Shown one piece after another: positions 1-64,000 of a DNA stretch of 64,000 nt (the first letter of the stretch is position 1; each line of letters begins with the position of its first letter). The position numbers and the translations under genes are program-made. Origin of the DNA: Burkholderiaceae bacterium (GTDB lineage Bacteria; Pseudomonadota; Gammaproteobacteria; Burkholderiales; Burkholderiaceae_E); the NCBI GenBank assembly GCA_023954045.1, contig JAMLIR010000001.1:496001-560000 (forward strand). The letters are read 5' to 3'. A model generated the notes under the pieces. That model was given only the letters and a program-made list of their open reading frames with translations. It had not been told where the DNA came from and made no database searches.

Positions 1-1260
1 GATCGAGTCGGGGTCGATGTTCAGCGTCATCTCGCCGTAGTTCTCGAACACCAGTTCCTTCAGCGCCTTGACCGCGGCCTCGTTCTTCGCCACCCCGCCG
101 GTGAACGTGAACTCGTTGCGGATGCCGCCCGAGCGCGCGAGGATCGACATCGCCCGCAGGATGATCGACCGGTGCAGGCCGGCCATGATGTCCTCGCGCT
201 TGTCGCCCAGCGCCAGCCGGTCGCGCAGCTCGGCGCCGGCGAACACGGTGCAGGTCGAATTGATGCGCACCGTCTTGGTCGACTTCATCGCCAGGGGCCC
301 GAGCTCGTGCAGGCCCATGTTCATCTCGTCCGCGATGTAGCCGAGGTAGCGCCCGCAGCCGGCCGCGCAGCGGTCGTTCATCTGGAAGCTCTCGACGATG
401 CCGTTCGGGTCGACCTGGATCGCCTTGGTGTCCTGCCCGCCGATGTCGAGCACCGTCGCCGTGTTCGGATACATCACGTGAGCGCCCAGCCCGTGGCACA
501 GGATCTCCGAGCGCACGTGCTCCTTCGAGAACGGCAGCCGCGCGCGGCCGTAGCCGGTGCCGATCACGTACGTCTCTTCCATCTCGGTGTCGAGCACGCC
601 CTTGACGGGCGCCTCGACCTGCTCGCGACGGCCGGCCGTCTCGGGCAGCGCCTTGAATGTCTTGTCGAGCGCCGACACCAGGTGGCGGCGGATCGACTCG
701 TCGTAGACGCGGTTCTCGACCTCGATGATCGAGCGATCGAACACGTTCAGCAGGAAGTCGTAGCGGGTGCCCATCTCCTTCGCGACCGTCTCGCCGGTGG
801 CCAGGTACTGGCTGCCGGCGATGTCGCGGAAGAAGTCCGACTTGCGCCGGGCGCCCGGCACGAACAACGACGGCGCCTCGGCGGTGATGCGCTTGAACAC
901 CTCGTCGAGCGCCTCGCCGACGACCTTCGTGCTGTCGCCGAACTTGGCGGTCTCGAGGCTGCGCCGGCAGGTCTCGTGCAGGTCGCCGAGCTGCTCCAGG
1001 TACTGCTCGGCGCGGAAGTCGCGCTCGAGCTGGCCCAGGAAGGTCTCGAGGTGGCCGTTGAGCGCCTTCGTCTGCGCCAGCGCCTGCCGGAACAGGTAGA
1101 AGCGGCCGTTGAGCAGCGCCTCCTGCTTGGCGATCGCCGCCGCCGTGTCGTAGTTCGAGCGCGAGTTGGTGATCCCGCGCCCGATGATGTTCTGGTTCTC
1201 GTCGATGACCACCGCCTTGGTGGTCGTCGAGCCCAGGTCGATGCCGATGAAACAGCGCAT
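1..1260 (-). CDS. bcrA: Benzoyl-CoA reductase subunit A (BcrA), C-terminus cut by window edge
   Basis: One of the two ATPase subunits (BcrA/BcrD) of class I ATP-dependent benzoyl-CoA reductase, which drives two-electron dearomatisation of benzoyl-CoA with reduced ferredoxin. I translated it by hand because the frame runs off the left edge. It starts at ATG 1260 ([11 protein letters not shown]) and gives 420 residues with no stop; Thauera BcrA is about 438, so only a short tail is missing. The N-terminus has the ASKHA nucleotide-binding loop [10 protein letters not shown] second phosphate-binding motif, [10 protein letters not shown], lies about two thirds along, followed by the cluster-binding signatures [10 protein letters not shown] and STCTVFAG, whose cysteines should hold the shared [4Fe-4S] cluster. 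The long segment between the two halves is typical of the Thauera BcrA type and not of the shorter BcrD or BadG. It is the last visible gene of a leftward operon, and bcrD is expected just beyond the edge. Confidence 0.93.
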
Positions 1261-1274
1261 GGCGGTCCCCTTTC

Positions 1275-2591
1275 TCAGTGCGCCGCGGCGACCGCGCCGC
1301 GCTTCTGCTTGACCATCTGGAAGTAGCTCTCGAGCCGGTTCTTCACGTTGGCCGCCGAGAAGTAGCGCGGATCGACCAGGTCGGTCTCGATGAACGCCGC
1401 CGGCTTGCCGGTGCGCTTCTCGACTTCGCGAAGGATCAGCAGCTGGCCGGCCGAGAAGCTGTTGCAGCTCTTGATCGAGTTGATCAGCAGACCGTCGGCC
1501 TGGTACTCGTCGATGTACTTGCAGATCATGTCGATCCGCGACGGAAGGTTCAGGTTCGTGTAGCAGCCCAGGCAGTACTCGGCGAGCGACTCGAGCGGAT
1601 GGTCGGGGTCGTGCCGGAAGCCGAAGTCGTACAGGCCGCCCACTTTCGCGTAGGTCGAGGACACCACCACCGCGCCCTCGTCGTAGAACATCTTCCAGAA
1701 GTCGCGGAAGTTGGTCCAGTTCGGCGGCCCCTCGACCACCAGCCGGTACTTCTCCTCGCCCATGTCGCCGTCAGGGGTCACCGGGCCCTTGCCCAGCCGG
1801 ATGCGCTCCTCGATCTCCGAGCGCAGCACGTCGTAGTACTGCGTGGCCTCCGGCGTGCCGCGGAACGCGGTGAAGATCGGGCCGATGTAGTAGACCGCGC
1901 CGAAGTACCCGTCGATCGGCGAGGGTCGGTGCTTGGCCGACTGCAGCACCTTGACCAGGTTTTCCTCGGCCTTCACCGACTCCTTCATGTACTGGCGCAG
2001 GCGGTCGATGTCGAACTTCACGCCTGAGACGCGCTCGAGGGTCGGGATCACCGTATCCTTGAGCTGGCGCACGACGTAGTCGCGCATGTTCGGCGCGATC
2101 TTGCCCTCGCCCTGGTAGGGCACGTGCAGCATCACGGTCTCGCAGCCGTACTTGTGCCGCACCAGCTCGAACCACTTCATGAAGGTGAAGCAGCCGGTGT
2201 ACGACAGCAGCAGCACGTCCGGAGTGGGCAGCGGATCGCCGGTCGGGCCGATCTCACCGCCCTGCATCATGCCGAGGTCGGCCTTCACGTACGTGCAGAC
2301 GTCTTCCGACTGCCCGTCGCGCTCGGCGTCCATGATGAACTTGCCCGACTTCTTGCGCATGCCGTTCTGCAGCGCGTTCGTCTCGGGCAGGCTGCGCGCG
2401 AAATCGAAGCACATCAGCAGCTCGTTCAGGTTGCCCGGAACGAAGGTCGCCGAGACCTTGCGGTTGTTGGCACGCGCGGTCGCGAGCTCCATGTAGTTCT
2501 TGTTGATCAGCTCCTTCTGGAGCCACATCGCGTCCTCTTTCTGGACGTTCTGCGGCTTCTTCGTGCTGGCGGGGGTGGCGGCGGTGGTCAT
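1275..2591 (-). CDS. bcrB: Benzoyl-CoA reductase subunit B (BcrB)
   Basis: A substrate-reducing subunit of benzoyl-CoA reductase, from the HgdB/2-hydroxyglutaryl-CoA dehydratase D-component family. It is 438 residues, matching the usual BcrB length. Visible features are [14 protein letters not shown] near the N-terminus, the conserved [10 protein letters not shown], and later CLGCYTN and [10 protein letters not shown], whose cysteines are candidate Fe-S or substrate-site ligands as in the family. Its ATG overlaps the end of bcrC by 4 bases and 14 bases separate it from bcrA, so the three are translated as a block. BcrB and BcrC are known to form the module that binds the ring while BcrA and BcrD hydrolyse ATP. 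Assignment as B rather than C rests on length, the cysteine motifs and gene order. Confidence 0.93.
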
Positions 2592-3766
2592 GCTGCACTC
2601 CAGAGTTTGATCGAGTCGGCGAAGGTGCCGGCCTGTTCACGGATCGGCGCCATCTGGCCGGTGTTCTCGGCGTACTTGAACGCGGTGTACGGAACCTTGT
2701 GCTTCGCGAGAACGTCCTGCAGCATCGGTCGCTCGAGCAGCGCCGGGTCGCAGAACGACGGGGCGGCGAAGACCACGCCCTCGGCGGCACCCATCTTGAC
2801 CTGCTTGAGCAGGTACTGGCCCTTGTCCTCGCGCTTCGCGTCGTACTTGGCCGCGGTCGAGGCGGACCTGTGCAGGAACGCCTTCGAGAGTTCCTCGAGC
2901 GGCTTGCCGTTCGCGGGCACCTCGTCGAGCAGCCAGCGGGTGACCAGCATGAAGTCGTCGTCGACGATGTAGCAGCCCGACATCTCGATCGACTTGATCA
3001 GGTTCAGCGGCGGCTGCTCGCAGAACGACCCGTTGATGACGATCCGGGCGTTGTCGCGGCGCTGGCGCGGCACGGCGTCGGTCGCGGCGAGATAGTCGCG
3101 GATCAGCTGCGTGTGCTCTTCGGGCGGCAGCCGCATGCCCGCGTGCAGCACCAGGTACACCTCGGAGGTCGGCGCCTGCCACGGCTTGGCCGCGCGGTAC
3201 GCGTACAGGTCGCGCACCGCCTTGCGGTTCTCGTTGTAGACCCGGATCGAGGCGTTCAGCTCGTCGTCGGTGATCGGCTTGCCGCGCAGCTCGCCGAGAT
3301 CCTTGCGCAGGATCTCCATTTCCTCGACGTAGAAGCGCCCGCCGATCGCGTCCTCGTAGTTCTGCGGCACGTCGATGTACCGGACGTACTTGTCCTTGAA
3401 CATCAGCTGCCACATGCCCGACAGGTTGCGGATCACGTCGCAGATCGACGGAAACAGCATCCCGTCCAGACAGTCGAGGCGGCCGGTGAGGCCGAGTTCG
3501 ATCGTCGAGCGCGGGATCCGGCAGATGTAGCTCTGGTAGTAGGCGTCGCCCTGGATCACCTCGAGCTGGTCGCCCCCGCCGAGGATTCCGACCGACAGCA
3601 TGCCCGCCGCGTGCACCAGCTCGCGCGGCACGTAGACCGGCATGTAGCCGATCGCCTTGCGGCCCGGGGCGGCGGCCTTCCACTCCTTGACGGCGTTGAA
3701 GTGGAGGTCCTCGAAGAGCGTCTGGCAGCGATCGACGATCGCTTCGACAGGAGAGGCGGTGTTCAT
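2588..3766 (-). CDS. bcrC: Benzoyl-CoA reductase subunit C (BcrC)
   Basis: Second HgdB-family subunit of the ring-reducing module. It is 392 residues from ATG 3766 (MNTASPVEAIVD), near the usual BcrC size. Recognisable blocks are IGYMPVYVPRELVHAAGM, the cysteine-bearing SYICRIPRSTIE and FPSICDVIRNLSGMW, INGSFCEQPPLNLIK and APSFCDPAL. A longer in-frame extension upstream exists but lies wholly inside dch and is rejected as a shadow. The start codon shares one base with the dch stop (TGATG), a strong sign of translational coupling. The order dch-bcrC-bcrB-bcrA is that of Thauera-type clusters. Confidence 0.93.
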   Translation of the reverse strand: MNTASPVEAIVDRCQTLFEDLHFNAVKEWKAAAPGRKAIGYMPVYVPRELVHAAGMLSVGILGGGDQLEVIQGDAYYQSYICRIPRSTIELGLTGRLDCLDGMLFPSICDVIRNLSGMWQLMFKDKYVRYIDVPQNYEDAIGGRFYVEEMEILRKDLGELRGKPITDDELNASIRVYNENRKAVRDLYAYRAAKPWQAPTSEVYLVLHAGMRLPPEEHTQLIRDYLAATDAVPRQRRDNARIVINGSFCEQPPLNLIKSIEMSGCYIVDDDFMLVTRWLLDEVPANGKPLEELSKAFLHRSASTAAKYDAKREDKGQYLLKQVKMGAAEGVVFAAPSFCDPALLERPMLQDVLAKHKVPYTAFKYAENTGQMAPIREQAGTFADSIKLWSAA

Positions 3767-4539
3767 CAGCAGTGCTCCCATGCGGGCTTGCGTTTGGCGA
3801 GGAATGCGACGAGGCCCTCGTTCGCGTCGCGGGTCTTCATCAGCCGGTCGAGATAGAGTCGCTCGACTTCGGCGAGGCGGTTGCGCACGTCGCGCAGCAT
3901 CGCGCCGCGTGCGGCGGTGAGCGCGTGCGCCAGGCTGGCCGAGCTCTTGCCGGCCAGGTGCGAATCGAAGTAGGCAAGCGCCGCGGCGTCCGGGTCGTCG
4001 GAGACGCCCTGCGCCAGCCCGATCGCCCGGGCCTCGTCGGCGCCGATCGAGCGGCCCGAGAACAGCAGGTCTTCGGCGGCGGGCTGGTTGACCCGGTATG
4101 GCAGCAGCACCGACGCGGCCGGCGCGAACACCCCGAGCTTCATCTCGGGCTGCCCGAACTGCGCGTCGCGCCCGGCGAAGATCGGGCCGCCGGCCAGCGC
4201 CACCTCGAGGCCACCGCCGAGGCACTGTCCGCGCACCGCGACCAGGATCGGGACCGTAAATTCGAGCATCGCGAGCACCAGCGCGTGCAGCGACGCAAGC
4301 ATGCCGGCACAGCGCTCGGGCAGGTGTTCCTCGACGCTGGCGCCGAAGCTGAAGTTCGGGCCCTCGGCGCCCAGCAGCACGCCGCGCAGCCCCTTCGTGT
4401 TGCCGTGGGCGGCCAGCGCGCCGGCGAGCGCGGCGATCATCTCCGCGTCGACGATGTTCGCCTTCGGGCGCGCCAGCGTCAGGCGCAGCAAAGCGCCGTC
4501 GCGCTCGAGCGCCTGCTTCAGCGGGGAGGCGTCGGCCAC
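3766..4539 (-). CDS. dch: Cyclohexa-1,5-diene-1-carbonyl-CoA hydratase
   Basis: Crotonase-family enzyme expected to hydrate the dienoyl-CoA product of benzoyl-CoA reductase to 6-hydroxycyclohex-1-ene-1-carbonyl-CoA. It is 257 residues from GTG 4539; an AAGGGG ribosome site lies 7 bases upstream, whereas the nearby ATG 4543 is in another frame. The fold signatures are GAEGPNFSFGASVEEHLPE (oxyanion loop) and VRGQCLGGGLEVALAGG. The family is broad and the specific reaction is assigned from position between oah and bcrC plus the matching length. It is separated from oah by 4 bases. Confidence 0.9.
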   Translation of the reverse strand: MADASPLKQALERDGALLRLTLARPKANIVDAEMIAALAGALAAHGNTKGLRGVLLGAEGPNFSFGASVEEHLPERCAGMLASLHALVLAMLEFTVPILVAVRGQCLGGGLEVALAGGPIFAGRDAQFGQPEMKLGVFAPAASVLLPYRVNQPAAEDLLFSGRSIGADEARAIGLAQGVSDDPDAAALAYFDSHLAGKSSASLAHALTAARGAMLRDVRNRLAEVERLYLDRLMKTRDANEGLVAFLAKRKPAWEHC

Positions 4540-4543
4540 GGCA

Positions 4544-5644
4544 TCACCCCTTGTGCTTCGCCTTGGGCTGGATCGAGTCGTGCAGCGGGCCGACCCAGCT
4601 CTCGCCGGCGGCGAGCTTCTGGCGCAGCAGCACGAAGTCGACTTCGCGGTCTTCCTTCGTACCCTCGTTGAACGCGGTGAAACCGGACCGGGCCTCGGTC
4701 ATCATGTTCAGCGCGAGCCAGGCACGCGAGTTCTCCTTGTTGCGGTTCCAGGCGTCGAGCTTGGGCTTGCGCAGCTCCTCGATCGTCTTGGTCGTGCAGT
4801 CCGGGAACGTGAGCAGCATCTTCGCGCACAGTTCCTCGACCTTCGCGTCGAGCAGCGACAGGTCGACCGTGCCGCGCGCCATCAGCGCCTTGCCTTCCTT
4901 CGCCGCTTCGCCGGTCTTCGGCTCGCCGTAGACGTTGCGGCCGTAATCGTCGACCATCCGCTGCGTCTCGATCAGCGGATTGGCGACGAACTTCCCGTCG
5001 ACCTTGAGCGCCGGCACGACGTCGGTCAGCACGCCCATCTGGTAGGCCTTGTGCGCCGAGAACGGCTCGCACAGCACGCAGGCCGCCATCGCACGTTCGG
5101 AGCCGACGACCACCGGCAGGAAGTCGGTCGCGCCGCCGATCGGCGCCGAGCCGTGCTTCGGGCCGGCCTGGCCGAACCGGGCGAGGTCCTGCGCGACCGA
5201 GAAGTCGCAGGCCATGCCGATTTCCTGGCCGCCGCCGATGCGCATGCCGTTCACCCGGCAGATCACCGGCTTGTCGCAGGCGAGGATCGCCGACACCATG
5301 TCGTTGAACAGCCGCATGTACTGCCGGTACTCCTGCGGGTGGCCGGCGTAGTACTCGGCGTACTCCTTCGTGTTGCCGCCGGTGCAGAACGCCTTGTCGC
5401 CGGCGCCGGTGAACACCACGCAGTTGACGTCGCGGGCGTTCGACGCGGCGCGGAACGCGAGGATGACGCCCTTGACCATGTCGGTCGTGTACGAGTTGAA
5501 CTGGCCCGGGTTGTCCAGCGTGATCCAGGCGTTGTACAGGCCCGCGACCACCGTGCCATCGGGCAGCTTCGCCGGCCGCTTCTCGTAGCGGACCCCGGGC
5601 TTGGCAATGTCGTCGACGATATCGTGGTTCTTGAATTCGCGCAC
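4544..5644 (-). CDS. oah: 6-oxocyclohex-1-ene-1-carbonyl-CoA hydrolase (ring opening)
   Basis: Crotonase-like hydrolase that opens the alicyclic ring of 6-oxocyclohex-1-ene-1-carbonyl-CoA to 3-hydroxypimelyl-CoA. I chose the GTG at 5644, giving 366 residues beginning VREFKNHDIVDD, because AGGAG lies 6 bases upstream; the open frame extends much farther but only as a shadow of had. Characteristic blocks are ITLDNPGQFNSYTTDMVKG, GAGDKAFCTGGNTKEYAEYY and MRIGGGQEIGMACDFSVAQD. The protein is about 100 residues longer than ordinary crotonases, which fits the OAH family. It lies 14 bases downstream of had and 4 bases upstream of dch. Confidence 0.93.
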   Translation of the reverse strand: MREFKNHDIVDDIAKPGVRYEKRPAKLPDGTVVAGLYNAWITLDNPGQFNSYTTDMVKGVILAFRAASNARDVNCVVFTGAGDKAFCTGGNTKEYAEYYAGHPQEYRQYMRLFNDMVSAILACDKPVICRVNGMRIGGGQEIGMACDFSVAQDLARFGQAGPKHGSAPIGGATDFLPVVVGSERAMAACVLCEPFSAHKAYQMGVLTDVVPALKVDGKFVANPLIETQRMVDDYGRNVYGEPKTGEAAKEGKALMARGTVDLSLLDAKVEELCAKMLLTFPDCTTKTIEELRKPKLDAWNRNKENSRAWLALNMMTEARSGFTAFNEGTKEDREVDFVLLRQKLAAGESWVGPLHDSIQPKAKHKG

Positions 5645-5658
5645 TTTGGACTCCTGCG

Positions 5659-6723
5659 TCAGGGGACGAGCACCGCGCGCCTGCGGATCTCGCGATGGTG
5701 GACCGCGTCGAAGACGCGGTTGATGTCCTCGAGCGGATGCGGCTCGACGAACGGCTTGATCTGCACCTTGCCGTCGAGCACCAGGTCGAGCGCGGCCGGA
5801 TAGAACTCGGGCGGGCAGCCCCAGTTGCCGATCGCCCGGGCGTCGAAGGCCATCAGGTTCGACAGCCTGACCTCGACCTTGTCCATCGTGAAGCCGACCA
5901 CCGACAGCGTGGCGCCGTGCACCAGCAGCCCGAACGCGGTGAGCTGGCCGGGCGCGGTGCCCGAACACTCGAAGATGAACCACTCGGTCGACGTGAGGCC
6001 GTTCTTCCTTGCGAAGTCGACGATCGCGGCCTTGATCGCGCGGGCGTCGAGTTGCCGGCTGTTCAGCGTGAGGGCGGCGCCGTGTTCGGCGATCGCCGCG
6101 AGCTTCGCGTCGTCGACGTCGATCGCGACCACCTTCGCGCCGCTGGCGTGGGCGATCTGCACGCAGTAACCGCCGACGCCGCCGGCGCCGATCACGACCG
6201 CCAGGCTGCCGGGGCGCACGCCGGCGCGCCGCACCGCCTGGTACGGAGTCGTCAGCGCGTCGGCGACGATCGAGACTTCGGCCAGCGTCAGCCCCGCCTT
6301 CGCCAGGCGGCCTTCGTCGACCTCGCACAGACCGCGACCGGGAACCACGATGTGGGAGGCGAAACCGCCCTGGATGTCGTTGCCGGGCATCTTCTGGTTG
6401 CGGCAGATCGTGCCCAGCCCGCGGCGGCACAGGTCGCATTCGCCGCAGGGCAGCACGGCCGGCACGATCACCGACTTGCCGAGCCACCGCTCGGCGCCCG
6501 CGCCGGCCGCCACGACGCGCCCGCTGATCTCGTGGCCGAGCGCCAGCGGCAGCGGGTGGTTGGTGCGCACGCCATCGTAGAAGTAGCCGAGGTCGGTGTG
6601 GCAGACGCCGCAGCCGGCCACCGCCACCACCACCTCGCCGTCGCCGGCCGTGGCCGAAAAAGTGGCACGCTCGAGCGGCGTATTGACCGCAGTCATCAGC
6701 CAGCGATGCGCTTCGATGCTCAT
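5659..6723 (-). CDS. had: 6-hydroxycyclohex-1-ene-1-carbonyl-CoA dehydrogenase
   Basis: Zinc-dependent medium-chain alcohol dehydrogenase that oxidises 6-hydroxycyclohex-1-ene-1-carbonyl-CoA with NAD. It is 354 residues. The catalytic zinc ligands are Cys41 in GCGVCHTD and His64 in ALGHEISG. The structural zinc site is the four-cysteine lobe [15 protein letters not shown] at about residues 93-107. The Rossmann motif IGAGGVGG is at 177-184. It is the first gene of the leftward ring-reduction operon, so transcription probably begins in the gap shared with korA. The specific substrate is inferred from operon position next to oah and dch. Confidence 0.92.
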
Positions 6724-6884
6724 TGTTTCGCGGCCTCCTGTGCCGTACCCTGTTCCTTCTTCGCGCCCCGCATCGCGCCTGCTTTTCGGGGTTGACCGGC
6801 CTGTTGTCGCCGTTTATTCTTGTATTGTGGTACCGAAATACTGTTATCTGGTCAGGATGTTGTAGCAGGCCCGTTTCGGGTGCC

Positions 6885-6898
6885 TTGATCTGCATCAA
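6885..6898. promoter_or_regulatory. FNR/CRP-type operator between had and korA
   Basis: The sequence TTGATCTGCATCAA is a perfect match to the FNR consensus TTGAT-N4-ATCAA. It is the only such palindrome noticed in the 230-base gap between the divergent had and korA genes. GACAAT at 6923-6928 is a plausible -10 for korA at roughly class II spacing from the palindrome. On the other strand TACAAC at 6864-6859 could be the -10 for had. This would allow one anaerobic regulator to switch on both the ring-reduction operon and the ferredoxin-reducing enzyme. The -10 calls are weak; the palindrome itself is unambiguous. Confidence 0.75.
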
Positions 6899-6953
6899 AC
6901 CCGACATTCCACGCCCTCGGCGGACAATCGAACCCCACGCGAGCGAGCCCACC

Positions 6954-8708
6954 TTGAAGCCCGAACCCCACGACACATCGCAGCCGCGCGGCGCTGCAAC
7001 CAGCATCTCGATCGCCATGGCGGGAAGCGGCGGGAGCGGCGTCATGACCGCCGGCAACCTGCTGCTCGACGCCGCGGCGAAGGCCGGCCTCTACGGCCTG
7101 ATGGTGCGCACCAGCGGGCCGCAGATCCGCGGCGGCGAGGCGGCCGCGCTGCTGCGCCTGGCGCACACGCAGACCGAGTCGCTCGACGACGGCTTCGACC
7201 TGCTGCTGGCCATCGACTGGCAGAACATCAACCGCTTCGCCGACGAGATCCCGATGCGCGCCTCCGGCGTGCTGGTGGGCGACTCCGACGAGGGCGAGCC
7301 GCCCGCGGTGTTCCTGGCGGGCGGGGCGCGCTTCGTGTCGCTGCCGCTGAAGAAGATGGCCAAGGCCATTCCCGGCAGCTGGACCAACATGGTCGCGCTG
7401 GGGGTCGCCGGCGCGCTCACCGGCGTCCCGACCGAGGCCCTCGAAGAGGCGCTGCGCGCCTCCTGGAAGCGCGCCGACACGGCGCTGCAGGCGAACCTTC
7501 AGGCGTTGCGCGCCGGCGTCGACGCGGCCGCGGGCATCGACGGCGTGCCGCGCATCGCCGCCGGCGCAGCCTCGAAGGAGAAGCGCTGGCTGCTGAGCGG
7601 CAACGAAGGCGCAGGCTTCGGCGCGCTGCGCGGCGGCATCCGCTTCGTGGCCGCCTACCCGATCACGCCGGCCACCGAGCTGCTCGAGTGGATGGCACCC
7701 GCGCTGACCAAGGTGGGCGGCACGCTGCTGCAGGCCGAGGACGAGCTCGCGTCGATCAACATGATCGTCGGCGCTTCGTTCGGCGGCGTGCCCTCGCTGA
7801 CCGCGACCGCAGGGCCGGGCCTGGCGCTGATGACCGAGGGCATCGGGCTGGCCGTCAGCGCCGAGGTGCCGGTGGTGATCGTCGACGTCATGCGCGGCGG
7901 CCCCTCCACCGGCATTCCGGCCAAGAGCGAGCAGAGCGATCTCTCCTTCGCGGTCAGCGGACTGCACGGCGACGCCCCGCGCCTCGTGCTCGCGCCCACG
8001 TCGATCGCCGATTGCGTGGCGACGACGCAGTGGGCGGTCGAGCTCGCCGAGGCGATGCAGGCGCCGGCGATCGTGCTGTCCGACCAGTTCATGGGCCAGT
8101 CGCGCGCGATCGTCGACCGCCCGCCCGATCCCGGCTTCGTCGCGAAGCGCCTCGTCGCCGAGGCCGACACGCCGGACTTCAAGCGCTACCGCAACACCGA
8201 ATCCGGCGTCTCGCCGATGGCGATCCCCGGCACGCCCGGCATCGTCTACACCGCCGACGGCCTCGAGAAGAACGAAGGCGGCATTCCGAGCAGCCAGGCG
8301 CGCGACCACTACACGCAGCTCGACAAGCGCGAGCGCAAGCTGATCCAGTACGACTACGGCAAGTGGTGGGCCGACGTCGAAGGCGAAGGCGACGTTGCCG
8401 TGATCACCTTCGGCTCGGTGACCGACGTCGCCCGCGAGGCGCTCGCGAGGCTCGCCGCGCAAGGCGTGAAGGCGCGCCTGGTCGCGCTGCGGCTGCTCGC
8501 CCCGGCGCTGCCCGAGCGACTCGCCGAGGCGCTCGAAGGCGTCAGCCGCGTGCTGGTGGTCGAGCAGAACCACTCGGCGCAACTGTTCCGCTACCTGCGC
8601 GCGATGTACGACCTGCCCGGCAAGCCGGCCAGCTTCCACCGCCCCGGCCCGCTGCCGATGCGCCCGGCCGAGCTCGCGAAAGTCATTCTCGATTGGAGAC
8701 AGCAATGA
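6954..8708 (+). CDS. korA: 2-oxoglutarate:ferredoxin oxidoreductase, fused gamma-alpha subunit (KorA)
   Basis: Large subunit of a 2-oxoacid:ferredoxin oxidoreductase, most likely acting on 2-oxoglutarate to regenerate reduced ferredoxin for benzoyl-CoA reductase. The N-terminal gamma domain (about 20-190) contains AGSGGSGVMTAG and TSGPQIRGGE. The alpha/pyrimidine-binding domain follows, with AAYPITPATELLEW, AGPGLALMTEG and RGGPSTGIPAKSEQSD. The gamma-alpha fusion matches Thauera KorA. The start is uncertain: TTG 6954 gives 584 residues and follows the predicted promoter, while ATG 7017 would remove 21 residues with no loss of domain. Its stop overlaps the korB start (ATGA). Confidence 0.9.
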   Translation: MKPEPHDTSQPRGAATSISIAMAGSGGSGVMTAGNLLLDAAAKAGLYGLMVRTSGPQIRGGEAAALLRLAHTQTESLDDGFDLLLAIDWQNINRFADEIPMRASGVLVGDSDEGEPPAVFLAGGARFVSLPLKKMAKAIPGSWTNMVALGVAGALTGVPTEALEEALRASWKRADTALQANLQALRAGVDAAAGIDGVPRIAAGAASKEKRWLLSGNEGAGFGALRGGIRFVAAYPITPATELLEWMAPALTKVGGTLLQAEDELASINMIVGASFGGVPSLTATAGPGLALMTEGIGLAVSAEVPVVIVDVMRGGPSTGIPAKSEQSDLSFAVSGLHGDAPRLVLAPTSIADCVATTQWAVELAEAMQAPAIVLSDQFMGQSRAIVDRPPDPGFVAKRLVAEADTPDFKRYRNTESGVSPMAIPGTPGIVYTADGLEKNEGGIPSSQARDHYTQLDKRERKLIQYDYGKWWADVEGEGDVAVITFGSVTDVAREALARLAAQGVKARLVALRLLAPALPERLAEALEGVSRVLVVEQNHSAQLFRYLRAMYDLPGKPASFHRPGPLPMRPAELAKVILDWRQQ

Positions 8709-9544
8709 ACGAGGCGGTCACGGCTCCCGCGCCACTCACGGCGCAGAGCTACAAGTCGTCGTACAAGCCGATCTGGTGCCCCGGCTGCGGCGACTACTCG
8801 GTGCTCGGGTCGGTCACCAAGGCGCTGGCGATGGTGCAGGTGCGGCCGGAGAACGTCGCGGTGGTTTCCGGCATCGGCTGCTCGTCGCGCATCCCCGCGT
8901 ACACCTCGTGCTACGGCTTCCACGGCGTGCACGGGCGCTCGCTCGCCGCGGCCACCGGCCTGAAGGTCGCGCGCCCGGACCTCACGGTGCTGGTCGCCGG
9001 CGGCGACGGCGACGGCTACTCGATCGGCGGCAACCACTTCCTGCACGCCTGCCGGCGCAACGTCGACCTCACCTACATCGTGATGGACAACCACGTCTAC
9101 GGGATGACCAAGGGACAGCCCTCGCCGACCACCGAGCCCGACTGGGACTCCAAGCTCTCGCCAGGCGGTACCGGCGTGCGCTCGTTCCACCCGCTGGTGA
9201 TCGCGCTGGCCTCGGGCGCCAACTTCGTAGCGCGCGCGTTCTCGGGCGACCCGAACGGAACGGCCGAGATCATCGCGCAGGCGATCCGGCACCCCGGTTT
9301 CTCGTTCATCGAGATCCTCAGCCCGTGCGTGACGTTCCGTCCCGAGCAGCGCACCTGGAAGGAACAGGCGCACCCGGCGCCGGTCGGCCCGACCGACGAT
9401 CCGGCCCGGGCGGCCCGCCGGATCATGACCGACGACGGTTTCAACATCGGCGTGCTGTACGCCGGCAATCGCGCGCCGTACCCGCTTGGGCCGCGCGGCG
9501 GCAAACGCAGCATCGCCGAGATCGAGGCGGAGTTCGAACTATGA
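8705..9544 (+). CDS. korB: 2-oxoglutarate:ferredoxin oxidoreductase beta subunit (KorB)
   Basis: Thiamine-diphosphate-binding beta subunit, 279 residues. The N-terminal WCPGCGDYSVL and later GIGCSSR carry conserved cysteines of this family. The TPP/Mg site is GGDGDGYSIGGNHFLHA followed by MDNHVYGMTKGQPSPT. It pairs with korA to make the complete two-subunit enzyme; no separate delta ferredoxin subunit is present, so an external ferredoxin must accept electrons. The start overlaps the korA stop by 4 bases and its own stop overlaps the next gene by 4 bases. Confidence 0.93.
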   Translation: MNEAVTAPAPLTAQSYKSSYKPIWCPGCGDYSVLGSVTKALAMVQVRPENVAVVSGIGCSSRIPAYTSCYGFHGVHGRSLAAATGLKVARPDLTVLVAGGDGDGYSIGGNHFLHACRRNVDLTYIVMDNHVYGMTKGQPSPTTEPDWDSKLSPGGTGVRSFHPLVIALASGANFVARAFSGDPNGTAEIIAQAIRHPGFSFIEILSPCVTFRPEQRTWKEQAHPAPVGPTDDPARAARRIMTDDGFNIGVLYAGNRAPYPLGPRGGKRSIAEIEAEFEL

Positions 9545-10062
9545 ATGCCAAGAGGACGAAGGCCCCACGCACGCTCGACGAGTTCATGGTCAAGGCCTAC
9601 GAGATGGAGATCGAGGCCTCGGAGCGCTACGCCGAATTCGCCGACGCGATGGAGACGCACAACAATCGCGAGGTCGCCGAGCTGTTCCGCAAGATGTCCG
9701 AGATCGAGGGCAAGCACGCGACGCAGATCATGGCCGAGATGGGCTGGAAGTCGCCGCCCCCGCCCGGCAAGGTCGTCTGGGAGACTTTCGAAGGGCCCGA
9801 GACCATCGCGATGGACGAGGTCCACTACCTGATGCAGCCGTACCACGCGCTGATGCTCGCGCTGGCCAGCGAGGAGCGCGCGGAGCGCTTCTTCGCGCGC
9901 ATCGCCGAGGCGGCCACCGTGGACTCCGTGCGGTCGGCCGCGCTCGAGCTGCAGGCCGAGGAACGCGAGCACGTCGAGCTGATCAAGGCCTGGCTCGCGA
10001 AGGTGCCGAAGCCCGACCGCAACTGGGCGGACGACCCGGACCCCCCGCGCTACACCGACTGA
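9541..10062 (+). CDS. Ferritin-like (rubrerythrin-type) diiron protein
   Basis: A 173-residue helical protein with the carboxylate pattern of ferritin-like diiron proteins: YEMEIEASERY near the N-terminus, MSEIEGKHATQ with an ExxH motif, LASEERAERFF, and a second ExxH in EEREHVELIKAW. There is no C-terminal rubredoxin-type CxxC domain, so it is an 'erythrin' form only. It overlaps korB by 4 bases (ATGA) and is therefore translationally coupled to the oxidoreductase. Rubrerythrin-like proteins commonly remove peroxide or oxygen; protection of the oxygen-sensitive KorAB or benzoyl-CoA reductase is an inference from position only. Confidence 0.8.
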   Translation: MNAKRTKAPRTLDEFMVKAYEMEIEASERYAEFADAMETHNNREVAELFRKMSEIEGKHATQIMAEMGWKSPPPPGKVVWETFEGPETIAMDEVHYLMQPYHALMLALASEERAERFFARIAEAATVDSVRSAALELQAEEREHVELIKAWLAKVPKPDRNWADDPDPPRYTD

Positions 10063-10081
10063 CCCGACGAGGACGACCGCC

Positions 10082-10477
10082 ATGCAAACCCTTCTTCCCG
10101 ACGGCTGGGCGCCGCCGATCGGCTATGCCAACGGCATCGCCGTCGACGCCGGCCGCATCGTCTTCGTCGCCGGCCAGGTCGGTTGGGACGCGCAACAGAA
10201 GTTCCAGTCGGACGACATCGTGCCGCAGTTCGACCAGGCGCTGCAGAACATCGTGGCGGTCCTCGCGAAGGCGGGGGCGAAGCCCGAGCACATCTGTCGC
10301 ATGACGGCCTACTGCTGCGACAAGCCCGCCTACATGGCCGCGCGCAAGGAACTCGGCAAGATCTGGCGCAAGCACATCGGCGCGCACTATCCGGCGATGA
10401 GCATGATCTTCGTCTCCGACCTGCTCGACAATCCGGGCAAGATCGAGCTCGAAGCGACGGCGGTCGTGCCGAAGTAG
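10082..10477 (+). CDS. RidA/YjgF/Rid family protein
   Basis: A 131-residue protein of the RidA (enamine/imine deaminase) family, the normal length. Signatures are VFVAGQVGWDAQ near the N-terminus, QFDQALQNIVAVLAKAGA in the middle, and LDNPGKIELEATAVVPK at the end, where family members usually have a conserved E-A pair. It lies 19 bases after the ferritin-like gene on the same strand and probably ends the korAB operon. Whether the RidA-type catalytic arginine is conserved is unclear from reading alone, so deaminase activity is not assured. Confidence 0.8.
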   Translation: MQTLLPDGWAPPIGYANGIAVDAGRIVFVAGQVGWDAQQKFQSDDIVPQFDQALQNIVAVLAKAGAKPEHICRMTAYCCDKPAYMAARKELGKIWRKHIGAHYPAMSMIFVSDLLDNPGKIELEATAVVPK

Positions 10478-10515
10478 GCGCGCGCGGAAAGCGCGGCGCC
10501 GAACGTGGCGCCGCG

Positions 10516-11154
10516 TCAGCGCGCCACGCCCCAGTAACCGTAGGTCAGCGGCCCGATCGTGCGCGCCGCGAGCGGCCGCGGGTCGAGCAGGCCCTCGGTC
10601 CATTCGACCGAGAAGCCGGCGTCGCGCAGGATCTGCGGCGGATCTCGGGTGAGGTGGCAACCGCCGGCGAGCGGCGTCCACACCGGCTCGATGCGCCGCT
10701 GCCACCGCCGCGCGCGCACCGAGCGCGCCACGCCGTGCTCGGCGAACAGCAACTCGCCGCCCCGGCGCAGTACGCGCCGCATTTCGCGCGCGGCCCGCGC
10801 GACGTCCGGGATCGTGCACAGCGTGAACGTGATCACGATGCTGTCGACCGACGCGTCGGCAAGCGGGATCGATTCCCCGGGCGCGCCGACGAATTCCACC
10901 GGCACCGCGCTCGCCGCCACGCGGCGCATCGCGAGCGCGCGGATGCCCTCGCCCGGCTCCAGCGCCAGCACCCGCTCGACCTTGCCCGAGTCGTAGAACG
11001 GCAGGTTCAGGCCCGATCCGAAGCCGACCTCCAGCACGCGTCCACGCGCACGCGGGACTACCAGCGCGCGCGTGCGCGCCAGCGACGAGGAACCGCAGGC
11101 CATGTCGACCAGGCGCGGCAGGACGAGGCGATCGTAGAAGTCCATGCGACGCAA
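10516..11154 (-). CDS. Class I SAM-dependent methyltransferase
   Basis: A 212-residue protein with the SAM-binding motif I VLEVGFGSGLNLPFYD at about residue 38, an acidic loop (LALEPGEGI), VDSIVITFTLCTIPD as motif IV and LRRGGELLFAEHG as post-motif. The pattern resembles the UbiE/methyltransferase type 11 group. Substrate is unknown. It converges on the RidA gene and is divergent from folA with about 50 bases between start codons, so nothing nearby indicates a pathway. Confidence 0.8.
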   Translation of the reverse strand: MRRMDFYDRLVLPRLVDMACGSSSLARTRALVVPRARGRVLEVGFGSGLNLPFYDSGKVERVLALEPGEGIRALAMRRVAASAVPVEFVGAPGESIPLADASVDSIVITFTLCTIPDVARAAREMRRVLRRGGELLFAEHGVARSVRARRWQRRIEPVWTPLAGGCHLTRDPPQILRDAGFSVEWTEGLLDPRPLAARTIGPLTYGYWGVAR

Positions 11155-11203
11155 AAGCTACAATCCGGGCTCACGTCGATCCACGGCGAAGGCCAGTATC
11201 GGA

Positions 11204-11761
11204 ATGAGCGATCCGGCACACGATACCAGCAGCGCGCCGACCCGGCCCGCGAGGCCGCCGCGCGTGACGATCGTCGTCGCGCGCGCGCGCGACGGCGTGA
11301 TCGGTGCCGACAACGGCCTGCCCTGGCACCTTCCCGAAGACCTGAAGCACTTCCGGGCGACGACGATGGGCCACGCGATCGTCATGGGCCGCAAGACCTT
11401 CGAGTCGATCGGCAAGGCACTGCCGGGCCGGCGAACGATCGTCGTCAGCCGTGATCCGCGCTGGGCGCACCCCGGCTGCGAGAGCGCGACGACACTGCGC
11501 GAAGCGATCGCGCTCGCCGGACGGCCGGGCCCCGACCCGGCGATCGCCACCGACGAAGTCTTCGTCGTCGGTGGCGCGCAGTTGTACCGCGACGCCATCG
11601 CGATCGCGCAGCGCGCGATCGTGACCGAAATCGAGATCGACGTCGCCGGTGATGTGCATTTCCCGGAGCTCGATCGCGCGCAGTGGCACGTGGCCTCGCG
11701 CAGCGAGCGCCAGTCGAGCAGCGGGCTGCGCTACACGATCGTCGACTACCGCCGGAACTGA
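11204..11761 (+). CDS. folA: Dihydrofolate reductase
   Basis: Reduces dihydrofolate to tetrahydrofolate with NADPH. From ATG 11204 the protein is 185 residues; the DHFR fold starts at about residue 18. The key blocks are present: ARDGVIGADNGLPWHLPEDL with the catalytic acidic residue and Trp, GRKTFESIGKALPGR, and VFVVGGAQLYRDA. The upstream frame could begin at 11144, but the 20 extra residues have no family match. The gene is not next to thyA. It converges on the CYTH-CHAD gene with only 3 bases between stop codons. Confidence 0.93.
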   Translation: MSDPAHDTSSAPTRPARPPRVTIVVARARDGVIGADNGLPWHLPEDLKHFRATTMGHAIVMGRKTFESIGKALPGRRTIVVSRDPRWAHPGCESATTLREAIALAGRPGPDPAIATDEVFVVGGAQLYRDAIAIAQRAIVTEIEIDVAGDVHFPELDRAQWHVASRSERQSSSGLRYTIVDYRRN

Positions 11762-11764
11762 CGC

Positions 11765-13354
11765 TCAGCGCTTGTCGAACGGTCGGTGCCCGGCGAGCAC
11801 GGCGAGCGCCGCGGCCGCCTGCGCGACCAGCGCGTCGCGCCGCGCCGCAACCCAGCCCCGCGCGAACCAGTCGCGCGGATCGCCCGGCGATTCGCGCCCG
11901 TAGTGCTGCTCGGCGAGCGCGAGGTCCGCGAGCTCTCCGAGCGCCTGCTGGACCGCTTGCAGGCTTTCGACGAAGCGCCGCGTCTCCTTGCCACCGATGA
12001 GCGACTCGACGAATTCGCTCGCGTAGCGCAGCCGCTTCGCGCGGCGGCGTAGCCGGTGGCGCGCCGCGTCGTCGAGCTGCGCGAAGCGGGGTGCCTCGTC
12101 GACGATCGCGCGCTGCCAGCGCGCGAGCCGGCGGCGGGCGCGCGGGGCGAGCGGCGCCGCCTCGGGTTGTCCGGCGCCCGACTCGGCGGCCGACCCAGCG
12201 GCCGCTTCGACGACCCCGCCTGCCGGCGACGGCGCGGCGTCGAGCCCGTGGCGCCAGGCGAGCAACGCCAGCAGCCAGCGCTGGGACGCGTCGCCGGCGA
12301 TCAGCGCTGCGACGTCGCTCGCGGCCGCCGGCGCCGCGACTTCGGCCGCCGCGGGGACCCCCGGCGCTCCGGCGCGGTCCAGGGCCGGCTCGATCTGCTG
12401 CGCGAGCGCGTCCCGGTCGCGCGCGGCGCCGAGCGCGCGGAACAGGTCGCGCGCGCCCGACGCGATCGATGCGTCGACCGGCGGCACCCAGCCGCGAAAC
12501 AGCCGGATCGCGCTGCGCAAGCGGCGCAACCCGATGCGCAACTGGTGTACGAAGTCGGCGCGTTCCAACGCGGGCGACCGCGCGCCCGAACGGGCCGCCA
12601 GGCCTTCGACGCCAACCGCGGCGCCCAGCCCGATCGCGTTGGCGAGAACCTGCGCGACGCACTCGTCGAGCGCTGCCCGCCACGCCTCCGCGACCGCGGC
12701 CTTGCGTCGCAGCCTGATCGGCGCCGCGCGCCGGGGGCTCGCCGGCGCGCGCCCGTCGGCCAGCGCGTCGCCGCGCTCGGCCTTGCTGCGCGGGTCGACC
12801 AGCAGTCCGAACCTCTCGCGCCACTGCCCGGCCAGCGCGAACAGCGCGCCCGGCGGTCCCGACCGCAGTTCGAACTCGAGCTCGCAGACGCGCAACTCGC
12901 GGTCGAGCGCCGCGATGCGCCCTTCGTCGAACGCGAGCTCGACGACCGCGCCTCGCGTTCGAAGCGTGCGCGTCGTTCTCCGGATGTCGGTCCCGTAGCG
13001 CTGCAGCAGTGGCTCGCCGTCGGCCAGCAGTTCGGCCATCCGGTCGCCCGCCACCGTGCCGGCGTGAGCTGCGACATCGAGATCGGGCCCGGGGCGCGGC
13101 ACCTCGTGTTCGAAGCGCTCGAGCGCAGCCTCACCGCCGGCCTTCAGCGCCTGGACCCAGCGACGCCCTTCCCGGCGCAGCCGCAGCGACATCCCGGCGC
13201 GCGCCAGCCGGCGATCGCCGGTGTCGAAATAGCGCGCCACGAGGCGCCGGGTTTCCAGTCGCGCGCCGCGTTCGCCGAGCGCCGCCCGCAGCGCCGAACG
13301 CGCGCCGGCCGGCACCAGGAACTTCAGTTCGAATTCGACGGTCGATTCGGGCAT
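11765..13354 (-). CDS. CYTH and CHAD domain-containing protein
   Basis: A 529-residue two-domain protein. The N-terminal CYTH (triphosphate tunnel metalloenzyme) domain opens with the ExExK signature in VEFELKF and continues with RYFDTGDRRLARAGMSLRLRR and the charged tunnel strands up to about residue 200. The C-terminal half is a CHAD domain with helical histidine and arginine repeats such as FVHQLRIGLRRLRSAIRLF and RHRLRRRAKRLRYASEF. CYTH-CHAD proteins are linked to inorganic polyphosphate or triphosphate metabolism. Low-complexity alanine-rich linkers in the middle are normal for this GC content. Confidence 0.88.
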   Translation of the reverse strand: MPESTVEFELKFLVPAGARSALRAALGERGARLETRRLVARYFDTGDRRLARAGMSLRLRREGRRWVQALKAGGEAALERFEHEVPRPGPDLDVAAHAGTVAGDRMAELLADGEPLLQRYGTDIRRTTRTLRTRGAVVELAFDEGRIAALDRELRVCELEFELRSGPPGALFALAGQWRERFGLLVDPRSKAERGDALADGRAPASPRRAAPIRLRRKAAVAEAWRAALDECVAQVLANAIGLGAAVGVEGLAARSGARSPALERADFVHQLRIGLRRLRSAIRLFRGWVPPVDASIASGARDLFRALGAARDRDALAQQIEPALDRAGAPGVPAAAEVAAPAAASDVAALIAGDASQRWLLALLAWRHGLDAAPSPAGGVVEAAAGSAAESGAGQPEAAPLAPRARRRLARWQRAIVDEAPRFAQLDDAARHRLRRRAKRLRYASEFVESLIGGKETRRFVESLQAVQQALGELADLALAEQHYGRESPGDPRDWFARGWVAARRDALVAQAAAALAVLAGHRPFDKR

Positions 13355-13505
13355 GCAGGCTGGCCGGGCGCGGGCGCGGGCGACGAAGCGGCCAGCTTAC
13401 CCGCGATGGTGCGCCGGAAGGTTACGGTTGGCGACGACTGCGGGGCGGCGGCCCGAGCGCCGCATGGACGTCGCGCGCGAGGGCTTCGGTAGAATGCGCG
13501 CGGAC

Positions 13506-13581
13506 GCCCCCGTAGCTCAGTGGATAGAGCATCCCCCTCCTAAGGGGAGGGTCGCACGTTCGATTCGTGCCGGGGGCGCCA
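13506..13581 (+). tRNA. tRNA-Arg (anticodon CCT)
   Basis: A full cloverleaf can be drawn. Acceptor stem GCCCCCG (13506-13512) pairs with CGGGGGC (13571-13577), followed by discriminator G and an encoded CCA (13579-13581). The D arm is GCTCAGTGGATAGAGC. The anticodon stem TCCCC/GGGGA encloses CTCCTAA with anticodon CCT at 13539-13541. The T arm is GCACG-TTCGATT-CGTGC. The anticodon reads AGG arginine codons. Confidence 0.97.
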
Positions 13582-13691
13582 CTTGCCGGGCTGGCGCCGG
13601 CCCGCGACGAGGAAGCTTCTTCCATGGTCTTCTGCCCGGGATCGACCGCTTCGGGCGATCATCGGGCAACGCAAGGCAAGGCGCGATCGCG

Positions 13692-14456
13692 ATGAAGCTC
13701 AACATCCTGTCCGACCTGCACCTGGGCGTCGGCGGGCTCGAACACCCGCGCAGCGACGCCGACGTGGTGATCCTGGCCGGCGACATCACGCGTCCGCGCG
13801 AGGCCGCCGCCTGGGCGCTGGGCTTCGACAAGCCCGTGCTCTACGTGCCCGGCAACCACGAGTTCTACGGCGGCAGCATCGAGGGCACGATCGGCGAGCT
13901 GAGGCGGCTGTGCGCCGGGACCCACGTGCACGTGCTCGACGACACGGAGATCGTGATCGACGGCGTGCGCTTCCTCGGCAGCACGCTGTGGAGCGATTTC
14001 CGCCTGTTCGACGACGACGAGCGAAGAGCCGCATCGAAGGCCGAGGCGCAGCGCCTGATGCGCGACTTCAGCCGCATCACGCTCGGAGGCGAGGCCGGCC
14101 GCGTCTTCACCCCCGACGACTCGACGGCCCTGTTCGATCGCCACGCCGCGTGGCTCGACGCGAGGCTCGCCGCACCGCACGACGGGCCGACGGTTGTCGT
14201 CACGCACCACGCGCCGTCGCGCAAGAGCATCCACCCCCGGTTCGCCGACTCGCTGCTCAACGCCGGCTTCGTCTCCGACGCCGAGCGGCTGATCGGGGCG
14301 GATCGCGCGCAGCTGTGGATCCACGGCCACACCCACGACAGCTTCGATTATCCGGTGAACGGCACGCGGGTGGTCTGCAATCCACGCGGCTACGCGAAGG
14401 ACGGGGTGAACGAGAACCCGCTCTTCGACCCCGGCCTGGTCATCGAGGTCGGCTGA
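13692..14456 (+). CDS. Calcineurin-like metallophosphoesterase
   Basis: A 254-residue phosphoesterase from ATG 13692. All five metal-binding blocks are visible in order: LSDLHLG, LAGDIT, GNHEFYGG, VVTHHAPS and WIHGHTHDS. The frame continues upstream through the tRNA gene, but a start there would be non-functional, so the ATG opening MKLNILSDLH was chosen. The family includes enzymes on nucleotides and phosphodiesters and the true substrate cannot be read here. It is a single gene following tRNA-Arg. Confidence 0.88.
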   Translation: MKLNILSDLHLGVGGLEHPRSDADVVILAGDITRPREAAAWALGFDKPVLYVPGNHEFYGGSIEGTIGELRRLCAGTHVHVLDDTEIVIDGVRFLGSTLWSDFRLFDDDERRAASKAEAQRLMRDFSRITLGGEAGRVFTPDDSTALFDRHAAWLDARLAAPHDGPTVVVTHHAPSRKSIHPRFADSLLNAGFVSDAERLIGADRAQLWIHGHTHDSFDYPVNGTRVVCNPRGYAKDGVNENPLFDPGLVIEVG

Positions 14457-14463
14457 GGCCTCT

Positions 14464-14679
14464 TCACGCCGGACGCGTTGGCGCGGCGCGCGGCCCGGAG
14501 CGCGACAGCGGAGGCGGCATCGACACGATGGCCGGCGCCGTCGGGTCGCTGGCCGGGAAGGTCTCCATCAGCGCCTCGTCGAGCAGCCACTCGTCGTGAG
14601 CCTGCGATCCGGCGTCTTCGACGCCGGTCGCCGCGCGCGGCGCCCTGGGCATCCTCGTGGATCGGTTGCGCGAATTCAT
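14464..14679 (-). CDS. Small hypothetical protein with an FPASDP motif
   Basis: A 71-residue protein whose core is WLLDEALMETFPASDPTAPA. The phrase LDEAL-x-ETFPASDP is shared by many short, functionally unknown proteobacterial proteins, which is why I accept it as a gene despite its size. The N-terminus is basic and the C-terminus proline-rich. It converges on the metallophosphoesterase gene (7 bases apart) and has no obvious partner. No signal peptide or membrane segment. Confidence 0.6.
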   Translation of the reverse strand: MNSRNRSTRMPRAPRAATGVEDAGSQAHDEWLLDEALMETFPASDPTAPAIVSMPPPLSRSGPRAAPTRPA

Positions 14680-14757
14680 GCCCGCCTCCGTCGATTTCGC
14701 TCGAGACTGGACGACGGTATCACGATACCGATGGCCATCCTCGACGAATGGGCGCGA

Positions 14758-16518
14758 TCACATCGACAGCGACCCCTCGCGGAAATCGGTCCTGTCGAGC
14801 CAGACGTTGACCAGCACGGCCTTGCCCTGCCGCGCGATCTCGCGCGCCCGCTTCAACGCAGCCTCGACTTCCTCCATCCGCGTCACCAGCAGGCCCTCGG
14901 CGCCGAAGCCGCGCGCAACCTCGTGATACGCGGTGCGCGCCAGCACCGTCCCGACATCGTCGTTCAGCATCTTCACCTGCTCGCGGGCGATCTGCGTCCA
15001 GCCGGCGTCGTTGCCGACGACCGCGATCACCGGAATTCCGTGGCGCACGAAGGTGTCGAACTCGGCCAGCCCGAACCCGCAGGCGCCGTCGCCGAAGACG
15101 ATCCACGTCTCGCGATCGGGCCGGACAGTGGCCGCGCCGATCGCGAAGCCGGCGCCGACGCCCAGCGTGCCGAAGGCGCCGGGGTCGAGCCAGGTCAGCG
15201 GCCCGCGCGGGTGGAGCACGTAGCTCGCGGTCGCCACGAAATCGCCGCCGTCGGCGACGAACAACGCGTGCTCGCCCGCTTCGCGCTCGAGCGCGCGAAA
15301 CAGCGAGATCGGGTTCACGTGCTCGCCGCGCTCCGACGCCTGCCGGTCGATCTCGGTCTCGCGCGCCACGTCGCGCGCGCGAAGCGCCGCGCGCCACTCG
15401 CCGCGATCCGCGGTCGGCCCGGCGGACCGTGCCCGATCCGCCAGCGCCTGAAGGAACCCCCCGGCATCGCCCAGCGCCAGCACGTCGGGCCGGCGATTGA
15501 GCTTCGCGTCGCGCGCGCTGCGGTTGGCCGCGATCAGCGTCGCGCTTCGGCGCACGTGCCTGCCGTAGTCGAGCCGGAAATCGCAGGGCACGCCGGCGAG
15601 CAGCACGCAGTCGGCCTCGCGCAGCGCCTGGCGGCGCTGGTGGCGCATCTGCAGCGGATGATCGCGGCCCAGCAGGCCGCGCGCCATCCCCGACAGATAG
15701 ACCGGGATTCCCAGGCGGGTCACCGCCGCGGCCACCCGATCGGCCTCGGCCGCGTTCACGACGGCCTGGCTGCCGATCACGGCCAGCGGACGCCGGGCCT
15801 TGCCCAGCGCGGCCAGCGCGGCGCCGATCGCGGCATCGTCCGGGCCGGGCGTGCTCACCTCGCGCACCCGCGGCGCCGCCGCGTCCCCGCTGCCGTCGAA
15901 CATGCGGCGCACGTGGCGGTTCAGGTACCAGCGCAGCGCGCGGTCCGGGATCGACGTACCCTTGCCCCCAGCCTCGGCATACCACTGGCGAATCGACGCC
16001 TCGTCATAAAGCAGGTCGACCGGGCACTCGACGAAGACCGGCCCTGGAACGCCCGAACGCGCGAGCGCGAAAGCCTCTTCGACCGCCGACCCCAGGTCGC
16101 GCACCCGCCCGATCTTGAAGAAACGCTTGACGTGCGGCTCGACCAGCGGCCGCTGGTCGATGTCCTGCAACGCGCCGCGCCCCTGCAGCGCGGTCGGCGC
16201 CGCTCCGCCGAGCAACACCAGCGGCGACTGCGCCAGCTGCGCGTTCTTCAGGGCGGTGATCGTGTTCGTGATGCCCGGGCCTGCGGTCACCGCGGCGACG
16301 CCGGGAAGCCCGGACAAGCGCGCCGCGGCGTCGGCGGCGAAGACCGCGGTCGCCTCGTCGCGCACGTCGACGATGCGGATGCCGCGCGCGCGCGCCGCGC
16401 TCAGGATCGGCGAGATGTGCCCGCCGCACAAGGTGTAGAGGCACGGCACGCCGTGGGCGTGCAGCACGTCGGCAATGCGATCGCCGCCGTGGCGCGCCGG
16501 TGTCGCGCTGGCGTTCAT
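14758..16518 (-). CDS. ILVBL/2-hydroxyacyl-CoA-lyase-like thiamine diphosphate enzyme
   Basis: A 586-residue TPP enzyme of the acetolactate-synthase superfamily. The N-terminal PYR domain has the cofactor-activating glutamate in [20 protein letters not shown] and the [16 protein letters not shown] block. The C-terminal PP domain has the TPP/Mg motif [16 protein letters not shown], closed by [13 protein letters not shown]. That last stretch is typical of ILVBL (HACL2-like) proteins rather than true IlvB. No small regulatory subunit is nearby, which argues against acetolactate synthesis. It lies 4 bases downstream of an acyl-CoA ligase, so cleavage or formation of 2-hydroxyacyl-CoA is a reasonable inference, unproven. 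Confidence 0.8.
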
Positions 16519-16522
16519 CGTG

Positions 16523-18205
16523 TCAGGCCCACTGCACCTTCTGCCCGCCGGCGTACCAGCGCTCGACGTGCGCCTCGACGGCCGCCTCGATCCGGCTGCG
16601 CCGCACCTTCATCGTCGGCGTGAGGTAGCCGTTCTCGATCGCCCACGGCTCGCGGGTGACCACGATCATCCGCAGCTGCTCGTAGTCGGCCACGTCGCGG
16701 TTGACCTCGTCGAGCAGGCGTTCGAGCTCGGCCTGAACCTGCGCGCGCACGGTCGCGTCGCCGATGCGCGGACGCAAGTCCTCGGCGAGCTGCACGATGG
16801 CGTAGGCGGCCGGCTGCCCGATCCCCGAAACGAGCGACAACTCGACCATCGGGTGTGCGTTCAACCGGTTCTCGATCGGCGCCGGCGCCACGTACTTGCC
16901 CTTGGCGGTCTTGAACAGCTCCTTCGCGCGGCCGGTGAGTCTGAGCATTCCGTCCTCGCGCAGTTCGCCCAGGTCGCCGGTGCGGAAGAACCCGTCTTCG
17001 GTGAACGACTGCGCGTCGAGCTCGGGCTGCCTGTAGTAGCCGACCAGTCGCGCCGGCGACTTGATCAGGATCTCGCCTTCGGGGCTGATGCGCACCTGCA
17101 CTCCGGGCAGCGCCACGCCGACGTACCCCGGCGCGTTGAAGTCGGCGTTCGAGCTGTGCGAGTACGAGTTGTCCTCGGTCATCCCGTACCCCTCGTACAG
17201 CGACAGTCCGATCCGCCTGTACCAGGCAATCAGGTCGGGAGGGATCGGCGCCGACCCGCTGCCCGCGACGATCACCTGGTCGAGCCCCAGGCCCTTGCGC
17301 ACCTTGCGCGCGACGAGCTTGCCGACGATCGGGATCTTCAGCAGCCGGTCGAGCTTCGCGGGCGGCATCTTCGCGAAGACGCCTTGCTGGAACTTCAGCC
17401 ACAGCCGCGGCACCGAGATGAACAGCGTCGGCCGGGCGCGCCGCAGGTCTTGCAGGAAGGTGTCGAGCGACTCGGCGAAGAACAGGTGCGTGCGCCCGTC
17501 CACCAAGGACGACGCCTCGACCCACGAGCGCTCGAAGCTGTGCGCGAGCGGCAGGTACGAGAGCATCCGGTTGTCGGTGTCCTCGCCGACGCGCGCGCGG
17601 CTGTCGCGCGAGATGCCTTCGGCGGCGCGCGTGATGCCCTCGAAGCTCGTCATCACGCCCTTCGGCGTGCCGGTGGAGCCGGACGTGTAGAGGATCATCG
17701 CCAGGTCGTCGGGACGGCGCTCTGGCCGACCCGGAATCGGCGGCGTGCGCGCGACGATCGCGTCCCAGGTCTCGAAGTCGGTCTTCGGCGCGAGCGGGAA
17801 CGCGATGCAGGGCAGCCCCGGCGGCACGCCGCGCTGCTGCTGCGGCCAGGTGTCGAGCTTGCCGACGAACAGCAGGCTCGCCCCGCTGTGGTCGAGCACG
17901 TAGTGCACGGTCTCGGCGGTCTCGGTCGGGAAGATCGCAACCGTCGTGTAGCCGGCCATCCAGATCGCCAGCTCGGCCATGATGAAGTGCGCGCAGTTCT
18001 TCGACAGCATCGCGATGCGCGCGCCCGGCTCGAAGCCGCGGCTTCGAAGGTGCGCGGCCATGCGCCGCGACTGGTCGACCACCTGCGCCCAGGTGTAGTC
18101 GACGACCTGGCCGTTGCCGATCGGCTGCGTCAGGTAGACCAGGTCGGGCTTCGTCTCGGCGTGCCCGAGTACGTAGTCGAGAATCAGTTTGTCCTGGGCT
18201 GCCAT
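16523..18205 (-). CDS. AMP-forming acyl-CoA synthetase
   Basis: A 560-residue adenylate-forming ligase. The P-loop is [16 protein letters not shown], followed by the acyl-pocket segment [11 protein letters not shown], the A5 motif [11 protein letters not shown], the hinge aspartate in [14 protein letters not shown] and a lysine-bearing tail TPTMKVRRS. The pattern FERSW plus GYGMTE is that of long-chain-type acyl-CoA synthetases. It is the first gene of a two-gene minus-strand unit with the TPP enzyme 4 bases downstream, so its acyl-CoA product may be that enzyme's substrate or partner. Chain-length preference cannot be read. Confidence 0.87.
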
Positions 18206-18262
18206 CGAGCGGCTCCGGTTGCATCGGAAAGCCGCAGCCTACCGGGGCCGGGCCGGCTCCGT

Positions 18263-19231
18263 CTACGGGGGAGCGCCGCGCCCCGCCGCCTGCGTCGCCC
18301 TCGATCGTCCTGCCGGCTTCGCGGCCGCCGTGCGGCCGAACAGGCGCAGCACCCGTTCCCGAAGCCACGCCTGTGCGGTGTCGGCATCGGTGGCCGCGTG
18401 CCAGACCATGCCGACGTCGTAGGGCGGCATCTTCAATGGGACCGGCCACATCGCCAACGGCCGCTGCTCGCAGGCCATCTTCGCAAACATCTCCGGGACG
18501 ATCGCCACGAGCTGCCCGCGCGACACGAGATCCGGGATCGACGCGTAGTGGCGCGCGCGCACGACGATGCGGTGTGCGAGCTCGTGGCGCTCGAGGGATT
18601 CGGCGATTCCCTGGTGGTACGTCGCGGTCGGCGAGGCGACGACGAGGGCGGCCTCGTCGAAGCCGGCACGCTGGCGCCACGCGGCGGGGCTGTCGCGACT
18701 GCTCAGCGCCATGTACCGCTCCCGAAACAGCAGCGTCGAGCGCAGGCCGCGCTGCTTGGGATCCATCACGCCGATCGCCAGGTCGATCTCCCGGCGCCCG
18801 AGCGAATCGGCAACCCGTTCGGCCGGCACCGCCACGTTGGTCAGGCGCGTGCGCGGGGCTTCGCGCAACACCGCGTCGGCGATCGGCGGCAGGAAGACCA
18901 TTTCACCGAGGTCCGACAGCGACAGGCGCCACTCGGCGGCGCTGCGCAGCGGATCGAAGGCCTCCGGTTCCGTCAGCGCGGCCTCGAGCGACTCGAGGTG
19001 CCGGGCGGCGACCGGCACGATCCGCTCGGCAAGCGGGGTCGGCATCAACCCGCCAGCCCCGCGAACGAACAAGGGGTCGTCGAACGCCTGGCGCAGCCGC
19101 CCCAGCGCGTTGCTGGTGGCTGGCTGGCTCAGCGCCATCAACCGCCCCGCTTCGGTGACCGAGCGGCAGCGGTCGATCGCGACCAGCACGCGCAACAGGT
19201 TCAGGTCGAGCCGGTGGAACTGGGTCAGCAT
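18263..19231 (-). CDS. LysR-family transcriptional regulator
   Basis: A 322-residue LysR-type regulator. The winged-helix domain is at residues 4-62 (LDLNLLRVLVAIDRCRSVTE, then LSQPATSNALGRLRQAF). The remainder is the effector-binding periplasmic-protein-like fold, with the NodD/LinR-type segment ALSSRDSPAAW and a C-terminal WHAATDADTAQAWLRERV. It is transcribed divergently from iorA, the classic arrangement for a LysR protein and its target. Three CGAAT/ATTCG half-sites lie in the 135-base gap. The effector might be an aryl or branched 2-oxoacid if iorAB is the target; that is inference. Confidence 0.9.
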   Translation of the reverse strand: MLTQFHRLDLNLLRVLVAIDRCRSVTEAGRLMALSQPATSNALGRLRQAFDDPLFVRGAGGLMPTPLAERIVPVAARHLESLEAALTEPEAFDPLRSAAEWRLSLSDLGEMVFLPPIADAVLREAPRTRLTNVAVPAERVADSLGRREIDLAIGVMDPKQRGLRSTLLFRERYMALSSRDSPAAWRQRAGFDEAALVVASPTATYHQGIAESLERHELAHRIVVRARHYASIPDLVSRGQLVAIVPEMFAKMACEQRPLAMWPVPLKMPPYDVGMVWHAATDADTAQAWLRERVLRLFGRTAAAKPAGRSRATQAAGRGAPP

Positions 19232-19239
19232 TGACCAAA

Positions 19240-19275
19240 CGAATGCAGTCGATTCGTTCTATCTATTTGACGAAT
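19240..19275. promoter_or_regulatory. Candidate LysR operator in the lysR-iorA gap
   Basis: Three copies of one pentamer occur within 36 bases: CGAAT at 19240-19244, its complement ATTCG at 19252-19256, and CGAAT at 19271-19275. The first pair forms an inverted repeat with 7 bases between arms, the second pair one with 14 bases. The region is locally AT-rich (TTCTATCTATTTGA) in a GC-rich genome, consistent with a promoter. It starts 9 bases upstream of the regulator's own start codon. Confidence 0.5.
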
Positions 19276-19366
19276 TTCAAGCCTACGTTTAACTTCGACC
19301 CGGATCAATAGGGGGCCGCGCGACGGCCACCGCTTCGCGCGGCCCCCACCCTCCGGAGCCCGATCG

Positions 19367-21514
19367 TTGGAACGTTCCTTCAGCGCGGAGATCCGCTCGC
19401 TCTCGCTCGGCGCCGGCGAGACCTTCCACGGCGAGGGCATCCTCGCGGTGACGAAGGCGCTGCTCCAGTCCGGCGTCAGCTACGTCGGCGGCTACCAGGG
19501 CGCGCCGGTCTCTCACCTGCTCGACGTGATGGTGCAGGCGCGCGACTACATGGACGAGCTCGGCGTGCACGTCGAGGCCTGCACCAACGAGGCGTCGGCG
19601 GCCGCGATGCTGGGCGCGTCGATCATGTACCCGGTGCGCGGCGCGGTCACCTGGAAGTCGGTGGTCGGCACCAACGTCGCCTCCGACGCGCTGTCGAACC
19701 TCGCCTCGCCGGGCGTGATGGGCGGCGCGATGATCGTGGTCGGCGAAGACTACGGCGAGGGCGCGAGCGTCATCCAGGAGCGCACGCACGCGTTCGCGAT
19801 GAAGTCCGGGATGTGGCTGCTCGATCCGCGACCGAACCTGCCGACGATCGTGCGCATGGTCGAGCACGGCTTCGAGCTGTCGGAGGCCTCGAACGCGCCG
19901 GTGATCCTCGAGCTGCGCATCCGCGCCTGCCACGTTCGCGGCAGCTTCGTCGCCCGCGACAACGTCAAGCCACGAATCTCCACCCGCGAACTGCAGATGG
20001 AGCCGGCGGCCTTCGACTACGCCCGGCTCGCGCACCCGCCGGTCACGTTCCAGCACGAGAGGCTGAAGTACGAGGTGCGGATGCCGGCCGCGCGCAAGTA
20101 CATCGTCGACGCGGGCCTGAACGAGCTGTTCGACGGCGACCGCTCCGAGCTGGGCATCATCGTGCAGGGCGGCCTCTACAACAACCTGATCCGCGCGCTG
20201 CAGGCGCTCGGGCTGGCCGACGCGTACGGGCGCTCGCGCATCCCGATCCTGAACCTGAACGTCGTCTACCCGCTGGTTCCCGAGCAGGTCACCGGGTTCT
20301 GCGCCGGCAAGCGCGCGGTGCTGATCGCCGAGGAGGGGCAGCCCGACTTCATCGAGCAGGAGATCAACACGATCCTGCGGCGCGCCGACGTCCAGACGAG
20401 GCTGCACGGCAAGGACCTGCTCGCGATGGGCGGCGAATACACCGCCGAACTGCTCCTCGCGGGGCTCGTCCGCTACCTGGCCGCGCACGCGCCCGACCTG
20501 CCGCGCGGCGGGGCCGAGAGCCTCCTCGCCGACATCGCCGGCCTGAAGGCGCAGGCAGCCGAGGCGTTCTCCGGGCCCGTCCCGGCGCGCCCGCCGAACT
20601 TCTGCACCGGCTGCCCGGAGCGCCCGGTCTTCGCCGCGCTCAAGCTCGTCGAGCAGGACCTCGGCAAGCTCCACGTGTCGGCCGACATCGGTTGCCACTC
20701 GTTCGCGACCTTCGCGCCGTTCTCGTTCGGCAACTCGATCCTCGGCTACGGAATGAGCCTGGCGAGCAGCGCCGGCGTACGCAACTTCTCGGCGAGGCGG
20801 CCGGTTGCCGTCATGGGCGACGGTGGCTTCTGGCACAACGGCCTGCTGTCGGGCGTCTCCTCCGCGCTGCTGAACAAGGGCGACGGGGTGCTGATCATCA
20901 TGAAGAACGGCTACACGTCGGCGACCGGCACGCAGGAGACGATCTCGACGCCGAGCTCCGAATCGCGCCGCGTCGCCGAGGGCACCAGCGCGACCGGCAG
21001 CGAGGTCACGATCGAGAACACGCTGAAGGGCATGGGCGTGAAGTGGCTGCGCACCGTCGACAACTACAAGGTCGGCGACGTGCGCAGGACGCTGGAAGAA
21101 GCGCTGACCTCGCCGTTCGAGGGCCTGAAGGTCGTCATCGCCGACGGCGAGTGCCAGCTCGAGCGCCAGCGCCGGATCAAGCCGCTGCGCGCGAAGATGC
21201 TGAAGGAAGGCAAGCGCGTCGTGCGCACCCGTTTCGGCGTCGACGAGTCCACCTGCACCGGCGATCACTCGTGCATCCGGCTCTCGGGCTGTCCGACGCT
21301 GACCGTGAAGACTCCGTCCGATCCGCTGAAGGTCGATCCGGTTGCGTACGTGACCAACGATTGCGTCGGTTGCGGGCTGTGCGGCGAGGTCGCGCACGCG
21401 GCGGTGCTCTGCCCGTCGTTCTGGCGCGCCGAGATCATCAGCAACCCCTCGCGCTGGGACCGCTTCAAGGCCCGGGTGCGCGAGGCCTTCATCCACGCGA
21501 TCCAGCCTGCCTGA
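19367..21514 (+). CDS. iorA: Indolepyruvate-type ferredoxin oxidoreductase alpha subunit (IorA-like)
   Basis: A 715-residue TPP-dependent 2-oxoacid:ferredoxin oxidoreductase subunit, the usual IorA length plus a small extension. The start is TTG 19367 with CCGGAG upstream. The N-terminal PYR domain contains GGYQGAPVSHLLDVM and NEASAAAMLGASIM. The TPP domain has FCTGCPERPVF, ADIGCHSFATFAPF and VMGDGGFWHNGLLSG. The C-terminus has a ferredoxin-like region: a first cluster with unusual spacing (CTGDHSCIRLSGC) and a second, CVGCGLCGEVAHAAVLC. Such enzymes oxidise aryl-pyruvates to aryl-acetyl-CoA. The role here, perhaps in phenylpyruvate oxidation feeding the aromatic pathway, is inferred. Confidence 0.88.
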   Translation: MERSFSAEIRSLSLGAGETFHGEGILAVTKALLQSGVSYVGGYQGAPVSHLLDVMVQARDYMDELGVHVEACTNEASAAAMLGASIMYPVRGAVTWKSVVGTNVASDALSNLASPGVMGGAMIVVGEDYGEGASVIQERTHAFAMKSGMWLLDPRPNLPTIVRMVEHGFELSEASNAPVILELRIRACHVRGSFVARDNVKPRISTRELQMEPAAFDYARLAHPPVTFQHERLKYEVRMPAARKYIVDAGLNELFDGDRSELGIIVQGGLYNNLIRALQALGLADAYGRSRIPILNLNVVYPLVPEQVTGFCAGKRAVLIAEEGQPDFIEQEINTILRRADVQTRLHGKDLLAMGGEYTAELLLAGLVRYLAAHAPDLPRGGAESLLADIAGLKAQAAEAFSGPVPARPPNFCTGCPERPVFAALKLVEQDLGKLHVSADIGCHSFATFAPFSFGNSILGYGMSLASSAGVRNFSARRPVAVMGDGGFWHNGLLSGVSSALLNKGDGVLIIMKNGYTSATGTQETISTPSSESRRVAEGTSATGSEVTIENTLKGMGVKWLRTVDNYKVGDVRRTLEEALTSPFEGLKVVIADGECQLERQRRIKPLRAKMLKEGKRVVRTRFGVDESTCTGDHSCIRLSGCPTLTVKTPSDPLKVDPVAYVTNDCVGCGLCGEVAHAAVLCPSFWRAEIISNPSRWDRFKARVREAFIHAIQPA

Positions 21515-21515
21515 C

Positions 21516-23111
21516 ATGAGCGACGCGAAACCCTTCACGCTGCTGATCGCCGCGCTGGGCGGCGAAGGCGGCGGCGTACTCAACGACTGGATCGTCGAAT
21601 GCGCGCTCGCGCAGGGACTGCCGGTGCAGGCCACCTCGGTCCCCGGGGTCGCACAGCGCACCGGATCGACCAGCTACTACATCGAGATGATGCGCACGCC
21701 GGCCCCCGAGGGCGCGCAACCCGTGTTCGCACTCAATCCGATGCCCGGCGGGGTCGACGTGGTGCTGGCCAGCGAACTGGTGGAGGCGGGCCGGATGGTC
21801 GAGCGCGGCTTCGTGCACCCGAATCGCACGACGCTGATCGCCGCCTCGCACCGCGTCTACACGACGCAGGAAAAGATGCAGATGGGCGACGGCCGCTTCG
21901 ACGACGAGCGTGTCCACGCCGGGGCGCGCGCGCTGTCGGCACGCTACCTGAGCCTCGACATGGCGTCGATCGCGGCCACCCATGGCACGGTGATCAGCGC
22001 GGTGATGTTCGGCGCGCTGGCCGGCGCCGGCGTGCTGCCGTGGTCGCGCGAGGTCTGCGAGCGAGTGATCCGCGAAGGCGGGCTCGGCGTGCAGGCGAGC
22101 CTCGCCGGTTTCGGCGCGGCGTTCGAGGCGGTCGCCGACGGTTCGGCGCGCGAAGCCCTGGCCGGCGCCGGTGCCGGCCTCGCTTCGAAGACGAGCCCCG
22201 AGATCTGGGCGCCGCTGCTCGCCACGCTGCCCGCGCCGATGCGCGGGAACGCGGCGCACGGGGTCGTGCGCGTGCTCGACTACCAGGACTCGGCATACGG
22301 ACGGCTCTACGTCGAGCGCCTGCAGCGGATTGCCGGCGCCGCCGGCGAGGCGTGCGCGCAACCCGCGGTCGCCGCCGCGCTCGCGGAGGCTGCGCGCCTG
22401 CTGGCCCTCTGGATGACCTACGAGGACGTGATCCGCGTGGCCGACCTGAAGTCGCGGCGCAGCCGGATCGCGCAGGTCCGCAGCGAAGCGCGGGCGCGCG
22501 ACGGCGAGATCCTGGAGGTCTTCGAATACCTGAAGCCCGGCGTCGACGAGGTGGCCGCGGTGCTTCCGCGCCCGCTCGGGGTGCGGCTGCGCGACTGGGC
22601 CACGCGCCGCGGCAAGCTCGATTCGCTCAATCGCGGCATGCACCTGCCGACCACCCGGATCCACGGCTACCTGATGCTTCGGCTGCTCGCGCGGATGCGC
22701 CCTCTGCGGCGCCGCTCGCTGCGCTTTCACGAGGAGCAGCAGGCGATCGAGCGCTGGCTCGCGGCGCTCGAGCGAATGCTGCCGGCGTCGCCCGCATTCG
22801 CGGCGGCGCTGGCCGAATTGCCGCGGGTGCTCAAGGGCTACGGCGACACGCAGCGGCGCGGGCGGGCCAGCTTCACGCGCATCTTCGACACGCTGGTCGA
22901 GCGCGCGCTCGCCTCGGAGAACGACCCGGCGGCCGGCTCCGCGCAGGAGTTGCGCGCGGCGATCGAAGCGGCATTGGCCGAGCCCGAGGGCCGCGAACTG
23001 GAGCGCTCGCTCGAGAAGGCCGGGATCGAGCCGCGGCCGCCGGCCGCCAAGCCCATCGTCTGGATGAAAAAGCCGCGCGCAGCGGCTTCAACTGTAGTAA
23101 CTTCGCGCTGA
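21516..23111 (+). CDS. iorB: Indolepyruvate oxidoreductase beta subunit, long form with C-terminal extension
   Basis: A 531-residue partner of IorA. The N-terminal 200 residues are the gamma-type domain of 2-oxoacid oxidoreductases, with LIAALGGEGGGVLNDWIVE, VPGVAQRTGSTSYYIEM and ALNPMPGGVDVVLASELVEAGR. Classical IorB is only about 200 residues; this one carries a further 300-residue helical extension containing AYGRLYVERLQRIAG and a basic RMRPLRRRSLRFHEEQ segment. Long-form proteins like this are found beside IorA in many proteobacteria. It follows iorA with one base between stop and start. The role of the extension is not known to me. Confidence 0.85.
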   Translation: MSDAKPFTLLIAALGGEGGGVLNDWIVECALAQGLPVQATSVPGVAQRTGSTSYYIEMMRTPAPEGAQPVFALNPMPGGVDVVLASELVEAGRMVERGFVHPNRTTLIAASHRVYTTQEKMQMGDGRFDDERVHAGARALSARYLSLDMASIAATHGTVISAVMFGALAGAGVLPWSREVCERVIREGGLGVQASLAGFGAAFEAVADGSAREALAGAGAGLASKTSPEIWAPLLATLPAPMRGNAAHGVVRVLDYQDSAYGRLYVERLQRIAGAAGEACAQPAVAAALAEAARLLALWMTYEDVIRVADLKSRRSRIAQVRSEARARDGEILEVFEYLKPGVDEVAAVLPRPLGVRLRDWATRRGKLDSLNRGMHLPTTRIHGYLMLRLLARMRPLRRRSLRFHEEQQAIERWLAALERMLPASPAFAAALAELPRVLKGYGDTQRRGRASFTRIFDTLVERALASENDPAAGSAQELRAAIEAALAEPEGRELERSLEKAGIEPRPPAAKPIVWMKKPRAAASTVVTSR

Positions 23112-23163
23112 CTCGGGCACCCGACCCGACGTTCGAACGATCCGCAAGAGGAGACGACACCCC

Positions 23164-24189
23164 ATGAAAACCCTGAGGATCCCGCTCGCGGCCGCAGCAG
23201 TCGCGGTGATGCTGACGTCGGTGCCCGCCGCCGCCCAGGACAAGCCGGTCGAGCTGCGCTTCGCGCACTGGCTGCCGCCGACGCACCCGCTGGCCAAGCT
23301 CGGCTTCGAGCCCTGGGCGAAGTCGGTCGAGGCGGCCTCGAAGGGCACGATCAAGGTCACGCTGTTCCCTGCCCAGCAACTGGGCAAGGCGCCGGACCAC
23401 TACGACATGGCACGCGACGGCATCGCGGACCTGACCTGGGTCAACCCCGGCTACCAGGCGGGGCGCTTCCCGATGTTCGCCGCCGGCGAGCTGCCGATGC
23501 TGATCAGCAACGCCGGCCGCGGCTCGGCGGCGCTCGACGCGTGGTATCGCAAGTACGCACCGAGCGAGATGAAGGACGTGAAGTTCTGCTTCGCGCACGT
23601 GCACACCGGCACGCTGCACTCGAAGCAGGCGATCGCCGATCCGGCGAAGATCAAGGGCATGAAGATTCGTCCGTCGAACGGAACGATGGCCGCCTACATG
23701 TCGCTGCTGGGCGCGACCAACGTGCAGGTCTCGGCGCCCGAGGCGCGCGACGCCCTCGAGAAGGGCGTGGCCGACGCGATCGTGTTCCCGTGGCACTCGA
23801 TCATCACCTTCGGCATCGACAAGGTGGTCAAGTTCCACAACGACCACAAGCTGTACGCGTCGACCTTCGCGTGGACGATGAACAAGGGGTGGTACGACAA
23901 GCTGTCGGCGGGCCAGAAGAAAGTGATCGACGACCACTGCAGCAACGAGTGGGCCGCCAAAGTCGGCGTGGCCTGGGGCGACGACGAGGACTCGGGCCAG
24001 GCCAAGATGGAGAAGCTGCCGGGCCACACGATCGTCAAGCTCACGCCCGAGCAGAAGAAGGCTTGGCGCGATGCCGCCGAACCGCTGTACACGCAGTGGA
24101 TCGAGTCGGCCGGCAAGGTCGGCCAGGACGGCAAGGCCGCGCTCGAAGCGCTGCGCGGCGAACTGAAGAAGCGCGACGCGCTGAACTGA
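23164..24189 (+). CDS. TRAP transporter substrate-binding protein (DctP family)
   Basis: A 341-residue periplasmic solute-binding protein. It begins with a Sec signal peptide (MKTLRIPLAAAAVAVMLTS, cleavage near AAAQ). Mature features are LRFAHWLPPTHPLAK at the N-terminus, the substrate-loop region MKIRPSNGTMAAYMSLLGA with the conserved arginine that grips carboxylates, and VFPWHSIITFGIDKVVKFH. It lies 52 bases after iorB on the same strand, so it may be co-transcribed; the ligand is then plausibly an organic acid related to the IorAB substrate. A strong hairpin separates it from the membrane subunits. Confidence 0.9.
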   Translation: MKTLRIPLAAAAVAVMLTSVPAAAQDKPVELRFAHWLPPTHPLAKLGFEPWAKSVEAASKGTIKVTLFPAQQLGKAPDHYDMARDGIADLTWVNPGYQAGRFPMFAAGELPMLISNAGRGSAALDAWYRKYAPSEMKDVKFCFAHVHTGTLHSKQAIADPAKIKGMKIRPSNGTMAAYMSLLGATNVQVSAPEARDALEKGVADAIVFPWHSIITFGIDKVVKFHNDHKLYASTFAWTMNKGWYDKLSAGQKKVIDDHCSNEWAAKVGVAWGDDEDSGQAKMEKLPGHTIVKLTPEQKKAWRDAAEPLYTQWIESAGKVGQDGKAALEALRGELKKRDALN

Positions 24190-24212
24190 GCCTGCGCTGC
24201 ACGCCCTGACCC

Positions 24213-24241
24213 GCAGCGCCGGGCACCCCGCCCGGCGCTGC
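24213..24241 (+). terminator. Strong hairpin between TRAP P and Q genes
   Basis: A perfect 12-bp stem, GCAGCGCCGGGC (24213-24224) with GCCCGGCGCTGC (24230-24241), closes a 5-base loop. There is no run of Ts after it, so it is unlikely to be a full intrinsic terminator. A hairpin here would stabilise the binding-protein mRNA or partly stop transcription, giving more binding protein than membrane subunits. Confidence 0.6.
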
Positions 24242-24294
24242 GTCGTTCGGCTCCCGCTCGCCGCTTCACGGCCACCCGGCCACGGGGAACACCG

Positions 24295-24798
24295 ATGAAA
24301 CGCCTGCTGGCGACCACCGAGAACGTCGCCGCCCTGTTCCTGCTCGCGATCGCGCTGCTCACTGCCGGCAACGTTGCGCTGCGCGACCTGTTCAGCATGC
24401 AGGTTCCCGACTGGTTCGACGGCTCGAGGCTGCTGCAGAGCATCGCGCTGTTCTGGGGGATCGCGATCGCCACCTATCGCGGCGGGCACATCTGCGTCGA
24501 CATCGTCTGGGAGCACCTCGGGCCGCGCGGCAGGCGCTGGCTCGACCTGTTCGCGATGCTGGTGACGCTGGCGTTCCTCGCGCCGCTGGCGTGGATGGTC
24601 TGGGTCAAGGTCGGCAGCACCGGCACGCAGGCCACCAGCGACCTGCGCATCCCGCTGGTCTGGTTCTATCCGCTGGGCGCGCTCGGTGCGACCGTCGCCG
24701 CGCTGCTCGGCGCGCTGCGTGCGATCGAGCTCGCCCGCGGCAAGGATGTCGCTCTCGATGCCGCCGGCGAGGCGGCGGGGAACCCGAATGGATCGTGA
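24295..24798 (+). CDS. TRAP transporter small permease (DctQ family)
   Basis: A 167-residue membrane protein with the four-helix DctQ layout: helices at about residues 12-32, 46-66, 88-108 and 128-150. The conserved stretch QSIALFWGIAIATYRGGHICVDI with its arginine-glycine-glycine lies at the end of helix 2. It overlaps dctM by 11 bases, so the two membrane subunits are translationally coupled. Confidence 0.88.
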   Translation: MKRLLATTENVAALFLLAIALLTAGNVALRDLFSMQVPDWFDGSRLLQSIALFWGIAIATYRGGHICVDIVWEHLGPRGRRWLDLFAMLVTLAFLAPLAWMVWVKVGSTGTQATSDLRIPLVWFYPLGALGATVAALLGALRAIELARGKDVALDAAGEAAGNPNGS

Positions 24799-26089
24799 CC
24801 TCGTCGCCCTGATGGGCTTCGTCGGCATGTTCGTGCTGATGGCGCTGCGCGTCCCGATCGGACTTGCGATGGGAATTGCCGGGGTCGTGGGCTTCGCCGC
24901 CCTGACGAGCATGCAGACCGGCCTGAACCTGCTGTCGAACGTCCCGCTTTCGGTGCTGACCGACTACAACCTCAGCGTGATCCCGATGTTCATCCTGATG
25001 GGCGCGTTCGCGTCGCACTCGGGAATGAGCCGCGAGCTGTTCGGCGCCGGTCGCGCCTGGCTCGGCCACCGCCGCGGCGGGCTCGCGCTCGCGACGGTCG
25101 CGGCCTGCGGCGGCTTTTCGGCGATCAACGGCTCGTCGGTGGCCACCGCCGCGACGATGACCCAGGTGGCGCTGCCCGAGATGCGCCGCGCGGGCTACGA
25201 GCCGGGCTTCTCGGCCGGCGTGATCGCGGCCGGCGGCACGCTCGGGATCATGATCCCGCCGTCGGTGATCTTCGTGCTCTACGGGATCATGACCGAGACC
25301 GACATCACGAAGCTGTTCGCCGCGGGGGTGGTCCCGGGGCTGATGGCGGTCGGCTTCTACTTCCTCGTGATCCAGGTCCTCGGGTGGCGCTCGCCCGAGA
25401 GCATGCCGCGCGGCGAAGTCCACACCTGGGCCGAGCGCTTCGCGAGCCTGAAGGACCTCTGGGCGGTGATGCTGCTGTTCCTGTTCGTGCTGGGCGGCAT
25501 CTACGGCGGGATCTTCACCGTGCAGGAGGCCGCCGGAATCGGCGCGACCGGCACCCTGCTCATCGGCGTCCTGCGGGGCCGCCTGCGGCTGCCGCAGATC
25601 CGTGCCGCGCTGGTCGACGCGCTGCGCGTGTCCTCGGCGATCATGATGATCGTGCTCGGCGCCTACCTGTTCGGCTACTTCCTGACGATCACGCAGTTCA
25701 CGCAGAAGGCCGTCGAGTTCCTCGTTCACCTGCCGGTCGGTCCGTACGGCGTGCTGGCGCTGGTGATGGTGGGCTACTTCATCCTCGGCGCGGTGATGGA
25801 CGAGCTGGCGATGATCCCGCTCACCGTGCCCATCGTGTTTCCGGCGATGATGCACCTGGGCTTCGACCCGATCTGGTTCGGCGTGATCATCGTGATGGCC
25901 GTCACTTTCGGGATGATCTGCCCGCCGGTCGGAATCAACGTCTTCGTCATCAATTCGATCGCCCGCGACGTTCCGCTCGGAACGATCTACCGCGGCACGA
26001 TGCCTTTCATCGCGATCGACATCGTGCGGCTGGTGATCCTGTCGGCGTTCCCGTGGATCTCGCTGTGGCTGCCGTCGACGATGGGCTAG
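24788..26089 (+). CDS. TRAP transporter large permease (DctM family)
   Basis: A 433-residue polytopic membrane protein, normal DctM length, from ATG 24788 (MDRDLVALMGFVG). Family signatures include GGFSAINGSSVATAATMTQVALP, AAGGTLGIMIPPSVIFVLYG and near the C-terminus FGMICPPVGINVFVIN. It forms the Na+-coupled transport channel with DctQ. Its stop codon directly abuts that of the convergent HAD-UbiA gene, with no base between them, so no dedicated terminator separates the two units. Confidence 0.93.
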   Translation: MDRDLVALMGFVGMFVLMALRVPIGLAMGIAGVVGFAALTSMQTGLNLLSNVPLSVLTDYNLSVIPMFILMGAFASHSGMSRELFGAGRAWLGHRRGGLALATVAACGGFSAINGSSVATAATMTQVALPEMRRAGYEPGFSAGVIAAGGTLGIMIPPSVIFVLYGIMTETDITKLFAAGVVPGLMAVGFYFLVIQVLGWRSPESMPRGEVHTWAERFASLKDLWAVMLLFLFVLGGIYGGIFTVQEAAGIGATGTLLIGVLRGRLRLPQIRAALVDALRVSSAIMMIVLGAYLFGYFLTITQFTQKAVEFLVHLPVGPYGVLALVMVGYFILGAVMDELAMIPLTVPIVFPAMMHLGFDPIWFGVIIVMAVTFGMICPPVGINVFVINSIARDVPLGTIYRGTMPFIAIDIVRLVILSAFPWISLWLPSTMG

Positions 26090-27544
26090 TCAGCGCGGCA
26101 GCCCGACCACTGCCGCGATGCCGAACAGCGCGAGTAGCGCGCCCATCAGCCAGCGGCTGCCCCGATCGCGCAGCGCGTAGACGAGAGGATCGTCGTGCAT
26201 GCGCCCGCGCGCGGTGTCCAGCCACAGGCGACCCAGCCATACCAGAATGCCGAACAGCATGAGCCACAGGATCTGCGGCGACGCGTAGCGCCGCGTCACC
26301 TCGGGGTCCTGGACGTAGAGCGCCAGGACCACCAACGCCGCGCACGAAGTCGCGATCCCCAGCGACTGCAGCACCGGCAGGTCGCCGACGCTGTAGCCGC
26401 GCCCCTTGCCGGTGTCCTCCTCGCGCTCGAGCTGCGCGACCAGCTCGCCGCAGCGCTTGAGCAGCGCGAGGCTGAAGAACAGGAACACCGAGAACGCCAG
26501 CAGCCAGAACGACACCGCGATGCCGGTCGCCGCGCCGCCCGCCAGCACCCGGACCGTGTAGAGCCCCGCGAGCGTCGCGACGTCGAACAGCGCGAGCCTC
26601 TTGGTCAGCCCCGAATAGGCGGCCGTCATTCCCAGGTAGAGCAGCACCGTCGCCACGAACCGCTCGCCCACCACCCACGCGATCGCCAGCGACGCGACGA
26701 GCAGCGCCGCCGACCCGGCGAAGCCGCTGCGCACCGACAGGCGCCCTGCCGCGAACGCCCGCTCGCGCTTCCTCGGATGGCGCCGGTCGGCAGCGAGGTC
26801 GAGCAGGTCGTTCAGCAGGTAGCCGCTCGAGGCGGCCAGGCTGAACGACACGAATGCGAGGAACGCGTCGCGCACGAGCAGGGGCTCGTCGACGCGGAAC
26901 GAGGCGAGCAGCGGAAACAGCACCAGCAGGTTCTTCAGCCACTGGTGGGGACGCAGCGCCCAGAACCAGGTGCGCAATCGTTGCCGCCACGTCGGCTTCG
27001 GCTCGAACACGGCGGCCACCTCGGCATGTCGACGCGCCTCGCGCAGCACGCGCTGCGGCGCGCCGACGACGATCGCGCGCCGCGCGGCCGCGAAGATCGC
27101 GACGTCCTCGGGTCCGTTCCCGCAATAGTCGAACGGCGCGCCGGCCGCGTCGTCGCGGATCGCCGCGAGCTTGTTGCGGCCCTTCAGGTTGTGGCGGCCG
27201 TCGCTGGCCAGCACTTCGTCGAACACCCCCACCCTGTCGGCGATCGACCGGGCCAGGACCCGGTCGGCCGCCGTCGCGAGCACGACGTGCCTGCCGCCTG
27301 CGCGCTGCTCGCGCAACCACGCGACCAGTGTCTCGTGCAGCGGCAGCACCTCGACGTCGGGTGCGCCGAGGTCGGCGAGACGCCGCTTCAGCGCGGCGCG
27401 GCCCGATGCCAGCGCGAACAGCGCGACGAATGCGCGCAGTGGATGGCGCCTGAGCGCGCTCGCGAACGACTCCCACAGCGTGTCGGTACGGACCACGCTG
27501 CCGTCCAGGTCGACATACAGCGGAACCTCGCGATCGGCGGACAT
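26090..27544 (-). CDS. HAD phosphatase - UbiA prenyltransferase fusion
   Basis: A 484-residue fusion. Residues 1-190 are a HAD-type phosphatase: the nucleophile loop is YVDLDGSVVRTD (Asp12, Asp14), with VLATAADRVLA as motif II and CGNGPEDVAIF as the Mg-binding motif IV. Residues 205-484 are a UbiA-family prenyltransferase with about nine helices and the diphosphate-binding motif NDLLDLAADRRHPRKR. Stand-alone relatives of the UbiA part make decaprenylphosphoryl-phosphoribose; here the HAD part could then remove the 5-phosphate. That assignment follows family knowledge and is not certain. The start at 27544 was chosen because a longer frame only shadows the divergent acyltransferase. Confidence 0.85.
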   Translation of the reverse strand: MSADREVPLYVDLDGSVVRTDTLWESFASALRRHPLRAFVALFALASGRAALKRRLADLGAPDVEVLPLHETLVAWLREQRAGGRHVVLATAADRVLARSIADRVGVFDEVLASDGRHNLKGRNKLAAIRDDAAGAPFDYCGNGPEDVAIFAAARRAIVVGAPQRVLREARRHAEVAAVFEPKPTWRQRLRTWFWALRPHQWLKNLLVLFPLLASFRVDEPLLVRDAFLAFVSFSLAASSGYLLNDLLDLAADRRHPRKRERAFAAGRLSVRSGFAGSAALLVASLAIAWVVGERFVATVLLYLGMTAAYSGLTKRLALFDVATLAGLYTVRVLAGGAATGIAVSFWLLAFSVFLFFSLALLKRCGELVAQLEREEDTGKGRGYSVGDLPVLQSLGIATSCAALVVLALYVQDPEVTRRYASPQILWLMLFGILVWLGRLWLDTARGRMHDDPLVYALRDRGSRWLMGALLALFGIAAVVGLPR

Positions 27545-27551
27545 GCGGTCG

Positions 27552-27559
27552 ATTATAGT
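27552..27559. promoter_or_regulatory. Overlapping divergent -10 elements
   Basis: The 21-base gap between two divergent start codons contains an AT island in otherwise GC-rich sequence. Read leftward, positions 27557-27552 are a perfect TATAAT. Read rightward, 27554-27559 are TATAGT. Each sits 6-7 bases before a start codon, so both transcripts would begin at or within a base of the ATG. No good -35 boxes were found, which lowers confidence. Confidence 0.45.
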
Positions 27560-27565
27560 GGCGCG

Positions 27566-28168
27566 ATGACGGCGCCGAGCCCATCCGATTCGCGACCCGC
27601 GCTTCCCGTTCCCGGCCCCGACGTGCCGCGCAGGCACTACGGCGTGCTGCGCCACGCGGGTCTCGGATGGCTGCGGGCGAGCGGCTGGCGCATCGAGGGC
27701 GAGATCCCCGACCTCTCGCGCGTGGTCGTGGCGGTCGCACCGCACTCGTCGAACTGGGACTTCGTCCACGCGGTCGCCGCGGTGTTCGCACTCGGCCTGC
27801 GCGTCTCGTTCATCGGCAAGCACACGCTGTTTCGCGGGCCGCTCGGGCGGTTCATGGCCTGGCTCGGCGGCATACCGGTCGACCGATCTCGGCCGGACGG
27901 CGTGGTCGAGGCGGTGCAGGCGCGGTTCGCGCGCGGCGGCCCGCTGTGGTTCGGTGTCGCGCCCGAAGGGACGCGGCGCACGGGCGCACCGTTCAAGACG
28001 GGTTTCTATCGCGTCGCGCAGGCGGCCGGCGTGCCGATCGTCCCCGTGTACCTCGACTATCGCAGCCGCGTCATCGGCATCCTCCCGCCCCGCATGCCGT
28101 GGCAGCCGGTGGACGAAGGCGTCGCCGCGATCCGCGAGCAGTTGCTCGCGCATGGAAAGCGGCGCTGA
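27566..28168 (+). CDS. Lysophospholipid/1-acylglycerol-phosphate acyltransferase family protein
   Basis: A 200-residue PlsC-type acyltransferase from ATG 27566. The catalytic H-x4-D motif is HSSNWD (His60, Asp65) and the substrate-binding block is PEGTRR (around 133-138). KTGFYRVAQAAGVPIVPVYLDY follows. Length and the HSSNWD variant fit a short subfamily of soluble or peripheral enzymes. It is divergent from the HAD-UbiA gene with only 21 bases between starts. The acyl acceptor is unknown. Confidence 0.87.
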   Translation: MTAPSPSDSRPALPVPGPDVPRRHYGVLRHAGLGWLRASGWRIEGEIPDLSRVVVAVAPHSSNWDFVHAVAAVFALGLRVSFIGKHTLFRGPLGRFMAWLGGIPVDRSRPDGVVEAVQARFARGGPLWFGVAPEGTRRTGAPFKTGFYRVAQAAGVPIVPVYLDYRSRVIGILPPRMPWQPVDEGVAAIREQLLAHGKRR

Positions 28169-28195
28169 CCGGCCGCCCGAGCGGTGCCCGGCCGC

Positions 28196-28864
28196 TCAGC
28201 TGCCCAGCCGCCGCTCGAGTCGCGTCACCCGGAGCGCCAGCCCGCTGAGCTCGTCCCGGCCCGCGGGCGCCGCCCACCCGGCCAGGAACAGGTCGACCAT
28301 CGTCGCCGCGAGCCGGTTCGGATCGATCCTGCGCTGGCGTCCCAGTCCGTGCCAGACGTGGTGCTCGAGCCCGCCGAATACGAGATCGCGTGCGAGCGAC
28401 GGATCGAGGTCGGCGCGCAGCTCGCCGCGCTCGATGCCTTCGCGAAGCGCGCTCAGCAGGAACTGCCCGTAGCGGCGGTTCAGCGCGTGCAGCTTCGAGC
28501 CGAAGTACAGGCTCTGGCCGCGCGACTCGCGAACGATCAGCCGCGCGAACGCTGTATCGTCCACCGCGATCTGCAAGTGGCGCGCGATCAGGTACGTGAG
28601 GCGATCGCGGGTTCCCGAGATCGCCGCCAGCCGCGGCTCGATGTCGGCGATCAGCCGGTCATAGAATTCGGCGAGTACTGCGTCGAAGAGATCGCGCTTG
28701 CCGCGAAAATAGGTGTAGATGGTGCCTTCGACGCAACCGGCGCGCGCCGCGATCTCGCTGATCGACGCCGCGTCGAAGGCGTGCTCGAGAAACACCTGCC
28801 TCGCCGCCGCGAGGATCTCGGCGCGCCGCGCCGACTTGCGTCGCCGTGGTGCCTGCACGGTCAT
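28196..28864 (-). CDS. TetR-family repressor of the atu-like cluster (predicted)
   Basis: A 222-residue TetR regulator. The DNA-binding domain is at residues 11-58: AEILAAARQVFLEHAFDAAS, then the helix-turn-helix ISEIAARAGCVEGTIYTYF. The rest is the helical ligand-binding domain. It is divergent from the AtuB-like SDR gene, and the intergenic gap has two near-identical palindromes suited to a TetR dimer. In Pseudomonas the atu operon is controlled by the TetR-type repressor AtuR, which gives a precedent for this layout; orthology is not proven. Confidence 0.85.
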   Translation of the reverse strand: MTVQAPRRRKSARRAEILAAARQVFLEHAFDAASISEIAARAGCVEGTIYTYFRGKRDLFDAVLAEFYDRLIADIEPRLAAISGTRDRLTYLIARHLQIAVDDTAFARLIVRESRGQSLYFGSKLHALNRRYGQFLLSALREGIERGELRADLDPSLARDLVFGGLEHHVWHGLGRQRRIDPNRLAATMVDLFLAGWAAPAGRDELSGLALRVTRLERRLGS

Positions 28865-28883
28865 CGGCAGTTGGCCCGCTTTG

Positions 28884-28901
28884 TTGAATACGGCTCAATA
28901 T
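28884..28901. promoter_or_regulatory. TetR operator candidate, copy 1
   Basis: TTGAATACGGCTCAATAT, an imperfect inverted repeat (TTGA...TCAA), preceded by TTTG. It lies 20 bases upstream of the tetR start and matches copy 2 in 14 of 18 positions. ATATATAT next to it could be part of a promoter. Confidence 0.65.
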
Positions 28902-29019
28902 ATATCGGAAACGCGGTTCGCGCGGAAGCCTCCGCGACTTCTCTTTCGACCGGCCGGGCTCCTCCGGCGTCGCGATGCTGCGGCGCAACTTGACCCGATG
29001 CGGCGCTGCGGGCACTTTG

Positions 29020-29037
29020 TTGAATCCTGTTCAATAT
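29020..29037. promoter_or_regulatory. TetR operator candidate, copy 2
   Basis: TTGAATCCTGTTCAATAT contains a perfect TTGAA-N5-TTCAA inverted repeat and, like copy 1, is preceded by TTTG. It ends 10 bases before the SDR start codon, so a bound repressor would cover the transcription or translation start of the catabolic operon. Confidence 0.7.
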
Positions 29038-29047
29038 CCGGCATGCG

Positions 29048-29935
29048 ATGAGCGCTTCCGCCTACCGATCGGTCTTCCGCCCCGGCCTTTTCGACGGCCG
29101 CGTCGTGCTGGTGACCGGCGGCGGCTCCGGGATCGGCCGCTGCACCGCACACGAACTGGCCGCGCTCGGCGCGACGGTAGCCCTCGCCGGCCGCAGGACC
29201 GACAAGCTCGAGCGCGTCGCGGCCGAGATCGCCGCGGCCGGAGCGCAGGCCAGCTGCCATCCGGTGGACATCCGCGACGAGGAGGCGGTCGCGGGCGCCG
29301 TGGGCGCGGTGCTCGCCCGGCACGGCCGGCTCGACGGGGTCGTCAACAACGCGGGCGGGCAGTTCCCGGCGCCGCTCGAGACGATTTCGCTGAAAGGTTG
29401 GGATGCGGTGGTGCGCACCAATCTCGGCGGCGGATTCCTGGTGGCCCGCGAGGCGTACCGGCAGTGGATGAAGGCCCACGGCGGGGCCATCGTCAACATG
29501 ATCGCCGACATCTGGCACGGCATGCCGGGCATGGGCCACTCGGGCGCAGCGCGGGCGGGAATGCTGAACTTCACCGAGACCGCCGCCTGCGAGTGGGCCA
29601 CCAGCGGCGTGCGCGTGAACGCGGTGGCGCCCGGCTGGATCGCCTCGAGCGGGCTCGACACCTACGACGAGTCGATGAAGTCGCAGCTGCGCCGCCTGCG
29701 CGGCGTCGTGCCGCTGCAGCGCTTCGGAACCGAGTCCGAAGTCTCGGCGGCGATCGTCTTCCTGCTGTCGGAGGCCGCGGCCTTCATCACCGGCACCTGC
29801 GTGCGCATCGACGGGGGCGTACCGAACGCGCGCCACACCTGGCCCGCACGCCCCCCCGCGCATGCCAGCGACGCGAGCGCGCCGTTCGACGGCTTTCACC
29901 TCGCGAGCTCGCCGCGGATGCTGCGCGAGGACTGA
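29048..29935 (+). CDS. atuB: Short-chain dehydrogenase, AtuB-like (acyclic terpene/citronellol catabolism)
   Basis: A 295-residue SDR. The NAD(P)-binding motif is TGGGSGIG near residue 20, followed by the structural VNNAGG and an active-site region GMPGMGHSGAARAGMLNFT in which the usual Tyr-x3-Lys is replaced by SGAAR, a feature of the peroxisomal-trans-2-enoyl-CoA-reductase-like group. Openings such as FRPGLFDGRVVLVTGGGSG and endings such as FDGFHLAS resemble Pseudomonas AtuB. AtuB is implicated in terpene alcohol or acyl-CoA oxidation but its exact step is debated. It is the first gene of the rightward operon and sits 12 bases before the carboxyltransferase gene. Confidence 0.75.
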   Translation: MSASAYRSVFRPGLFDGRVVLVTGGGSGIGRCTAHELAALGATVALAGRRTDKLERVAAEIAAAGAQASCHPVDIRDEEAVAGAVGAVLARHGRLDGVVNNAGGQFPAPLETISLKGWDAVVRTNLGGGFLVAREAYRQWMKAHGGAIVNMIADIWHGMPGMGHSGAARAGMLNFTETAACEWATSGVRVNAVAPGWIASSGLDTYDESMKSQLRRLRGVVPLQRFGTESEVSAAIVFLLSEAAAFITGTCVRIDGGVPNARHTWPARPPAHASDASAPFDGFHLASSPRMLRED

Positions 29936-29947
29936 AGGCGCGCCGCG

Positions 29948-31597
29948 ATGCCCCGGCTCGATTCGCGCGTCGACGTCAATGCGGAACGCTTCGCCGAGCA
30001 GCGCTCGGGCATGCTCGCGCTGGTCGACGCGCTGCGGGCGCTCGAAGCGCGCACGCGCGAGGCCTCGGCGCGGGCCGCGTCGCTGTTCGAGCGGCGGGGC
30101 CAGCTGCTGCCGCGCGAACGCGTCGCCCGCCTTCTCGACCCCGGCAGTCCGTGGCTCGAGCTGTCGACGATGGCCGGCCACCTGCTCGACGACGCCGACC
30201 CGGCCCGCAGCGTCCCCGGCGCAGGAGTGATCTGCGGGATCGGCTTCGTCGCCGGTGCGCGCTGCCTGGTGAGCGCGAGCGACTCGGGCATCGACGCGGG
30301 CGCGATCCAGAGCATGGGTCGCGAGAAGATGCTGCGCGCCCAGCAGATCGCCCTCGAGAACCGGCTTCCTTTCGTGCAGCTGATCGAGTCGGCGGGCGCG
30401 AACCTGCTGCGCTACCGCGTCGAGGACTTCATCGAGGGAGGTCGTCTGTTCTGCAACCTCGCCCGGCTTTCGGCGGCCGGGATCCCGGTGGTCGCGGTGG
30501 TCCACGGATCCTCGACCGCGGGGGGTGCCTATCTGCCCGGCCTGTCGGACCACGTGATCATGGTGCGCGGGCGCGCGCGCGCGTTCCTGGCCGGCCCGCC
30601 GCTGCTTCGCGCCGCCACCGGCGAGATCGCCACCGACGAGGAGCTCGGCGGCGCCGAGATGCACACGTCGGTTTCGGGACTCGGCGAATACCTGGCGCAG
30701 GACGACGCCGACGCGATCCGGATCGCGCGCGAGGTGGTCGGGCGGCTCGGGTTCTCGCGCGAGCGCGCTGGTTCGCAGGCGCGCGGCGACTCGCAGGATC
30801 GGCCGCTCGCGGATTTCGACGAGCCCGCCTGCGACCCCGACGAGCTCGCGGGCGTCGTTCCGCTCGACTTCCGCCAGCCGTTCGACATGCGCGAGGTGAT
30901 CGCGCGGCTCGTCGACGGCTCGCGGTTCCTGGAGTTCCAGCCCGACTTCGGGCCGCAGACCGTCTGCGGCCACGCCGAGCTTCACGGGCACCGGATCGGC
31001 ATCGTCACCAACAACGGTCCGCTCGACCCCGCAGGCAGCAACAAGGCCACGCACTTCATCCAGGCCTGCTGCCAGAGCGGTGCGGCGCTGCTGTACCTGC
31101 AGAACACCACCGGCTACATCGTCGGGCGCGCCAGCGAGCAGGCCGGCATGATCAAGCACGGCTCGAAGATGATCCAGGCGGTCTCGAACGCGACCGTGCC
31201 TTCGATCACGATCCACTGCGGCGCTTCGTTCGGCGCCGGCAACTACGGCATGTGCGGGCGCGCGTTCGGGCCGCGCTTCGTGTTCTCGTGGCCCAACGCA
31301 CGCACCGCGGTGATGGGCGGCGAACAGGCCGCGCTGACGATGCGGCTCGTGACCGAGGCGACGGCGCGTCGCCGCGGCGAACCGGTCGACGCGGCGAAGC
31401 TCGACGCACTCGAGCGGCGCATCGTCGAGAACTTCGAGCGCCAGTCCGGCGCGCTTCACACCAGTGCGCGGCTGCTCGACGACGGCGTCGTCGACCCTCG
31501 GGACACGCGCAAGCTGCTCGGCTTCGTGCTCGACACCTGCGCCGAGGCCGCCCGTCGCCCGCTGCACCCGATCAGCTTCGGCGTGGCGCGTCCCTGA
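29948..31597 (+). CDS. atuC: Geranyl-CoA carboxylase-like carboxyltransferase (beta) subunit
   Basis: A 549-residue biotin-dependent acyl-CoA carboxyltransferase. Conserved blocks are RGQLLPRERVARLLDPGSPWLE, SAGANLLRYRVEDFIEGG, STAGGAYLPGLSD for acyl-CoA binding and, in the C-terminal half, GASFGAGNYGMCGRAFGPRF for carboxybiotin. It belongs to the methylcrotonyl/geranyl-CoA carboxylase beta family. Its setting beside AtuB-like and AtuD-like proteins favours geranyl-CoA over methylcrotonyl-CoA, but the substrate-size residue would need alignment. It pairs with the biotin carboxylase subunit two genes downstream. Confidence 0.8.
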   Translation: MPRLDSRVDVNAERFAEQRSGMLALVDALRALEARTREASARAASLFERRGQLLPRERVARLLDPGSPWLELSTMAGHLLDDADPARSVPGAGVICGIGFVAGARCLVSASDSGIDAGAIQSMGREKMLRAQQIALENRLPFVQLIESAGANLLRYRVEDFIEGGRLFCNLARLSAAGIPVVAVVHGSSTAGGAYLPGLSDHVIMVRGRARAFLAGPPLLRAATGEIATDEELGGAEMHTSVSGLGEYLAQDDADAIRIAREVVGRLGFSRERAGSQARGDSQDRPLADFDEPACDPDELAGVVPLDFRQPFDMREVIARLVDGSRFLEFQPDFGPQTVCGHAELHGHRIGIVTNNGPLDPAGSNKATHFIQACCQSGAALLYLQNTTGYIVGRASEQAGMIKHGSKMIQAVSNATVPSITIHCGASFGAGNYGMCGRAFGPRFVFSWPNARTAVMGGEQAALTMRLVTEATARRRGEPVDAAKLDALERRIVENFERQSGALHTSARLLDDGVVDPRDTRKLLGFVLDTCAEAARRPLHPISFGVARP

Positions 31598-31637
31598 ACG
31601 CGCGCGCCCACCCCCGAACCCGCGCAGGAGCCGCACG

Positions 31638-32786
31638 ATGATCTACACCGAACAGCACACCCAGTTGCAGGACTCGCTGCGGCGGTTCCTCGACGCGGAG
31701 GTCAACCCGCACGTCGACGAGTGGGAGGCGGCCGGCACCTTCCCGGCTCGGGAGCTGTTCCGCAAGATGGGTCGGCTCGGCTTCCTCGGGGTGACGAAGC
31801 CGGTCGAGTACGGCGGCGCGGGCCTCGACTACTCGTACTCGGTGGCCATCGCCGAGGCGCTCGGCCACGCGCACTGCGGCGGCGTGCCGATGGCGATCGG
31901 CGTGCAGACCGACATGGCGACGCCGGCGCTCGCGCGCTTCGGCTCCGACGACGTCAAGCGCGAATTCCTCGCTCCGTCGATCGCCGGCGACGTGGTGGCC
32001 TGCCTCGGGGTCTCGGAGGTCGGAGCCGGCTCCGACGTCGCGTCGATCCGCACCACGGCGCGCAAGGACGGCGGCGACTACGTGATCCGCGGCGGCAAGA
32101 TGTGGACCACCAACGGCACGCAGGCCGACTGGATGTGCCTTCTGGCGAACACCTCGGAAGGCGCCCCGCACCGGAACAAGACGCTGATCTGCGTCCCGAT
32201 GGACACCCCCGGCATCGAGGTCGCCCGCAAGCTGAACAAGGCCGGCATGCGCGCGTCCGACACCGCACAGATCTTCTTCGACGACGTGCGCGTGCCGCAG
32301 CGCTACCGGATTGGCGAGGAAGGCATGGGCTTCGCCTACCAGATGATGCAGTTCCAGGAGGAGCGCCTCTGGGCGGCGGCGAACTCGATGGCCGCCAGCG
32401 AGATCCTCGCGGAAACGATCGGCTACCTGCGCGAGCGCGAGGCGTTCGGGCAACCGCTGCTCGCCAACCAGTTCATCTACTTCAAGCTCGCCGAGCTGAA
32501 CACCGAGATCGAGTGCGTGCGCGCGCTGCTGTACCGCGCGGTCGAGCTCTACGTCGGCGGCACCGACGTGACGCAGCTGGCGTCGATGGCCAAGCTGAAG
32601 GCCGCGCGCGTGTCGCGCCAGGTCGCCGACTGGTGCCTGCAGTTCTGGGGCGGCATGGGCTACATCGAGGACACGCGCGTCAACCGCTACTGGCGCGACT
32701 CGCGCCTGGCTTCGATCGGCGGCGGCGCCGACGAGATCATGCTGGGCATCATCGCCAAGACGATGGGCATCCTGCCTCGTCAGTGA
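31638..32786 (+). CDS. atuD: Citronellyl-CoA dehydrogenase-like acyl-CoA dehydrogenase (AtuD-like)
   Basis: A 382-residue FAD-dependent acyl-CoA dehydrogenase from ATG 31638 (MIYTEQHTQLQDS). Key stretches are LGVSEVGAGSDVASIRTTAR, MWTTNGTQADWMCLLANTSE, and the C-terminal GGMGYIEDTRVNRYWRDSRL and SIGGGADEIMLGIIAK. Several of these, including IPIGVQTDM-like and LLANTSEG phrases, resemble AtuD proteins that oxidise citronellyl-CoA to geranyl-CoA. It lies between the two carboxylase subunit genes, as expected for an enzyme that makes the carboxylase substrate. Its stop overlaps the next start by 4 bases. Confidence 0.8.
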   Translation: MIYTEQHTQLQDSLRRFLDAEVNPHVDEWEAAGTFPARELFRKMGRLGFLGVTKPVEYGGAGLDYSYSVAIAEALGHAHCGGVPMAIGVQTDMATPALARFGSDDVKREFLAPSIAGDVVACLGVSEVGAGSDVASIRTTARKDGGDYVIRGGKMWTTNGTQADWMCLLANTSEGAPHRNKTLICVPMDTPGIEVARKLNKAGMRASDTAQIFFDDVRVPQRYRIGEEGMGFAYQMMQFQEERLWAAANSMAASEILAETIGYLREREAFGQPLLANQFIYFKLAELNTEIECVRALLYRAVELYVGGTDVTQLASMAKLKAARVSRQVADWCLQFWGGMGYIEDTRVNRYWRDSRLASIGGGADEIMLGIIAKTMGILPRQ

Positions 32787-34762
32787 GCGCGCGCGTGAGT
32801 TTCGACACGCTGCTGGTCGCCAATCGCGGCGAGATCGCCTGCCGGATCCTGCGCAGCGCCCGCGCGCTGGGCCTGCGCACGGTCGCGGTCTATTCCGACG
32901 CCGACCGCGAAGCCCGCCACGTCGCGCTGGCCGACGTCGCGGTGCCGATCGGTCCGGCGCCGGCGCAGCAGAGCTACCTGTCGATCGCGCGGCTGTTGGG
33001 TGCCTGCGCGGCCAGCGGCGCGCAGGCCGTGCACCCCGGCTATGGCTTCCTGTCGGAGAACCCCGCGTTCGCGCACGCCTGTGGCGAAGCCGGCCTGGTC
33101 TTCGTGGGCCCGCCTGCCGGCGCGATCGAGCGGCTGGGCGACAAGCGCGCCGCCAGGCATCTCGCCGAGCGGGTCGGCGTGCCCTGCCTGCCTGGCTACG
33201 ACGGCGACGACCAGGCGCCGGCCACGCTGTCGCGCGAGGCGGCCCGGCTGGGCGCTCCGCTGATGGTCAAGGCGGCGGCGGGTGGAGGCGGCCGCGGCAT
33301 GCGGCGCGTGGACGACCTGGCGGACTTCGACGCCGCCTGCGCTGCCGCGCGAAGCGAAGCCCTCGCGGCGTTCGGCAGCGGCGACCTGCTGCTCGAGCGT
33401 CTCGTTCATCGCGCCCGACACGTCGAAGTGCAGGTGCTGGCCGACCGCTTCGGCCACTGCATCCACCTGGGCGAGCGCGACTGCTCGACGCAGCGCCGGC
33501 ACCAGAAGGTCGTCGAGGAGGCTCCGGCGCCCGGCGTCGGGCCGGAATTGCGCGCCGCGCTCGGCGATGCGGCGGTGAAGCTCGCCCTTGCGGCCGGCTA
33601 CGTCGGTGCGGGCACGGTCGAGTTCCTGCTCGATCCGGATGGGCGCTACTACTTCCTCGAGGTCAACACCCGGCTGCAGGTCGAGCATCCGGTCACCGAA
33701 GCGATCACCGGGCTCGACCTCGTCGAGCTGCAGTTGCGCGTCGCGCGCGGCGAGCGCCTGTCCCTGCGCCAGCAGGACGTGCGCCTGCACGGGCACGCGA
33801 TCGAGGCACGGCTGTGCGCGGAAGATCCGTTTGCCGGGTTCGTGCCCCAGGCCGGCCCGATCCTCGCCTGGCGGCTTCCCGAGGAATCGCCGGGCCTGCG
33901 GATCGACCACGGGCTGGCACCGCGCGCGCAGGTGCCGCGCCACTACGACTCGATGATCGCCAAGCTGATCGGCGTCGGCCGCGACCGCGACGAAGCCCGC
34001 CGGCGGCTGATCGCTGCGCTCGGCCGGGTCTCGATCCTCGGGCTCGCGACCAATCGCCAGTTCCTGCTCGCGTGCCTCGACGCGCCCGAGTTCGTGCAGG
34101 CCCGACTGTCGACCAGCTGGGTCGATGCGGCAGCGACGCAGTGGCCCGCGCCGCGCCCCGATTCGCGCTGGCAGGCGGCCGCCACGGCGCTTTGGGTTCG
34201 CGCGCACGCGCGCCTGCACGGAGCGCTGGCCGACTGGTCGTCGACGGGCCCGCGTGCGCAGGTCGCTTCTCTGGCCTGCGGCGACTCGCACTGGCAGGCG
34301 CGCATCCTGCCCGAGGCGGGCGGCTACCTGGTCTCGGTCGGCGACGACCGGCATCGCGTGGCGATCGACGCCGGCGACACGATCGAGATCGATGGCCGGG
34401 TCGTGCACGCGCACGCGCGATGGCAGCGCGGCGGCAGCGGCGCGGTCTCCGGGTGGCTCGACCTCGAAGGCGTCTGCGCCGGCTTTGCCGACGCTTCAGT
34501 GCTGCCCCCGCGGCACGCCGCGAGCGGCGCCAGCGGCGACGTGCGCGCGACGATGCACGGCCAGGTCGCCGCGGTGTCGGTCGCCGCCGGCGACCGGGTC
34601 CGCGCCGGACAGCCGCTGCTCGCGATCGAAGCGATGAAGATGCAGCACCGCGTCGATGCCCCGATCGACGGCCGCGTCGCCGAACTCGGGGCGCGGGTGG
34701 GTGCGCAGGTCACGCCCGGGGCGCTGCTGGTGCGCATCGAACCCGAGGAGTCCGCCGCATGA
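32783..34762 (+). CDS. atuF: Geranyl-CoA carboxylase-like biotin carboxylase/BCCP (alpha) subunit
   Basis: A 659-residue alpha subunit. The biotin carboxylase domain starts with LLVANRGEIACRILRSARAL, then the ATP-grasp glycine loop KAAAGGGGRGMRRV, HVEVQVLADRFG and EVNTRLQVEHPVTE. A linker leads to the C-terminal biotinyl domain, with the biotinylated lysine in EAMKMQH near residue 623. The start is GTG 32783, overlapping the upstream stop as GTGA; GTG 32795 is an alternative 4 codons later. It should form the holoenzyme with the beta subunit at 29948. Confidence 0.85.
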   Translation: MSARVSFDTLLVANRGEIACRILRSARALGLRTVAVYSDADREARHVALADVAVPIGPAPAQQSYLSIARLLGACAASGAQAVHPGYGFLSENPAFAHACGEAGLVFVGPPAGAIERLGDKRAARHLAERVGVPCLPGYDGDDQAPATLSREAARLGAPLMVKAAAGGGGRGMRRVDDLADFDAACAAARSEALAAFGSGDLLLERLVHRARHVEVQVLADRFGHCIHLGERDCSTQRRHQKVVEEAPAPGVGPELRAALGDAAVKLALAAGYVGAGTVEFLLDPDGRYYFLEVNTRLQVEHPVTEAITGLDLVELQLRVARGERLSLRQQDVRLHGHAIEARLCAEDPFAGFVPQAGPILAWRLPEESPGLRIDHGLAPRAQVPRHYDSMIAKLIGVGRDRDEARRRLIAALGRVSILGLATNRQFLLACLDAPEFVQARLSTSWVDAAATQWPAPRPDSRWQAAATALWVRAHARLHGALADWSSTGPRAQVASLACGDSHWQARILPEAGGYLVSVGDDRHRVAIDAGDTIEIDGRVVHAHARWQRGGSGAVSGWLDLEGVCAGFADASVLPPRHAASGASGDVRATMHGQVAAVSVAAGDRVRAGQPLLAIEAMKMQHRVDAPIDGRVAELGARVGAQVTPGALLVRIEPEESAA

Positions 34763-35955
34763 GCCGCGACCCCGATACCCTCTCGAGTTGCTTCGACCTG
34801 GCACGCTCGCCGGGCGCCTCCGACGAGCACCGCCAGTTGCGCGACGCAGTGCGCCGCTTCGTCGAGGGCGAACTCGCCCCCCACGCGACCGCCTGGGACG
34901 AGGCCGGCGAGTTCCCGCGCGACCTCTACCGGAAGGCCGCGCAGGTCGGGCTGCTCGGACTGGGCTACCCGGCCGAACTCGGCGGGACCCCGTGCGACAC
35001 GCTGTCGCGGATCATCGCGACGATCGAGCTCGCGCGCGCCGGCTCGGGCGGCCTGATCGCGAGCCTGATGAGCCACACGATCATGCTCGGCCCGCTGCTG
35101 AAGGCGGGCGATCCCGCGCTGCGCGCCCGCATCGTGCCGCGGATCCTGGCCGGCGAGGCGATCGGTGCGCTCGCGGTGACCGAAGCCTCGGGCGGATCCG
35201 ACGTGGCCCGGCTCGCGACCCGGGCCGCGCCGCAGGCCGATGGCGCGCAAGCCGCCGGATGGCGCCTGAGCGGATCGAAGATGTTCATCACCTCGGGCAT
35301 GCGCGCCGACCACTACCTGGTCGCGGCACGCACCGGGGCACCCGGGGCGCACGGCATCTCGCTGTTCCTGGTCGACCGCGAGACGCCGGGGTTCTCGCGC
35401 ACGCCGCTGGCCAAGACCGGATGGTGGTGCTCGGACACCGCGGCCCTGCACTTCGACGACTGCCCGGTCGACGCGGACCGGCTCGTCGGCCCGCTCGATG
35501 GCGGCTTCGCGCTGATCATGAACAACTTCAACGGCGAGCGCCTGATGATGGCGGCACAGGCGATCGGCTTCGCGATCGTCTGCTGCGAGGATGCGCTCGG
35601 CTGGGCGCGCGAGCGCCGCACGTTCGGCCAGCCGCTCATCGCGCACCAGGTGATCCGCCACAAGCTGGTCCGGATGGTCGACGCGATCCTGCCGGTGCTC
35701 GCCTGGCTCGGCCAGCTCGCCGCGCGTATCGACGGCGGCGACGCGCCGGTTGCGGAAATCTCGCTGGTCAAGAATCATGCGGCACGCGTCATGCGCGACT
35801 GCGCCGACGAGGCGGTGCAGATCCTCGGCGGCGCCGGCTACATGCGCGGGACCCGCGTCGAGCGGATCTACCGCGAGGTGAAGGTGATGATGATCGGCGG
35901 CGGCGCCGAGGAGGTGCTGAACGACCTCGCGGCGCGCCAGCTCGGCATGCTCTGA
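34759..35955 (+). CDS. Acyl-CoA dehydrogenase
   Basis: A 398-residue acyl-CoA dehydrogenase starting at ATG 34759, overlapping the previous stop (ATGA). FAD/substrate signatures include ALAVTEASGGSDVARLATRA, SGSKMFITSGMRADHYLVAA and a C-terminal DEAVQILGGAGYMRGTRVERIYR with IGGGAEEVLND. It is the second ACAD of the operon; a distinct chain-length or a later beta-oxidation round are possible roles. The substrate cannot be read. Confidence 0.87.
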   Translation: MSRDPDTLSSCFDLARSPGASDEHRQLRDAVRRFVEGELAPHATAWDEAGEFPRDLYRKAAQVGLLGLGYPAELGGTPCDTLSRIIATIELARAGSGGLIASLMSHTIMLGPLLKAGDPALRARIVPRILAGEAIGALAVTEASGGSDVARLATRAAPQADGAQAAGWRLSGSKMFITSGMRADHYLVAARTGAPGAHGISLFLVDRETPGFSRTPLAKTGWWCSDTAALHFDDCPVDADRLVGPLDGGFALIMNNFNGERLMMAAQAIGFAIVCCEDALGWARERRTFGQPLIAHQVIRHKLVRMVDAILPVLAWLGQLAARIDGGDAPVAEISLVKNHAARVMRDCADEAVQILGGAGYMRGTRVERIYREVKVMMIGGGAEEVLNDLAARQLGML

Positions 35956-35977
35956 ACGGACCGGAGAGGACACTTCG

Positions 35978-36760
35978 ATGACTGCGCCCCCCGTGCTGTA
36001 CGAATCCGGCGAGGGAATCGCGACGATCACGCTGAACCGTCCCGACGTGCTCAACGCGCTGGACGACGCGCTGATCCGCGGGCTGCGCGACGCCGTCGAT
36101 CGCGCCGGCCGCGACGCCGGCGTGCGCGCGGTCCTGCTCACCGGGGCCGGGCGCGGCTTTTCTTCCGGCGCCGACCTGGCGTCGGTGCCGCCGAGCCCGT
36201 CGCTGGACCTCGGCGCGATGCTGCGCGAGCGCTACCACCCGGTGATCCTCGGCCTGAGGACGATGCCCAAGCCGGTGGTCTGCGCGGTCAACGGCCCGGC
36301 GGCAGGCGCAGGCATGAGCATCGCCCTGGCGGGCGACATCGTGCTCGCGGCCCGATCGGCCTACTTCGTCCAGGCGTTCTCGAAGATCGGGCTGGTACCC
36401 GACGCCGGCAGCACCTGGTTCCTGCCGCGCTACGTCGGCGACGTGCGGGCGCGGGCGATGGCGCTGCTGGCCGAGCGGATCGACGCGCCGACCGCGGAGC
36501 GCTTCGGCATGGTCTGGCAGGTCTTCGACGACGACGAGCTGATGCCGCAGGCGCGGCAGCTCGCGGCCCGCCTCGCCGGCCAGCCGACGCGTGCCCTCGC
36601 ATTGATCAAGAAGGCGTTGAACGACAGCTTCGGGCGCGACCTGCCGGCCCAGCTCGAACTCGAGGCCACGCTGCAGACGGAGGCCGGGCGCACCGAGGAC
36701 TTCGCCGAGGGCGTCGCGGCGTTCCTGCAGCGCCGCCCTCCGGTCTTCAGGGGGCGGTGA
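35978..36760 (+). CDS. Enoyl-CoA hydratase/isomerase, PaaG-like
   Basis: A 260-residue crotonase. The oxyanion-hole blocks are TGAGRGFSSGADLASV and NGPAAGAGMSIALAGD. The catalytic region IGLVPDAGSTWFLPRYVG has an aspartate as in PaaG-type isomerases instead of the usual pair of glutamates of hydratases. The C-terminal TEDFAEGVAAFLQRRPPVFRGR is also PaaG-like. In phenylacetate catabolism PaaG isomerises epoxyphenylacetyl-CoA; here, without paaABCDE nearby, double-bond isomerisation of an unsaturated branched acyl-CoA is more likely. It is 22 bases after the ACAD. Confidence 0.8.
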   Translation: MTAPPVLYESGEGIATITLNRPDVLNALDDALIRGLRDAVDRAGRDAGVRAVLLTGAGRGFSSGADLASVPPSPSLDLGAMLRERYHPVILGLRTMPKPVVCAVNGPAAGAGMSIALAGDIVLAARSAYFVQAFSKIGLVPDAGSTWFLPRYVGDVRARAMALLAERIDAPTAERFGMVWQVFDDDELMPQARQLAARLAGQPTRALALIKKALNDSFGRDLPAQLELEATLQTEAGRTEDFAEGVAAFLQRRPPVFRGR

Positions 36761-36761
36761 G

Positions 36762-37256
36762 ATGCCGGGGTCGAGCCACCACCACCCGCCGCGCCCGGCC
36801 GACGAGCAGCGCCGCTTCGAAGAGGCCATGCACGAGCTGTGGGAAGACCGGGTCACGTTCAACAAGACCCTGGGCTTGAAGATCGAGTCGTTCGCCCTCC
36901 CCGAACCCAGGGTGCGCTTCGACATGCGTCCCGAGCTGGTCGGCCACTATCTCTACGGGCGCCTGCACGGCGGCGTGACTTCGTCTGTGCTCGACGCCAC
37001 CGGTGGATTCGCGCTGATGTGCGCGATCGCCGACAAGCACCGCGACGAGCCGCCCGAGCAGGTCATGCTCCGATTCACCCGGATGGGAACGATCGACCTG
37101 CGCATCGACTTCCTTCGCCAGGGCATCGGCGAGCGCTTCTACGCGGCGGCGCGCGTCACCCGGCTGGGCGGGCGGATCGGCTCGGTCCAGATGACACTGA
37201 CCAACGAAACGGGCCTGCTGATCGCGACGGGCGCCGCCTCCTACGTGATCAGCTGA
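36762..37256 (+). CDS. Hotdog-fold acyl-CoA thioesterase (PaaI/YigI-like)
   Basis: A 164-residue hotdog protein. The signature helix region is GRLHGGVTSSVLDATGGFALM, followed by the beta-strand core MGTIDLRIDFLRQGIGERF and VTRLGGRIGSVQMTLTNE. It begins one base after the crotonase stop, so it is the end of the same operon. It probably releases CoA from a dead-end or excess intermediate. The substrate is unknown. Confidence 0.8.
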   Translation: MPGSSHHHPPRPADEQRRFEEAMHELWEDRVTFNKTLGLKIESFALPEPRVRFDMRPELVGHYLYGRLHGGVTSSVLDATGGFALMCAIADKHRDEPPEQVMLRFTRMGTIDLRIDFLRQGIGERFYAAARVTRLGGRIGSVQMTLTNETGLLIATGAASYVIS

Positions 37257-37277
37257 TTGCGGGTTTCCCCGGTACGT

Positions 37278-37330
37278 CCGGGGGCCGGGGTTCTGTACTA
37301 CCATCTGACCCGACAAACGACGGCCCCCGG
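37278..37330 (+). repeat. Long-loop inverted repeat upstream of livH
   Basis: CCGGGGGCCG (37278-37287) and CGGCCCCCGG (37321-37330) are perfect 10-base complements with a 33-base loop. The pair sits between the thioesterase stop and the transporter genes and could terminate or attenuate read-through, or hold a promoter in its AT-richer loop. There is no T-tract. Confidence 0.4.
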
Positions 37331-37378
37331 GGCGCCGGCACGGCGCGCCGCGGACGAGCCCACGAGGAGACAAGGCCC

Positions 37379-38254
37379 TTGCAGGTCCTGCAAGTTCTGG
37401 TAAGCGGCATCGCGCAAGGCTGCATCTACGGACTGATCGCGCTCGGCTTCGTCCTGATCTATAAGGCCACTGAAACAGTCAGCTTTGCCCAGGGCGAGCT
37501 GATGATGCTCGGCGCGTTCCTGGGCCTGGCGCTGCTGTCGGTCACCGGTATTCCGTTCTGGCTGGTGGTGATCGCCACGATCGCCGCGATGGGCGCCTTC
37601 GGGATCCTCCTCGAGCGCATCGTGATCCGCCCGATCCTCGGGCAGCCCGCGTTCTCGATCGTGATGCTCACGATCGGCATCGGCTACGTGGCCCGCGGCG
37701 CGATCACGATGATCCCCAACGTGGGTACCGACACGCACCGGCTGCTGGTGCCGTACCGCAACCAGACCCTCGAATTCGCCGGCGTCGTCTTCGCCATCGA
37801 GCAGCTCGTCGTGATCGGGGCGACTGCCGTGCTGTGCGCCCTGCTCTACCTGATGTTCAGGCACAGCAAGGTCGGCATCGCGATGCAGGCCTCGTCGCAG
37901 AACCAGCTGGCCGCCTACTACATGGGCATCCCCGTCAAGCGCCTGAACGGCCTGGCCTGGGGCCTCGCGGCGGCGGTCGCCGCGGCCGCGGGACTGCTGC
38001 TGGCGCCGATCACCTTCATCCACGCCAACATGGGGTTCATCGGCCTGAAGGCATTCCCGGCGGCCGTGGTCGGCGGCTTCGGCAGCCTGCCCGGCGCGAT
38101 CGTGGGCGGGCTGATCATCGGCGTGGTCGAGTCGATGTCGGGCTTCTTCCTGCCCGAGGGCTTCAAGGACGTCGCGGCCTACGTGGTCGTGCTGGTCATG
38201 CTGATGTTCAAGCCGAACGGGCTGTTCGGCGAGAACCTGCGCAAGAAGGTCTAG
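37379..38254 (+). CDS. livH: LIV-type ABC transporter permease (LivH family)
   Basis: A 291-residue inner-membrane permease with about eight helices. The TTG start at 37379 was chosen because GAGGAG lies about 10 bases upstream and the protein then opens LQVLQVLVSGIAQGCIYGL, matching LivH N-termini. FVLIYKATETVSFAQGELMMLGAF and AFPAAVVGGFGSLPGAIVGG (the EAA-like loop) are typical. The transporter family also moves aromatic and other organic acids, and the embedded acyl-CoA ligase suggests a carboxylic acid rather than an amino acid. Confidence 0.88.
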   Translation: MQVLQVLVSGIAQGCIYGLIALGFVLIYKATETVSFAQGELMMLGAFLGLALLSVTGIPFWLVVIATIAAMGAFGILLERIVIRPILGQPAFSIVMLTIGIGYVARGAITMIPNVGTDTHRLLVPYRNQTLEFAGVVFAIEQLVVIGATAVLCALLYLMFRHSKVGIAMQASSQNQLAAYYMGIPVKRLNGLAWGLAAAVAAAAGLLLAPITFIHANMGFIGLKAFPAAVVGGFGSLPGAIVGGLIIGVVESMSGFFLPEGFKDVAAYVVVLVMLMFKPNGLFGENLRKKV

Positions 38255-38258
38255 CCCC

Positions 38259-39335
38259 GTGCGCTTCATCTTCAAGACCCGCTACGACCAGGACATCGAC
38301 CTCGCCAGGCACGGCGGGCACCGCTTCTGGTATTCGGCGCTCGTGATCGGCCTGCTCCTCGCCCCCTGGGGCCTGCCCGAGTACTGGCTGGCGCAGGTCA
38401 CGTTCATCCTGATCTACGGGATCGTCGGCCTGGGACTGATGCTGCTCGCCGGATTCACCGGCCTGTTCTCGATCGGCCATGCGGCGTTCCTCGGCGTCGG
38501 CGCCTACACGCAGACGGTGCTCGCGTCGATGGGCTGGTCGTTTCCGCTGTCGCTCGCCGCGGCGGCCGGGCTATCCGCGGCGGTGGGAGCGATCGTCGGG
38601 CTGCCGGCGCTTCGCGTGAAGGGCATCTACCTCGGCATCGCGACCCTCGCCTTCGGCTTCATCGTCGAGGAGGTGCTCGCGCGCTGGGAGAGCGTGACCG
38701 GCGGCAACGCCGGCAAGTCGGTGCCGAGCATCGACGTCTTCGGCTGGAAGGCCGACACCGCCACGTCGTTCTACTTCGTCTGCCTGGTGTGCGCGATCGT
38801 CTGCACGCTGGCCGTGCTCAACCTGCTTCGCTCGCCGACCGGCCGGGCGTTCGTCGCGATCCGCGATTCCGAGATCTCGGCCCAGAGCATGGGCATCCAC
38901 CTGGCGCGCTACAAGACGATGTCGTTCATGATCTCGGCTGCGCTGGCCGGCGTGGGCGGCGCGCTCTACGCGCACCAGATCCGCTTCCTGTCGCCCGACC
39001 AGTTCGGGATCATCCAGTCGATCGACCTGCTGCTGATGGTCGTGATCGGAGGCCTGGGCTCGATCCACGGGGCGTTCCTCGGCGCCGGGTTCCTCATCAC
39101 GATGCCGCAGGTGATCTCGCTGGCCAAGGACCTTCTGCCCCCGTCGATCGGCCAGGCGGTGGGCCTGCAGGGCGTGGTCTACGGTCTCGTCCTGATCGCG
39201 TTCGTGCTGTTCGAGCCGCTTGGCCTGTACGGGCGCTGGTTGAAGATCCGCACCTGGTTCCAGCTGTTCCCGTTCTACCGCCAGGGCCTGTTCAAGCGGC
39301 AGAAGGCCTTCCAGAAGTCGGATCGGCTCCGATGA
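38259..39335 (+). CDS. livM: LIV-type ABC transporter permease (LivM family)
   Basis: A 358-residue second permease, GTG start 5 bases after the livH stop. It shows [52 protein letters not shown] and the loop [18 protein letters not shown]. The hydrophilic C-terminal tail ([12 protein letters not shown]) is common in LivM proteins. It overlaps livG by 4 bases. Confidence 0.9.
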
Positions 39336-40132
39336 GCGACGTGCTGCTCAGTGCCCGCAATTTGACCGTGCGCTTCGGCGGCGTGCTGGCCGTGAACGAC
39401 GTCAGCTTCGACGTGCGGCGCGGCGAGGTGTTCACGCTGATCGGCCCGAACGGCGCCGGCAAGACCACGGTCTTCAACCTGATCAGCCGCATCTACGCCG
39501 CCACCTCCGGATCGATCGACTTCGAAGGGCAGCCGCTGCGCGCGGTGGCGCCGCACCGCATCGCCGGCCTCGGCATCGCGCGCACGTTCCAGAACATCGA
39601 ACTGTTCGAGCACGCCACCGTGCTGCAGAACCTGCTGATCGGGCGCCACATCCACCGCCGCAGCAGCTTCTGGAGCGAGATCGTCTTCGCGCCTTCGGTG
39701 CGCGCCGCCGAGCGCGAGACCCGGCGCAAGGTCGAGGAGGTGATCGACTTCCTCGACCTGCAGCACTACCGCGACACGATGGTCGCCGGATTGCCGTACG
39801 GCGTGCGCAAGGTCGTCGAGCTTGCGCGCGCGCTGGCGACCGAGCCGAAGCTGCTGCTGCTCGACGAGCCGTCGTCCGGCCTGAACGTCGAGGAGACCGG
39901 GGACATGGCGTTCTGGATCCAGGACATCCGCGACGACCTCGGCATCACGGTGCTGATGGTCGAGCACGACATGTCGCTGGTATCGAAGGTGTCCGACCGG
40001 GTCCTGGCGATGAACCAGGGCGAGGTGCTCGCGCTGGGCACCCCGGCCGAGGTGCAGGGGCACCCCGGGGTCATCGAGGCGTATCTCGGCACCGCCGACG
40101 ACGCGACTTCGCTGCGGAGGCCCGCGGCGTGA
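39332..40132 (+). CDS. livG: LIV-type ABC transporter ATP-binding protein (LivG family)
   Basis: A 266-residue ATPase. Walker A is [15 protein letters not shown], the Q-loop region is [14 protein letters not shown], the signature region is [16 protein letters not shown] (GVRK in place of the usual LSGGQ, as is common in LivG) and Walker B is [12 protein letters not shown], with the switch histidine in VEHDMSLV. Overlaps at both ends (ATGA with livM, GTGA with livF) mark one translation unit. Confidence 0.93.
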
Positions 40133-40902
40133 GCGAGGTCATCCTCAAGCTGCTCAACGTCGAGAGCGCCTACGGGCCGATCAAGGCGATCCGCGGCGTG
40201 AGCCTGCAGGTGCGCGAAGGCGAGATCGCCACGGTGCTGGGCTCCAACGGTGCGGGCAAGACCACGATCCTGAAGACCATCTCGGGGATCATCGACCCCC
40301 GCAAGGGCTCGATCGAATTCCACGGCGAGGACATCACCGCCCGCGATCCCGCCCTGATCGTCCAGCGCGGGCTGTGCCACGTCCCGGAGGGGCGCGAGGT
40401 GTTCCCGCTGCTGTCGGTACGCGACAACCTGATGATGGGCGCCTATACCCGCAAGGACCGCGACGGCGTCGAGCGCGACCTGGAAGCCGTGTTCGGCTAC
40501 TTCCCGATCCTGCGCGAGCGCGCGTCCCAGGACGCAGGGCTGCTCTCGGGTGGCCAGCAGCAGATGCTGGCGATCTCGCGCGCGATCATGGCCGCGCCAC
40601 GGCTGATCCTGCTCGACGAGCCCAGCCTCGGGCTTTCGCCCAAGCTGACCAAGGAAATCTTCGAGATCGTCGTGCGGATCAACCGCGAGCGCGGCACGAC
40701 GATGCTGCTGGTCGAGCAGAACGCCAACATGGCGCTCAATGCCGCCGACTACGGCTACGTGCTCGAGAACGGGCGCATCGTCATGGAGGACAGTTGCGCG
40801 GCGCTGCGCGAGAAGGAAGACATCCGCGAGTTCTATCTCGGCATCAAGGAAAGCGGCGCGCGCGGCGAGCGGCGCTGGAAGAAGCGGAAGACCTGGCGGT
40901 GA
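40129..40902 (+). CDS. livF: LIV-type ABC transporter ATP-binding protein (LivF family)
   Basis: A 257-residue ATPase starting at GTG 40129. Walker A is LGSNGAGKTTILKTI, the signature is LLSGGQQQMLAISRAI and Walker B is LILLDEPSLGLSP, with VEQNANMAL as the switch region typical of LivF. The basic C-terminus (ERRWKKRKTWR) is slightly longer than in E. coli LivF. It ends 4 bases before the ligase gene. Confidence 0.93.
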   Translation: MSEVILKLLNVESAYGPIKAIRGVSLQVREGEIATVLGSNGAGKTTILKTISGIIDPRKGSIEFHGEDITARDPALIVQRGLCHVPEGREVFPLLSVRDNLMMGAYTRKDRDGVERDLEAVFGYFPILRERASQDAGLLSGGQQQMLAISRAIMAAPRLILLDEPSLGLSPKLTKEIFEIVVRINRERGTTMLLVEQNANMALNAADYGYVLENGRIVMEDSCAALREKEDIREFYLGIKESGARGERRWKKRKTWR

Positions 40903-40906
40903 GCGC

Positions 40907-42769
40907 ATGAGCGTACTCTGGGATCTCAGCAGCATCCGACCCAACCCGACCGTCGTCGTGCCGGGCGAGACGCTGCCGGTGCTGTTCCGCAACGCGGTGG
41001 CGAAGCGCGGCGACGCGGTGTTCATGCGCGAGAAGGATCTCGGCATCTGGCGCAGCTGGACGTGGAACGACACCGGCCGCGCGGTGCGGGAAGTCGCAAT
41101 GGGGCTCGCGGCGCTCGGCTTCGAGTCCGGCGAGCGCGCGTCGATCCTGTCGAACACCGTGGTCGAATGGGTCATCGCCGACCTCGGCGTGCTGTGCGCG
41201 GCCGGCGTCTCGAACGGCATCTATCCCACGGATTCACCGGGCCAGGTCCAGTACCTGTGCGAGGACTCGCGCACCGTCGTCGTCTTCGTCGAGGACGACG
41301 AGCAGCTCGACAAGGTGCTCGAGGTGCGAGGCGCCCTGCCGTTGCTGCGCAAGATCGTCGTCTTCGACATGGACGGGCTGCACCACTTCCACGACCCGAT
41401 GGTCATGAGCCTGCAGGAGCTGCGCGAGCTCGGCGCCCGCCACGACGCCGCCAACCCCGGCGAATTCGATGCGCGCGTCGCGGTCCCCCGCCCCGAGGAC
41501 CTTGCGATCCTGATCTACACCTCAGGGACCACCGGCCGCCCGAAAGGGGCGATGCTCAGCCACAACAACGTCGTCTACACGATCCGCGGCTTCAACCTGC
41601 TCATCTCGCAGACCGAGAACGACGAGCGGATGTGCTTCCTGCCGCTGTGCCACGTGGCGGAGCGTCTGGGCGGCGAGTACTTCGCGATCTATGCCGGCGC
41701 CAAGCTGAACTTCGTCGAGAACCCCGACACCGTCCCGGAGAACGTGCGCGAGATCGCGCCGACCGTGTTCGTCGCCGTGCCGCGGGTCTGGGAGAAGTTC
41801 TATTCGGCGGTGTCGATCGCGATCGCCGAAGCCTCGCGCCTGCAGCAACTGGCCTACCGCTGGGCGCTCGGGGTCGGGCAACGCGTGGCCGAGCGCGTCC
41901 TCGAGGGGCGTCCCGTCCCGGCCACGCTGAAGGCGGCGTTCCGCGTCGCGCGGGTGCTCGCACTGGACAACGTGCGCAAGATGATCGGCATCCACAGGGC
42001 GCGCTACCTCGTCACCGGCGCCGCGCCGATCTCGCCGGACCTCGTGCGATGGTATCTGGCGCTCGGCGTACCGATGCTCGAGGTCTGGGGCCAGACCGAG
42101 TCGTGCGGCGCCTCGACCGGGATGCCCGCCGATCGCATCAAGCCGGGCTCGATCGGCCCCGCGACGGCCTACAACGAGGTCAAGGTCGATCCGGCGACCG
42201 GCGAGCTGCTGATCCGGGGGCCGAACGTCTTCATGGGGTACCTGAACCAGCCCGGGAAGACCGCCGAGACGATCGACGCGGACGGCTGGCTGCACACCGG
42301 CGACGTCGGCACGGTCGACGGCGACGGCTACTTCCGCATCACCGACCGGATGAAGGACATCATCATCACGGCTGGCGGCAAGAACGTGACGCCGAGCGAG
42401 ATCGAGAACGAGCTGAAGTTCTCCCCGTACATCACCGACGCCGTGATCATCGGCGACAAGCGCCCCTACCTCACCGCGCTGGTGATGATCGACCAGGAGA
42501 ACGTCGAGAAGTATGCGCAGGACCACGACGTGCCGTTCTCGAACTACGCGAGCCTGACCCGCGCGAAGGAGGTCCTCGCGCTGATCCAGGGCGAGATCGA
42601 CCGCGTGAACCGCAAGTTCGCCCGCGTCGAACAGGTCAAGACGTTCCGGCTGCTCGAGACGCAGCTCGGGGCGGAAGACGAGGAGCTGACACCGACGATG
42701 AAGCTCAAGCGCAAGTTCGTCGAAAAGAAGTACGCCGAGCTCATCGATTCGATGTACAAGGGAGGCTGA
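40907..42769 (+). CDS. AMP-dependent long-chain-type acyl-CoA ligase within the transporter operon
   Basis: A 620-residue adenylate-forming ligase. The P-loop is IYTSGTTGRPKGAML, followed by FLPLCHVAERLGG, the A5 motif EVWGQTESCGAS, the hinge DGWLHTGDVGTVDGDG and the C-terminal RMKDIIITAGGKNVTPSEIE. It belongs to the long-chain (FadD15-like) group and sits between livF and livK, an arrangement repeatedly seen where an imported carboxylic acid is trapped as its CoA ester. The substrate is probably the same as that bound by the periplasmic protein downstream. Confidence 0.88.
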   Translation: MSVLWDLSSIRPNPTVVVPGETLPVLFRNAVAKRGDAVFMREKDLGIWRSWTWNDTGRAVREVAMGLAALGFESGERASILSNTVVEWVIADLGVLCAAGVSNGIYPTDSPGQVQYLCEDSRTVVVFVEDDEQLDKVLEVRGALPLLRKIVVFDMDGLHHFHDPMVMSLQELRELGARHDAANPGEFDARVAVPRPEDLAILIYTSGTTGRPKGAMLSHNNVVYTIRGFNLLISQTENDERMCFLPLCHVAERLGGEYFAIYAGAKLNFVENPDTVPENVREIAPTVFVAVPRVWEKFYSAVSIAIAEASRLQQLAYRWALGVGQRVAERVLEGRPVPATLKAAFRVARVLALDNVRKMIGIHRARYLVTGAAPISPDLVRWYLALGVPMLEVWGQTESCGASTGMPADRIKPGSIGPATAYNEVKVDPATGELLIRGPNVFMGYLNQPGKTAETIDADGWLHTGDVGTVDGDGYFRITDRMKDIIITAGGKNVTPSEIENELKFSPYITDAVIIGDKRPYLTALVMIDQENVEKYAQDHDVPFSNYASLTRAKEVLALIQGEIDRVNRKFARVEQVKTFRLLETQLGAEDEELTPTMKLKRKFVEKKYAELIDSMYKGG

Positions 42770-42813
42770 CGGTCTCAGGACCCGAATCCGTGTCTGGTGG
42801 AAAGGAGATGCAA

Positions 42814-43977
42814 ATGATGAAACGCACCGCTGTTGCACTGGCGCTCGCCCTGAGCGCACCGTTGGCGTTCGCCCAGAGCCAGGGCGTCACCAAGGACGAG
42901 ATCGTCATCGGCTCGATCCAGGACCTCTCGGGCCCGCTCGCCGGCTTCGGCAAGCAGGATCGCCTCGGGATGATGCTGCGCGTCGACGAGGTCAACGAGC
43001 AGGGCGGCGTCAACGGCCGCAAGCTCCGGCTGATCGTCGAGGACTCCGGTTACGACCCGCGCCGCGCCGTGCTGGCGGCCCAGAAGCTGGTCAACCAGGA
43101 CAAGATCTTCGCGATGGTGGCCCACATCGGCACCGCTCAGAACATGGCGGCGATGCCGATCCAGTTCGAGAAGAACGTCATCAACTTCTTCCCGATCACC
43201 GCCGCTCGCGAGATGTACGAGCCGTTCCACCGCCTGAAGTACTCGTTCGCGGCCACCTACTACGACCAGATCCGCCACGCGGCGCCGAAGCTGGCCAAGG
43301 AGAAGGGCGCCAAGAAGGTCTGCTCGGTCTACCAGGACGACGAGTTCGGGCTCGAGGTGCTGCGCGGCGCCGAAGCCGGGCTGAAGACCATCGGCATGCA
43401 GCTGGCCGAGAAGACCTCGTACAAGCGCGGTGCGACCGACTTCTCGTCGCAGGTCGCCCGCATGAAGTCTGCCGGGTGCGACATGGTCGTGCTTGGCACG
43501 ATCATCCGCGAGACGATCGGCGTCATCGGCGAGTCGCGCAAGACCGGCTTCAACCCGATCTTCCTCGGTTCGAGCGCGTCGTACACCGACCTGATCCACA
43601 AGCTCGGCGGCAAGGCCATGGACGGCCTGTACGCGACCATGACGGTGCAGCAACCGTACCTCGACGAGAGCTCGCAACCCATCCGCTTCTGGGCGAACAA
43701 GTACAAGACGAAGTTCAACGAGGATCCGACCGTGTTCTCGGTCTACGGCTACCTCGCGGTCGATGCTTTCGTCCGCGCCGCGACCAAGGCCGGCCCGAAC
43801 CTGACCACGGATTCGTTCATCAAGGCGATGGACACGATGACGATCCCGACCGACATCTTCGGTAGCGCCGAGATGACCTTCGGGCCGAAGAAGCGCCTGG
43901 GCAACAACCTGTCGCGGCTCTCGCAGATCCAGGACGGCCGCTGGAAGGTGGTCTCGGACTACTTCAAGGGCGATTGA
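42814..43977 (+). CDS. livK: LIV-type ABC transporter substrate-binding protein
   Basis: A 387-residue periplasmic type I binding protein. AAAGGAG (42801-42807) favours ATG 42814 (MMKRTAV...), 6 bases downstream; ATGs at 42808 and 42817 are also in frame. The signal peptide ends near AFAQSQ. Mature blocks are IVIGSIQDLSGPLAGFGKQDRL, VEDSGYDPRRAVLAAQKLVNQD and FLGSSASYTDLIHKLGGKAM. Relatives of this type often bind aromatic or other non-amino-acid carboxylates, which would fit the adjacent ligase. Confidence 0.9.
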   Translation: MMKRTAVALALALSAPLAFAQSQGVTKDEIVIGSIQDLSGPLAGFGKQDRLGMMLRVDEVNEQGGVNGRKLRLIVEDSGYDPRRAVLAAQKLVNQDKIFAMVAHIGTAQNMAAMPIQFEKNVINFFPITAAREMYEPFHRLKYSFAATYYDQIRHAAPKLAKEKGAKKVCSVYQDDEFGLEVLRGAEAGLKTIGMQLAEKTSYKRGATDFSSQVARMKSAGCDMVVLGTIIRETIGVIGESRKTGFNPIFLGSSASYTDLIHKLGGKAMDGLYATMTVQQPYLDESSQPIRFWANKYKTKFNEDPTVFSVYGYLAVDAFVRAATKAGPNLTTDSFIKAMDTMTIPTDIFGSAEMTFGPKKRLGNNLSRLSQIQDGRWKVVSDYFKGD

Positions 43978-44003
43978 GCGCTCGACCCGGATTTCCGGAG
44001 AGC

Positions 44004-44025
44004 GAGGCCGCCGTCGGGCGGTCTC
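44004..44025. terminator. Hairpin 1 in the convergent livK/ACAD gap
   Basis: GAGGCCGCC and GGCGGTCTC pair over 9 positions (one G-T) around a GTCG loop. It shares the core CCGCCGTCGGGCGG with the next hairpin 27 bases on. Confidence 0.5.
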
Positions 44026-44030
44026 TTCGG

Positions 44031-44060
44031 GGAGAGGGCCGCCGTCGGGCGGCCCTCTCC
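44031..44060. terminator. Hairpin 2, strong convergent terminator candidate
   Basis: A perfect 13-bp stem, GGAGAGGGCCGCC (44031-44043) with GGCGGCCCTCTCC (44048-44060), closes a GTCG loop. It lies between two convergent stop codons (43977 and 44065), so it would serve both. There is no T-tract on either side. Confidence 0.6.
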
Positions 44061-44064
44061 GACT

Positions 44065-45216
44065 TCAGCGGGTGCCCAGCCCCATCGCGCGCGTGATCAC
44101 TTCCTTCATGATCTCGTTGGTGCCGCCGTAGATGCGCTGCACGCGCGCGTCGGCGAATGCGCGCGCGATCGGGTACTCCCACATGTAGCCGTAGCCGCCG
44201 TGCAGTTGCACGCACTCGTCGATGACCTTGCACTGCAGGTCCGAGCACCAGTACTTGGCCATCGAAGCAGTGGCGGTGTCCAGCTTGCCGGCCATCAGCA
44301 GTTCGATGCACTTGTCGACGAACACGCGGGCAATCTGCACCTCGGTCTGCAGTTCGGCGAGCTTGAAGCGCGTATTCTGGAACGTCGACACCGTGGTGCC
44401 GAACACCTTGCGCTCCTTCACGTAGTCGCTGGTCCAGTCGATCGCCGCCTGCGCATTCTCGACGGCGCCGATCGCGATCTGCAGGCGCTCCCACGGCAGT
44501 TCCTGCATCAGGTAGGCGAAACCCTCGTTTTCGTTGCCGAGCAGGTTGGCTACGGGTACCTCGACGTTGTCGAAGAAGAGCTCCGACGTGTCTTGCGCCT
44601 TCATCCCCACTTTCTTCAGGCGCTTGCCTTTCTCGAATCCCTTCATGCCGCGCTCGACGAGCAGCAGGCTGGTGCCCTTCGCGCCCGCCTTGGGGTTCGT
44701 CTTGGCCACCACGATCACAACGTCCGCGTGCCAGCCATTGGTGATGAACGTCTTCGAGCCGTTGAGGACGTAGACGTCTCCGTTTCGAATCGCCGTCGTC
44801 TTCACGCCCTGCAGATCGGAACCCGCCGCCGGCTCGCTCATCGCGATCGCGCCGATCGCTTCGCCGGTCGCCATTTTCGGAAGGAATCGGCGCTTCTGTT
44901 CCTCCGAGCCGTAGTGAAGGATGTAGGGCGCCACGATCTCGGAGTGCAGGCCGAACCCCAGCCCGGTCGCGTTGACGCGCGCCGTCTCCTCCATCACCAC
45001 GATCGAATAGAGCTTGTTGGCGCCTGCCCCGCCATAGGCTTCCGGCATCGTCGCGCACAGCATTCCGTTGGCGCCGGCCTTCAGCCAGATCTCGCGATCG
45101 ACGTAGCCCTGCTCCTCCCACTGGTCGTGGTGCGGCACGACCTCCTGCTCCATGAAGCGCCGGACGGCGTCGCGAAACATCTGGTGCTCTTCGGAAAACA
45201 GCGTGCGCTCGATCAT
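44065..45216 (-). CDS. Acyl-CoA dehydrogenase
   Basis: A 383-residue acyl-CoA dehydrogenase from ATG 45216 ([13 protein letters not shown]); the frame extends 25 codons farther but overlaps the thiolase promoter region. Signatures are [40 protein letters not shown], and near the end [21 protein letters not shown] with [12 protein letters not shown], where the catalytic glutamate of long- and medium-chain enzymes is expected (GGTNEI). It is divergent from the thiolase with 73 bases between starts, suggesting joint control of a beta-oxidation cycle. Confidence 0.9.
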
Positions 45217-45289
45217 GGTCCTGCTCCGGGGGAATGCGGTCTGTGCGTGCAGCATAATAGAATGGCCTCGAATCTCCCCGGGAGCTCCC

Positions 45290-46495
45290 ATGGCCGAAGC
45301 ATTCGTCTACGAAGCGATCCGCACGCCACGCGGACGCGGCAAGTCCTCAGGATCCCTGCACGAAGTCAAGCCCGTGCGGCTGCTCACGACGCTGATGCAC
45401 GAAATGCAGCGCCGGCACGACCTCGACACGTCTCAGGTCGAGGACGTCGTCGTCGGCTGCGTGACCCCGGTCGGCGACCAGGGTGCCGTCATCCCGAAGA
45501 CCGCCGCCCTGGCGGCCGGCTGGGACCTGAAGGTGGCGGGCGTGCAGGTCAACCGCTTCTGCGCCTCGGGGCTGGAAGCCGTGAACATGGCCGCGCAAAA
45601 GGTGCGTTCGGGCTGGGAAGACCTGGTCGTGGCCGGCGGCGTCGAGTCGATGTCGCGCGTGCCGATGGGCTCGGACGGCGGCGCCTGGGCGCTCGACCCC
45701 GAGACCAATCTCGCGACGAGCTTCATCCCGCAGGGCATCGGCGCGGACCTGATCGCCACGCTCGACGGATTCTCGCGCGAGATGGTCGACGAGTTCGGCA
45801 TGCGCTCGCATCACAAGGCAGCGGCCGCCCAGCGCGCGGGACACTTCGAGCGCTCGATCGTGCCGGTCGAGGACGACCTGGGCATCGCGATCCTCGAGCG
45901 CGACGAGACGATCCGGCCCGACACGTCGGTCGAGGGGCTCGGACAGCTGAAGCCGTCGTTCGCGAAGATCGGCGCCATGGGGTTCGACGCCGTGGCGCTT
46001 CGCAAGTACCCGCAGGTGGCGCGAATCGACCACGTCCACCACGCCGGGAACTCGTCGGGAATCGTCGACGGCGCGGCGCTGGCCCTGATCGGCAACGAGG
46101 AGGCGGGCAAGCGCCTCGGGCTCACGCCGCGCGCGCGCATCGTCGCGGCCGCGCTGACGGGGACCGACCCCACGATCATGCTCACCGGGCCGATGCCCGC
46201 AACGCGCAAGGCGCTCCAGAAAGCCGGACTGGGCATCGACGACATCGACCTGTTCGAGGTCAACGAGGCGTTCGCGGCCGTCGTGATGCGCTTCGTGCGC
46301 GAACTCGGCGTGCCCGAGGAGAAGGTCAACGTGAACGGCGGAGCGATCGCGATGGGTCACCCGTTGGGTGCGACCGGAGCGGTGCTGCTCGGGACGCTCA
46401 TCGACGAACTCGAGCGCCGCAAACTGAAGCGCGGGCTGGTCACGCTGTGCGTCGGCGGCGGCATGGGGATCGCCACCATCGTCGAGCGCCTCTAG
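45290..46495 (+). CDS. Acetyl-CoA acyltransferase (thiolase)
   Basis: A 401-residue thiolase starting at ATG 45290. The acylated cysteine lies in [16 protein letters not shown], the catalytic histidine in [15 protein letters not shown] and the second cysteine in [21 protein letters not shown] is also diagnostic. It completes beta-oxidation with the divergent acyl-CoA dehydrogenase. A possible -10 (CATAAT, 45253-45258) lies in the shared gap. It could act on the products of the terpene or pimelyl-CoA routes; the substrate is not decided by sequence. Confidence 0.92.
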
Positions 46496-46510
46496 CCGAC
46501 TTGCCCCGGC

Positions 46511-48499
46511 TCAGGCGCGCGCAGTGTTGCCCGCCTGGGCGAAGACGGCGAGCAACTCGCGCAGGCGGTTCAGCTGCGGCGGCTTGGCCATCACCTCGAC
46601 GTCCTCGGGCGCGTCGTTCCGAAGGTCCTCGACGCGGAATTCGCCGGAGAGCAGGATCGCGGGCGTTCGCCTGCCTTCGAGACGGCGCAATTCCTCGATC
46701 AGTCGCAACCCGTCCCACGCGCCGGGCAGCCTGAAGTCCGACACGAGCGCGTCGAAGGAGCGCTCGGCTTCGATGGCCATCGCGAGCGCCTCCTCGCCGT
46801 TCGCGGCGGAATCGACGAGGACGCCCCACTGCTGCAGCACCCGGCCAAGCGCATCGCGCGTCGAATCGTCGTCCTCGATGAGCAGAACGTAGGCGCCCGC
46901 CAGGGCGTCCTCGGGATGCGCGATGCCGGCCGGATCGGCAATCCCTGCCGCGAGAGCCTCCGCGCGACCCGACGCCCAGAGTGCGCCAGGCGCTCCCGCC
47001 GAGTACGGCACCACCGGTGCCTCGCAGAATCGAGCTCTCGCGCGCGATGCCAGGTCCAGGGACGGGACACTGCTCGCGGGTTCACCGCCCACTTGCGACG
47101 ACTCGACGAGCGAGGTGCCAGGCGCGCCGCGGGACGTCGCCGCAGGCATCGTCAGCGAGAACCTGCTGCCGTGTCCGAGCCTCGAAGAGAGTTCGATCGC
47201 ATGCCCCGGCAATCGCGAAACGGCTTCGCGAACGATCGACAAGCCGAGCCCGTGGCCGTGCTCGAGCTGGCGAGCGCGATTGGCGACCTGGAAGTACTCG
47301 TCGAAAACGCGTCGCTGGTCGGCAGGCGCAATGCCGATGCCGTTGTCGCAGACTTCGAGCGCGAGGCGCGTACCGAAGCGCCGTGCGCGGACCAGCACCC
47401 ACCCTGCCCGGTCCGGCGCGGAGAATTTCAGGGCGTTGCCGGTGAGGTTCGACAGGATGTCCCAGAGCCGATTCTCGTTGCTGATCGCGAACCGTCGGCC
47501 GGGACGGGGCAGGCGCACCACCAGCCTGACGCCACGCCGACCCGCCTCGGCCGAATAGACGCTTTCGAGCCGGGCAAGCACCGCGCGCAGATCAGTCGTG
47601 TCGATCGGCAACGGCGCGCTTCGATCGCGCAGCCCGCCGAGATCCGAGAGTCGATCGAGATTCCCGCTGAGCGCGGAGACGCAGGCATCCAGCCGCTCGA
47701 CCGTGTCGGCAAGGCCGGCAGGCCCGAGCACATCGTTGCGCCCACGCAACAGCTGGGCATATAGCGCAAGGCTCGCCAGCGGCTGGCGCAGATCGTGGCT
47801 GACCGCAGCCAGCACACGGGTCTTGGCAGCGTCCGCATCGGCGGCATTGCGCGCCATCTCCTTCAGTGCGCTGGTCGCCTCGGCAAGTTTTCTCGAACTC
47901 CAGAAGAGCGCCCTTTCGCGCCGCTCGATTTCGACGGACATGATCCAACCGATGAGGTTGGCGACCCCCAGATAGATCGCCAGCGCCAGGACATGATCGT
48001 CACCCTGAAAGGAGGAGCCGATGAGTGTAAGAGCCGACGCGGGAAGGCAGGCCATCGCAACGATCGGCGTTGGCAGCCTTGTAAACCCATAGCAGAGCCA
48101 GCATGTCAGCGCCATCGCGACGGGGAAACGATTCACCCCGAGGTCCCCAGAGTCGAGCGGCACCAACCCCATCGAACCTACAACGAGGCATGCGGCCGTC
48201 ATCGGAAGGCCAACGCTGCTGCGAAACCTCTGAATCGCCCGCGGCTCGCGGACGTGGAGATAGACAGCTGCGCCTGCAAGAATCGCGAAGAGGCCCAGAC
48301 GCACTGACTGGCGCGAGACGGATGCCTGACTCGCCGCAGGGGCGATCGCGAGCACCACCCAAAAAGCAAATGCCATCAGAGCCGCAACTACGAAGGCGAT
48401 CTTCGCCAACCTAAGTCCTGACGCTCTGAACTCCGCGAGAAATGCGGACTCTGCCGTCAAATCCTCGAAGCGAATCGGTAGTCTTAGCGCACCCCACAT
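46511..48499 (-). CDS. Hybrid sensor histidine kinase with C-terminal receiver
   Basis: A 662-residue membrane-anchored kinase. Residues 30-190 hold about six hydrophobic helices with short loops, so the input is likely sensed in the membrane. HisKA follows, with the phospho-accepting His235 in AAVSHDLRQPLASL. The ATPase domain has N-box NLTGNALKFS, G1 CDNGIGI and G2 HGHGLGLSI. After an alanine/serine-rich linker (455-530) comes a receiver: acidic pocket LIEDDDSTRD, phospho-acceptor Asp588 in LVSDFRLPG and Lys639 in VMAKPP. No output domain or separate regulator is adjacent. It is divergent from the FeeM-like gene across 357 bases. Confidence 0.88.
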   Translation of the reverse strand: MWGALRLPIRFEDLTAESAFLAEFRASGLRLAKIAFVVAALMAFAFWVVLAIAPAASQASVSRQSVRLGLFAILAGAAVYLHVREPRAIQRFRSSVGLPMTAACLVVGSMGLVPLDSGDLGVNRFPVAMALTCWLCYGFTRLPTPIVAMACLPASALTLIGSSFQGDDHVLALAIYLGVANLIGWIMSVEIERRERALFWSSRKLAEATSALKEMARNAADADAAKTRVLAAVSHDLRQPLASLALYAQLLRGRNDVLGPAGLADTVERLDACVSALSGNLDRLSDLGGLRDRSAPLPIDTTDLRAVLARLESVYSAEAGRRGVRLVVRLPRPGRRFAISNENRLWDILSNLTGNALKFSAPDRAGWVLVRARRFGTRLALEVCDNGIGIAPADQRRVFDEYFQVANRARQLEHGHGLGLSIVREAVSRLPGHAIELSSRLGHGSRFSLTMPAATSRGAPGTSLVESSQVGGEPASSVPSLDLASRARARFCEAPVVPYSAGAPGALWASGRAEALAAGIADPAGIAHPEDALAGAYVLLIEDDDSTRDALGRVLQQWGVLVDSAANGEEALAMAIEAERSFDALVSDFRLPGAWDGLRLIEELRRLEGRRTPAILLSGEFRVEDLRNDAPEDVEVMAKPPQLNRLRELLAVFAQAGNTARA

Positions 48500-48856
48500 A
48501 CCCCGCCCTCGTAAGAACGCGACGCCTCATCCAGACCCTCTAAGCACTCGTGCGCCGCGGCGCCGCGAAGCCAAAACTCTCGCGACAGAAGCAATGACCC
48601 GCCACCAACTGGCAGCCAGACGGCCTGACGCTGACCGCTTGGGCTGGCTAGGCCTCGGTCATGGCGCGTGCCAATTACCAATTGCCGCCGAAGAGTCTCT
48701 TTGAGGAGACAGCTTGAAGCATAAGTTGTTCATGGTTACCCTAGTTGAGCCATCAGGACTAGACCGTGCGAATATGCTGAGCGGAAGCTGACGTCCCCAT
48801 GACGTCTGGACCTTCGGCTCTGCAGGCCGGACAACAATTCGAACGTTGGAGAGGAA
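48500..48856. other. 357-base intergenic region between the kinase and FeeM-like genes
   Basis: No gene could be supported here. The region is more AT-rich than most of the window and holds the likely promoters of both divergent genes. Two direct copies of TGACGTC, at 48789-48795 and 48800-48806, start 11 bases apart, one helical turn. GGAGAGG (48847-48853) is the ribosome site of the FeeM-like gene. Short open frames on the minus strand have no start context or recognisable content. Confidence 0.6.
48789..48806. promoter_or_regulatory. Direct repeat TGACGTC, candidate operator
   Basis: Two exact TGACGTC copies spaced 11 bases start-to-start, about 50 bases before the FeeM-like start codon. 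One-turn phasing on the same face of the helix is typical of binding sites for a dimer or for response regulators. No matching regulator could be assigned. Confidence 0.35.
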
Positions 48857-49675
48857 ATGCTGCGATTGCTGGAGGATCGAACCCCGCTGCGGCAGAGCGG
48901 TAGACCCAGGTTTACGCCAGCGAGCGGTGATACCGGAGCTCCGTATATCCGCCCAGGCGAGTCGCTGCCGATCCGCATCCGCGTTGTGAGAACCGAGAAT
49001 CAGCTAAGCAAGGCGATCAAGGTGCGCGCGGATGCCTACGGCCGCCACACTCCCGCGTTTGCCGACGCATTAAAGGTCGTCGAAGCCGACGACGTTGACA
49101 GAGGCTCACTGGTGTTGCTGGCAGAGTCCAAAGTAACAGGGGAAGCTGTCGGGACTCTGAGAATTCACACAAACTTCAGCGCCCCCACCTACCTCGAGCG
49201 GGTTCTGGAGCTCCCGGAGTTCTTGAGGGGGGCCGGAATCGCTTACGTGACCCGCTTGGCCGTAGCCAACGGACCCAATGGGTCGTCTGTCAAACTGGCC
49301 CTCTTCAAGGCGCTCTACCGGTATTGCCTTGCAACGCAGATTTCATGGATTCTGGCAGTCGCCCGGGAACCGGTGGACCGCGACTTGGCCCGCCTTGGTT
49401 TCCTGGACATCATGCCGAACTCCCAGAAGCTGCGCCGACCCGCAGATTTTGGTGACGTTGATGTCAGGCCGCTCTATTTCGACGTCCTTGAAGCGGAGCA
49501 CAAGTGGCGTGAATCGCGCCACCCTTTGTACGATTTCATGGTGCGCAAGTTCCACCCTGACATCGAGATATTTGCCTCGGTAAGCAGCGCATGGGCTACC
49601 CCACGTCGGCCCAGATCTCGCTCGGCGGTTTTTGAGGGACACTGGCTCGAGCCAGCCCAAATCATGGCCGTGTAG
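48857..49675 (+). CDS. FeeM/LuxI-like N-acyl amino acid synthase family protein
   Basis: A 272-residue protein from ATG 48857 with a good ribosome site. Residues 40-190 resemble the GNAT-like fold of FeeM (N-acyl amino acid synthase) and acyl-homoserine-lactone synthases: IKVRADAYGRHTPAF (the R-x3-Y-x4 start typical of the family), LVLLAESKVTGEAVGTLRIHTN as central strands, and AYVTRLAVANG where the family has a conserved T/S-R-L-x-V. Then KLALFKALYRYC and a RDLARLGFLDIMP segment. No signal peptide or membrane helix is seen, so it is probably cytoplasmic, using acyl-ACP or acyl-CoA. The product is unknown. It is followed in the same direction by a GGDEF-EAL gene. Base composition is AT-richer than flanking genes. 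Confidence 0.65.
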   Translation: MLRLLEDRTPLRQSGRPRFTPASGDTGAPYIRPGESLPIRIRVVRTENQLSKAIKVRADAYGRHTPAFADALKVVEADDVDRGSLVLLAESKVTGEAVGTLRIHTNFSAPTYLERVLELPEFLRGAGIAYVTRLAVANGPNGSSVKLALFKALYRYCLATQISWILAVAREPVDRDLARLGFLDIMPNSQKLRRPADFGDVDVRPLYFDVLEAEHKWRESRHPLYDFMVRKFHPDIEIFASVSSAWATPRRPRSRSAVFEGHWLEPAQIMAV

Positions 49676-49866
49676 GCAACCCCGAGAGCCGAGCCCTGAG
49701 GCCGGATGGCCCGAGTCTCGGCGAGCGCCCCCTTCTTCTAGCGTCTCGGCAGCGCAACGCCGTCTGCCAGTGACCGAACGCCGCCCGTCCGACCGGCACG
49801 GGCGCTGCAGGAGGCTACAGGTATTTTCGGGGTGACCTCGGGGAATTTCCGAGGCGAGTGGTTCCT

Positions 49867-52839
49867 ATGGCCTCGAGAAGCAGACTAAAACTACCCAGCC
49901 GACGCCGACTCGCCGGACTGACTGACCGGGTTCTCGCCCGCTTCAGTCTGTTTACTGCCGTCATCGTACTTGCTATCGCTTGCGTAGCTGCCGCGTACGT
50001 TGTCGCGCATAGTCGCGAGGCAACTTTCCTGCCTGATTCAGTTGGCTCCCTCCTTCCCGATCCTGACAACCGATTCGGGCTTGAGGAGGCTTCTCGAAGG
50101 TTCAGCACGAGCGACGCAATCCGCCTTGAGAAGGGCGGCAGCCTGCGGTTCCGCACGGTTTGGATTCGCATCGAGCTGTCTGGAAAAGGGCCGCTTGCCG
50201 ATCGACGACTGTCCCTCCAGTCTCTACGTGCCGAGACAGCGAAATTCTGGGCGCTGGCTCCAGCCGGCGACGTCGTCGCATCTGACCTCCCGTGGTCAGC
50301 GCTCCGCAATGGGGTCGCGATCGAACTCCCCCAAGACCATGGAGACGAGATCACCGTGATTGGACGGATCGAGCCGATCGCGATCAATCGTGTCCAGATC
50401 TCGCTGAGATCTCAGTCGGAGATAACCTCACGCGATTTTCTTTTCGAGCGCACCGGCGGACTACTTGTCGGGTCGCTGCTAATGGTCTCGTTCTTCAGCC
50501 TCGTAGTTGCCGTCTTCATTCGCGATAGAACCTTCTTCCTCTACTCGGCATGGCTCGTCACGAGCCTTAGGATCGCCGCATACAACGGGGACTGGGACCC
50601 TTACTGGCTCGACATCCCGCTTAGCGGCGAACCGCTACAGCTGTTTCTCCGACTCACTTACATTGCGCACAGTCTGATCTCATTGGCGCTCTTTGAGGCT
50701 CTGTTTGGCAAGGAGTTGCAGAGTGCCAAGCTTGGCAAACCGATCAAGTTTCTACAACTTGCCACGGTTGCGATGTTCGTTCCCGCAATATTTCTCGAGG
50801 CAAACCATTCCATCAAGCTTCTATGGGCTCTGAGCGGCGGAACGATTCTGGCGGTCTTCTTCGTACTCAGCATGCTTTCGATCAGGGCTCCATCTAGAGC
50901 ACTGGCTTGGTATTTCGGGTCTTGGGTGATCACCTTGACAGGGTCGATTGCACAAATCGCCTTCTCGATGGGATTCTGGCGCGAAATCCTCAACATTGCG
51001 AACAGCCAGATAACGTCAGTTGGTTCGGCATTGATGCTCGGCGTGACGCTTGCGCAAAGGATGAACGCCGAGAGACAAGCACGAATCTCCGCCCAGCACA
51101 GCGCGGTCAGCGCCCTTCAGCGCTTCCGCGAGAACTACAACGCCATGCCCGTTGGCATCTTCTCGATGAAGCAGGATGGAACGCTGATCGAACACAACCC
51201 GACGTTCGCGGACATGTTCCCCAGCAACGGCCGCCGCAACTCCAAGATCGGCCTGAACTGGGTCGATCTGATGGGCTCCGACGCCCTGAAGGCCGTCGAG
51301 GAACTGGCTGCCAGCGACCGGATGATGGACACCGAGCTGGCGGTCCAGCGTACGGACGGCAAGCGGCGCTGGTTCCATGTGCGCGCCGTGCGAAAGGCAG
51401 ACCGCTACGAGGGTTGGATCGAGGAGATCACGGCTCGCAAGGAGGCCGAAGGGCAACTCAAGTTCCTCGTCGACCACGATTCGCTCACCGGTCTTCTGAA
51501 CCGCCGAGGCTTCGAGATCCACCTGCAGACGGCGATCGGCTCGGCGGGCAATCGGCAGATCTGCCTTGCCTACGTCGACCTCGATCGCTTCAAGCTGGTG
51601 AACGACCTCTTCGGGCACGCCGCAGGGGACCAGATCCTTCGCCAGATGGCGACCCGCATGCGCGAGGTCATCCGGCCGCCGAACGTAGCTGCGCGAGTCG
51701 GCGGCGACGAGTTCGTCGTCATCATCGACGGGACCTCGCTCGACTCAGCGAAGGCGCTTTGCGAGAAGTTGCGCATCGACCTCAGCGACCGCGCCTACCA
51801 GTACCAGGACAAGGCGTTCAACGTGACGGCGAGCATCGGCCTGATCCGCGTGCTGGACAACATGCGCCCCGCCGACGCGCTCACGGCCAGCGACCGCGCC
51901 TGCTCGGAGGCCAAGGCATCGGGTGGCTCGACGGTCGTTTCCTACGATTCGAGCAGCAGCGAACTCCTGAACTACCTCGACGAGATCAAGCTCGTCGCCG
52001 GGATGAAGGAGCGCCTGCCGGTCGAGAACTTCTTCACCCAGCTTCAGCCGATCGTCTCCCTGCGCAACCCCGCGTCGAGCCTGTGCTACGAGGTCCTGAT
52101 CCGGATGCGGGACACGAACGGACAGGTTCTCCCGCCGGGCCGCTTCATCCCGGCCGCAGAGCGCAACGGCCTGATGACACAGATCGACCGCTGGGTGCTG
52201 CGCAGTACGCTGGAATGGCTCGATTCGCAGCCCGAGCATCGCAGCAACGTCGATTTCTGCACGTTGAACCTGAGCGGCGCATCGCTGAACGACGAGAAGT
52301 TCCTGCAGGACACGATCGCCCTGATCCGCGCGCATCCGGAGTCGACGCGAAAGGTCTGCTTCGAGATCACCGAGAGCGTCGCGCTGTACGACCTGAACAC
52401 CACGCGGCGCTTCGTCGATCGCGTGAAGTCTTTCGGCGCGATGGTCGCGCTCGACGACTTCGGCGCCGGCTATACCTCTTTCAGCTACCTGAAGGAGCTC
52501 CCGGGCGACCTGGTCAAGATCGACGGGAACTTCATCCGCGACGTGAACCTGAACCGAGCGAACTTCGCGATCACCCGCGCGGTCGTCGACCTCGCGCACG
52601 AGCTCGGCATGGGCTGTGTTGCCGAGTGGGCCGAGAACGCCGGCATCGTCAGGTCGCTGATCGAACTCCAGGTCGACTACGCCCAGGGCTACGGGGTTTG
52701 CCGCCCGCTGGACCGCGAGCGGCTGCTCGCGGTGCCCAATGCGGCGACCCTGATCCGCGACCAGGAGACGGCGGACCTCATCCTGGGCAGCGCGATCGCC
52801 TCGCGCGACGCGTCGCACCGGATCACGCTGCCGATCTGA
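49867..52839 (+). CDS. Membrane-bound PAS-GGDEF-EAL cyclic-di-GMP enzyme (7TMR-DISM-like sensor)
   Basis: A 990-residue protein from ATG 49867; GTG 49858 is 3 codons earlier with GAGG close by. A first helix (about 26-47) leads to an extracytoplasmic domain (50-190) and then seven further hydrophobic segments up to about 400, like 7TMR-DISM sensors. A PAS domain spans about 415-525. GGDEF is intact at residue 612 (ARVGGDEFVV); the upstream inhibitory-site position reads RPPN, not RxxD. The EAL domain has EVLIRM (742), NLSG, FEITES, LDDFGAGY (about 863) and VKIDG, so it looks catalytic. Both synthesis and breakdown of c-di-GMP are possible. The first 410 residues are encoded by AT-richer DNA than the rest. 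Confidence 0.88.
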   Translation: MASRSRLKLPSRRRLAGLTDRVLARFSLFTAVIVLAIACVAAAYVVAHSREATFLPDSVGSLLPDPDNRFGLEEASRRFSTSDAIRLEKGGSLRFRTVWIRIELSGKGPLADRRLSLQSLRAETAKFWALAPAGDVVASDLPWSALRNGVAIELPQDHGDEITVIGRIEPIAINRVQISLRSQSEITSRDFLFERTGGLLVGSLLMVSFFSLVVAVFIRDRTFFLYSAWLVTSLRIAAYNGDWDPYWLDIPLSGEPLQLFLRLTYIAHSLISLALFEALFGKELQSAKLGKPIKFLQLATVAMFVPAIFLEANHSIKLLWALSGGTILAVFFVLSMLSIRAPSRALAWYFGSWVITLTGSIAQIAFSMGFWREILNIANSQITSVGSALMLGVTLAQRMNAERQARISAQHSAVSALQRFRENYNAMPVGIFSMKQDGTLIEHNPTFADMFPSNGRRNSKIGLNWVDLMGSDALKAVEELAASDRMMDTELAVQRTDGKRRWFHVRAVRKADRYEGWIEEITARKEAEGQLKFLVDHDSLTGLLNRRGFEIHLQTAIGSAGNRQICLAYVDLDRFKLVNDLFGHAAGDQILRQMATRMREVIRPPNVAARVGGDEFVVIIDGTSLDSAKALCEKLRIDLSDRAYQYQDKAFNVTASIGLIRVLDNMRPADALTASDRACSEAKASGGSTVVSYDSSSSELLNYLDEIKLVAGMKERLPVENFFTQLQPIVSLRNPASSLCYEVLIRMRDTNGQVLPPGRFIPAAERNGLMTQIDRWVLRSTLEWLDSQPEHRSNVDFCTLNLSGASLNDEKFLQDTIALIRAHPESTRKVCFEITESVALYDLNTTRRFVDRVKSFGAMVALDDFGAGYTSFSYLKELPGDLVKIDGNFIRDVNLNRANFAITRAVVDLAHELGMGCVAEWAENAGIVRSLIELQVDYAQGYGVCRPLDRERLLAVPNAATLIRDQETADLILGSAIASRDASHRITLPI

Positions 52840-52957
52840 CGCTTCGGCGCACGCCGGTGCCGGGCCTCGGCATCGGCCCTTCCCGGCCAGCCGGGCGGCG
52901 CCTTCCGACGGTTTATGATTGGGCGCTTCCGATCATTCCAGCCCGTCCGGAGACCGA

Positions 52958-55294
52958 ATGTCCAGCATCCGCTACGAGAAGGACGCCAACGGCGTCGTCA
53001 CCCTGCTTCTCGATGCCCCAGACCAGCCGGTCAACACGATGAATGCGGGCTTCCAGGCCGACCTGAGGAGGAGCGTCGAGCGCCTGGAGGCGGAGCGCCA
53101 CCACATCCGGGGCGTGATCCTCACGTCGGCCAAGCGGACCTTCTTCGCGGGCGGCGACCTGCGCGCACTGATCGCGGTCCGCGCCGACGACGCCCCGGCG
53201 TTCTTCCGCGAACTGGAGGCAATGAAGGCATGCCTTCGCCGCATCGAGAAACTCGGGCGGCCCGTGGTCGCGGCGATCAATGGCAGCGCCCTCGGCGGCG
53301 GACTCGAGATCGCGCTTTCCTGCCACGCGCGCCTCTGCATCGATGATCCGTCGATCGAAATCGGGTTCCCCGAAGTGACGCTGGGTCTGCTGCCCGGCGC
53401 CGGCGGCGTCGTGAAGACCGTACGCCTGCTCGGACTGCAGGCCGCGCTTCCTTTTCTGAGCGAGGGCCGCCGCGTCGCGCCTGCGAAGGCGCTCGACATG
53501 GGCCTGATCGACGGGCTCGCGCGCGATCGCGACGACCTGCTGGCGCGCGCGCTCGCCTGGATCGACACCCACCCCCACGCTCATCAGCCCTGGGACGACC
53601 CGAAGCACCGGATCCCCGGCGGCACGCCATCGAGCCCCGCGGTCGCGGGAGTGCTGCCGATCGCGCCGGCGATCCTGCAGCAGCAGACACGCGGCAACTT
53701 TCCCGCTCCCGAGGCGATCCTCGCGGCGGCGGTCGAAAGTGCCCAGGTGGACTTCGACACGGCAATGCGCATCGAGTCGCGCTACATGACCCGACTGGTC
53801 ACCGGGCAGGTCGCGAAGAACATGATCGGGACGCTGTTCTTCCAGCTCAACGACGTGAAGGCCGGCAAGAGCCGACCTGCCGACCCGCCGCGCTGGCGGG
53901 CTGCCCGAGTCGGCGTCCTCGGGGCCGGGATGATGGGGTCCGGCATCGCGTGGGCGTGCGCGAGCCGCGGGGTCCCCTGCGTCCTCGAGGACGTCGAACT
54001 CGCGAAAGCCGAGCAAGGCAAGTCCTATTCGGCGCGCCTGCTCGCCAAGCGCGTCGAGAAGGGGCGCATGACCGCCGCCGAGGCGGAAAAGGTGCTTGCG
54101 GCGATCACTCCGACCGCAGCGGTCGGCGATCTTGCCGACTGCGACCTGGTCATCGAGGCAGTGTTCGAGAACCGTGACCTGAAGGCCCGCGTCACCCGTG
54201 AGGCCGAAGCGGCGCTCGCGGGCGACGCCGTGGTCGCGTCGAACACGTCGACGCTCCCGATCACCGGGCTCGCGGAGGCGTCGAAGCGCCCGGAGCGCTT
54301 CATCGGCCTGCACTTCTTCTCGCCGGTCGATCGCATGCAGCTGGTCGAGATCATCAAGGGCAAGCGGACTTCGGCCGACACGCTGGCTCGTGCCTACGAT
54401 TTCGTGCTCCAGATCGGCAAGACGCCGATCGTGGTCAACGATTCGCGAGGCTTCTACACGAGCCGGGTCTTCGGAACCTTCGTCAACGAGGGAATGGCAC
54501 TGGTCGGCGAAGGGGTCCCGGCTGCGATGGTGGAGAACGCAGGCTGGCAGATCGGGATGCCGGTCGGGCCGCTCGCGGTGCTCGACGAAGTGTCGCTGAA
54601 GCTCGCCGACGACGTACTCCACCAGGAACTCGCCGACCTGGAACGCGAGCAGCAAGGGCACGAACACGGCCACGCGCGCGGGCACGCGCATGGCCACGAC
54701 CACGAGCATGCCCACGAACATCGCCACGGCGATGGCCGTGAGCATGGACACGAGCATGGTCACGAGCATGGACACGAACATGCCCACGACCACGGCCACG
54801 CGATGGCGAGTCATTCGGCCGCCGGTCATCGCCATGCCCACAAGGTGAAGAGCCGGAGGGTGCCGGAGTCGGCCGTGTACGTGCTCGAGAAGATGGCGCA
54901 CGGCTTCAAGCGGATGGGCCGCGCCTACGGCGGGGGCTTCTACGACTATCCGCAGGACGCGGAGAAGGCGCTTTGGCCCGGCCTGAAGGTGTTCGAGCGC
55001 GGCGGACGCGCGATTCCTTTCGAGGACGTGAAGGACCGCATGCTGTATGCGCAAGCGATCGAATCGGTGCGCTGCCTCGAGGAAGGCGTGCTCGAGTCGA
55101 CGCGCGACGCGAACATCGGTTCGATCTTCGGATGGGGATTCCCGGCCTGGACCGGCGGCACCATCCAGTTCGTCAACCATGTCGGCGTGCGCGCGTTCGT
55201 CGCGCGCGCCCGGGAGCTCGCGCAACGCTACGGCGAGCGCTTCGCCCCGCCGGCGTCGCTGCTGAAGCACGCCGAGCAGGACACCCCCCTATAG
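52958..55294 (+). CDS. FadB/FadJ-type enoyl-CoA hydratase/3-hydroxyacyl-CoA dehydrogenase with His-rich insert
   Basis: A 778-residue bifunctional beta-oxidation enzyme from ATG 52958. The N-terminal crotonase domain (1-200) has SAKRTFFAGGDLRAL and INGSALGGGLEIALSCHARL. The NAD-binding domain begins near residue 312 with VGVLGAGMMGSGIAWA and contains SNTSTLPIT and FIGLHFFSPVDRMQLVEI. The first C-terminal dehydrogenase domain follows (NDSRGFYTSRVFGTFVNE). Residues 568-628 are then a 61-residue segment with 25 histidines, mostly His at alternate positions with Glu, Gly, Ala or Asp, before normal sequence resumes (YGGGFYDYP). Part of it is coded by tandem 12-base repeats. The enzyme would act in beta-oxidation of the acyl-CoAs made in this region. 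Confidence 0.9.
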   Translation: MSSIRYEKDANGVVTLLLDAPDQPVNTMNAGFQADLRRSVERLEAERHHIRGVILTSAKRTFFAGGDLRALIAVRADDAPAFFRELEAMKACLRRIEKLGRPVVAAINGSALGGGLEIALSCHARLCIDDPSIEIGFPEVTLGLLPGAGGVVKTVRLLGLQAALPFLSEGRRVAPAKALDMGLIDGLARDRDDLLARALAWIDTHPHAHQPWDDPKHRIPGGTPSSPAVAGVLPIAPAILQQQTRGNFPAPEAILAAAVESAQVDFDTAMRIESRYMTRLVTGQVAKNMIGTLFFQLNDVKAGKSRPADPPRWRAARVGVLGAGMMGSGIAWACASRGVPCVLEDVELAKAEQGKSYSARLLAKRVEKGRMTAAEAEKVLAAITPTAAVGDLADCDLVIEAVFENRDLKARVTREAEAALAGDAVVASNTSTLPITGLAEASKRPERFIGLHFFSPVDRMQLVEIIKGKRTSADTLARAYDFVLQIGKTPIVVNDSRGFYTSRVFGTFVNEGMALVGEGVPAAMVENAGWQIGMPVGPLAVLDEVSLKLADDVLHQELADLEREQQGHEHGHARGHAHGHDHEHAHEHRHGDGREHGHEHGHEHGHEHAHDHGHAMASHSAAGHRHAHKVKSRRVPESAVYVLEKMAHGFKRMGRAYGGGFYDYPQDAEKALWPGLKVFERGGRAIPFEDVKDRMLYAQAIESVRCLEEGVLESTRDANIGSIFGWGFPAWTGGTIQFVNHVGVRAFVARARELAQRYGERFAPPASLLKHAEQDTPL
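54740..54787 (+). repeat. Tandem 12-base repeat inside the FadB-like gene
   Basis: Four consecutive 12-base units: GAGCATGGACAC, GAGCATGGTCAC, GAGCATGGACAC and GAACATGCCCAC. Each encodes E-H-G-H or E-H-A-H. Frame is kept because the unit is a multiple of three. The array is a likely site of slippage and length variation between strains. Confidence 0.85.
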
Positions 55295-55306
55295 GAGGGA
55301 CACGCG

Positions 55307-56113
55307 ATGTCCGGATCGGTAACCACTGTGCGGCAAGACGGCGACCGGGCGGTCACCGTCGAACACGATGGTCCCGTGACGATCGTGACGCTGTCGCGGC
55401 CCGAGGCGCGCAACGCGGTCGACCGCCCCACCGCCGAAGCGCTTGCATCGGCCTTCGCGCAGTTCGACGCAGATCCCGCGCGCAGCGTCGCGGTATTCCA
55501 CGGTGCCAACGGCCACTTCTGCGCCGGCGCGGACCTCAAGGCGCTCGCCGGCGGCGCTCGCCGCAACCGTCTCGCGCCGGATGGCGACGGCCCGATGGGC
55601 CCGAGCCGGATGCTGCTCTCGAAACCGGTCGTCGCGGCGATCTCGGGCTACGCGGTCGCCGGCGGCCTCGAACTGGCGCTGTGGTGCGACCTCAGGATCG
55701 TCGAGCAGACTGCCACCCTCGGCGTGTTTTGCCGCCGCTTCGGCGTCCCGCTGATCGACGGCGGCACGGTGCGCCTGCCGCGCCTGATCGGCCTGTCGCA
55801 TGCGCTCGACCTGATCCTGACCGGGCGCGCAGTGACGGCCGAAGAGGCGATGCGGATCGGGCTGGCCAACCGGATCGTGCCCGACGGGACCTCGCGCGCG
55901 GCGGCGGTCGCGCTCGCCCAGGAACTCGCAGCGCTGCCGCAGACGTGCCTGCGCAACGATCGGCGCTCGGCCTACGAGCAGTCCGGCCTCACGATCGACG
56001 AGGCGCTCGCCAACGAGTTCGCGCTGGGCATGCGCACGCTCGAGGACGACGAGGCCATCGCCGGCGCAACGCGTTTCGCCGCGGGTGCCGGGCGCCACGG
56101 CGCCACGAGCTGA
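55307..56113 (+). CDS. Enoyl-CoA hydratase/isomerase family protein
   Basis: A 268-residue crotonase, 12 bases after the FadB-like gene. The N-terminal block is VTIVTLSRPEARNAVDRPTA, oxyanion-loop residues are NGHFCAGADLKAL, and SGYAVAGGLELALWCDLRI follows. In the catalytic region FGVPLIDGGTVRLPRLIG one of the two glutamates of true hydratases is replaced, so hydratase activity is doubtful. The same pattern is common in a group annotated simply as crotonase/enoyl-CoA hydratase. Confidence 0.85.
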   Translation: MSGSVTTVRQDGDRAVTVEHDGPVTIVTLSRPEARNAVDRPTAEALASAFAQFDADPARSVAVFHGANGHFCAGADLKALAGGARRNRLAPDGDGPMGPSRMLLSKPVVAAISGYAVAGGLELALWCDLRIVEQTATLGVFCRRFGVPLIDGGTVRLPRLIGLSHALDLILTGRAVTAEEAMRIGLANRIVPDGTSRAAAVALAQELAALPQTCLRNDRRSAYEQSGLTIDEALANEFALGMRTLEDDEAIAGATRFAAGAGRHGATS

Positions 56114-56135
56114 GCTGGCCGGGAACACCCCGAAA

Positions 56136-57791
56136 GTGACCACGACCGTCCGCCCCGAGAAGCGGCTGCACCCCTGGCGGGAGCCCGTCAGGCCCCGTCC
56201 CGCCGCGACGATCCTCCTGCTGCGCGACACCGGGGACGGGCCGCAGGTGCTGATGACGCGCCGGTCGGCGCAGGCGAGCTTTGCCCCGGGCGCCTACGTC
56301 TTTCCCGGCGGTGTCGTCGACGCGCGCGACGCGTCGCCGCTGGCCCGCGAGCGCGCCGACGTCCGTGCCGACCAGGACGAAGAGGTCCTTTCGTTCGCGA
56401 CCGCGGCCGTGCGCGAGGCGTTCGAGGAGCTCGGCATCCTGCTGGCACGGGGTGGCGCGCACGCCGCGGCGATCGCCGACATCGCGCGGCGACTCGACCG
56501 CCGTCGCGAAGCCGACCTGTTCTCGCAGGTCGCCGAACGCGGGCTGCGGCTGGCCCTGGACGAGGTGCACTGGCTCAGCCATTGGGTCACCGACCGCGAT
56601 CTTCCGAAACGCTTCGACGCGCGATTCTTCGTCGCGCGCATGCCCGAGCACCAGCAGCCGGTCGCCGACGAAGGCGAGCAGTTCGAGCCGATCTGGGTGA
56701 CACCAGCCGAGGGGCTCGCGCGGCACGCGGAACGGAAGTTCAACATCATCTTCCCGACGATCCGCACGCTTCGCCAGCTCACGCGCTTCGGCAGCGTCGA
56801 CGAGGTCATCGAACATGCCCGCAGCCAGGCGAGCATCCGCGTCTCGTGCCCGCGCGGAGGCTGGTTGCGCGGGCGCATCGAGCGCTTCAGCGAGGACGAG
56901 CTGCCCTACGGCGAGCTCGAACTGGTGACGCCGGACGGCAGCATCCACCACTCGCTCGACTGGCAATCCGAGCGCGTGGTGCCGTTGCTGCGGCACGTGC
57001 ATCGGCTGACCGCGCCCAACCCGGGGCGGATGACCGGGCCGGGAACGAACACGTACCTGGTCGGCGCCCCGGGCGACTGGCTCGTGATCGACCCGGGGCC
57101 CGACGATGCGGCGCACATCGACCGGATCGCCGCGTTCGTCGGCGACGGGCTGAAGACGATCGTCTGCACGCACGCGCACCCCGACCACGCGCCCGGCGCC
57201 CGGCCGTTGCAGCGGCGCACCGGCGCGAAGATCGTCGGGCGGCCGAGCGGGCCGGACTTCAATCCGGACTGGGCCTTCAGCCCGGACGAGACGCTCGAAG
57301 ACGGCGCGCGGCTGCGAGTGGGCGACTCGACGCTACGGGTGCTGCACACCCCCGGCCACGCGGAGCACCACGTCTGCCTGCTGCTGGAGGAGGACGGGCT
57401 GCTGTTCTCCGGCGATCACATCCTCAACGGATCGACGACCGTCGTCGACCCGCCCGACGGCGACATGCGCGCGTACGTGGCGTCGCTCGAAAGGCTGGCC
57501 GCAGAGCCGTTCGAGTTCATCCTGCCCGCGCACGGGCACGTGATCGCACGCGCCAAGACCGAGATCGCCCGACTGATCGCGCACCGGATGGCACGCGAGG
57601 CCAAGGTCGTCGGCGCGCTCGATCGCCTGGGCGGCGGCACGCTCGACGAGCTGGTGGTGCTCGCCTACGACGACGTCGATCCGATCCTGCACCCGGTGGC
57701 CATGCGCTCGCTCACCGCGCACCTGCTGAAGTTGCGGGACGAGCGGCGCGCGACGCTCGACGAGCGCACGAAGCGCTGGCAACCGGCCTGA
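56136..57791 (+). CDS. NUDIX hydrolase - metallo-beta-lactamase fold fusion
   Basis: A 551-residue two-domain protein from GTG 56136; the frame runs farther upstream but would overlap the previous gene. The N-terminal NUDIX-like domain (about 20-200) has [13 protein letters not shown] and the Nudix-box-like helix [14 protein letters not shown]. The C-terminal metallo-beta-lactamase domain (about 290-500) has the zinc motif HAHPDHAPG, then [27 protein letters not shown] and a winged-helix tail as in LACTB2-like hydrolases. LACTB2-group proteins act on thioesters or RNA. The NUDIX part may hydrolyse CoA or nucleotides, which would suit an acyl-CoA setting. Confidence 0.85.
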
Positions 57792-57815
57792 CGCACGCCA
57801 GCGAGGAACGGGGAA

Positions 57816-57842
57816 AGCAAAAGGCCCGCCGAAGCGGGCCTT
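57816..57842 (-). terminator. Rho-independent terminator of pnp
   Basis: Read on the minus strand, GCCCGC-TTCG-GCGGGC forms a 6-bp stem with a UUCG tetraloop followed by CTTTTGCTTT. It lies 34 bases beyond the pnp stop codon and between convergent genes. Confidence 0.75.
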
Positions 57843-57875
57843 CGCGAGGCCGGGCGGCTCCGCCCGGCTGGCGAC

Positions 57876-60002
57876 TCAGCTCGCGGATTGCGCCGCGGCC
57901 TCCTCGGGGGTGACCGCCTTCATCGAAAGGCGCAGGCGCCCCTTGTCGTCGGCCTCGATCACCTTGACGCGCACGACCTGGCCCTCCTTCACGTAGTCGG
58001 AGACCTGGTTCACCCGCTCGTTGGCGATCTGCGAGACGTGCAGCAGCCCGTCGCGGCCCGGCATCACCTGGACGATCGCGCCGAAATCGAGGATCTTCAG
58101 CACCGTGCCCTCGTAGATCCGGCCGATCTCGACCTCGGCGGTCAGGTCCTCGATGATCTTCTGCGCGCGCTTGGCGGCCGCGCCGTCGACCGCGGCGATC
58201 GTGATCGAGCCGTCGTCCTGGATGTCGATCTGCGTGCCGGTGGTCTCGGTGATCTGGCGGATCGTGGCGCCGCCCTTGCCGATGACGTCGCGGATCCGCT
58301 CCGGGTTGATCTTCATCGTGTACATGCGCGGCGCGAAGTCGGACAGCTCCTCGCGGGCCCCGCCGATCGCCTGCTGCATCAGCCCGAGGATGTGCATGCG
58401 GCCCTCGCGCGCCTGCGCAAGCGCGACCTGCATGATCTCCTTGGTGATGCCCTGGATCTTGATGTCCATCTGCAGCGCGGTGATGCCGGTGGTCGTGCCG
58501 GCCACCTTGAAGTCCATGTCGCCGAGGTGATCCTCGTCGCCCAGGATGTCGGTGAGCACGGCGAAGCGGCCGCCTTCCTTGATCAGGCCCATCGCGACGC
58601 CCGCGACGTGCGACTTCACCGGCACGCCGGCGTCCATCAGCGCGAGGCAGCCGCCGCAGACCGAGGCCATCGACGACGAGCCGTTCGACTCGGTGATCTC
58701 GGAGACGACGCGCAGCGAGTACGCGAACGCCTCGGCACCGGGCAGCAGCGGGCGGATCGCCCGCTTGGCGAGGTTGCCGTGACCCACTTCGCGGCGCTTC
58801 GGCGAGCCGAAGCGACCCGTTTCGCCGGTCGCGAACGGCGGCATGTTGTAGTTGAACATGAAGCGCTCGCGGTACTCGCCGGTGATCGCGTCGATGATCT
58901 GCTCGTCGCGCGAGGTGCCCAGCGTGGCGACGACGATCGCCTGCGTCTCGCCGCGCGTGAACAGCGCCGAGCCGTGCGCCCGCGGCATCACGCTGGTGCG
59001 GATCGCGATCGGCCGCACCGTGCGCGTGTCGCGGCCGTCGATGCGCGGCTCGCCCGACAGGATCTGGCTGCGCACGATCCGGTACTGCAGGTCGAACAGC
59101 ATGTTGCCCAGCTCGTTGGCGTCGGGCGGCGGATGGCCGTGCGTGGCGGCGTCCTCGACGATTCTCGCGATCGTCGCCTTCTCGATCTCGCCGATGCGGG
59201 TCATGCGCTGCTGCTTGTTGCGCAGTGCGTAAGCGGCGCGCATGTCGGCCTCGGCCAGCTCGTTGACGCGGGCGATCAGGCCCTCGTTCTTCGGCGTGGG
59301 AGCCCAGTCCCAGGCAGGCTTGCCGGCCATCTCGACCAGCTCGTCGATCGCCTTGATCGCGGTCTGCATCTGCTCGTGGCCGTAGACGACCGCGCCGAGC
59401 ATCACGTCTTCGGGCAGCTCGTGGGCCTCGGACTCGACCATCAGGACCGCGGCATCGGTGCCGGCGACGACCAGGTCGAGCTTCGAGTTGTCCATCTGCG
59501 TGGCGCTCGGGTTCAGCACGTACTGGCCGTCGATGTAGCCGACGCGCGCTGCGCCGATCGGGCCGTCGAACGGGATGCCCGACAGCGCGAGAGCGGCCGA
59601 AGCGCCCAGCATGGCCGGGATGTCGCTGTCGACCTCGGGGTTGCTCGACATCACCTGGACGATGACCTGGACCTCGTTGTAGAAGCCCTCGGGGAACAGC
59701 GGGCGGATCGGCCGGTCGATCAGGCGGCAGATCAGGATTTCGCGCTCGGTCGGACGGCCTTCGCGCTTGAAGAAGCCGCCGGGAATGCGCCCGGCAGCGT
59801 AGAACTTCTCGACGTAGTCGACGGTGAGGGGGAAGAAGTCCTGGCCGGGCTTGGCGCTGCGCGCCGCGACCACGGTGGCCAGCACCACGGTGTCGTCCAT
59901 GTTCACGACGACCGAGCCCGACGCCTGCCGGGCGATCTCGCCGGTCTCGATGGTGACGGTGTTGTCCCCCCACTGGAACGTCTTCTTTGCGATTTCGAAC
60001 AC
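57876..60002 (-). CDS. pnp: Polynucleotide phosphorylase
   Basis: Phosphorolytic 3'-5' exoribonuclease of the RNA degradosome. The GTG at 60002 ([12 protein letters not shown]...) is preferred over ATG 60020 because AAAGGA lies 6 bases before it; this gives 708 residues, the usual size. Two RNase PH domains are visible ([20 protein letters not shown] in the first; [18 protein letters not shown] in the second), then a KH domain ([17 protein letters not shown]) and an S1 domain ([12 protein letters not shown]-like, [11 protein letters not shown]). It follows rpsO, the usual bacterial order. Confidence 0.96.
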
Positions 60003-60074
60003 TTGGATTCCTTTCAACATTGCCCGCGCGATCAGTCCGGCGGCGCGGTTCGCCTGTCAGCAGTCCAAAACAAG

Positions 60075-60101
60075 AAACCCGCAAGGTTCGCTTGCGGGTT
60101 T
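60075..60101 (-). terminator. rpsO-pnp intergenic terminator
   Basis: AAACCCGCAAG and CTTGCGGGTTT form an 11-bp perfect stem with a 5-base loop. On the minus strand it is followed by CTTGTTTTGG. It partly uncouples rpsO from pnp, as in many bacteria. Confidence 0.85.
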
Positions 60102-60114
60102 CGGCTCCGTTCTG

Positions 60115-60384
60115 TCAACCGCGCAGACCGAGTCTCTCGATCAGCGCCTTGTAACTCGAGGGGTTCGTGCCCTTCAGGTAATCCAGCAGCTTGCGGCGCC
60201 GGCTGACCATCTTCAGCAGGCCGCGGCGCGAATGGTGGTCTTTCGCGTGGGTCTTGAAGTGATCGGTCAGCTCGACGATGCGAGCGGTGAGCAGCGCGAC
60301 CTGGACCTCGGGAGATCCGGTGTCTTTCGCGCCGCGCTGGTAGTCGGCGACGATCTTCGCCTTGTCGATGTTGGCGACAGCCAT
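60115..60384 (-). CDS. rpsO: 30S ribosomal protein S15
   Basis: An 89-residue protein, the standard S15 length, from ATG 60384 ([16 protein letters not shown]) with GGGG upstream. The conserved helices [35 protein letters not shown] and [20 protein letters not shown] are all present. It binds 16S rRNA centrally in the small subunit. An upstream in-frame ATG would add 12 residues without family support. Confidence 0.97.
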
Positions 60385-60504
60385 GAGTTTCCCCTGTAAA
60401 GAGACATCCACTTGCGGCATCGCCGGGCTGCGATGCCGTGCCTGTCCGCGCCTGCCCGGAACGAAAGCCGGGCGCGAAAACGGTCGATTATAACCGGAAC
60501 GGCC

Positions 60505-61806
60505 TCAGCTCGCCGGCCGCCGCATCGAGCAGGACTGGGGCCGGGTCGACTGCCGGAGGTCGACGAACAATTCGGTGCGAAAGCCCAGCCCGCTGCCCTC
60601 CAGGTCGTATTTCGGCGCCCCCGGGCCGGCTGCGGCCCCCGCCCGCTCCATGACCGAGACATACAACGGTGTCAGCAACTGGTGGTCGGCGGCGCGCATC
60701 GTGGCGGTGTACGGGGGCGCCCGGTGGGTGCGCCCCTCGAGCGCGCGCGCCACGGCGGCGGCCTCGGTCGTGCCCGCGGCCTCGATCGCGGCAGCCAGCA
60801 ACTCGATCATGACCACGTGGCGCATGTTGAAGTAGTCCTCGCGCGGGTCGCGAAGGCGCCTGCGGAAGTCGAGGTAGATGCGCTCCGCGTCCTGCACGCC
60901 GGCGTTCGGGTGCCACTCGGCCACCGCCCGCACCCGCCCCACGCCGGCCTCGCCGATCGCTGCGGGCGCGCCCAACCCGTTGCCGTAGAAGGTGTAGAAG
61001 TCCGCCGCCAGGCCCACCTCGCGCGCGGCGCGCACCAGGAAGGTCAGGTCGTTGCCCCAGTTGCCGGTGACCACGGTATCTGCACCCGACGCCTTGATCT
61101 TGGCCGCATAGGGGACGAAATCCTTGATCCGCCCGAGCGGGTGGAGTTCGTCGCCGACGATCTCGACGTCGGGGCGCTTCGCGCCGATCATCTGGCGCGC
61201 CAGGCTGGCCACCTGCCGGCCGAAGCTGTAGTCCTGGTTCAGCAGGTAGACGCGGTGGACGCGCCGGTTCTGCGCGAGCGCGTCGACGAGCGCGGCCATC
61301 CGCATGCCGGCGTGGGCGTCGAACCGGAAGTGCCAGAAGCTGCAGCGCTCGTTGGTGAGCGCCGGGTCGACCGCCGAATAGTTCAGGTAGAGGACCCGGT
61401 TGCGCGGCTCTCGGTCGTTGTGCGTGGCCACCGCGTCGAGCAGCGCCGCGGCGACGGCCGAACTGTTTCCCTGCAGCACGAACGGCGTGCGCTGGTCGGT
61501 CGCCTTGCGCAACATGGCGATCGCCTCCTCGACCTGGCCCTGGCTGTCGAGGCGTTCCAGCTGCAGCGGCCGTTGCCTGCCGCCGATCCGCACGCCGCCG
61601 CGCGCGTTCACGCGATCGACCGCGAACAGCAGGTTGCGCCAGACCGAGTCGCCGGCATTGGCGAACGGACCCGAGAACCCTTCGATGACGGCGAGCCGGA
61701 TCGGCTCGCCCGAGGCCTGCGCGCGCGCAGGGCGCGCAGGCAGCGTCGCGAGCAGCGCCGAGGCGCCGATCGCGCCGGTGAATCCGCGGCGTCCCCGATG
61801 AGCCAT
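60505..61806 (-). CDS. Orphan LIV-type ABC substrate-binding protein
   Basis: A 433-residue periplasmic type I binding protein. The signal peptide has a twin-arginine-like start (HRGRRGFTGAIGASALLATL) and cleaves near ARAQA. Mature blocks are IRLAVIEGFSGPFANAGDS, VLYLNYSAVDPALTNERCSFWHFRFD and TVVTGNWGNDLTFLVRAARE. No permease or ATPase gene is adjacent. Its ATG overlaps the leuA stop by one base (TGATG), so it is translated with leuA. The ligand is unknown; a link to branched-chain acids is only suggested by that coupling. Confidence 0.85.
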   Translation of the reverse strand: MAHRGRRGFTGAIGASALLATLPARPARAQASGEPIRLAVIEGFSGPFANAGDSVWRNLLFAVDRVNARGGVRIGGRQRPLQLERLDSQGQVEEAIAMLRKATDQRTPFVLQGNSSAVAAALLDAVATHNDREPRNRVLYLNYSAVDPALTNERCSFWHFRFDAHAGMRMAALVDALAQNRRVHRVYLLNQDYSFGRQVASLARQMIGAKRPDVEIVGDELHPLGRIKDFVPYAAKIKASGADTVVTGNWGNDLTFLVRAAREVGLAADFYTFYGNGLGAPAAIGEAGVGRVRAVAEWHPNAGVQDAERIYLDFRRRLRDPREDYFNMRHVVMIELLAAAIEAAGTTEAAAVARALEGRTHRAPPYTATMRAADHQLLTPLYVSVMERAGAAAGPGAPKYDLEGSGLGFRTELFVDLRQSTRPQSCSMRRPAS

Positions 61807-63353
61807 CAGACGCCCGCCTGCGGATTGACGCGATCGGACTTCGAGTGCAGCTTGTTCAGCGCATTGAGGTAGGCCTTCGCCGAAGCGACGACGATGTCCG
61901 GATCGGCGCCGACGCCGTTGACGATGCGCCCCGACTTGGCCAGCCGCACGGTGACCTCGCCCTGCGACTCGGTGCCGGTGGTGATCGCGTTGACCGAAAA
62001 CAGCATCAGTTCGGCGCCGCTGCTCACCTTCGCCTCGATCGCCTTGAACGTCGCGTCGACCGGCCCGTTGCCTTCGGACTCGCTCGTCTGCTCGCTGCCA
62101 TCCACCGTCATCGTCACGCGCGCGTGCGGACGCTCGCCGGTTTCCGAGGCCTGCGCCATCGAGACGAACTGGTAGTGCTCGTCGGCCTCGTGGTGCACCG
62201 CCTGGTCCGACACCAGCGCGTGGATGTCCTCGTCGAAGATCTCGGCCTTGCGGTCGGCGAGGTCCTTGAAGCGCTGGAACGCCGCGTTGACCTCCTGCTC
62301 GGAATCGAGTTCGATGCCGAGCTCCTGCAGCCGCTGCTTGAACGCATTGCGGCCCGACAGCTTGCCGAGGACGATCTTGTTGGCGGTCCAGCCCACGTCT
62401 TCGGCGCGCATGATCTCGTAGGTGTCGCGCTGCTTGAGCACGCCGTCCTGGTGGATGCCCGAGGCGTGCGCGAACGCGTTGGCGCCGACGACCGCCTTGT
62501 TGGGCTGGACCGGAAAGCCGGTGATGCTGGAGACGAGCTTCGACGCCGGCACGATCTGCGTGGTGTCGACACCGACCTCGAGATCGAAGTAATCGCGACG
62601 GGTCTTCACCGCCATCACGATCTCCTCGAGCGAGGTGTTGCCGGCGCGCTCCCCCAGGCCGTTGACGGTGCACTCGACCTGGCGCGCGCCGCCGATCTTG
62701 ACTGCCGCCAGCGAGTTGGCCACCGCCATGCCGAGGTCGTTGTGGCAATGGACCGACCAGATCGCCTTGCCCGAGTTGGGGATCCGCTCGCGCAGGCTGC
62801 GGATCTGGTTGCCGAACATCTCGGGCACGGCATAGCCGACCGTGTCGGGAATGTTGATCGTCGTCGCACCCTCGGCGATCGCGGCCTCGAGCACCCGGCA
62901 CAGGAAGTCCGGGTCGGAGCGGCTCGCGTCCTCGGGCGAGAACTCGACGTTGTCGGTGAACTTGCGCGCGAAGCGCACCGCAAGCCGGATCTGCTCGTGG
63001 ACCTGCTCGGGCGTCATCCGCAACTTCTTCTCCATGTGCAGCGCCGAGGTCGCCATGAAGGTGTGGATGCGCATCGACTTCGCGCCCTTCAGCGCCTCGG
63101 CGGCGCGCGAGATGTCGCGGTCGTTGGCGCGCGCCAGCGAGCAGACGGTTGAGTCCTTGATCGCGTCGGCGATCGCGCGCACCGCCTCGAAGTCGCCGTT
63201 CGAGGAGGCGGCGAACCCTGCCTCGATCACGTCGACCCGGAGCTTCTCGAGTTGCTTGGCGATGCGCAGCTTCTCCTCGCGGGTCATCGACGCGCCCGGG
63301 CTCTGCTCGCCGTCACGCAAGGTAGTGTCGAAAATGATCAGCTTGTCGGCCAT
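61806..63353 (-). CDS. leuA: 2-isopropylmalate synthase
   Basis: First committed enzyme of leucine synthesis, condensing acetyl-CoA with 2-oxoisovalerate. The 515-residue length is that of bacterial LeuA type 1. The active-site start is [16 protein letters not shown], the metal-binding histidines are in [10 protein letters not shown] and [14 protein letters not shown], and the C-terminal regulatory domain (from about 390) contains the leucine-sensing region. AGGAG lies 7 bases before the ATG. A leucine-rich small ORF and a promoter precede it. Confidence 0.95.
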
Positions 63354-63431
63354 CTGAATGCTCCTGGGGTGCCCGGCCCGCTCGTGGCGGGAGGCAAGAG
63401 GGACTGCGACGGTGGTAGGGGGAAGGGGGTG

Positions 63432-63545
63432 TCAGCGCGCGGGGCGCAGTAGCGGACCCAGCACCGCAAGCAGGTGCAGCCCGCCGAACGACCGGGAGCC
63501 GGTCGTCAGGGAAAGCGTGGATTCGAGGCCGAAACGGGTAGCCAT
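63432..63545 (-). CDS. Candidate leucine-rich leader peptide of leuA
   Basis: A 37-codon ORF starting at ATG 63545 and ending 78 bases before leuA. Its second half, GLHLLAVLGPLLRPAR, has six leucines in a 12-residue stretch, including CTA and CTT codons that look rare in this genome. That pattern is typical of attenuation leaders for leucine operons. No U-rich terminator was found after it; a CCCGC-CACGA-GCGGG hairpin lies between it and leuA. The start codon coincides with the predicted transcription start, so translation would be leaderless. It could still be chance. Confidence 0.45.
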   Translation of the reverse strand: MATRFGLESTLSLTTGSRSFGGLHLLAVLGPLLRPAR

Positions 63546-63552
63546 GGCAAAA

Positions 63553-63581
63553 AATATAGCCGCTTTGTGCAGCGCACGCAA
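63553..63581 (-). promoter_or_regulatory. sigma-70 type promoter of leuA
   Basis: On the minus strand, TTGCGT (63581-63576) and TATATT (63558-63553) are separated by 17 bases, the ideal spacing. The AT-rich -10 stands out in GC-rich surroundings. The predicted start is at about 63546, one base before the candidate leader ATG. Confidence 0.65.
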
Positions 63582-63616
63582 CCGCGCCCTCCTCGCGCGC
63601 GGCCCGGCGCAGCCGG

Positions 63617-64000
63617 TCAGGTGCGCGGCAGCGTCACCCCGGTCTGCCCCTGGTACTTCCCGCCGCGATCGCGGTACGAGGTCTCGCAGATTTCGTCGGA
63701 CTCGAGGAAGATCACCTGCGCGCAGCCCTCGCCGGCATAGATCTTTGCCGGCAGCGGCGTGGTGTTCGAGAACTCGAGCGTCACGTGCCCCTCCCACTCG
63801 GGCTCGAGCGGGGTCACGTTGACGATGATGCCGCAGCGCGCATAGGTCGACTTGCCAAGGCAGACGGTGAGCACGCTGCGCGGGATCCGGAAGTACTCGA
63901 CCGTTCGCGCCAGCGCGAACGAGTTCGGCGGGATGATGCAGACCGGTCCCTTGAAGTCGACGAACGATTTCTCGTCGAAGTTCTTCGGGTCGACGATGGT
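63617..64000 (-). CDS. dcd: dCTP deaminase, N-terminus cut by window edge
   Basis: Deaminates dCTP to dUTP. Only the last 127 residues plus stop are present; the family is about 188, so some 60 are missing at the right edge. Visible blocks are [18 protein letters not shown], the active-site [41 protein letters not shown] and the C-terminal [16 protein letters not shown]. These match betaproteobacterial Dcd closely. It reads leftward toward leuA and is a separate unit. Confidence 0.93.

What the first reader, a model, noticed from the sequence alone, without database searches (positions are those of the whole stretch)
46511..52839. Signalling island: hybrid kinase, FeeM-like acyltransferase and c-di-GMP enzyme
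A membrane hybrid kinase is divergent from a gene for a FeeM/LuxI-like N-acyltransferase, which is followed by a PAS-GGDEF-EAL protein with a 7-helix sensor. This suggests a circuit where a small N-acyl product is made under kinase control and sensed in the membrane to set c-di-GMP levels. I know of no described system with this exact set. Product, sensing link and kinase target are all inference.
Basis: partly seen in the sequence, partly recalled or inferred. Interest (0 to 1): 0.7.

Follow-up and report, generated by a model that had tools for sequence, protein, structure and literature searches.

The report
Swappable bacterial signal-and-receptor cassette
Soil and water bacteria related to Burkholderia carry an enzyme that looks like a signal maker between two membrane sensors, and close relatives exchange the enzyme and both sensing halves as one matched set, which suggests a private chemical language not described before.

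Summary
The three genes are real and lie where stated. FEEM is a distant FeeM/LuxI-fold acyltransferase. GE is a RetS-like periplasmic domain + 7TM + PAS-GGDEF-EAL protein. KIN is a divergent membrane hybrid kinase. GE lies by FEEM in 76 of 80 fetched loci, mostly betaproteobacteria; KIN in 22 of 80.

The locus is polymorphic, and the polymorphic unit is KIN's transmembrane sensor + FEEM + GE's periplasmic/7TM sensor. A second contig of the same assembly matches the window without mismatch for 6.8 kb, into KIN's catalytic half. Identity then collapses (KIN sensor 38%, FEEM 55%, GE sensor 26% protein identity) and resumes between GE's 7TM and PAS domains. Two other MAGs (flanks 92-94% DNA identity) carry the same two allele classes with nearly the same boundaries. 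Cassette trees need 1 change of class; catalytic-half and flank trees need 3-4.

This is the pattern of pherotype loci such as comQXP. Best reading: FEEM makes a strain-specific acylated signal recognised by both sensors, feeding c-di-GMP and a phosphorelay. Chemistry and recognition are untested. The usual catalytic Glu of FeeM/LuxI enzymes is Tyr in class A and His in class B, so activity must be shown. No description was found in the library searched.

The parts
46511..47962 (-). KIN catalytic half (about residues 180-662): HisKA, HATPase, receiver; shared by both allele classes
   Evidence: Pfam; 100% protein identity to L039 over residues 221-460 and 535-650; no DNA mismatch 41127-47947; His motif SHDLRQP at residue 234
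47963..48499 (-). KIN transmembrane sensor (residues 1-179), left part of the exchanged cassette
   Evidence: 38% identity to L039, 36% L072-L083; hydrophobic segments; GC3 68% against 79% in the catalytic half
48500..48856 (.). intergenic region between the divergent KIN and FEEM genes, inside the exchanged cassette
   Evidence: lies between the breakpoints
48857..49675 (+). FEEM: FeeM/LuxI-fold N-acyltransferase, putative signal synthase; GAGAGGA before the ATG
49858..51077 (+). GE sensor half (about residues 1-406): anchor helix, RetS/7TMR-DISMED2-like periplasmic domain, seven-helix 7TMR-DISM domain; right part of the cassette
   Evidence: Pfam; model pLDDT 86.8; 2xbz RetS match; 26% identity to L039
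51078..52839 (+). GE catalytic half (about residues 407-993): PAS, GGDEF (residue 615), EAL-type domain (YEVLIRM at 744, DDFGAG at 866); shared by both classes
   Evidence: 98% identity L072-L083

Best explanation
The locus is a self-signalling system with interchangeable specificity. FEEM transfers an acyl group to an amine-bearing acceptor and makes an amphiphilic product. The product leaves the cytoplasm or partitions into the membrane. It is recognised by GE's periplasmic/7TM sensor, which sets the GGDEF-EAL output and so c-di-GMP, and in the window's relatives also by KIN's transmembrane sensor, which starts a phosphorelay. Synthase and the two sensor halves are inherited and swapped as one cassette because they must match; the catalytic halves behind them are common to both allele classes and recombine freely. 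Shown here: genes, folds, conserved linkage, cassette boundaries near both sensor/catalytic hinges, at least two allele classes crossing species, purifying selection on FEEM within a class. Inferred: the product, its export, its binding by both sensors, the direction of the c-di-GMP output, and that matching is the reason for the linkage.
For: Cassette: window vs L039 (G000:C33) 99.41% DNA over 39475-47962 with no mismatch 41127-47947, collapse from 47948-47963, identity again 51079-51143. Breaks at KIN residues 166-184 and GE residues 404-411 (from the coordinates). Protein identity window/L039: KIN sensor 38, KIN catalytic 100, FEEM 55, GE sensor 26, ACAD and THIO 100; L072/L083: 36, 98, 53, 26, GE catalytic 98, flanks 95-99; same class across species: window/L072 KIN sensor 85, FEEM 92, GE sensor 81, and L039/L083 81, 90, 75. 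Class changes on trees: 1 for each cassette segment, 3-4 for GE catalytic, KIN catalytic, ACAD, HAD; AU rejects class B as a clade for GEcat, KINcat, HAD, THIO. Third pair L088/L094: KIN sensor 31, FEEM 55, GE periplasmic 24 against GE catalytic 78, ACAD 88. Pseudorhodoferax Leaf274/Leaf265: FEEM 75, GE periplasmic 51, GE catalytic 96; dS 0.81, 0.84, 0.22. Within-class FEEM dN/dS 0.02-0.04 in the three pairs where dS could be estimated. FEEM-GE linkage 76 of 80; reciprocal: 22 of the 24 best GE-sensor matches in 61 genomes lie beside FEEM. FEEM fold matches autoinducer synthases.
Against: Position 130, the FeeM/LuxI catalytic Glu, is Glu in only 1 of 24 kinase-linked FEEMs against 53 of 58 others, and a Glu-to-Ala change abolished the hemolytic and surface-active phenotypes of Nas354 (PMC4897644, passages read). 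L087 breaks the triple linkage: KIN sensor class-A-like, FEEM and GE sensor a third type, FEEM inverted, transposase-like ORF between. GE relatives exist without FEEM (G023:C223, G023:C134, G021:C17), so GE-type sensors can read something else. Eleven Caballeronia-group loci show no class swap. In the third lineage KIN's catalytic half is itself only 66% identical (L089/L094), so the contrast there is weaker. DISMED2 domains are predicted to bind carbohydrates (PMC8846402, passage). AU for ACAD is not significant (p 0.28). All A/B evidence is from MAGs, and the same-species pair rests on one 11.6 kb contig.
Confidence: 0.6

Rival explanations
1. Arms race at the cell surface: FEEM makes a membrane or secreted acyl lipid (surfactant-like N-acyl amino acid) and the exposed sensor domains, or the lipid, are exploited by phage, predators or toxins; diversity is maintained by escape, with the sensors only monitoring the envelope.
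For: FeeM-type enzymes make surfactant-like N-acyl amino acids (PMC4897644, passages); GE's periplasmic domain is the fastest-diverging segment; both sensor halves are membrane domains.
Against: Does not explain why a cytoplasmic enzyme and two separate sensors keep class together while catalytic halves exchange; the FEEM-GE pair reaches far beyond the genus with the A/B polymorphism.
Confidence: 0.17
2. FEEM in the kinase-linked clade has lost catalysis and works as a binding or scaffold protein for the sensors' cytoplasmic face or for acyl-CoA/ACP.
For: Catalytic Glu position is Y, H, G, F or Q in 23 of 24 kinase-linked members and E in 1.
Against: Other conserved positions are kept, within-class dN/dS 0.02-0.04; a binding-only role does not by itself predict class-linked divergence of extracytoplasmic domains. 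GNAT enzymes need not use one fixed general base (general knowledge).
Confidence: 0.12
3. Neutral history: two old homologous gene sets met by horizontal transfer, and recombination stops at the sensor hinges simply because homology is too low inside; no recognition is involved.
For: Homologous recombination must end where similarity ends; cassette GC3 (65-70%) is below that of the catalytic halves (79-90%).
Against: Classes persist in several species while flanks are homogenised; 3-4 changes of class; within-class dS of the cassette exceeds that of flanks; similar blocks in two other lineages.
Confidence: 0.11

Closest known systems
RpfF/RpfR (BDSF) in Burkholderia
   Same: A signal synthase paired with a PAS-GGDEF-EAL receptor in betaproteobacteria (PAS-domain PDE receptor from passages of PMC8846402; GGDEF-EAL make-up and gene adjacency recalled)
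   Different: RpfF is a crotonase-fold enzyme making a fatty acid (recalled) sensed by a PAS domain; here a GNAT-fold acyltransferase and a periplasmic/7TM sensor, plus a kinase, and a swapped cassette
comQXPA pherotype locus of Bacillus
   Same: Polymorphic synthase/signal/receptor with strain-specific groups (PMC4408185, abstract start and passages); conserved catalytic half of the receptor (recalled)
   Different: Peptide signal and isoprenyl transferase; Gram-positive; no c-di-GMP enzyme (recalled)
FeeM / N-acyl amino acid synthases; Nas343/Nas354 (FeeM-like + PilZ)
   Same: Fold, distant profile match, a c-di-GMP connection in Nas343/354 (PMC4897644, passages)
   Different: Catalytic Glu replaced in the window; no PilZ hit; paired with membrane sensors
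LuxI-type AHL synthases (BjaI, LasI, MesI)
   Same: Fold; R133 of the E..R motif
   Different: The two neighbour genes are KIN and GE, not a LuxR-type regulator; no Autoind_synth hit for FEEM in the Pfam scan; Glu replaced
RetS-type 7TMR-DISM receptors
   Same: GE sensor domain architecture
   Different: GGDEF-EAL output and a linked acyltransferase gene

Membership tests
FeeM N-acyl amino acid synthase (PF21926) | Pfam gathering score | tested here: inconclusive
   25.5 of 27 bits; 26.8 bits ('yes, 27 with its neighbours')
FeeM N-acyl amino acid synthase (PF21926) | FeeM fold | tested here: met
   2g0b at E 2.8e-8, TM 0.70 by target length; many other GNAT proteins also match
FeeM N-acyl amino acid synthase (PF21926) | Catalytic Glu (FeeM Glu95, Nas354 Glu103) | tested here: not met
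   Tyr130 in the window, His in class B, at the Glu column of hhalign alignments to FeeM-type (probability 77%) and LuxI-type genes (58%)
FeeM N-acyl amino acid synthase (PF21926) | Makes an N-acyl amino acid | not testable with these tools
   needs expression and mass spectrometry
LuxI AHL synthase (PF00765) | Autoind_synth profile match | tested here: not met
   no match at E 0.001 in the Pfam scan of FEEM; the one own-genome match lies on contig C47, not here
7TMR-DISM receptor | 7TMR-DISM_7TM domain over cut-off | tested here: met
   40 bits, cut-off 29
7TMR-DISM receptor | DISMED2-type periplasmic domain | tested here: inconclusive
   15.8 bits, cut-off 22; RetS sensor 2xbz E 3.7e-4
Pherotype (polymorphic quorum-sensing) locus | Synthase and receptor sensor co-vary by class while catalytic parts and flanks do not | tested here: met
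   exception L087
Pherotype (polymorphic quorum-sensing) locus | Class-specific response to the product | not testable with these tools
   needs cross-feeding
RpfF/RpfR | Crotonase-fold synthase (recalled) | tested here: not met
   FEEM is GNAT-fold

The most novel reading that the evidence does not exclude
A new family of Gram-negative cell-cell communication: an AHL-synthase-fold enzyme outside the FeeM and LuxI families makes signals read at the cell surface by a 7TM c-di-GMP receptor and a hybrid kinase, and bacteria of one species are split into private dialects by exchange of a synthase + two-sensor cassette under long-term balancing selection, with the active-site residue itself changing between dialects.
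Probability: 0.5. Interest if true: 0.9.

Novelty: new variant of a known kind. Interest (0 to 1): 0.77.

Why it matters
Pherotype loci are known mostly from Gram-positive peptide systems (general knowledge). A GNAT-fold synthase matched to two membrane sensors in betaproteobacteria would add a quorum-sensing class wired directly to c-di-GMP, give a candidate ligand source for 7TMR-DISM receptors, few of whose ligands are known (general knowledge), and offer natural A/B allele pairs that test synthase-receptor specificity directly. The synthase-sensor pair also occurs in loci whose record titles name strains (Zeimonas arvi, Quisquiliibacterium transsilvanicum, Caballeronia, Pseudorhodoferax), so it can be tested.

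Tried and rejected
Kinase as controller of the synthase: not favoured, because KIN's sensor half belongs to the cassette. FEEM as exosortase-system acyltransferase: only 24.9 bits against a cut-off of 111.95. Rfam search of 44000-56000 at gathering scores: no match. Promoter scan 48300-50000: none found; 3 terminator-like sites where shuffles give 1.5, not used. Sequence search of the PDB with FEEM or its profile: nothing at E below 0.05; FeeM 2g0b itself came at E 0.24. The fold search was needed. A swap in Caballeronia: looked for and not seen.

Values dropped: THIO GC3 and GEcat GC3 were computed out of frame; the THIO L039-L082 dN is a frame artefact; ABCbp identities gave no value except window/L039 (100); L080 has frame breaks in GE, KIN and THIO, so its rows fell out of the GE-sensor and KIN-sensor trees, and its THIO row is long. 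L039's GE catalytic half is cut by the contig end (18 residues compared). L087 and L079 were in the trees but not in the class counts, where only rows labelled A or B entered. The 122 rows include repeats of the same contig fetched twice (106 distinct).

Full report
OBSERVATION. The three genes are as described. KIN is a membrane hybrid kinase (hydrophobic segments between residues 26 and 191; His motif at 234). FEEM has a ribosome-binding-like GAGAGGA before its ATG. GE's model has an anchor helix, a beta-rich periplasmic domain (strands 63-185) and seven long helices up to residue 429; then follow PAS, GGDEF (615) and an EAL-type domain whose motif reads EVL. KIN is divergent from FEEM across 357 bp; GE follows FEEM after 182 bp. 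The window's genus includes a genome (G007) with a contig of the same length (226,826 bases) as one of Zeimonas arvi.

WHAT FEEM IS. It is a distant relative of FeeM by profile (25.5 bits, cut-off 27; 26.8 bits). Its model finds BjaI (E 2.5e-8), FeeM 2g0b (2.8e-8) and LasI (6.2e-7); general GNAT acetyltransferases also match, 474 chains in all at E 0.001 or better. Profile alignments of modest strength (hhalign probability 58% and 77%) place window residues Y130 and R133 on the E and R of the E..R motif of LuxI-type genes and of FeeM-type genes from other Burkholderiales. In 122 aligned rows (106 distinct) R57, D79, R102 and K151 never vary and R133 varies in 2, but position 130 is E in 73, Y in 22, H in 12. 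Without repeats, Glu is kept in 53 of 58 loci without a KIN hit and in 1 of 24 with one. So the kinase-linked clade has changed its presumed general base, and differently in the two allele classes (Y in A, H in B). PMC4897644 (passages read) reports that the Glu103Ala change in Nas354 abolished its activity phenotypes, so catalysis in the window's protein is not assured.

LINKAGE. Of 80 loci kept from 206 confirmed relatives, 76 have GE beside FEEM, the matches at most 1.3 kb apart: 72 downstream on the same strand, 2 divergent (L087, L092), 2 convergent (L130, L141). Of the other four, three end soon after FEEM (L113, L134, L093); in L113 and L134 the tail reads like GE's N-terminus (by eye). 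L144 has no GE hit. KIN is near in 22 of 80. The query alignment A1 was made of 22 FEEMs that lie by GE, so 76 of 80 is not an unbiased rate. More distant FEEM paralogues: L055-L069 (15 loci, L057 and L065 at contig ends) have no GE hit at E 1e-4; L053 has two GGDEF-level hits (86 bits) nearby, L070 and L071 GGDEF-EAL-level hits (165, 156 bits). The reciprocal search with GE's sensor profile in 61 genomes, itself built from FEEM-linked GEs, gave 33 rows. The 24 best (295 bits or more, a line I drew after seeing the list) compare with the FEEM places as follows: 22 lie beside FEEM, one (G019) is near a contig end with FEEM at the end of another contig, one (G023:C223) has none. Of the 9 weaker rows one is the second piece of G005's broken gene; the other 8 (35 to 284 bits) are not beside a FEEM place.

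THE CASSETTE. In the window's own assembly a second contig, G000:C33 (L039, 11,587 bp), aligns to window 39475-47962 at 99.41% with no gaps. There are 49 mismatches between 39526 and 41126, none from 41127 to 47947, then an immediate collapse. Identity resumes at 51079-51143 (95.4%), where the contig ends. The collapse lies within KIN's last hydrophobic segment (168-191), the resumption between GE's 7TM domain (to 401) and its PAS match (from 431). Between them protein identities are 38% (KIN sensor), 55% (FEEM) and 26% (GE sensor); outside, KIN catalytic half, receiver, ACAD, THIO and ABCbp are 100%. I read L039 as a sister strain's allele; a second copy in one genome is not excluded.

The same two classes occur in other MAGs. 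L072 (class A) and L083 (class B) share flanks at 94.1% and 92.5% DNA identity with a single gap over the cassette; KIN sensor 36, FEEM 53, GE sensor 26 against KIN catalytic 98, GE catalytic 98, flanks 95-99. Same-class comparisons window/L072 and L039/L083 align through the cassette apart from gaps of about 200 bp around the KIN-FEEM intergenic region. With 8 class A and 5 class B loci, trees of FEEM, GE sensor and KIN sensor need one change of class; GE catalytic and ACAD trees need 3, KIN catalytic and HAD trees 4 (10-13 rows per tree, missing or broken rows left out). AU tests reject class B as one clade for GEcat, KINcat, HAD and THIO (p below 0.001; where window and L039 are identical they were left free), not for ACAD (p 0.28). 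I read this as trans-species polymorphism with free exchange of the catalytic halves.

GENERALITY. L088/L094, from two further MAGs, repeat the pattern including the kinase sensor (31% against 88% for ACAD); KIN's catalytic half is 91% over only 33 residues there and 66% for L089/L094, so that contrast is weaker. Pseudorhodoferax Leaf274/Leaf265 (L108/L148; strain-level records, no KIN hit) show a block of 50-80% DNA identity over FEEM's 3' part and GE's sensor between flanks of 88-90% overall, dS 0.81-0.84 against 0.22. Caballeronia (11 loci, one titled Burkholderia turbans) does not. The cassette has lower GC3 (KIN sensor 68, FEEM 70, GE sensor 65) than the catalytic halves (79-90). Within a class FEEM dN/dS is 0.02-0.04 (three of four pairs; the fourth is saturated, and dS of 1.6-2.2 makes the ratios rough). 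Cassette dS is above flank dS even within a class, though lower codon bias could contribute.

AGAINST. L087 (a 6.3 kb contig filed under an archaeal MAG) has a class-A-like KIN sensor with a third FEEM/GE-sensor type, FEEM inverted and a transposase-like ORF (named by eye, not by search) between. So FEEM-GE sensor linkage is firmer than that of the KIN sensor. GE relatives without FEEM exist. The A/B evidence is from MAGs; chimerism is made unlikely by near-identical boundaries in separate assemblies and by open reading frames, but read-level proof is missing, and the mismatch-free 6.8 kb could be inflated by assembly or polishing.

HOW IT WORKS. The most economical account is synthase-receptor matching: FEEM's product is the ligand of both sensor halves. 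GE would couple it to c-di-GMP, KIN to a phosphorelay with unknown partner. The closest functional relatives are RpfF/RpfR (PMC8846402, passages, partly recalled) and comQXP pherotypes (PMC4408185, passages). [quoted passage not shown] a GNAT-fold synthase with a 7TM receptor is not among the passages I saw.

NOVELTY SEARCHES. FeeM + c-di-GMP: one paper, Nas343/354 (passages read). N-acyl amino acid synthase + GGDEF: none. 7TMR-DISM + acyltransferase + GGDEF: none. FeeM + acyltransferase: 9 (listing read). PEP-CTERM/exosortase set, two of three terms: 39, 25 listed. autoinducer synthase + GGDEF + EAL + adjacent + LuxI: 5 (listing). 7TMR-DISM + ligand: 9 (listing). N-acyl amino acid with quorum/kinase/acyltransferase/c-di-GMP terms, four of five: 34, 12 listed. 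pherotype + diguanylate: one, on Bacillus. Only open-licence PMC papers were searched.

Noticed in passing
window 52958-55294: The enoyl-CoA hydratase/3-hydroxyacyl-CoA dehydrogenase protein carries a long histidine-rich (HGHEHG-type) stretch after the 3HCDH match (translation, domains).
   Followed up: no
window 56085-57791: One ORF combines NUDIX and metallo-beta-lactamase domains with a BLACT_WH tail; ORFs of similar length beginning with Nudix-like sequence (by eye) lie near GE relatives in L153 and L155.
   Followed up: no
L061 (G000:C47:127000-145000): A FEEM paralogue (36% identity, Glu kept at position 130) without GE, on the same stretch as an Autoind_synth-profile hit at C47:128682-128978.
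   Followed up: partly
L103 and L117: Two FEEM genes in tandem upstream of one GE in Pigmentiphaga litoralis and a Rhodoferax MAG: possible two-signal or duplicated-synthase variants.
   Followed up: no
L053 (G021:C56): A FEEM relative (42%) beside two adjacent genes with GGDEF-level hits (86 bits each) on the other strand: perhaps another FEEM/c-di-GMP arrangement.
   Followed up: no
L087 3387-4202: Transposase-like ORF (by eye) between FEEM and KIN, with FEEM inverted relative to GE; a mosaic allele.
   Followed up: partly
L072, L078, L085, L087: Contigs labelled Actinomycetes, Pirellula, Deltaproteobacteria and Methanoregulaceae carry this burkholderial-type locus: probably mis-binned MAG contigs.
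   Followed up: no
window 39526-41126: 49 SNPs between the window and L039 here, then none to 47947: a mosaic identity tract ending at the cassette edge, as expected of recent recombination.
   Followed up: partly
window 13506-13581: tRNA-Arg (CCT), the only tRNA found in the window.
   Followed up: no
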